A stretch of 23,813 nucleotides of DNA from Opitutia bacterium (GTDB lineage: Bacteria > Verrucomicrobiota > Verrucomicrobiae > Opitutales > Opitutaceae). A program made the position numbers and the translations under genes. This document shows, piece by piece, positions 1-23,813 of this stretch (position 1 is the first letter of the stretch; every line of letters starts with the position of its first letter). The notes beneath the pieces were generated by a model. That model did not search any database. It was given only the letters and a program-made list of their open reading frames with translations, and was not told the origin of the DNA. The stretch is from NCBI GenBank assembly GCA_947442255.1, contig CANEVO010000067.1, positions 1 to 23,813 of the forward strand. Reading direction: 5' to 3'.

Positions 1-136
1 CGGCCCAAGGCGCCGCACCGCTCGACCAAGCCCGCTGCAATTTCACGATCACGACGCATCGTCACTAAGTTCAGGGACTCGCCGTCGTGGCGTCATCATC
101 AATTTCACGCCCTCGGAATCCGGAGGCGCTGTTGTA

Positions 137-195
137 GCCACGAGCGCCAGCGAGGGAATGAAACGCCCGTCGTTCTACTCGCTGGCTCTCGTGGC
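137..195. repeat. Long inverted repeat in intergenic DNA
   Basis: Arms 137-154 and 178-195 are 18 nt each and pair at 17 of 18 positions (one C/T mismatch at 145/187), around a 23-nt loop. The left arm begins GCCACGAGCG and the right arm ends CTCGTGGC. It lies 75 bp past the stop of the leftward cytochrome gene, so it could end or protect that transcript, but no T-run follows it. A dispersed intergenic repeat is equally possible, since arms this long are unusual for a simple terminator. A 12-nt direct repeat, TGGCGACGGACG, sits just beyond (192-203 and 208-219). Nothing else is visible in 1-270. Confidence 0.6.
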
Positions 196-270
196 GACGG
201 ACGATCATGGCGACGGACGGTCGCGGTCGGGCCCGTCGGAGCCGGAACGGACCGAAGCCGCGGCGAGCGA

Positions 271-1197
271 TTATTTCCTCTCTCCCCGCAGGGAGACCAG
301 GTAAGCCACCATGTCATCCAGCTCAGTCGGCGAAAACAGGACGCCGTACACCGGCATTGGGGAAACACCCTTTTCCTTGTGGAGCTCAGACAGGTCCTTC
401 TTGAAAAACGAATGCATGGCGCCGGTGAGGTCGCGCAGTTGGATCGAATAGGTGTCCTCGTTGACCCGGATGCCGGCGACTTCCTTGCCGTCCTTCGTCT
501 TGGTTCGGACGAACATAAAATTCTGCGGCAGGCTGATCTCAGTACGATACGGGTTGAAACTTTGCGGAATGTCCGCGCCCGGGTCAGTGAGGCTGCGACG
601 CAAAAACGCGACGCTGCGCCGCCGCCCGATATCCGTCAGATCGGGACCAATCGCGAGGCCCTGGCCATCGCGGGTGTGGCACGACAGGCACGCGCCCTTG
701 GTCGTGAAGAGCTCGGCGCCCTTGGCGGGATCGCCCGGCACTTTTTCGATCGGGATCCGACCGAGCGAACGGACATAGGCGGCGAGATAGGACACATCCC
801 CCGTTTGCAGGATGATGCGCGGCATCTCGGTGCCAGCGATTCCCGACTGGATAATTCTTACCAGGGCCGGGTCCTCACTGGACCGCGGGAGATTGGGCTG
901 CGCGAGCGTGGGTCCCCGCGAACCTTCCCCCTTGGGCCCGTGGCATCCCACGCAATGCGCCTCGAACAGTTGCCGACCCTTGGCCAATTCGCTCGGCACT
1001 TCCAGGATTCGGCGCATCTCTGCCACGGCCGAGGAGGAATCGCCGCGCCCGCCACCCGTCGCCACGGCCGGGGCCTGAGTGGTGGTAGCAGGAATGGGAG
1101 CCGCGGCGGGATTAGCCGCGGGCTCGTTGGGATGATCCTGGGCGAGGAGCGAAATCGGAGCGACCGCGAGGAGGAGGCAGATCAGTCGGGGATGCAT
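271..1197 (-). CDS. Diheme c-type cytochrome, exported, partner of the PQQ dehydrogenase
   Basis: A 308-residue protein starting MHPRLICLLL has a clean signal peptide (about residues 1-20, ending LLAQ), so it is periplasmic. After an Ala/Pro/Thr-rich linker come two heme-c sites: CVGCH at 82-86, with a likely axial Met in TEMPR near 125, and CLSCH at 170-174 followed by DGQGLAIGP. The second half resembles the putative heme-binding domain described for Pirellula/Verrucomicrobium (TIGR02603 type), including a C-terminal SPTELDDMVAYL helix. The frame is open further upstream to 1278, but that extension would precede the signal peptide, so the ATG at 1197 is preferred although it lacks a Shine-Dalgarno sequence. 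The gene follows the PQQ dehydrogenase by 37 bp and is almost certainly co-transcribed. Its likely role is to accept electrons from PQQH2 and pass them to the respiratory chain; that role is inferred from context. Confidence 0.9.
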   Translation of the reverse strand: MHPRLICLLLAVAPISLLAQDHPNEPAANPAAAPIPATTTQAPAVATGGGRGDSSSAVAEMRRILEVPSELAKGRQLFEAHCVGCHGPKGEGSRGPTLAQPNLPRSSEDPALVRIIQSGIAGTEMPRIILQTGDVSYLAAYVRSLGRIPIEKVPGDPAKGAELFTTKGACLSCHTRDGQGLAIGPDLTDIGRRRSVAFLRRSLTDPGADIPQSFNPYRTEISLPQNFMFVRTKTKDGKEVAGIRVNEDTYSIQLRDLTGAMHSFFKKDLSELHKEKGVSPMPVYGVLFSPTELDDMVAYLVSLRGERK

Positions 1198-1234
1198 GGG
1201 AGGAATGCCGGAGTTCGGAAAAAAAGAGTTGGGA

Positions 1235-2896
1235 TCAAAGGCCGAAGACGAACAGGCCCGCGCCGATCGGAACCGCAATGCGCTGCTTGCCGTCGACGGA
1301 AAAGCTCACGATGCCGCCCTGCGCGCGGCTGCCGCCCGGGAAGTTCCAGAGCTCCCGGCCGGACTTGGCATCGAGCGCATAAATATGCCCCTCCGAAGTC
1401 CCGCTGAAGACCAGTCCGGTGACAGTGGAGAGCACCGGCGAGTGGGAGCGCGACTGCATCTTGTGCTCCCAGACGATCTTCCCGGTCGTCGCCTCGATGG
1501 CCTTGAGCATGGTGTAGGGCTCCTCGCCAATGACGTTGGCGGCGCCGCCGTTCTCGAAATGCCCGCCGACCGTGTAAGGCCGCGGCTGCTTGTAGAAGTG
1601 CTGCCCGTAATTCTCGTGGGCGTTGACGTAGATCAGGCCCGTCAGCGGATTGTACGACGGCGGCATCCAGTTGGTCGACCCGCCCAGCCCCGGATAGACC
1701 AGCACGCCCTCCGCCGTCGGCTCCAGGCCAGGGATGACGATCGGCCGACCATTGTCGTCGAGCCCCTTGGACCAAGTCTGCGTCGCGAAATTCTTGCCGG
1801 TGACAAACGCGCCAGTCGCGCGATCCAGCAGGTAATAGAAACTGTTGCGGTTGACCTGCGCCAGCAGCTTGCGCGGGCGGCCCCCAATCGTGGCATCGAT
1901 CAACATCGGTGTCTGGTTCGAATCCCAATCGTGGACGTCGTGCGGCGTGAACTGGAAATGCCACTTCAACTTCCCGGTGTCGGCGTCGACGGCGACCACC
2001 GAGTTGGCATACAGGTTATCGCCCGGACGATCGTCGCCATTGTAATCCGGCCCCGGATTGCCGGTGCCCCAATAGATCGTATTCAGTTCGGGATCGAACG
2101 TGCCGGTCGCCCAAGTGGCGGCTCCGCCCGTTTTCCAGCTTTCACCCGGACCCCAGGTTTCATTGCCGGGCTCGCCCTTGCCCGGAACGGTGTAGAACCG
2201 CCAGGCATGCGCGCCGGTCTTGGCGTCGAAGGCGTCAAAGAAGCCGCGAATTCCGAACTCACCGCCCGAAATGCCGACGATGATTTTGTCCTTCACGGCC
2301 AGCGGCGCCGCGGTGATCGAGTAACCCAGATGGTAGTCGATGACGACTTTGTCCCAGCGCTCGGCTCCTGTGTTGGCATCGAGGCAGACTAGGCGGGCGT
2401 CGAACGTGCCGAGATAAACCGCGTCGCCGAGCACGGCCAGGCCGCGATTGGGGGTGCCGCAGCAGATCGGCACATCGTCCGGGAAAGGCCGGCGATAATT
2501 CCAGATCACGCGGCCGGTCCGGGCATCGAGGGCTGTGACGATGTTGGGCCGCTCGCTGATATACATGATGCCGTTCACCACGATCGGCGTGACTTCCCAT
2601 TTGCTCGAGTCTGCCTGTTGGTAGACCCAGACGGGTTTCAAGTTCGCCACGTTCGCCGGCGTGATCTCCGCCAGCGTCGAGTGCCGATGGCCCGCGTAGT
2701 TGCCGCCATAGGTCAGCCAGTTCCCCGGCTCGTTGGAGGCATTCCGGATGCGCTCGTAGGTCACCGGCGCGAGCGGCTGGGCCCACGCCACGGCGCCCAA
2801 CCCGAGGATCAGGAGACCGCAGGCGGCGGGGCGGAGACGATTGAAAGACCGCAGCGTCGAAACGCCGGGAGAACGAAGGGTCGGGGTCGAAGACAT
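1235..2896 (-). CDS. PQQ-dependent dehydrogenase, methanol/ethanol family (quinoprotein)
   Basis: A periplasmic quinoprotein of 553 residues with an Arg-rich N-terminus, a hydrophobic core GLLILGLGAVAW and a probable AWA|Q cleavage site. The eight-bladed propeller signature is clear: repeated ALDAxTGRxxW blade motifs, the adjacent-cysteine pair C145-C146 in PICCGTPNRG, metal ligand E213 in GGEFGIRG, N288-type ligand N280 in WGTGNPGPD, and catalytic Asp D323 in HDVHDWDSNQ. D325 lies two residues after D323, the place where lanthanide-dependent members (XoxF, PedH) carry an extra Asp. Known members oxidise primary alcohols to aldehydes with PQQ; the substrate here is unknown. An in-frame GTG at 2920 would add eight residues; I prefer the ATG at 2896 but cannot exclude the GTG, since neither has a strong Shine-Dalgarno. 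The cytochrome gene follows at once. No PQQ synthesis genes are in the window. Confidence 0.92.
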   Translation of the reverse strand: MSSTPTLRSPGVSTLRSFNRLRPAACGLLILGLGAVAWAQPLAPVTYERIRNASNEPGNWLTYGGNYAGHRHSTLAEITPANVANLKPVWVYQQADSSKWEVTPIVVNGIMYISERPNIVTALDARTGRVIWNYRRPFPDDVPICCGTPNRGLAVLGDAVYLGTFDARLVCLDANTGAERWDKVVIDYHLGYSITAAPLAVKDKIIVGISGGEFGIRGFFDAFDAKTGAHAWRFYTVPGKGEPGNETWGPGESWKTGGAATWATGTFDPELNTIYWGTGNPGPDYNGDDRPGDNLYANSVVAVDADTGKLKWHFQFTPHDVHDWDSNQTPMLIDATIGGRPRKLLAQVNRNSFYYLLDRATGAFVTGKNFATQTWSKGLDDNGRPIVIPGLEPTAEGVLVYPGLGGSTNWMPPSYNPLTGLIYVNAHENYGQHFYKQPRPYTVGGHFENGGAANVIGEEPYTMLKAIEATTGKIVWEHKMQSRSHSPVLSTVTGLVFSGTSEGHIYALDAKSGRELWNFPGGSRAQGGIVSFSVDGKQRIAVPIGAGLFVFGL

Positions 2897-3316
2897 GGAA
2901 GGAAAACGGGGAAAGGGCACGTCGCACCACCAAGGATTTTCACGGTGCCTGATGTCAGCACGAACGGGGCAGAACGCGCAGACTGATCTTCGTTGTCGTT
3001 ATGCCAAGGCAAACCAGCCGACGCCCTCGTTTCCGGTCGGACAGGCCATCGCGCAAGGGCGCAGTCCCTCGACCGGCTCGGGACCCAGAGCTCGTCGAAC
3101 GGGCAAGAATGCACCCCTACCCCGCCCCCCCTGGCCTGCGAGTGCGGGACCATGTCCGGCCGCCCAAATCAAAATCCAGCCGTTCCGGGTCGCTTGAAGT
3201 TGCATTTCGGCGAACTATTTCAGGTATTTCCTTACCCTCATTCTGCCCTTGCTCGTTCCCCCAGTAACGCGTTCGGGCGACCGCTTTGAGGCTTAGATCC
3301 TGAATCGATAATCCCC
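2897..3316. other. Divergent intergenic region, shared promoter zone
   Basis: This stretch of about 420 bp separates the leftward PQQ dehydrogenase unit from the rightward DUF1592/DUF1552 unit, so it should hold both promoters. No credible gene is seen; open frames here lack family resemblance and cross the inverted repeat at 3066-3103. A short dyad, CTGA-TG-TCAG within 2947-2960, lies about 50 bp upstream of the dehydrogenase start and could be an operator. TTGAAG at 3194-3199 with TATTTC at 3216-3221 (16-bp spacing) is a weak sigma70-like match on the plus strand. None of these sites is certain. Confidence 0.45.
3066..3103. repeat. Imperfect inverted repeat, resembles a common dispersed intergenic repeat
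   Basis: The segment CCCTCGACCGGCTCGGGA ... GAGCTCGTCGAACGGG forms an imperfect stem in which TCGAC pairs with GTCGA and GCTC with GAGC, around GGGACCCA. It recalls the widespread CTTCGACAGGCTCAGG-type intergenic repeats of GC-rich bacteria, which I know only in general terms. It lies in the divergent promoter region, about 170 bp upstream of the dehydrogenase start and over 200 bp upstream of the DUF1592 gene. Confidence 0.45.
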
Positions 3317-6112
3317 ATGAAGAAAGCTCCTGAGTTGCAGAACATTGGCTCCGACAGCCGTAACTCCCGGCGTGCGACGCTCGCCGGCTGGTCCTTGGGC
3401 GCCATTCTCCTCGCGAGCGCCACGCCCGCCTTGATGGCCGCGACTGCCTTGCCGGCTGTCGAGACCGTGGCGGCCTTCACCGACCGTCACTGCTCCAGCT
3501 GCCATAACGACGTGGACAAAGAGGGCGGCCTCGACCTCACGTCGCTGCAATACGCCCCCGGCGAAGCCGCCAATTTCCTGACTTGGGTCAAGGTTCACGA
3601 TCGCGTGCGGGCCGGCGAAATGCCGCCCAAAGAAAAGAAGCGCCCCGACGTGAAGGAGCTCAACGCGTTCGTTCAGACGCTCGACACGTCCCTCGTCGAC
3701 GCGGACCGCAAGGCCGTGGCGAGCAACGGCCGCGCGAAGCAGCGCCGGCTCAACCGTGCCGAATACGAGAACGCGGTCCGCGATCTGTTTCAGGCGCCCT
3801 GGCTGGAAGTGAAGGGCAAGTTGCCGGAAGATGGCGAAGCCAGCCGGTACAACAAATCCAGCGACGCCCTCGGCGTCTCGTTCGTGCACATGAAGCAGTA
3901 CATGGCTGCCGCCGAAAGTGCCGTCAGCGCAGTCCTAGGCGTCGAATTCGCCCGCCTACCTACGACCACCAAGCGCTACTACGCGCGGGATACCCAAGGC
4001 CTGTTGCACTTCAATGCGACGGAGTTCAGGGCCAACGCCGAACGGACGACGTTTCCGGCCCTCGGTTTTAGTGGCCAGCCGGACGTCCTTCGGAAAAAGG
4101 CCCCGATGACGGTCGGCGAAAGCGACCCGGTGACCCGTGAACTCGAGGCCGTGGGCTGGATTGCCAGCGACTATGAGGCCTTCCCGACGGCCTGGAGCAG
4201 CTTCCGGGCACCCGTGACAGGGAAATATCGCGTTCGCTTCAGTGGCTACACTCTTTGGATGGGCCCAGGAGGCACATCCCGCGGGGTGGAGTATGAAGGC
4301 ATCGATCCGCTCCTCCTGAAACGCTCGAACACCCCCCGGTGGTATTCGGGCGACACCGAGAAGCTCTCCCCTGGTCGTCGCGACGAACCCATCCACGTGT
4401 ACGCCCGCGGCGGTGCCGGTGGCCGGTTGGGACAATTCGATGTCACGCCTGAACCCGACGTCTACCAACTCGACTCCCTGTGGCTGATGGGCGGCCAGAC
4501 TCTGGTGACGGACTCGGCTCGTTTCTTCCGCAGCCGGCCGGTGCCGACCCGGGGTTGGACAAATCCCCTCGCCCAGCGCGACGGTGTGCCGGCGGTGGCC
4601 TTTCGCTGGATCGAGGTCGATGGACCGCTCTATGATGAGTCGTCCGATGTCGGGTATCGTCTTCTCTTCGGCAATCTGGCCATGAAGAAAGTGGCTGCGG
4701 ATGCACCGGGAATCCCCATTGAGCTGGTCAACCCGGCCGCAGGCGGCCGCCGTGGCGGCGGTGGTGGCGGTGGCCGCCCGCCCGCGATGGTTCCGGCCGT
4801 CGTGGAGGTCGAATCCAACAATCATTTGGGCGATGGCGAGCGCCTGCTTCGCGGCTTCATTCCCCGGGCGTTTCGCCGTCCGGTCGAGGAAGCGGAAGTG
4901 CAGCGTTACATCGCGCTGTTTAAGCACCGCCTCGATGCTGGACTTGGCTTTGCCGGAGCGATGCGCTCCGCCTACACCGCCATCCTGGCCTCGCCTGACT
5001 TCGTGTTCGTCGATGAGCCGGCGGGCCGGCTCGATGATTACGCCCTCGCCACCCGTCTCGCCCTTTTCCTCTGGAACTCCACTCCCGACGAGAAACTGCG
5101 CCAGCTCGCGGCCCGGGGCGAGTTGCATCGCCCCGAGGTGCTCCGCGCGGAAACCGAGCGATTGCTCGCGGATCCAAATTCGAGCCGCTTTGTCTCGGCC
5201 TTTCTCGATTACTGGCTCGACCTGCGAAAAATGGACGAGTCGACGCCCTCGGTGACGCTGTACAACGACTATTATATCGACGATGCGCTGACCGAGGCCG
5301 CCGCAGACGAAACCCGGCTGTACTTCAGCGACCTGCTGAACCGCGACCTGCCGGCCCGCCACTTGGTGGATTCCGACTTCACTTACCTGAACGAGCGCCT
5401 GGCCGATCATTACGACATCCCGGGCGTGCAAGGCGTCACCATGCGGCGCGTGGCTCTGCCCCCGGGCAGTCCCCGCGGCGGGTTCATGACCCAGGCGAGT
5501 ATCCTCAAGGTCACCGCGAACGGCACCACGACCTCGCCCGTCCTCCGCGGCAAGTGGATCACCGAGCGGATCATGGGTTACAATCTGCCCCCGCCCCCGG
5601 CCGCCGTGCCAGCGATCGAGCCTGACACCCGTGGCGCGGTGACCATCCGCCAGCAACTTGACAAGCATCGTGCGGACGAGAGCTGCGCGGCCTGTCATCG
5701 CAAAATCGATCCTCCCGGCTTTGCGTTGGAGAGCTTCGATGTGATGGGCGCGTGGCGCGAACGCTACCGCAGCGAGTCGCCCGCCAAACTTTACGACACC
5801 ATGGGTCGGTTCGGTAAGAACGGCGCTCCCCTCACCTTTCACCTGGCTCAACCGGTCGACTCCGCCGGCGAGCTTTCCGATGGGCGGGCTTTCCGGGATG
5901 TGCGCGATCTCAAGAGCCTCCTGTTGAAGGATGAGGCCCAGCTGGCGCGGAATCTGGTGCGGCAGCTCCTGGTCTTTTCCACCGGAGCATCCGAGCGGTT
6001 CAGCGATCGCGTGGCCGTCGAGAAAATCGTCCAGGCCACCAAGTCCCGCCAGTACGGCGTGCGCTCCATCGTCCACCAGCTGATCCAGAGCGACCTGTTC
6101 TTGAACAAATAA
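3317..6112 (+). CDS. DUF1592/DUF1588/DUF1585 planctomycete-type cytochrome, exported
   Basis: A 931-residue protein with an N-terminal export signal (NSRRATL followed by a hydrophobic stretch, Tat-like). Domain order: planctomycete cytochrome c with CSSCH at 59-63; DUF1587 around 140-165 (RRLNRAEYENAVRDLF); a middle beta-rich region about 290-450 that looks like a carbohydrate-binding-type sandwich (YRVRFSGYTLW); a Gly/Arg linker with seven consecutive Gly near 480; DUF1595 about 510-570 (FRRPVEEAEVQRY); DUF1592 about 574-702 (FTYLNERLADHY); DUF1588 about 710-815, containing a second heme motif CAACH at 790-794; and DUF1585 about 863-930. Length and order match the family. The function is unknown; family members are suspected of redox chemistry on polymers or other extracellular substrates. 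No clear Shine-Dalgarno precedes the ATG. The DUF1552 gene follows after 45 bp. Confidence 0.93.
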   Translation: MKKAPELQNIGSDSRNSRRATLAGWSLGAILLASATPALMAATALPAVETVAAFTDRHCSSCHNDVDKEGGLDLTSLQYAPGEAANFLTWVKVHDRVRAGEMPPKEKKRPDVKELNAFVQTLDTSLVDADRKAVASNGRAKQRRLNRAEYENAVRDLFQAPWLEVKGKLPEDGEASRYNKSSDALGVSFVHMKQYMAAAESAVSAVLGVEFARLPTTTKRYYARDTQGLLHFNATEFRANAERTTFPALGFSGQPDVLRKKAPMTVGESDPVTRELEAVGWIASDYEAFPTAWSSFRAPVTGKYRVRFSGYTLWMGPGGTSRGVEYEGIDPLLLKRSNTPRWYSGDTEKLSPGRRDEPIHVYARGGAGGRLGQFDVTPEPDVYQLDSLWLMGGQTLVTDSARFFRSRPVPTRGWTNPLAQRDGVPAVAFRWIEVDGPLYDESSDVGYRLLFGNLAMKKVAADAPGIPIELVNPAAGGRRGGGGGGGRPPAMVPAVVEVESNNHLGDGERLLRGFIPRAFRRPVEEAEVQRYIALFKHRLDAGLGFAGAMRSAYTAILASPDFVFVDEPAGRLDDYALATRLALFLWNSTPDEKLRQLAARGELHRPEVLRAETERLLADPNSSRFVSAFLDYWLDLRKMDESTPSVTLYNDYYIDDALTEAAADETRLYFSDLLNRDLPARHLVDSDFTYLNERLADHYDIPGVQGVTMRRVALPPGSPRGGFMTQASILKVTANGTTTSPVLRGKWITERIMGYNLPPPPAAVPAIEPDTRGAVTIRQQLDKHRADESCAACHRKIDPPGFALESFDVMGAWRERYRSESPAKLYDTMGRFGKNGAPLTFHLAQPVDSAGELSDGRAFRDVRDLKSLLLKDEAQLARNLVRQLLVFSTGASERFSDRVAVEKIVQATKSRQYGVRSIVHQLIQSDLFLNK

Positions 6113-6157
6113 CCTTCCCTACGTCATTTTAATCCCGGCCGCCCGCAAATCCACCTC

Positions 6158-7516
6158 ATGAAAAAATTCTCCCACCCAACGTTTGCCTCCGGACCCTACA
6201 TCGCGACGCGTACCGCCATCTCACGCCGTCACTTTCTGCAGGGCACCGGTGTCGCGCTTTCCCTGCCCTTCCTCGACCTGATGCTGCCGTCCTTCGCGCG
6301 GGCCGCGGCGGCCGACTCCCCCCTCGCCCCGGCGGCAAAGCCGCGGCGCATTTTATCGATCTGCAACAACCTGGGCGTGCTGCATGAGCCCTTCTTCCCG
6401 AAGGGCGCCGGGCGCGACTACGTGGCGTCCCCCTATCTCGAGCCGCTGCAGACTCACCGCAACGATTTCACCGTCTTCAGCGGCGTGTCGTTCGCGGGCG
6501 TCGACAGCGGCCATCCGGCGGACATCTGCTTCCTGACAGGCGCACCGCATCCCAGCTCGGCCTCGTTCAAGAACACGATGTCGCTCGATCAATTCGTGGC
6601 CGAACGCATTGGCACCCTGACGCGGTTTCCCTCCATTACCCTCGCCGTCAACACCCGGACCCGGAGCCTTTCGGTCTCGGGCACGGGCGTGGCCGTGCCG
6701 CCCGAGGACAAGGCCGCTGAGGTCTTCAAGCAGCTCTTTGTCCAGGGCACGCCGGCTGAAGTGGAGGCGCAAATCCTCCGCCTCCAGACGGGCCGCAGCA
6801 TCCTCGACACCGTCGGCGAACGGGCGAACGCGCTGCGCCGCAGCGCCGGCGCTTCTGATCGCGATCGGCTCGATGAATATTTCTCGAGTGTCCGCGACCT
6901 GGAAAGCCGGCTCCATGCCTCCCAGGGCTGGGAGAAGAAACCGAAGCCCGAGGTGACGGCAGCCCCGCCAGTCGATCCCGCCAGCCCCGCCCAATACATG
7001 GCGAAGGTGAAGGTCATGTACGATCTGGCCCGGCTTTCGTTCCAAACCGACTCGACGCGCGCGATCACGCTGATGCTCGACAGTGTCGCCACGCCGGTCA
7101 TCGAAGGTATCCCGGACGTGAAAATCACGGAAGGGTACCACAACCTCTCCCATCACGGCAAAGCAGCCGACAAGTTGAGCCAGTTGCGCGCGCTCGACCT
7201 GGCGCACATGAAGCTCCTCGCGAAGCTCTATTCCGACCTGAAGGAAGTCCGCGAAGGCGAAGAGACGCTGCTCGACCGGACCATGGTCCTCTACGGATCG
7301 AATCTGGGCGACGCCAACACGCACGTGAATACAAACATGCCACTGCTCCTGGCTGGTGGCGGTTTCAAGCACGGGCAGCACCTTGCGTTCGATACCTCAC
7401 CCGAGCGCAACTACCCGATGGCTAATCTCCTCCTCTCGATGGTCCATCGCATGGGCATCGAGCAGGACAAGTTCTCTTCCTCCACGGGCACGATGCGCGG
7501 GCTGGAAATGACCTGA
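6158..7516 (+). CDS. DUF1552 family protein, Tat-exported
   Basis: A 452-residue protein with a textbook twin-arginine signal: SRRHFLQ at 22-28, then the hydrophobic [12 protein letters not shown] and an Ala-rich cleavage zone near 47-52. The mature part carries DUF1552 landmarks: [22 protein letters not shown] just after the signal, [37 protein letters not shown], and a C-terminal [36 protein letters not shown] segment. The last part is reminiscent of the sulfatase/DUF1501 alkaline-phosphatase-like fold. Tat export suggests folding or cofactor insertion in the cytoplasm. It sits 45 bp after the DUF1592 cytochrome gene, the pairing seen widely in Planctomycetes, Verrucomicrobia and Acidobacteria, and probably acts with it. 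No biochemical function is established as far as I know. Confidence 0.92.
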
Positions 7517-7528
7517 CGGATGATCGGG

Positions 7529-7551
7529 AGGCAGCCCGCGGCGGGCTGCCT
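7529..7551 (+). terminator. Probable intrinsic terminator after DUF1552
   Basis: AGGCAGCCC, a five-base centre GCGGC and GGGCTGCCT form a perfect, very GC-rich hairpin 12 bp after the DUF1552 stop codon. Only a weakly T-rich tail (TTCGATTCGGTTT) follows, so Rho-independent action is likely but not certain. Because the dyad is symmetric it could also work on the other strand. Confidence 0.65.
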
Positions 7552-7577
7552 TCGATTCGGTTTCCCTGCACGGAAGT

Positions 7578-7600
7578 ACTTGGGCGTTTCGCGCCCGAGT
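7578..7600. terminator. Second hairpin between convergent genes
   Basis: ACTTGGGCG and CGCCCGAGT pair over nine positions (one G-U) around the stable loop TTTCG. It lies 114 bp past the stop of the leftward adenine deaminase gene and about 60 bp past the DUF1552 stop, so it may end transcripts from either side. There is no T-run, so function is uncertain. Confidence 0.4.
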
Positions 7601-7713
7601 GGCGGCGTGGCCTAACCGCAGGCGGCAGTGTCTTACATCGCCTTCCTTCACCCCACGACTGCCCACATCCTGGGGAAATGCTGTGGGAAGTTAACGGCCA
7701 ATGGCCCGCTCGC

Positions 7714-9540
7714 TCAAGGGGTGCGGCGCGGCAGGAAACCAAGGCGTTCGAAGAGCGGCACGATGGTCATCGCGCCGACATCTACGAGACCCTTGTCCGT
7801 CAGCCGGAATTCCGGGATCACCGACAACGGCAGCAGGTTGAATCCCATGTAGGGCACCTTGCATCCAATTCGTCTCCATGCCCGCTTCAGGGCGGTCGTC
7901 TGTCGGGCCACCTCGTGGGCGCGCAGATCGGACAGCAATCCGGCAATCGGCAGCGGCACCGAGGCGAGGACCTTGCTCCCGCGCACCACGCAAACTCCGC
8001 CGCGCATGGCCTTAACCGTCGCCAGCGCGAGTTGCATCTCCGCCTCATTCGTCCCGGCGATCACGATGTTGTGCGCATCGTGTCCCACGCTGCTCGCCAC
8101 GGCCCCCGACTTGAGCCCGAAGTCCCGCAACAGCCCGCGCCCTACGTTGCCGTTCTTCCCGTGGCGCTCCACGACGGCGAGAAAGCAGAGATTCTTCCGC
8201 GCGAAGTGCTCGTCCCAACTGGCCGCGGCCGGCAGGACGAGTTGCTCCCGCTTCGTCACAATCCCGAGCGACACCAACCGGATGACGTTCGCCGTGACCT
8301 TTTTCTCGGGCAACGGAGTGGTCAGGGTCACGCGCCGCGGCAGCTTGATGGTGCGATAGGCCGCCACAGGATAACGGTAGCGCCGCTCCAGGGCCTGCTC
8401 GAGCAGCGGAGTGATCTTCCGTCGTTCGACGACCAGTTGGCCCCCGAACCAGGTATTCTGCACCTCAAGGGCTTCGTTGAGCAGCACCACGTCAGCCCGA
8501 CGCGAAGGCCCCAATCCGCCGAACTCGCCATCCATTGCGTAGCGGGTCGCTGGATGCAGCGAGCCCATGCTCCAAGCAGTGGTCGTGCGCAACCCCGCGG
8601 CCACCGCCTGGCGGACGACCCAGTCCAGGCCAAAGAGAAAAAGATCATCCGCGTCACGGTCGTCAGTGCAGACGCAGACGCGCTTCGGGTTGGCTCCCAG
8701 CTCGGTCACGGCCTTGATCGCCTGCGGCAGCGAGTGCCACGGCGTCTGCGGATTCCCTCCGCGCAGAAAGACCCAAACGCCATTCTCCAGAAAATCGTTC
8801 GCGATCTCGCGATCGATGGCCTCATGCGTGTCGCTCACGCCACTGGCCGCGCCCGCCGCGACATACTCCCGGCCGTAGATGTGGCCGCAGACCGGCCGGC
8901 CGCGACGCAGCGCCTCGGCGAGAATGGCGTGACTGCGGGCGTCGCCCATGGCCACGGGGATATAATCCATCTTCTCGCCGAGGGCAGCCGCCTCGGGCCA
9001 GCGATCGAAGATGCGTCCAATCTTCGCCGGCGTCAGATCACCGCCCGCGGTCTCGAGCCTCGAATTGGTGGCGGGCACGGTGCTCGGCACCGTGAGAAAA
9101 ATGGACAGCGGCGCGCGGCGCGCGTCCTCCAACATCCATTCAATGCCTGCGACATCGGAGACGTTGCCAATCTCGTGGGAGTCGCAAAAGACCGTGGTGG
9201 TCCCGTTGAGCAGGGCGGCCTCGGCGAAGGCTCCCGCGGTCATCATGCTGCTCTCGATGTGCACATGCGGATCAACGAGCCCTGGCGCGAGGATGCCGCC
9301 CCGCGCATCGTAAACGTGTGCGCCTTTCAACCCGGACTTGCGATAGGTCCCGGCTGGGTGGGTCACGGCGATGCGGCCGGACTTAATCCACACCTCGCGT
9401 TCGCGATGGATCCGCTCGGTGTACGTCGAGAGCACGCGGGCTCCCGTGATTACCTGATCCGGCGCCAACCGGCCCATCGCCACCGCGGCCAGTTGCCGGG
9501 TGACCCGATGCAGGGGCGGAACCGAAAAGCGCGTGAGCAT
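7714..9540 (-). CDS. ade: Adenine deaminase
   Basis: A 608-residue member of the amidohydrolase superfamily that converts adenine to hypoxanthine and ammonia (EC 3.5.4.2) in the cytoplasm for purine salvage. Metal-site and family motifs are intact: [13 protein letters not shown] with H92 and H94, CDSHEIGNV with H122-E123, CGHIYG with H220, SDTHE with H239-E240, and [11 protein letters not shown] with D293-D294. The C-terminal domain shows the usual [14 protein letters not shown] and [13 protein letters not shown] blocks. Length is close to the E. coli enzyme (about 590). The ATG at 9540 is kept because residues 11-36 ([19 protein letters not shown]) align with the N-terminal helix of the family, although no Shine-Dalgarno is visible. 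It lies 120 bp downstream of the envelope operon in the same direction and may be read through from it, but no functional link is apparent. Confidence 0.93.
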
Positions 9541-9660
9541 GCCCGTAGCGAAGCAAGCGTTGCGCCGGCCGGGAAGGATTATTGCCGGACTAAGCCGGAA
9601 CCGTGCAGTAGGAAAACGCGAAGAGGCGAACTTTGTGACCGCGGCGTGAGCAGCGGGACT

Positions 9661-10647
9661 TCAGGTGCCGGCGTAGAGCGCCGCCAATTCCAACAGCCGC
9701 TCTTCGAGTTCCCGAAGGTAGGCTTCCTCCGACAGCTTGGGTTTTCGTTCGCGAAGTTTCCCGAGTTCGAGCTCCAAGGCATCGCGCTTCGCCCGCAGTT
9801 CCGCGGTCATGTGCTGCTCGGCGTTGCTGCGCACGAGGTGAAACTGATGGGCCCGTGCGCCGTCGAGCGGGGCGTTATCGTCGGCCTTCTTGGTGGCGCG
9901 GACGCCGCGGAACCAATCGAAGGGCGTCCCGAGTCCGTCGCCGTTGTCGTCGACCAGGGCATGTTCAGTCGCGAGCCGGCCCTCGGTCTTGTAGAACTCA
10001 GCCGTCCGATACGAGGCGCTCAGGAACGCCTCGAGCAGGGAAATCTGGCTGTCTTTGTCCAAGTCGCTCTTCAGGTCCGGCAGCGCCTCGGCGAGATACT
10101 TTCCGAAGCGGGCATAATTTTGTTCATAGCCGCTGCGGGTCGAGGTCACGATGACCCGATTCGGGCCCGCGAGCCGTGCCAGAAAAGGCGCGCTCGCCGA
10201 GGTGGTATCGATGATCGCGATCGGTCGCTGGAACGGCTTCAGCCACTCGGCCAGGTCCGTGGCGGACACATCAGGTCCGCGGAGATTCAACTTCGCTTCC
10301 TTGCCGTCGAAGGTTCCATGCCCCGCGAGGACGAGCCAGAGTTCGCCTTTGCCGTCCTTCGGTTCAGCCGCGAGCGCCTCCTTCAAGGCCTCGCGATCGC
10401 CGGTCCCACCCGACGGACCTGTCCCAATGGCCACATGGCTGGCATCGGCGTCCGTGCTGGCCTTGGCCCACGCCACGGCTTGCTGCTCAATATCGGGCTG
10501 GTAGGCCTGATCCCCGGCGGCACCCGCCACCATGATGACGGTGGAGCGGGCCAGGCCGGCGTCGTCGGCGGCGAAACCGGCGAACGGCAGCAACCCGAAC
10601 GCCACGGACAGAGCCCGCCGCCATGACATCGAACCATGGGTGTTCAC
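9661..10647 (-). CDS. Exported legumain/caspase-like (C13-like) protein lacking cysteine
   Basis: The GTG at 10647 is chosen because it overlaps the upstream TGA (GTGA) and follows GGAAGGGA at proper spacing, giving 328 residues. Residues 1-26 form a signal peptide (SWRRALSVAFGLLPFAGFA). The fold markers of caspase/legumain-like peptidases are present: a first strand STVIMVAGAAGD and the His-Gly pair H110-G111 in LVLAGHGTFDG. Where the nucleophile Cys should follow the next strand, the sequence reads IIDTTSAS (145-152), and the whole protein has no Cys. Two calcium-type loops follow, DLDKDSQISLLEAF at 195-208 and DDNGDG at 233-238, and a C-terminal helix or coiled coil spans about 276-325. 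It is probably a non-catalytic binding or scaffold member of the operon, or one using another nucleophile. That is inference. Confidence 0.8.
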   Translation of the reverse strand: MNTHGSMSWRRALSVAFGLLPFAGFAADDAGLARSTVIMVAGAAGDQAYQPDIEQQAVAWAKASTDADASHVAIGTGPSGGTGDREALKEALAAEPKDGKGELWLVLAGHGTFDGKEAKLNLRGPDVSATDLAEWLKPFQRPIAIIDTTSASAPFLARLAGPNRVIVTSTRSGYEQNYARFGKYLAEALPDLKSDLDKDSQISLLEAFLSASYRTAEFYKTEGRLATEHALVDDNGDGLGTPFDWFRGVRATKKADDNAPLDGARAHQFHLVRSNAEQHMTAELRAKRDALELELGKLRERKPKLSEEAYLRELEERLLELAALYAGT

Positions 10648-13040
10648 GGCATTCCCTTCCAGCGGCGCAGGCCCCACTCGGCCAGCAGGCAAGCGAGCGC
10701 GAACGCGAAGAGCGCGGGCGTATGCCAGGCGGGATACGACCAAGTTTCCATCACGGGAGCCTTCAACTGCGGCAGCCGCCGGGCAAATTTTTCCAACTCG
10801 GCCATCGGCACCATCTGGCCTCCGGTCTTGCGCGCGATTTCCTCCAACAGCGCCTGATTCGGGGCCAGCGACCGAAACTCCTCGGCCGCGAGATCCGTGC
10901 TCCAGCCCGCCTCGGCGCGGCCCAGGTCGGCGCCCGCGGTGTTCTTCACCGTGGCGGTCGCTTTGTAGCCACCGGTCTGCCGCGGCACGTAGGCAACCTG
11001 GTAGAGACCGGGTTCGCTCAGCGCCGACTCGGCTTCCAATTTGATCGGCGCACCCGGCGTGGTGCCGTCGAAGACGACCGGCTCCACCTCCAGCATCACG
11101 CTGGCATCGTCCACCGGCTGGAATTTTTCGTCGCGCACCCGCACCTGGATCGAGACGGAGCCGTTGGCATCCGCCGGCACCGGTTCCACAGTCAACTGCA
11201 CCCGCGTCGGCACATCGGCGATCAGCCAGCGCACCAGCTGGCGCCAGGCCTTGTCCATGTCGGCCTTGGCATTCGCATCCTTGAATCCCCAGCGCCAGAC
11301 ATCGCCGATCATGAGCGCGGCACTGCGGCCCCGGCCAAACCGCTGGACCGCCAGCGCCGGCATCTCGGTGCCCTTGGCGTCCTTCACGGTCGCAATCACG
11401 CTCGCGCCCGGCTTCACGCCGCGCACGCGGTTGAAGACTTCCATCGCCTTCATCCCATCGATTCGCGAACGCTCGTCCGCCTCGTTGTCCCGGAGGCGCG
11501 CCCAGGCCTGCAGCCAGCCTTCGCGGGCCAGCTGGTAGTTCACCGGGCCGGGGGGCTCGTTCTGATCCTCGTTGCGATCGAGGTAAACAGGCAGCGCCTC
11601 CCCGATTGGGGTGTGGAGGTAATTACCCTCTTGAAAACTTTCCATGCCCCCGAGCATCAGCAGCCCGCCCCCGCGCTCGGACACAAACTTCTGCAACAGC
11701 AGCGCCTGCTCGGGCGCAAAGAACTCCGCCTCGAGATCGTCGAGGATGACCGCATGGTAACCGTAGAGATCCTCCGGCGTCCGGGGAAATCCGGCGCGGA
11801 GCTCCGTCTCGTCGCGCGTATTCAACCGCACGAGCACCGGCTGATCGTAGCGCTGCACCTCGTCGGGCGACTGGTTGCCGAAACCGCGGAAAAGCGGATT
11901 GCTCGTCTCGCCCACCCGACCACGAAAATCGAACTTCGGCTCGCGCTTGGCCACGCGGATCAGGCCGACGAGCTGCACCTGGCGATCCTCATCGATTGCG
12001 CGATTGAGAAACTTAAACTCCCAGTTCGGCCGTCCCGAGACGTAGAGCACGCGGAACGGTCCCTCGCCTCGATCGACGGAGATCACCCGGCTGTTGTTCG
12101 CGAGCGTCGCCTCCCCGCTCTTTGGCGCGGCGTCGTCCGCCGCCGGCGCGGGCGGCGTCGTGACGGCCGCGGCATCGGCCCGGCTGGAGACACGCACTTG
12201 ATAATAGGAAAGGCCCGGAGCATCCGGCTTGAGCTGAAAGCGAAAAGCGAGCGCCTCACCGTCCGCCCGGCCGTCCATCGTCTGTTCCTCGACCGTCTTG
12301 CCCTCCCGATCCACCAGGCGCGCCACGATGGGCGAGCCGCGATAACCCGCGGTGCTGACGTTGGCCTGCACCGACACCGGCGCATCCTCAAAGGAGCTTT
12401 GGGTGACAGCCACCTGCTGCACGGCAATGTCGCGCACCGGATCGGGCTTGCCGATGACGACTGGATAAATCGGCGGCAGCCCCGCCAGGTCAGGCACACC
12501 GGCTGGCAGGTCGGTCGCGTTTCCGTCCGTCAGGAGGAGGACGCCGGCGAGTGGACGGCCCTGGAAGCGATCCTTAATGGCCCGCAGCGCAGAACCCAGA
12601 GCCGTCGCGCGACCGTCGAAGGTGAGTTCATGAAAGTCCGTCGTGGCCTGCAGCCGAGTGTCGAACACGTAGCGCCGCACATCGAAGGTCTCGGCGAGTG
12701 CCGCCTGCCAGCCGAGCTTCTGAAGATCGAGGAGCTCCCGCAGGCTGTCACCGCGGCTGCGATTGTCGCCCGCGTCATGAATTTGCAGTCCCTGGCTGTT
12801 GTCGGCGACCACGGCGAAGAGATTGACGCCCGGGCGCGCCCGCTGGCCGAGCCACAGGGGTTCCAACAGGCAGAAGGCGAGCGCCAGCAGGCCGACGATC
12901 TTCAGCGTGAGGCAAACCCACCGCAGCGGCTGCCCCGCCGCGGCGCGGTAACTCCACGCCAGGACCAGGGCGGCAATGCCGACAAAGGCGACGGCGGGCC
13001 AAAGCCAGTTCCAACCGGAGAAGGTAAGCGACGTGGGCAT
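10644..13040 (-). CDS. Membrane VWA protein with a glutamine-amidotransferase-like domain
   Basis: A 798-residue protein anchored by two N-terminal helices (about 11-29 and 41-61) and one C-terminal helix (about 774-790), with a large periplasmic part between. After the second helix comes a VWA-like domain whose metal site is degenerate: D80-N-S82-Q-G84 instead of DxSxS, with LLLTDGNATD further on. A beta-sandwich region follows (about 220-340), then a class-I GATase-like domain (about 345-560) with GYHAVILDDLEAEFF and FVSERGGGLLMLGGMESF; the nucleophile Cys is absent. A third beta domain ends near 740. The only cysteines seem to lie in the membrane helices. Close relatives are often annotated simply as VWA or 'glutamine amidotransferase' proteins. 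It is translationally coupled to the C13-like gene (GTGA overlap) and follows the DUF4175-like gene by 91 bp. Likely role: envelope-side partner of the MoxR system. Confidence 0.82.
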   Translation of the reverse strand: MPTSLTFSGWNWLWPAVAFVGIAALVLAWSYRAAAGQPLRWVCLTLKIVGLLALAFCLLEPLWLGQRARPGVNLFAVVADNSQGLQIHDAGDNRSRGDSLRELLDLQKLGWQAALAETFDVRRYVFDTRLQATTDFHELTFDGRATALGSALRAIKDRFQGRPLAGVLLLTDGNATDLPAGVPDLAGLPPIYPVVIGKPDPVRDIAVQQVAVTQSSFEDAPVSVQANVSTAGYRGSPIVARLVDREGKTVEEQTMDGRADGEALAFRFQLKPDAPGLSYYQVRVSSRADAAAVTTPPAPAADDAAPKSGEATLANNSRVISVDRGEGPFRVLYVSGRPNWEFKFLNRAIDEDRQVQLVGLIRVAKREPKFDFRGRVGETSNPLFRGFGNQSPDEVQRYDQPVLVRLNTRDETELRAGFPRTPEDLYGYHAVILDDLEAEFFAPEQALLLQKFVSERGGGLLMLGGMESFQEGNYLHTPIGEALPVYLDRNEDQNEPPGPVNYQLAREGWLQAWARLRDNEADERSRIDGMKAMEVFNRVRGVKPGASVIATVKDAKGTEMPALAVQRFGRGRSAALMIGDVWRWGFKDANAKADMDKAWRQLVRWLIADVPTRVQLTVEPVPADANGSVSIQVRVRDEKFQPVDDASVMLEVEPVVFDGTTPGAPIKLEAESALSEPGLYQVAYVPRQTGGYKATATVKNTAGADLGRAEAGWSTDLAAEEFRSLAPNQALLEEIARKTGGQMVPMAELEKFARRLPQLKAPVMETWSYPAWHTPALFAFALACLLAEWGLRRWKGMP
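10653..10660 (-). promoter_or_regulatory. Ribosome binding site that fixes a GTG start
   Basis: On the minus strand GGAAGGGA lies 5 nt before the GTG at 10647, inside the end of the upstream VWA/GATase gene. It supports this GTG over the later ATG at 10629 and suggests translational coupling. Confidence 0.65.
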
Positions 13041-13131
13041 GCCGGTCAGTAGGCCGCCGGGGCGACGCTAAATTTAGTGGGGTTGAGCGGCAGCCGAGAC
13101 GAAATCGAACGGGCCGGGAGAGTGGCAGTGA

Positions 13132-16100
13132 TCATTTGTCCTTACCCAGCTCCTCGTAGTATTTCCGCACGGCCTCGGCAAAGCGGTTCGGCACCGGATC
13201 GCGATCGATGGGGGCGAGCAGATCCTTCGGGTCGCGGCGGGCGAGCTCCTCGGCCACACGAGTACGCACCTCGACCAGTGGCTTGATGATCTCGAGTTCT
13301 ACCACGGTCCAATCCGGCTTCTTCAACTCCTGACGAAAATCGCGCCGCAGCAACCGGGCACGTTCGCGCGCGGTGGCCACCGCGTTCCGGAGTTCAGGAG
13401 AATCGAGCAACTGTTCGACATCACCGAGACGCTCAGCCCAGCGCGCAAAGTCCTCGCCCGTGATCGGTCCGCCAGCGAAACGGCCTTCGTTCCAGGCTCC
13501 GACTCCACCACCCCCGCCGCCGCCACCACTAAGAATCGCGTCGAGGCTGAGGCCGCCACGGTTGCCACCGGTTTGACCGCGCCCGCCGCGACCTTCTGTC
13601 AGCTGACCGCGGCCACCCTGCTGGCCATTAGCCTCGCTAGGCTGGGTCCCATCCGCATTGCCACCCTGTCCGCCGGGACTGTTGCCACCTTGGGTAACGC
13701 CGGGCTGACCCGACTGGCCAGCTTGTCCGGGCTGGCCTGACTGTCCGGGTTGGCCGTTTTGCGCTAGGCGGTCACCCTGCGGTTCGCCCGCAGCCCCGGG
13801 CTGGCCGGGTTGCGGCTCGCTGCCCTGTCCCGGCTGGCCATTGGCCGCTTGCTGTTCCCCGGGCGCGCCCGGTTGGCCCGCTTGGCCAGGCTGTCCCGGC
13901 TGGCCGGGTTTGGGTGCTCCGCCGCCGGCCTGCGCGATCTCGCGGGCCAGTTGATCCGTCAATTCGTCGAGCTCCGATTGTGCGAGCTTCAACTGCTCGG
14001 CGTCGTCGCCGAGTACGCTTTCCGCGGCGCGTTCGACGCCCTTCTTCAGGTCATCGATCTCCGTGCGGGCCCGCTGTCCGGCCTGCCCGGCCTCGGCGAG
14101 GAAGCCGTCGCGCAGGAGTTCGCGCGTGAGGTCGAGTGCCTTGCCGCTCTGGTCGCTCTCGCCGGCCTTTTGCAGGCGATCATATAAATCGCGGGTGAGC
14201 CGGCCCGAGCCCAAGAGCTCCTGCCGCATCTGCTTCACGCTGTTGGCATCGTCCTGGCTGAGCTTGCGGAGGCTGTCGTAAAGCTGACGCGAGAGCAGCG
14301 GCTCGGTATTCTCGGCCTGTTCGGAGACCTGCGTCGCCTTCTCCACGATCTGGTTCATCCGCTCCTTTTGCTCGACCAGCTTGTCGAGCGCCTCCTTGCG
14401 GTCGCCCGTGTCGCTGAGAGTGCGACGCTGCGTCGCCGAGTTATTGAGCGCGTCGAGTTTCTGAGAAACCTGCTCCTGTTCGCGGGCGAGCTCGCGGGCC
14501 TCGTTGCGCATGTCCCGCATGTCCTCGGCAAACTGGCTGGAGTTTTCCTTGCGCATGTCATCGCGCAACTGCTGCAACTGCCGCTGCGCCCGCGTCCCGG
14601 ACGCCAGAGCCTGCGCCACCGAACCATCCGCGGCAGCATCGGCGGCCTTCTGCAGGTCGTCGCGCGTTTCCTCGAGCTGCTTCCGCTGCTCGGCCATGCT
14701 GGACTGGTTTTCGGCGCGATCCATTCGCTGTTTCACCTCATCGGCATCGGCCAGCATCTGCCGCTGTTCTTCCTCGAGCCGCTTGAGTCGTTTCTTGATC
14801 TCCTCGCGCTCCTGCTCGCTGCGAGCCTCTTGGAGCGAGGTCTGCAATTCCTTCAGGCGCTCGTTCAAGTCCTGTTGCCGCCGCGCCAGCTGTTGCAGCC
14901 GGTTCATCACCGCGAGTTGCTCCGTGCGTTCCTGGTTCTGGGGCGAGCGCGCCTGGCGCTGGGTCTCGTAGCGGTTCTGGTTCTGCTTCAGGTCGAGCTG
15001 ATCGATCTGCCGCTGAGTCATCTGACCGCCACCGCCGCCGCCGCCACCGCGCTGCCCGCGGGTGACATTGGTTTCGCGGGCCTGCAGCTTCAACAAGGCC
15101 TGATAGGCCGCCTGTTCGGCGGGCAGTGCCTGCGCCAACGGCCCCGGTTCCTTCTCCGCCGCCTTCAATTTCTCGAGCGCGGTTTCCATCTCCTGCGTTA
15201 CCGCTTTCCACAGCGACTGCCGCCGCGGGGACTGCGCCTCGCCGGCCTGTTCCTTCGCCTGGGAGAGAGCCTCGGACTGCGACTCCTGCACGACCTTGGC
15301 GTCCTCGGCATAGTGATCCGACTGGCCGTCGCGTTGGAGCTTCCAGGTCGCATTGATAATCTGTTTCTGCAGGTCGGTGAGCTTGCGGGCCTCGCTGCCC
15401 CCGCCACCGCCTCCGCCGCCCTGCTGTTGCTGATCCTCGCCGGACATCTGGTTCTCGCGAAAGATCTCATCGAACGGCCGCACCTCAGCGAAATAGAGAT
15501 CGCCGTTCGTGCGCCGGACTTTGCCATCGGGTCCGATGTCGTCGGCCCAGACATGCCACGAGATCAGATCGTCCGGCTTGGCCTCGAGTTCCTCGAGCTG
15601 CAGCAGATGGGCAATCGTCCGCTTTTCCTTGGCCACGGCGTCGCGCCCGAGCTCGATGCTCTTGGGTTCCGCACCGCCCACCGAGTAGGCCAGCCCATAG
15701 GCGGGCGAACCAAAATCGTCCCACACCGTGCCATCGAACGCGATTTCCTCGAGCGCCGAGGGACGCAAGTCGCCGCGCGGGGACGTGAGCTTCACCTCGG
15801 GAGGACGGTTCGGCTGCACATCGATCGCGAAGGAGGTCGCGATCTTGTTCGTCCGACCCTCGGCATCGACCAGCTGCAAGTCGTACGACTGGCTCTTTTC
15901 CGGCACGAAGTCTGGGAGCGAGGCCACGGCCTTGTCGGGTGACACCACCAGCGGAATCACCGTTTTCTGGGCGTCCCGGGCCACGAGCCTGGCGGAGGCG
16001 ACCGGCTTGTTCAACTGGAGCTCCACGTTGAGTTTCGTGCCTTCGACCGCACTGACACGCCGGGTGTCCTCGATGCGCTTGCGCGCCAATTTGGTGTATT

Positions 16101-16938
16101 CTGGAAACGTCAACTCGACGTCCGACCGCGCCAGCTTGGGATGCTCGAACACGCTGACCTTGAAATCCCGGGTCTTCTGCCCGCGATACTCGAGATGATA
16201 GACGAAGTCGCCCGCCACATCCGGCACGCTGCCGCCGAACACCGGATCGTTCATGTTCTTGACCAGGGGAATCGAGCGCGCCGCCGCGCCGTTCTCGCGC
16301 ACCACGAGCATGACCGAGGCCGGCAGCTGCTGACCGAAACGGGCCAGCACCACGAGGCTTTCGCCCTTCTCCACGGAGGTGTCGCCGGGCGTCACGGTCA
16401 TTCCATCGACGGCCGTCCAACGCGCGGTCTCGCCCATGATTGGATCGACGCGCAGATTGATCAGCGCAATGCCGAAGCCGGCCAGCGCGACCAGGTGCAG
16501 ACCTTGCACCGCCATGACGCGCTTCCGCGGCACCACCTGCGTCCAATCCTGTTCCTGGCTTCGGGCCGTCGCCTCCTGGAGCACGCGGTATTGAAGATAA
16601 CCGGGCTCCTGGCCGGTTTCGATCGTCTGCTGCACGGCCGTGAGCAGGAGTCCGTTCAATTCGGGATTCCGGTCCTCGACCTTGCGCGCGATCCAGCGGT
16701 AGTCCGGCCGCGTCTCGAAATGTCGCAACGCGATCGTCAGCGCCACCGTGGCGGCGAGCCCAACCATGGCCGGAAGGAGAAAGGGCGAGGTCCAGCCCGT
16801 CGCGCGTTGGAACACGATGAGCGCGATCGAGGCCAGGGCGGCAATCGCCCAGCATGCCGCCATCTTGCGCCACAGGCCGAGCCACTGAAACCGCCGGGCC
16901 ACCTGGTGCAGCCGGGATTTGAGAAAGTCGTTGTTCAT
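13132..16938 (-). CDS. Large DUF4175-like membrane protein with coiled coil and collagen-like repeats
   Basis: A 1268-residue protein. The ATG at 16938 overlaps the upstream TGA (ATGA) and follows GAGGTGG. Membrane helices are predicted at about 26-43, 52-71 and 142-160. A beta-rich extracytoplasmic region (about 165-480) contains FPEYTKLARKR-type bridging blocks and LTSPRGDLRPSALEEIAFDG. From about 515 to 1000 it is Gln/Glu/Arg-rich coiled coil (RLKRLEEEQRQMLADADEVKQRMDR region). Three separate runs of eight Gly lie at 507-514, 631-638 and 1138-1145, and Gly-X-Y collagen-like triplets between about 1012 and 1082. A conserved-looking helical tail ends at KYYEELGKDK. The overall plan matches DUF4175-type proteins found next to MoxR/VWA genes, but the family call is by pattern only. 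It probably forms an elongated envelope scaffold. Confidence 0.75.
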   Translation of the reverse strand: MNNDFLKSRLHQVARRFQWLGLWRKMAACWAIAALASIALIVFQRATGWTSPFLLPAMVGLAATVALTIALRHFETRPDYRWIARKVEDRNPELNGLLLTAVQQTIETGQEPGYLQYRVLQEATARSQEQDWTQVVPRKRVMAVQGLHLVALAGFGIALINLRVDPIMGETARWTAVDGMTVTPGDTSVEKGESLVVLARFGQQLPASVMLVVRENGAAARSIPLVKNMNDPVFGGSVPDVAGDFVYHLEYRGQKTRDFKVSVFEHPKLARSDVELTFPEYTKLARKRIEDTRRVSAVEGTKLNVELQLNKPVASARLVARDAQKTVIPLVVSPDKAVASLPDFVPEKSQSYDLQLVDAEGRTNKIATSFAIDVQPNRPPEVKLTSPRGDLRPSALEEIAFDGTVWDDFGSPAYGLAYSVGGAEPKSIELGRDAVAKEKRTIAHLLQLEELEAKPDDLISWHVWADDIGPDGKVRRTNGDLYFAEVRPFDEIFRENQMSGEDQQQQGGGGGGGGSEARKLTDLQKQIINATWKLQRDGQSDHYAEDAKVVQESQSEALSQAKEQAGEAQSPRRQSLWKAVTQEMETALEKLKAAEKEPGPLAQALPAEQAAYQALLKLQARETNVTRGQRGGGGGGGGQMTQRQIDQLDLKQNQNRYETQRQARSPQNQERTEQLAVMNRLQQLARRQQDLNERLKELQTSLQEARSEQEREEIKKRLKRLEEEQRQMLADADEVKQRMDRAENQSSMAEQRKQLEETRDDLQKAADAAADGSVAQALASGTRAQRQLQQLRDDMRKENSSQFAEDMRDMRNEARELAREQEQVSQKLDALNNSATQRRTLSDTGDRKEALDKLVEQKERMNQIVEKATQVSEQAENTEPLLSRQLYDSLRKLSQDDANSVKQMRQELLGSGRLTRDLYDRLQKAGESDQSGKALDLTRELLRDGFLAEAGQAGQRARTEIDDLKKGVERAAESVLGDDAEQLKLAQSELDELTDQLAREIAQAGGGAPKPGQPGQPGQAGQPGAPGEQQAANGQPGQGSEPQPGQPGAAGEPQGDRLAQNGQPGQSGQPGQAGQSGQPGVTQGGNSPGGQGGNADGTQPSEANGQQGGRGQLTEGRGGRGQTGGNRGGLSLDAILSGGGGGGGGVGAWNEGRFAGGPITGEDFARWAERLGDVEQLLDSPELRNAVATARERARLLRRDFRQELKKPDWTVVELEIIKPLVEVRTRVAEELARRDPKDLLAPIDRDPVPNRFAEAVRKYYEELGKDK
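13693..13905 (-). repeat. Coding region for collagen-like Gly-X-Y triplets
   Basis: Residues about 1012-1082 of the DUF4175-like protein contain three runs of Gly-X-Y: six triplets starting GQPGQPGQAGQ, three in GQPGAAGEP, and seven starting at Gly 1062. They are separated by short Gln/Asn-rich breaks. The DNA is correspondingly repetitive (recurring GGCCAGCCGGG-like units) and could vary in length by slippage. Confidence 0.8.
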
Positions 16939-19040
16939 GATGCCACCTCTGCTGTTTTCGCCGCCACCGCACGCCGCGCCGTCCAACCTGCGAGGGCGGA
17001 TTCCACCAACAACACGGCGAGGGTCGCCGCGATAAACCAACGCCATAATTTCTGCCGTCCCTCCGCTTCCATGCCCTGCAACATCGTCTTGCTTTCCGTC
17101 GGGGCAACGGCCGCGGCCTGTTCCCGGGCCACCGGTACGCCGAGCCGTTCCAGTTCCTCCGCATCGAGCGGCGCCGTCCGGCTCTCGTTGGGATCCAGAT
17201 TCACCGCGAAGCGCGCGCTCCGGGGTCCACCGTTAAATTCATAGATGCCCGGCTGCAGGGTCTGGGCAAAACTGGTCGTCCCCGTCGGAATGGGCAGCGT
17301 CGCTCCGTCCGGCAGGCGGACGGCCTTCGGTTCGGTTCCCGCGGGCGCGGGCACCGGATCGCCAATCGAGAACTGCGTCGTGGTATTCGTCACTCCCCCA
17401 CCCAGTTCGAGCAGCGACCACATCAGGGGCACGAACTTTGACGAAATGGCGAGCTGGCTGTCCTCGGGCTGCCAGCCCGCGGTCAGAACGAACACCTTGC
17501 CCTGGCCCACCGGCACTTCGACCAGGGCGGGATCGCCGCTGTCGAATTTCACGACCGACCGCGCGCCCGGAAGGCCGGCGACGTCGAGTTTCCGATACCG
17601 CCAGATGTGAATCTTCGTGAAATCGCTGAAGCGCGGATCGTTGAAGGCCGCAAAGAGCGGATGGGAGAAATCGATTTCCGCCCACATCGCGTAGGCCTTC
17701 AGCCGCGCTTCCTCGAGCGGCACACCCTCGCGCCCAAGCAGCGCGCCCAGGGTCGTCCCGGCCTCGGGATTCTTCGGCACCACGAACACGATTTTCCCGG
17801 CCTGCGCCTGCTCACGGACCGCGGCCACCGTGGCCGGCGTGAGCACATCGGCCACGAATATAACATGCGCCGCCTGCAACTCGGCGGGATTCAGCGTTGC
17901 GGAACTGGCGCGGGCCGTCACTTGAACGGCGACCCGCGGGCTGTCCGTGAACGCCCGGCGCAGGAAGAAAAGCGGCTGCTTGGAATCCTCGGCGGTCTCG
18001 TTGCCGAGCCAGAGCACGTTGGCGCGCTGCTGGGCGGGCGGGATCACTGCGACCACATTGTCGAAATCATCGTCGTCGCCCCGCAGCGCGATCTGGTCGG
18101 CGGCCGTGGCATCCGCGGGGAGTGGCACGCTAAAAATGCGCGACTGGCCCGGTGACACGTAGGCATCGATGGCGGGCCCGATAAAGTCCGGCGCGCCCGC
18201 CTTGACCCAGCCGAGCTTGAACTGCTCGCGCTTCGAGTCCGCGGCATTGCTCACCCGCACGCGGACCGGAGCGGCGACGGAACGGGTGGACTCCGCCGAG
18301 TCGGCGACCAGTTGCAGGCCGGCATTGCTCGGACTGCCGGCCTTGATGGCCTCGACGAACAACTCGACGCCCTTCGGCCATTCGTAGGACTGGAGGGTGT
18401 CGAGCCGGCTGCCCGCCTGCAGATCGCTGATCAAGTAAATGTGCCGTGGACCGAGACTGGCCTTGCCATCCGTTTCACCCAGGGCCTCGGCCGCGGCAAT
18501 CAAGCCGTTGCCAAGGTGCGTTCCGGCCCAACTCGGGGTGACGGCTCGCACGCGGCTCATGGCGAGGGCCACGCGATCGCCCGTGGCCGCCTGATTCCAC
18601 TCGTCGAAGGTCAGGACCGGGGCCCCCTGGCGATCGAAGGCGATGATCGTGACATGGTCCGCGACTCCAGCGGTGCGGAGGACCGCTTCCGCGCGGGCTT
18701 GGGCGGCGGGCCACAGTCCAGCCCGGCGCATGCTCGCACTGCGGTCGAGCAGGACCACGATCCGTTTCGGCTGGGCGGCCGTGGGATCGTTCAACTCAGT
18801 TTGCGTGAGGAAGGGCCGGGCGAAACCCAGCGCCAGCAACAGGAGCGCCAGGCAGCGCAGGATCAGGAGGAGGATGTGCTCAAGCCGATGCCGCTTCGAA
18901 ATCCGCGGCGGACTCGGCAGCAGAAACATCAGCGAACTGAAGACTGTCCGTTCCCGGGTCGTCTGCCGGATTAGATGGTAGATGAGGGGGCCTCCAATCG
19001 CGAGCGCCCCGAGGAGGAAGAAAGGGGTCAGGAAACTCAT
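16935..19040 (-). CDS. BatA-like membrane VWA protein
   Basis: A 701-residue protein starting MSFLTPFFLLGALAIGGPLIYHLI, the typical N-terminal double-anchor domain (TIGR02226 type): helix 1 at 3-23, a cytosolic RxxERTVFSSLMFLLP loop, and helix 2 at 56-76. The VWA domain follows with an intact MIDAS, D99-R-S101-A-S103 in VVLLDRSASM, and IYLISDLQAG later. Residues about 290-400 look like a beta sandwich and about 405-600 like a GATase1-type Rossmann domain (AAHVIFVADVLTPATVAAVREQ region), also without a nucleophile Cys. A final helix spans about 666-686. Strong Shine-Dalgarno GGAGGT and an ATGA overlap with the DUF58 gene fix the start. In many alphaproteobacteria the same anchor domain is fused to DUF4159; here DUF4159 is separate. 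Expected role: metal-dependent protein interaction at the membrane, coupled to MoxR. Confidence 0.88.
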   Translation of the reverse strand: MSFLTPFFLLGALAIGGPLIYHLIRQTTRERTVFSSLMFLLPSPPRISKRHRLEHILLLILRCLALLLLALGFARPFLTQTELNDPTAAQPKRIVVLLDRSASMRRAGLWPAAQARAEAVLRTAGVADHVTIIAFDRQGAPVLTFDEWNQAATGDRVALAMSRVRAVTPSWAGTHLGNGLIAAAEALGETDGKASLGPRHIYLISDLQAGSRLDTLQSYEWPKGVELFVEAIKAGSPSNAGLQLVADSAESTRSVAAPVRVRVSNAADSKREQFKLGWVKAGAPDFIGPAIDAYVSPGQSRIFSVPLPADATAADQIALRGDDDDFDNVVAVIPPAQQRANVLWLGNETAEDSKQPLFFLRRAFTDSPRVAVQVTARASSATLNPAELQAAHVIFVADVLTPATVAAVREQAQAGKIVFVVPKNPEAGTTLGALLGREGVPLEEARLKAYAMWAEIDFSHPLFAAFNDPRFSDFTKIHIWRYRKLDVAGLPGARSVVKFDSGDPALVEVPVGQGKVFVLTAGWQPEDSQLAISSKFVPLMWSLLELGGGVTNTTTQFSIGDPVPAPAGTEPKAVRLPDGATLPIPTGTTSFAQTLQPGIYEFNGGPRSARFAVNLDPNESRTAPLDAEELERLGVPVAREQAAAVAPTESKTMLQGMEAEGRQKLWRWFIAATLAVLLVESALAGWTARRAVAAKTAEVAS
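16943..16950 (-). promoter_or_regulatory. Ribosome binding site for the DUF4175-like gene
   Basis: AGAGGTGG on the minus strand lies 4 nt before the ATG at 16938, within the last codons of the BatA-like gene. Together with the ATGA overlap it supports this start over the longer open frame reaching 17046. Confidence 0.7.
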
Positions 19041-19993
19041 GCGGCACCTCCCGAAGGATTCCCGGCCCGGCGAAACTGCCGGCCGCGCCGCATCCGTTCC
19101 TGCAGGAAGCCGAACAACGCGATCTCCAGCGGCTGCGCGGTCGAGATCTGATGATAGCCGATGCCGAGGCGGCGGCAGATCGCCCGCAACGCCTCGCAAT
19201 GGGCGTCCAGCTTTTTCATGTACTCGGCCCGGGCCGCCGACGGATCGATATAGATCGTCCGGTTCGATTCAAAATCCTCGAAGAGCGACGGCTTCTCCAA
19301 CCCGAGATTAAGTTCCGCCGGATCGAGAAGGTGGAAGACATTCATCTCGTGCCCGCCGGCCGTCAGCGCGATCAGGTTCCGTTCCAACCGATCCAGCGGG
19401 GCGAAGAAATCCGAGACCAGGCTCACGAGCCCCCGTTTCCGAATCAGCGTGGTGATGCGCTCGATCGGCGCATTGAGATCGGTGGACTGCCCGCTCGTGG
19501 GATGCTCGAGCGCGAGCATCAACTGACGCAGGTGTCCCTTGCGGTGCCGCGCGGGCATGTATTCACGAACCTGATCGTTGAAGGTCAGGAGGCCGACCGC
19601 GTCCCCCTGCAGATGGAGAAAATACGCCAGGGTCGCCACGAGCGTCGCCGCGTACTGGGCCTTGGTATAACCGCGCGTGCCGAACTCCATCGATCGGCTC
19701 TGGTCCACCAGGAGATGGCACCGGAGGTTCGTTTCGTCCTCGTACTTCTTGATGAAGTAGCGGTCGGTCCGGCCATAGACCCGCCAGTCGAGATAACGCG
19801 GATCGTCGCCCGGCGTGTACTGACGATACTCGGTGAACTCGACCGAGAAGCCGTGGTAGGGGCTGCGATGGAGCCCGCTCCAGAAACCTTCGACGACCGC
19901 GCGCGCCCGCAACTCGAGGTTGCGGATGCTCATCAACGCCTGGGGGTCGATGAGCTTGGCGGCGGCCAGGCTGCGGGTGGCGGGAGCAATCAT
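19037..19993 (-). CDS. DUF58 family protein (VWA-like)
   Basis: A 318-residue soluble protein with the DUF58 core: HRSPYHGFSVEFTEYRQYTPGDDPRYLDWRVYG spans about residues 42-74 and IKKYEDETN about 81-89. It continues into a VWA domain with an intact metal-site motif, D97-Q-S99-R-S101 in LLVDQSRSMEFG, and GLVSLVSDFF later. No signal peptide or membrane helix is seen, so it is cytoplasmic. The start at 19993 (MIAPATRSLAAAKLIDPQAL) agrees with the usual N-terminal DPxxL block of DUF58; upstream frame is out of character. The gene starts 28 bp after the MoxR stop and overlaps the BatA-like gene by ATGA. MoxR-DUF58 is a well-known gene pair in which DUF58 is thought to be an adaptor between the ATPase and VWA partners. 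Confidence 0.93.
   Translation of the reverse strand: MIAPATRSLAAAKLIDPQALMSIRNLELRARAVVEGFWSGLHRSPYHGFSVEFTEYRQYTPGDDPRYLDWRVYGRTDRYFIKKYEDETNLRCHLLVDQSRSMEFGTRGYTKAQYAATLVATLAYFLHLQGDAVGLLTFNDQVREYMPARHRKGHLRQLMLALEHPTSGQSTDLNAPIERITTLIRKRGLVSLVSDFFAPLDRLERNLIALTAGGHEMNVFHLLDPAELNLGLEKPSLFEDFESNRTIYIDPSAARAEYMKKLDAHCEALRAICRRLGIGYHQISTAQPLEIALFGFLQERMRRGRQFRRAGNPSGGAA
19046..19051 (-). promoter_or_regulatory. Strong ribosome binding site for the BatA-like gene
   Basis: GGAGGT on the minus strand lies 5 nt before the ATG at 19040, inside the 3' end of the DUF58 gene. It excludes the longer open frame that runs to 19199. Confidence 0.8.
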
Positions 19994-20021
19994 GCGTCCG
20001 GGCTTCAGCGGGCGGGCGGAT

Positions 20022-21068
<1,047 letters not shown>

Positions 21069-21141
21069 TGAAAGGGGGAAGTTCTGAGGGGACTGAAACT
21101 TAGACGCAGGGGACGGGGAAACGGATGCGACCACCGGGCGA

Positions 21142-22101
21142 TCAATGCGTCATCAGGTAAAAAACCATGTTTATGCCAAGGGGATAAGCTACCTTTTCGG
21201 AGAAGCGCTGGAAGTACTCGTTGTTCTCACCCTCGCGCTCCCAACCGTCGCTGACGTCGCTGTTGTGAATCGCGATCACCATGATCCGCTGTTTGTCGTC
21301 CAGCAAGGCACGAACGTGCATGTCTTCCGAACCTTCGCCGCGCCACATCGTCTGCAGGTTCGAGGTGGGATCGCGGGGGTTGTGCTCGGGATTCCAGAAC
21401 TGGATCGTCGGCACCTGGAGGGTCTGCATCGCCCCCTTGATGTTGAAGACACAATGGAAGACCGGGTGGTCCAGCGAGAGATCGATCCATTCCCGCCCCG
21501 GCAGCACGCGCTGCATCTGCGCCGCAAAGCCTTCCCATTCCTCGACGCCCCAAAAATCGTTCACCATCATCGAACCGCCCGTCTGGAGGTAGTTGCGGAG
21601 CCCGGCGACCTCGGTGTCGCGCAAGCGCATGTAGCCGGCGTGCTCCATGAAGATGAAGGGATAATCGAACAGCGCCGGGTCCGACAGCTTGAGGACCCGG
21701 GCATCGGGATCGACGCGGGCCGAGGTCATTTGTTGGAGCCGATAGGAAAAATTCAAATCCGCGTCGGGATAGTCGACCCACCAGCCAAGCTGGCGCCCGA
21801 AGCCGCTCCGCACGCCGCGGCTGGTCGAGGACTTGAAGATGATCCGCGCAAACGTGAACGTGTCCTTCTCAAAGCCGCGGGGATTCGTCCAATCTGGCGT
21901 GCCCGTGCTGTGGGACTGAGTTTCCCGGGCGGTCCGGACCGTGTTTTCGTCGATCACTCCCCCGCCCTCCGTGTTGATGATCGTGCCGTAGTCCTCCGAG
22001 GATCGGCGGCGCTCGCCCTCATGCAACGGCGACGCAGCGTCCATGACGCCCAGCGTGACCAGCCCCCAGCCGGCCCAGAAGGTGAGATGGCGCGTCGTCA
22101 T
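21142..22101 (-). CDS. DUF4159 protein, third and most diverged of three tandem copies
   Basis: A 319-residue protein with a probable N-terminal signal (HLTFWAGWGLVTLGVM). The DUF4159 core is clear: FARIIFKS, the long block ending NFSYRLQQMTSARVDPD, YPFIFMEHAGYMRL, GLRNYLQTGGSMMVNDFWG, LDHPVFHCVFNI, and the C-terminal GINMVFYLMTH shared with both sister copies. It differs from them by Asn for Asp in the V-N-DFWG block, a longer N-terminal region (ERRRSSEDYGTIINTEGGG), and an insert with ILQV/WNPEHNPRDPTSN-type sequence before HVRALLDD. The ATG lies one nucleotide after the TGA of the preceding copy, so translation is probably coupled. Exported or periplasmic; the biochemical role of DUF4159 is unknown. 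Its fold is thought to be GATase1-like. Confidence 0.88.
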   Translation of the reverse strand: MTTRHLTFWAGWGLVTLGVMDAASPLHEGERRRSSEDYGTIINTEGGGVIDENTVRTARETQSHSTGTPDWTNPRGFEKDTFTFARIIFKSSTSRGVRSGFGRQLGWWVDYPDADLNFSYRLQQMTSARVDPDARVLKLSDPALFDYPFIFMEHAGYMRLRDTEVAGLRNYLQTGGSMMVNDFWGVEEWEGFAAQMQRVLPGREWIDLSLDHPVFHCVFNIKGAMQTLQVPTIQFWNPEHNPRDPTSNLQTMWRGEGSEDMHVRALLDDKQRIMVIAIHNSDVSDGWEREGENNEYFQRFSEKVAYPLGINMVFYLMTH

Positions 22102-22102
22102 G

Positions 22103-22969
22103 TCAGTGCGTCATCACGTAGAAGAGGATGTTTATCCCCAGGGGGTACGCGATCTTCTCGGAGAAGTTGTGGAAATAGTAGTCGCTCTCGCCCTCGCGCT
22201 CCCAGCCGTCGCCGTTGTCGCTGTTGTGCGTGGCGAGGACCATGAGGCGGCCCTTGTCGTCCATGATTGCGCGATGATGGACGTTCTGGACGTCGCCGTC
22301 GTGATACTCGTAGGTCACGCCCGTGTGCTCGCTCTCGGCCCCGGTGCGGATGTTCGGCACCTGGCCCTTCGCCTTGATCTCAAAGACACAGTGGTAGAGC
22401 GGATGGTCGAGGGACATCTCGGTAAACCGCCGGTCGGGAAAAACGCGCCGCATGTTCCGCTCGACGTTCTGCCAGGCCGTATCGCCCCAGAAATCGTCGA
22501 ACATCAGGAATCCGCCGTTGAGCAGGTAATTCCGCAAAGCCACGACCTCCAGTTCGCTGAAGTGCAGGCTCCCCGGCTCGACGATGTAGATCCAGGGAAA
22601 GTCCGTGAGTTCGGGCGACGTGAGGTCAACAAACCGGCCGTCGGGATCCACCTTGAGCGAGGTCATCTGCTGCAGCCGGTACGAGAGATTCAGATCGCTG
22701 TCCGGCGCATCCGTCAGCCAGCCGCCACCGTAACCGCGAAAACCTCTTCCGTAGCCGCTCGAATAGCGAATGCGCGCAAAGGTGAAGACATCCTTCTTGA
22801 AGGAACGTGGGTTCTCCCACGTGGGAGTTCCGGTGCTGCCCGAGGGCATTTCGCGCGCGGTCTGGACGCCGTCCATGGCCCGCATCCGCCGTCCCCGATC
22901 CCGATACTGCGCCAACGCGATGCCCGTCACGGCCACGAACAGGAGGACGAGGCAGGCGATCCGTTTCAC
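22103..22969 (-). CDS. DUF4159 protein, second tandem copy
   Basis: A 288-residue protein if the GTG at 22969 is used, which puts a clean signal peptide (KRIACLVLLFVAVTGIALAQ) at the very N-terminus. A GTG at 23023 in the same frame would add 18 residues and cannot be excluded; neither has a good Shine-Dalgarno. The mature part begins with the TAREMPSGSTG block shared with copy one, then FTFARIRYSSGYGRG, NLSYRLQQMTSLKVDPDGRFVDL, FPWIYIVEPGSLHF, LNGGFLMFDDFWG, LDHPLYHCVFEI and GINILFYVMTH. It resembles copy one much more than copy three. Located in the same leftward operon, with the stop of copy one 64 bp before this start and copy three 1 nt after its stop. Confidence 0.88.
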   Translation of the reverse strand: MKRIACLVLLFVAVTGIALAQYRDRGRRMRAMDGVQTAREMPSGSTGTPTWENPRSFKKDVFTFARIRYSSGYGRGFRGYGGGWLTDAPDSDLNLSYRLQQMTSLKVDPDGRFVDLTSPELTDFPWIYIVEPGSLHFSELEVVALRNYLLNGGFLMFDDFWGDTAWQNVERNMRRVFPDRRFTEMSLDHPLYHCVFEIKAKGQVPNIRTGAESEHTGVTYEYHDGDVQNVHHRAIMDDKGRLMVLATHNSDNGDGWEREGESDYYFHNFSEKIAYPLGINILFYVMTH

Positions 22970-23033
22970 GGGCGGCGTTCGGCCGGCGCAGCCGCTGCGC
23001 CCGCCGGGATGAGTTGTGCGCACCCGTTCATGC

Positions 23034-23813
23034 TCAGTGCGTCATGACGTAGAAAATGATGTTAATCCCGAGCGGATACGCGATGCGCTCCGAGAAATTA
23101 CGAAAGAAGTAGTCGTTCACGCCCTCCGACTCCCAGCCTTCGCCCGTGTCGGTGTTATGCGTGGCCAGGACCATGAGCCGGCCCTTCTCATCGAAGATGC
23201 CGCGATGATGGACGGTCTTTACCTCGCCGTCGTGGTTCCGCTCGTAGGTGACGCCGGTCTGTTCGCTGTCGATTGCGGTGTTCATGTTCGGGATCTGTCC
23301 CTTGGCCTGAATCTCGAACACGCAATGGTAGAGCGGATGATCCATCGGGACCTCGACGAAATTCCGCGTCGGCAGGACCTTCTTCAAATAATATTGCACG
23401 TTCTTCCACGCGGCATCGCCCCAGAAATCGTCGAGCATCAGGAATCCGCCGTTTTGGAGATACTTCCGCAGGGCGGTCACTTCGTCCGGCGTGAAATACA
23501 TCGAACCGGGCTCGGCAATGTAGAGCCAGGGAAAGTCCGAGAGGGCGGGATCCGTGAGATCGACGAACCGACCGTTCGGATCGACCTTGATGGCGGTCAT
23601 CTGCTGCAACCGGTACGACAGATTCAGATCGCTGTCCGGGGCGTCGGTATCCCAGCCGGCGCCACCGCCAAAGGCTCCGCCCGCGGCCCCGCTCGCATAG
23701 CGCACCCGGGCAAAGGTGAAGACGTCCTTGCCGAACATTCGCGGATTCTCCCAACGCGGGGCCACGGTGTTGCCGGAAGGCATTTCCCGTGCCGTGTTGA
23801 CCTCGGTCGAACC
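23034..23813 (-). CDS. DUF4159 protein, first tandem copy, 5' end outside the window
   Basis: The frame is open to the right edge, so the gene is partial: about 259 residues are visible and the signal peptide must lie beyond 23813. The visible start, GSTEVNTAREMPSGN, matches the post-signal block of copy two, which shows that the internal ATG at 23783 is not the true start. Core blocks: FTFARVRYASG, a Gly/Ala-rich loop AAGGAFGGGAG, NLSYRLQQMTAIKVDPNGRFVDL, FPWLYIAEPGSMYF, NGGFLMLDDFWG, MDHPLYHCVFEI and GINIIFYVMTH. It is the most upstream operon gene visible; the promoter is not in the window. Confidence 0.88.
   Translation of the reverse strand, partial: GSTEVNTAREMPSGNTVAPRWENPRMFGKDVFTFARVRYASGAAGGAFGGGAGWDTDAPDSDLNLSYRLQQMTAIKVDPNGRFVDLTDPALSDFPWLYIAEPGSMYFTPDEVTALRKYLQNGGFLMLDDFWGDAAWKNVQYYLKKVLPTRNFVEVPMDHPLYHCVFEIQAKGQIPNMNTAIDSEQTGVTYERNHDGEVKTVHHRGIFDEKGRLMVLATHNTDTGEGWESEGVNDYFFRNFSERIAYPLGINIIFYVMTH

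Follow-up and report, generated by a model that had tools for sequence, protein, structure and literature searches.

The window, a 23,813-nucleotide stretch of DNA from an Opitutia bacterium (Opitutaceae), carries a minus-strand run of nine genes, from 23813 down to 9661, that make up a conserved cassette and fall into seven protein families: DUF4159, MoxR, DUF58, BatA, BIG, VWAG and LEG. The MoxR-DUF58-Bat/Cmd part is of a known kind. The surprising features of the cassette are its make-up of dead enzymes, a swappable active part and a link to PSCyt proteins and quinohemoproteins. No published account of the nine-gene cassette was found in the open-access literature searched. We see an about even prospect that the cassette specifies a MoxR-powered machine for the assembly or maturation of periplasmic or envelope proteins, anchored in the inner membrane and using pseudo-enzymes as binding parts.

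Gene order, conservation and permuted variants

The genes are transcribed in the order DUF4159a, DUF4159b, DUF4159c, MoxR, DUF58, BatA, BIG, VWAG and LEG (Table 1). In a window with a GC content of ∼0.65, the nine ORFs have GC3 values of 0.78–0.85 and GC2 values of 0.41–0.51, a coding-frame pattern. All nine genes of the block described in an earlier note on this DNA are thus present and coding-like. Its three stop/start overlaps can be read as well: ATGA at DUF58/BatA and at BatA/BIG directly, and GTGA at VWAG/LEG only if LEG starts at GTG 10647, not at ATG 10629. MoxR probably starts at ATG 21068, not at GTG 21134, because the nearest genome compared (G001, in which 68% of the 31-letter words sampled from the window recur) has in-frame stops 5′ of that ATG.

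Table 1. Genes of the cassette in the window, in order of transcription
Feature	Position	Strand	Evidence and remarks
DUF4159 protein a	23034..23813	-	PF13709 E 2e-49; 5′ end lost at window end
DUF4159 protein b	22103..22969	-	Signal-peptide-like N terminus; GATase-like fold without Cys elbow
DUF4159 protein c	21142..22101	-	PF13709 E 1.5e-39; divergent copy adjoining MoxR
MoxR AAA+ ATPase	20022..21068	-	PF07726 (AAA_3) E 8.8e-63; ORF open to 21134
DUF58 protein, VWA-like	19037..19993	-	PF01882 E 1.5e-48
BatA-type membrane protein with VWA	16935..19040	-	PF07584 E 5.1e-17; TIGR02226 2.4e-19; VWA_2
BIG, large coiled-coil-like membrane protein	13132..16938	-	Hydropathy; no Pfam match at E<=0.1
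VWAG, VWA/GATase-like	10644..13040	-	PF07090 (GATase1_like) E 2e-10
LEG, pseudo-legumain	9661..10647	-	Legumain fold; no Pfam match at E<=0.1

All three DUF4159 proteins match PF13709 (E 1.5e-39 to 2e-49), with copy b sharing 70% identity with copy a and 47% with copy c. Three tandem DUF4159 genes, as claimed earlier, do lie in the window, but the window ends within the array and G001 has four, the equivalent of DUF4159a being the second and carrying a signal-peptide-like stretch at its N terminus. Directly 5′ of the array in G001 (2 bp before the chosen start) lies a gene whose product combines TPRs with a Peptidase_MA_2 domain. Such proteins, with an HExxH motif, are encoded immediately before the DUF4159 array, outside the window, at L028:2-1777 (G001), L029:3106-5766 and other places. 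A DUF4159 is present in the Caulobacter control genome.

When named genomes were searched with the VWAG alignment, at least 585 relatives came up, of which the best 80, ranked by identity, were used; these 80 loci were therefore picked for encoding VWAG. Among these best 80 of at least 585, 76 are titled Verrucomicrobiota, with Opitutaceae or Opitutae frequent in these titles, and adjacency is nearly complete once loci with <600 bp beyond the gene are excluded (numbers excluded in brackets): TPR-metallopeptidase-DUF4159 11/11 (33), DUF4159-MoxR 43/43 (8), MoxR-DUF58 50/51 (2), DUF58-BatA 53/53 (6), BatA-BIG 59/60 (15), BIG-VWAG 75/79 (1) and VWAG-LEG 75/76 (4). The same order is found in genomes of other genera and families and recurs in tens of contigs, which bears out a single conserved multi-gene unit. 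For three carrier contigs (L090, L104 and L110) the public record is titled as a Klebsiella pneumoniae MAG or as a Proteobacteria bacterium, titles that look wrong because of the gene content. An adenine deaminase gene lies 120 bp past LEG on the same strand (7714-9540). Its candidacy as a core member was rejected, with a match beside the unit in 16/80 named loci (best 80 of at least 585) and in 1/15 stretches of other genomes, a count that leaves L186-L194 aside.

Presence is uneven within the family. When compared by hand, the genomes with strong VWAG matches and those with strong LEG matches are an identical set of 33 among 100 family genomes, weak matches (ten more genomes in one of the two scans, two in the other) being counted as non-carriers. 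G011, of the same genus, is without strong matches to either protein. With 33/100 carriers and such a same-genus genome devoid of it, the unit is accessory. The refuting condition set in the earlier note, a gene order not kept even by close relatives, is not borne out, although presence is patchy.

The cassette also exists in other arrangements. In three loci of one family (L031, L033 and L036; f21) neither DUF4159 nor the metallopeptidase stands beside MoxR, and DUF4159 is elsewhere in the genome. Within one related family, DUF4159 lies away from the rest of the cassette in G188, G191, G200 and G235 (L031, L033, L036, L039 and L180-L184), and the stretches of G235 examined hold BIG-VWAG-LEG without MoxR, DUF58 and BatA. 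Profile searches reveal permuted forms in distant families. All seven families occur as LEG-MoxR-DUF58-BatA-BIG-VWAG-DUF4159 in L186 and L188, in that order with an extra ORF between BIG and VWAG in L189, and as VWAG-DUF4159-LEG-MoxR-DUF58-BatA-(ORF)-BIG in L192. Partial forms comprise L187, where an ORF without match replaces BIG, L190 and L191 (BatA-BIG-VWAG-DUF4159-LEG, running to the end of the stretch) and L185 (LEG-MoxR-DUF58-BatA-BIG, to the contig end), while L193 has only DUF4159 and LEG. The variant LEG-MoxR-DUF58-BatA-BIG comes after genes for a YkuD L,D-transpeptidase and for VanW (L041:17028-17816, L185:2671-4455). LEG is fused to a transglutaminase domain in L186-L189, L192 and L193, and in three of these to DUF3857 too. 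Since the permuted variants retain LEG and DUF4159, both travel with the MoxR genes.

Membrane proteins and pseudo-enzymes

MoxR has intact Walker A (GAPGLAKT) and Walker B (LADE) motifs, DxSxS is present in the window's DUF58 and intact in the BatA VWA domain in 12/12 aligned rows, and DUF58 adjoins both MoxR and BatA. Together with the Pfam matches, this agrees with the known kind of MoxR-DUF58-BatA set recognized in the earlier note. G001 has a second MoxR gene (G001:C128, L002; 41% identity). BatA comprises two N-terminal hydrophobic segments, a VWA domain, a DUF4350/GATase-like region (PF14258 6.4e-5, under the cut-off) and a C-terminal hydrophobic segment, with hydropathy segments at 1-21, 51-79, 390-408 (internal) and 665-683. 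In BIG, N-terminal hydrophobic segments (24-47, 51-72 and 141-162) are followed by a long Gln/Glu-rich coiled-coil-like part and a PGQ-rich tail. Its earlier description as DUF4175-like survives as a distant likeness: PF13779 matches 4/10 aligned BIG members scanned (best 3.1e-6), but not the window's own protein at E<=0.1, and no match exceeds the cut-off in 9 genomes. VWAG has two N-terminal hydrophobic segments, a degenerate VWA domain (DNSQG), a GATase1_like region and a C-terminal hydrophobic stretch.

Hydrophobic or signal-peptide-like segments thus mark every cassette member except MoxR and DUF58, and an envelope location, proposed earlier, is borne out by these features. Two N termini are weaker in this respect, with 15-residue hydropathy peaks of 1.46 (DUF4159c) and 1.87 (LEG), neither protein passing the 19-residue threshold; that of LEG is signal-peptide-like with either start. 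The membrane orientation of the cassette proteins is inferred from hydropathy and the positive-inside rule, and the internal BatA stretch (390-408) and these two weak N termini count against it.

The Cys nucleophile is absent from the legumain fold of the window's LEG and from the window's GATase-like elbows. Where class-I GATases have this Cys, DUF4159 proteins have D-F-W in 45/45, and in the GATase1_like region of VWAG, which is devoid of a Cys elbow, the corresponding stretch contains one Cys in 1/13 rows; both elbows were positioned from predicted secondary structure, not by superposition. The comparison with Hoch_4089 (PDB 4i66) and the class-I GATase and IFT52 folds, made from the same elbow placement, likewise shows Asp-Phe-Trp replacing the Cys elbow.

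LEG adopts a clan CD (legumain) fold and has 0 Cys in the window, so that both terms used for it earlier, legumain-like and cysteine-free, proved apt. A PDB search from the LEG profile, by sequence only, gave a best E of 0.26. LEG shares its fold with legumain (peptidase C13) and differs in its missing catalytic Cys, its two EF-hand-like loops and, in the predicted model, a C-terminal helix pair. We take column 149, placed by eye from the legumain motif, to be the nucleophile position. There, Cys occurs in 0/90 proteins and A, T, G, S, F or H instead. An active cysteine protease is rejected for the Cys-free protein of the window. A working protease with another nucleophile (Ser/Thr, or the minority Cys at 148), making the unit a calcium-switched proteolytic system, appears improbable. 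It would account for the catalytic His110, invariant in 90/90, for S152 in 89/90, for the EF-hand-like D195, D197, D199 and E206 in 87–90 of 90, and for C148, one residue before the expected position, in 11/90; against it stand the residues found at the nucleophile position, the lack of Cys in the window's LEG and the loss of the His as well in distant L186 and L192 (by eye, among nine distant LEG proteins).

A dead caspase-like domain beside MoxR and VWA is also shared with the vWA-MoxR ternary conflict systems (eLife 2020, PMC7159879). Nonetheless, the least probable of the readings weighed here is that the cassette is a MoxR-vWA conflict (immunity) system of the sort described for multicellular bacteria, its caspase-like component being inactive. 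MoxR does exceed the bpMoxR cut-off (42.3 versus 27 bits), and according to PMC7159879 the effector of such systems is often an inactive caspase domain. However, the partners differ from those described there, and most cassette components look secreted or membrane-bound: a signal-peptide-like or hydrophobic segment is present in each of LEG, DUF4159, BatA, BIG and VWAG. Pfam shows no match to a VMAP, iSTAND, FtsH or beta-propeller partner in the nine proteins. A known defence system was rejected, PADLOC giving two weak MoxR matches alone (E 4e-4 and 7e-3) and none at E<=0.01 for the remaining eight.

Co-occurrence with PSCyt and PQQ proteins

Positions 271-7516 of the window contain a cytochrome c gene, a PQQ-dependent dehydrogenase gene (TIGR03075 over the cut-off), a PSD4/PSCyt1 (DUF1592) gene and a DUF1552 gene; G001 has 8 PQQ matches over the cut-off and 36 PSD4 matches. 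Because such genes lie near the operon, carriers and non-carriers were compared in the 100 family genomes (33 versus 67, with thresholds set after seeing the data and without a species tree). The families compared with the operon, all given here, are PQQ, COX1, PSD4, sulfatase and TonB receptor. Three or more PSD4 copies occur in 25/33 carriers versus 1/67 non-carriers and, by genus, in 15/18 versus 0/31. A PQQ-family match at E<1e-39 occurs in 27/33 versus 8/67; three PQQ proteins of ∼730 aa, when scanned, combine a PQQ propeller with a cytochrome c domain. Since 7/33 carriers are without a PSD4 match and 6/33 without a PQQ match at E<1e-39, neither is an obligate client. In the phylum, under the assumption that the operon and PSD4 scans span identical sets of 288 genomes, PSD4 is present in 13/13 strong carriers (four families) versus 17/275 others; the strong carriers are those 13 of 22 matches with E<1e-50, the nine weaker ones, mostly variants, are counted as non-carriers, and a PSD4 count of 14 per genome means at least 14. 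PSD4 without the operon is thus seen in these 17 phylum genomes and in 11/67 family genomes. Among genera of mixed status, g1 and g212 show a clear PSD4 contrast, g208 a weak one and g191, g179 and g52 none. Aerobic respiration (COX1 in 33/33 versus 62/67) and genome size (median 4.6 versus 4.0 Mb) were rejected as discriminators, as was the idea that a PQQ dehydrogenase of the methanol/ethanol type is by itself the universal client (E<1e-100 in 6/33 carriers and 0/67 non-carriers).

PSCyt genes are more abundant in surface-water genomes, according to PMC5615132; therefore, lifestyle is a real confounder of the PSD4 link. Sulfatase (p 1e-4) and TonB-receptor (p 0.013) counts, taken as first-look candidates, are also higher in carriers. 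This favours a reading that we hold to be a serious contender, though short of an even chance, namely that the cassette, as a Bat/Cmd-type system, serves envelope integrity in general and maintains the outer membrane or the cell wall, for instance by assembling a periplasmic scaffold with BIG. The cassette would then have no special redox link, and PSCyt co-occurrence would reflect an aerobic, surface-degrading lifestyle. Further points in its favour are the YkuD and VanW genes before LEG in one variant and, from published reports, the morphology and envelope defects of RL3499-RL3502 mutants (PMC3893208, PMC5700661), the membership of both a Rhodobacter TIGR02302-family gene and a MoxR gene in the CenKR regulon, and the link of advA, a DUF4175-domain gene, to cell division in Acinetobacter. 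However, the patchy presence in the family is odd for a general function, and PSD4 predicts carriers better (AUC 0.87) than sulfatase (0.74) or TonB-receptor (0.65) counts. The PSD4 link is kept in low-sulfatase (8/14 versus 0/49) and in high-sulfatase genomes (17/19 versus 1/18).

A candidate maturation machine and its relatives

Of the operons described, Bat and Cmd come nearest to the cassette. With the Bat (aerotolerance) operon of Bacteroides and spirochetes, the cassette shares MoxR, DUF58 and a BatA-type VWA protein with double-TM N terminus (PF07584, TIGR02226). It differs from it in that BatD/SH3 is absent from the nine proteins (Pfam, E<=0.1), GATase-like, distantly DUF4175-like and legumain-fold members being found instead, and in that the upstream TPR protein of the relatives, unlike the Bat TPR proteins, is a Peptidase_MA_2 protein. 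The cmdA-cmdD genes of Rhizobium leguminosarum are four in number, presumably with DUF58, BatA/DUF4159 and GATase1-like domain content, and are not known to include a legumain-fold gene, a tandem DUF4159 array or a TPR-metallopeptidase. They too (RL3499-RL3502) form a MoxR envelope operon, mutants of which reportedly have defects of envelope and shape.

In the favoured maturation machine, MoxR and its adaptor DUF58 would work in the cytosol, where they would act, in an ATP cycle, via loops of BatA and VWAG that carry positive charge. From these two proteins, conformational force would reach their own periplasmic VWA and GATase-like domains, the coiled coil of BIG and the pseudo-enzymes DUF4159 and LEG, which would be secreted and may hold client proteins without cutting them. 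The TPR-metallopeptidase, encoded outside the window, would provide the sole intact-looking hydrolase site of this variant, a place that the transglutaminase domain fused to LEG may take in distant variants. The weakest step concerns the clients, which may include periplasmic proteins of cytochrome c/PQQ type (PSCyt/PSD family, quinohemoproteins). MoxR has a classical role in the activation of methanol dehydrogenase, with which this client step is in line. More broadly, MoxR proteins are chaperone-like maturation factors, as set out in PMC3893208. In its fullest form, the proposal becomes doubtful: a dedicated Verrucomicrobiota MoxR maturation machine whose clients would be the ‘planctomycete-specific’ cytochrome (PSCyt/PSD) proteins and PQQ-cytochrome c enzymes, with a dead legumain/glutaminase-fold periplasmic holdase or insertase, dependent on calcium and magnesium via EF-hand-like loops and VWA domains.

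If the cassette and the unexplained PSCyt proteins belong together, a single deletion strain could open the way to a first assay of the two. The cassette would, besides, clearly exemplify an envelope machine made largely of pseudo-enzymes, with one swappable active part, either a zinc peptidase or a transglutaminase.
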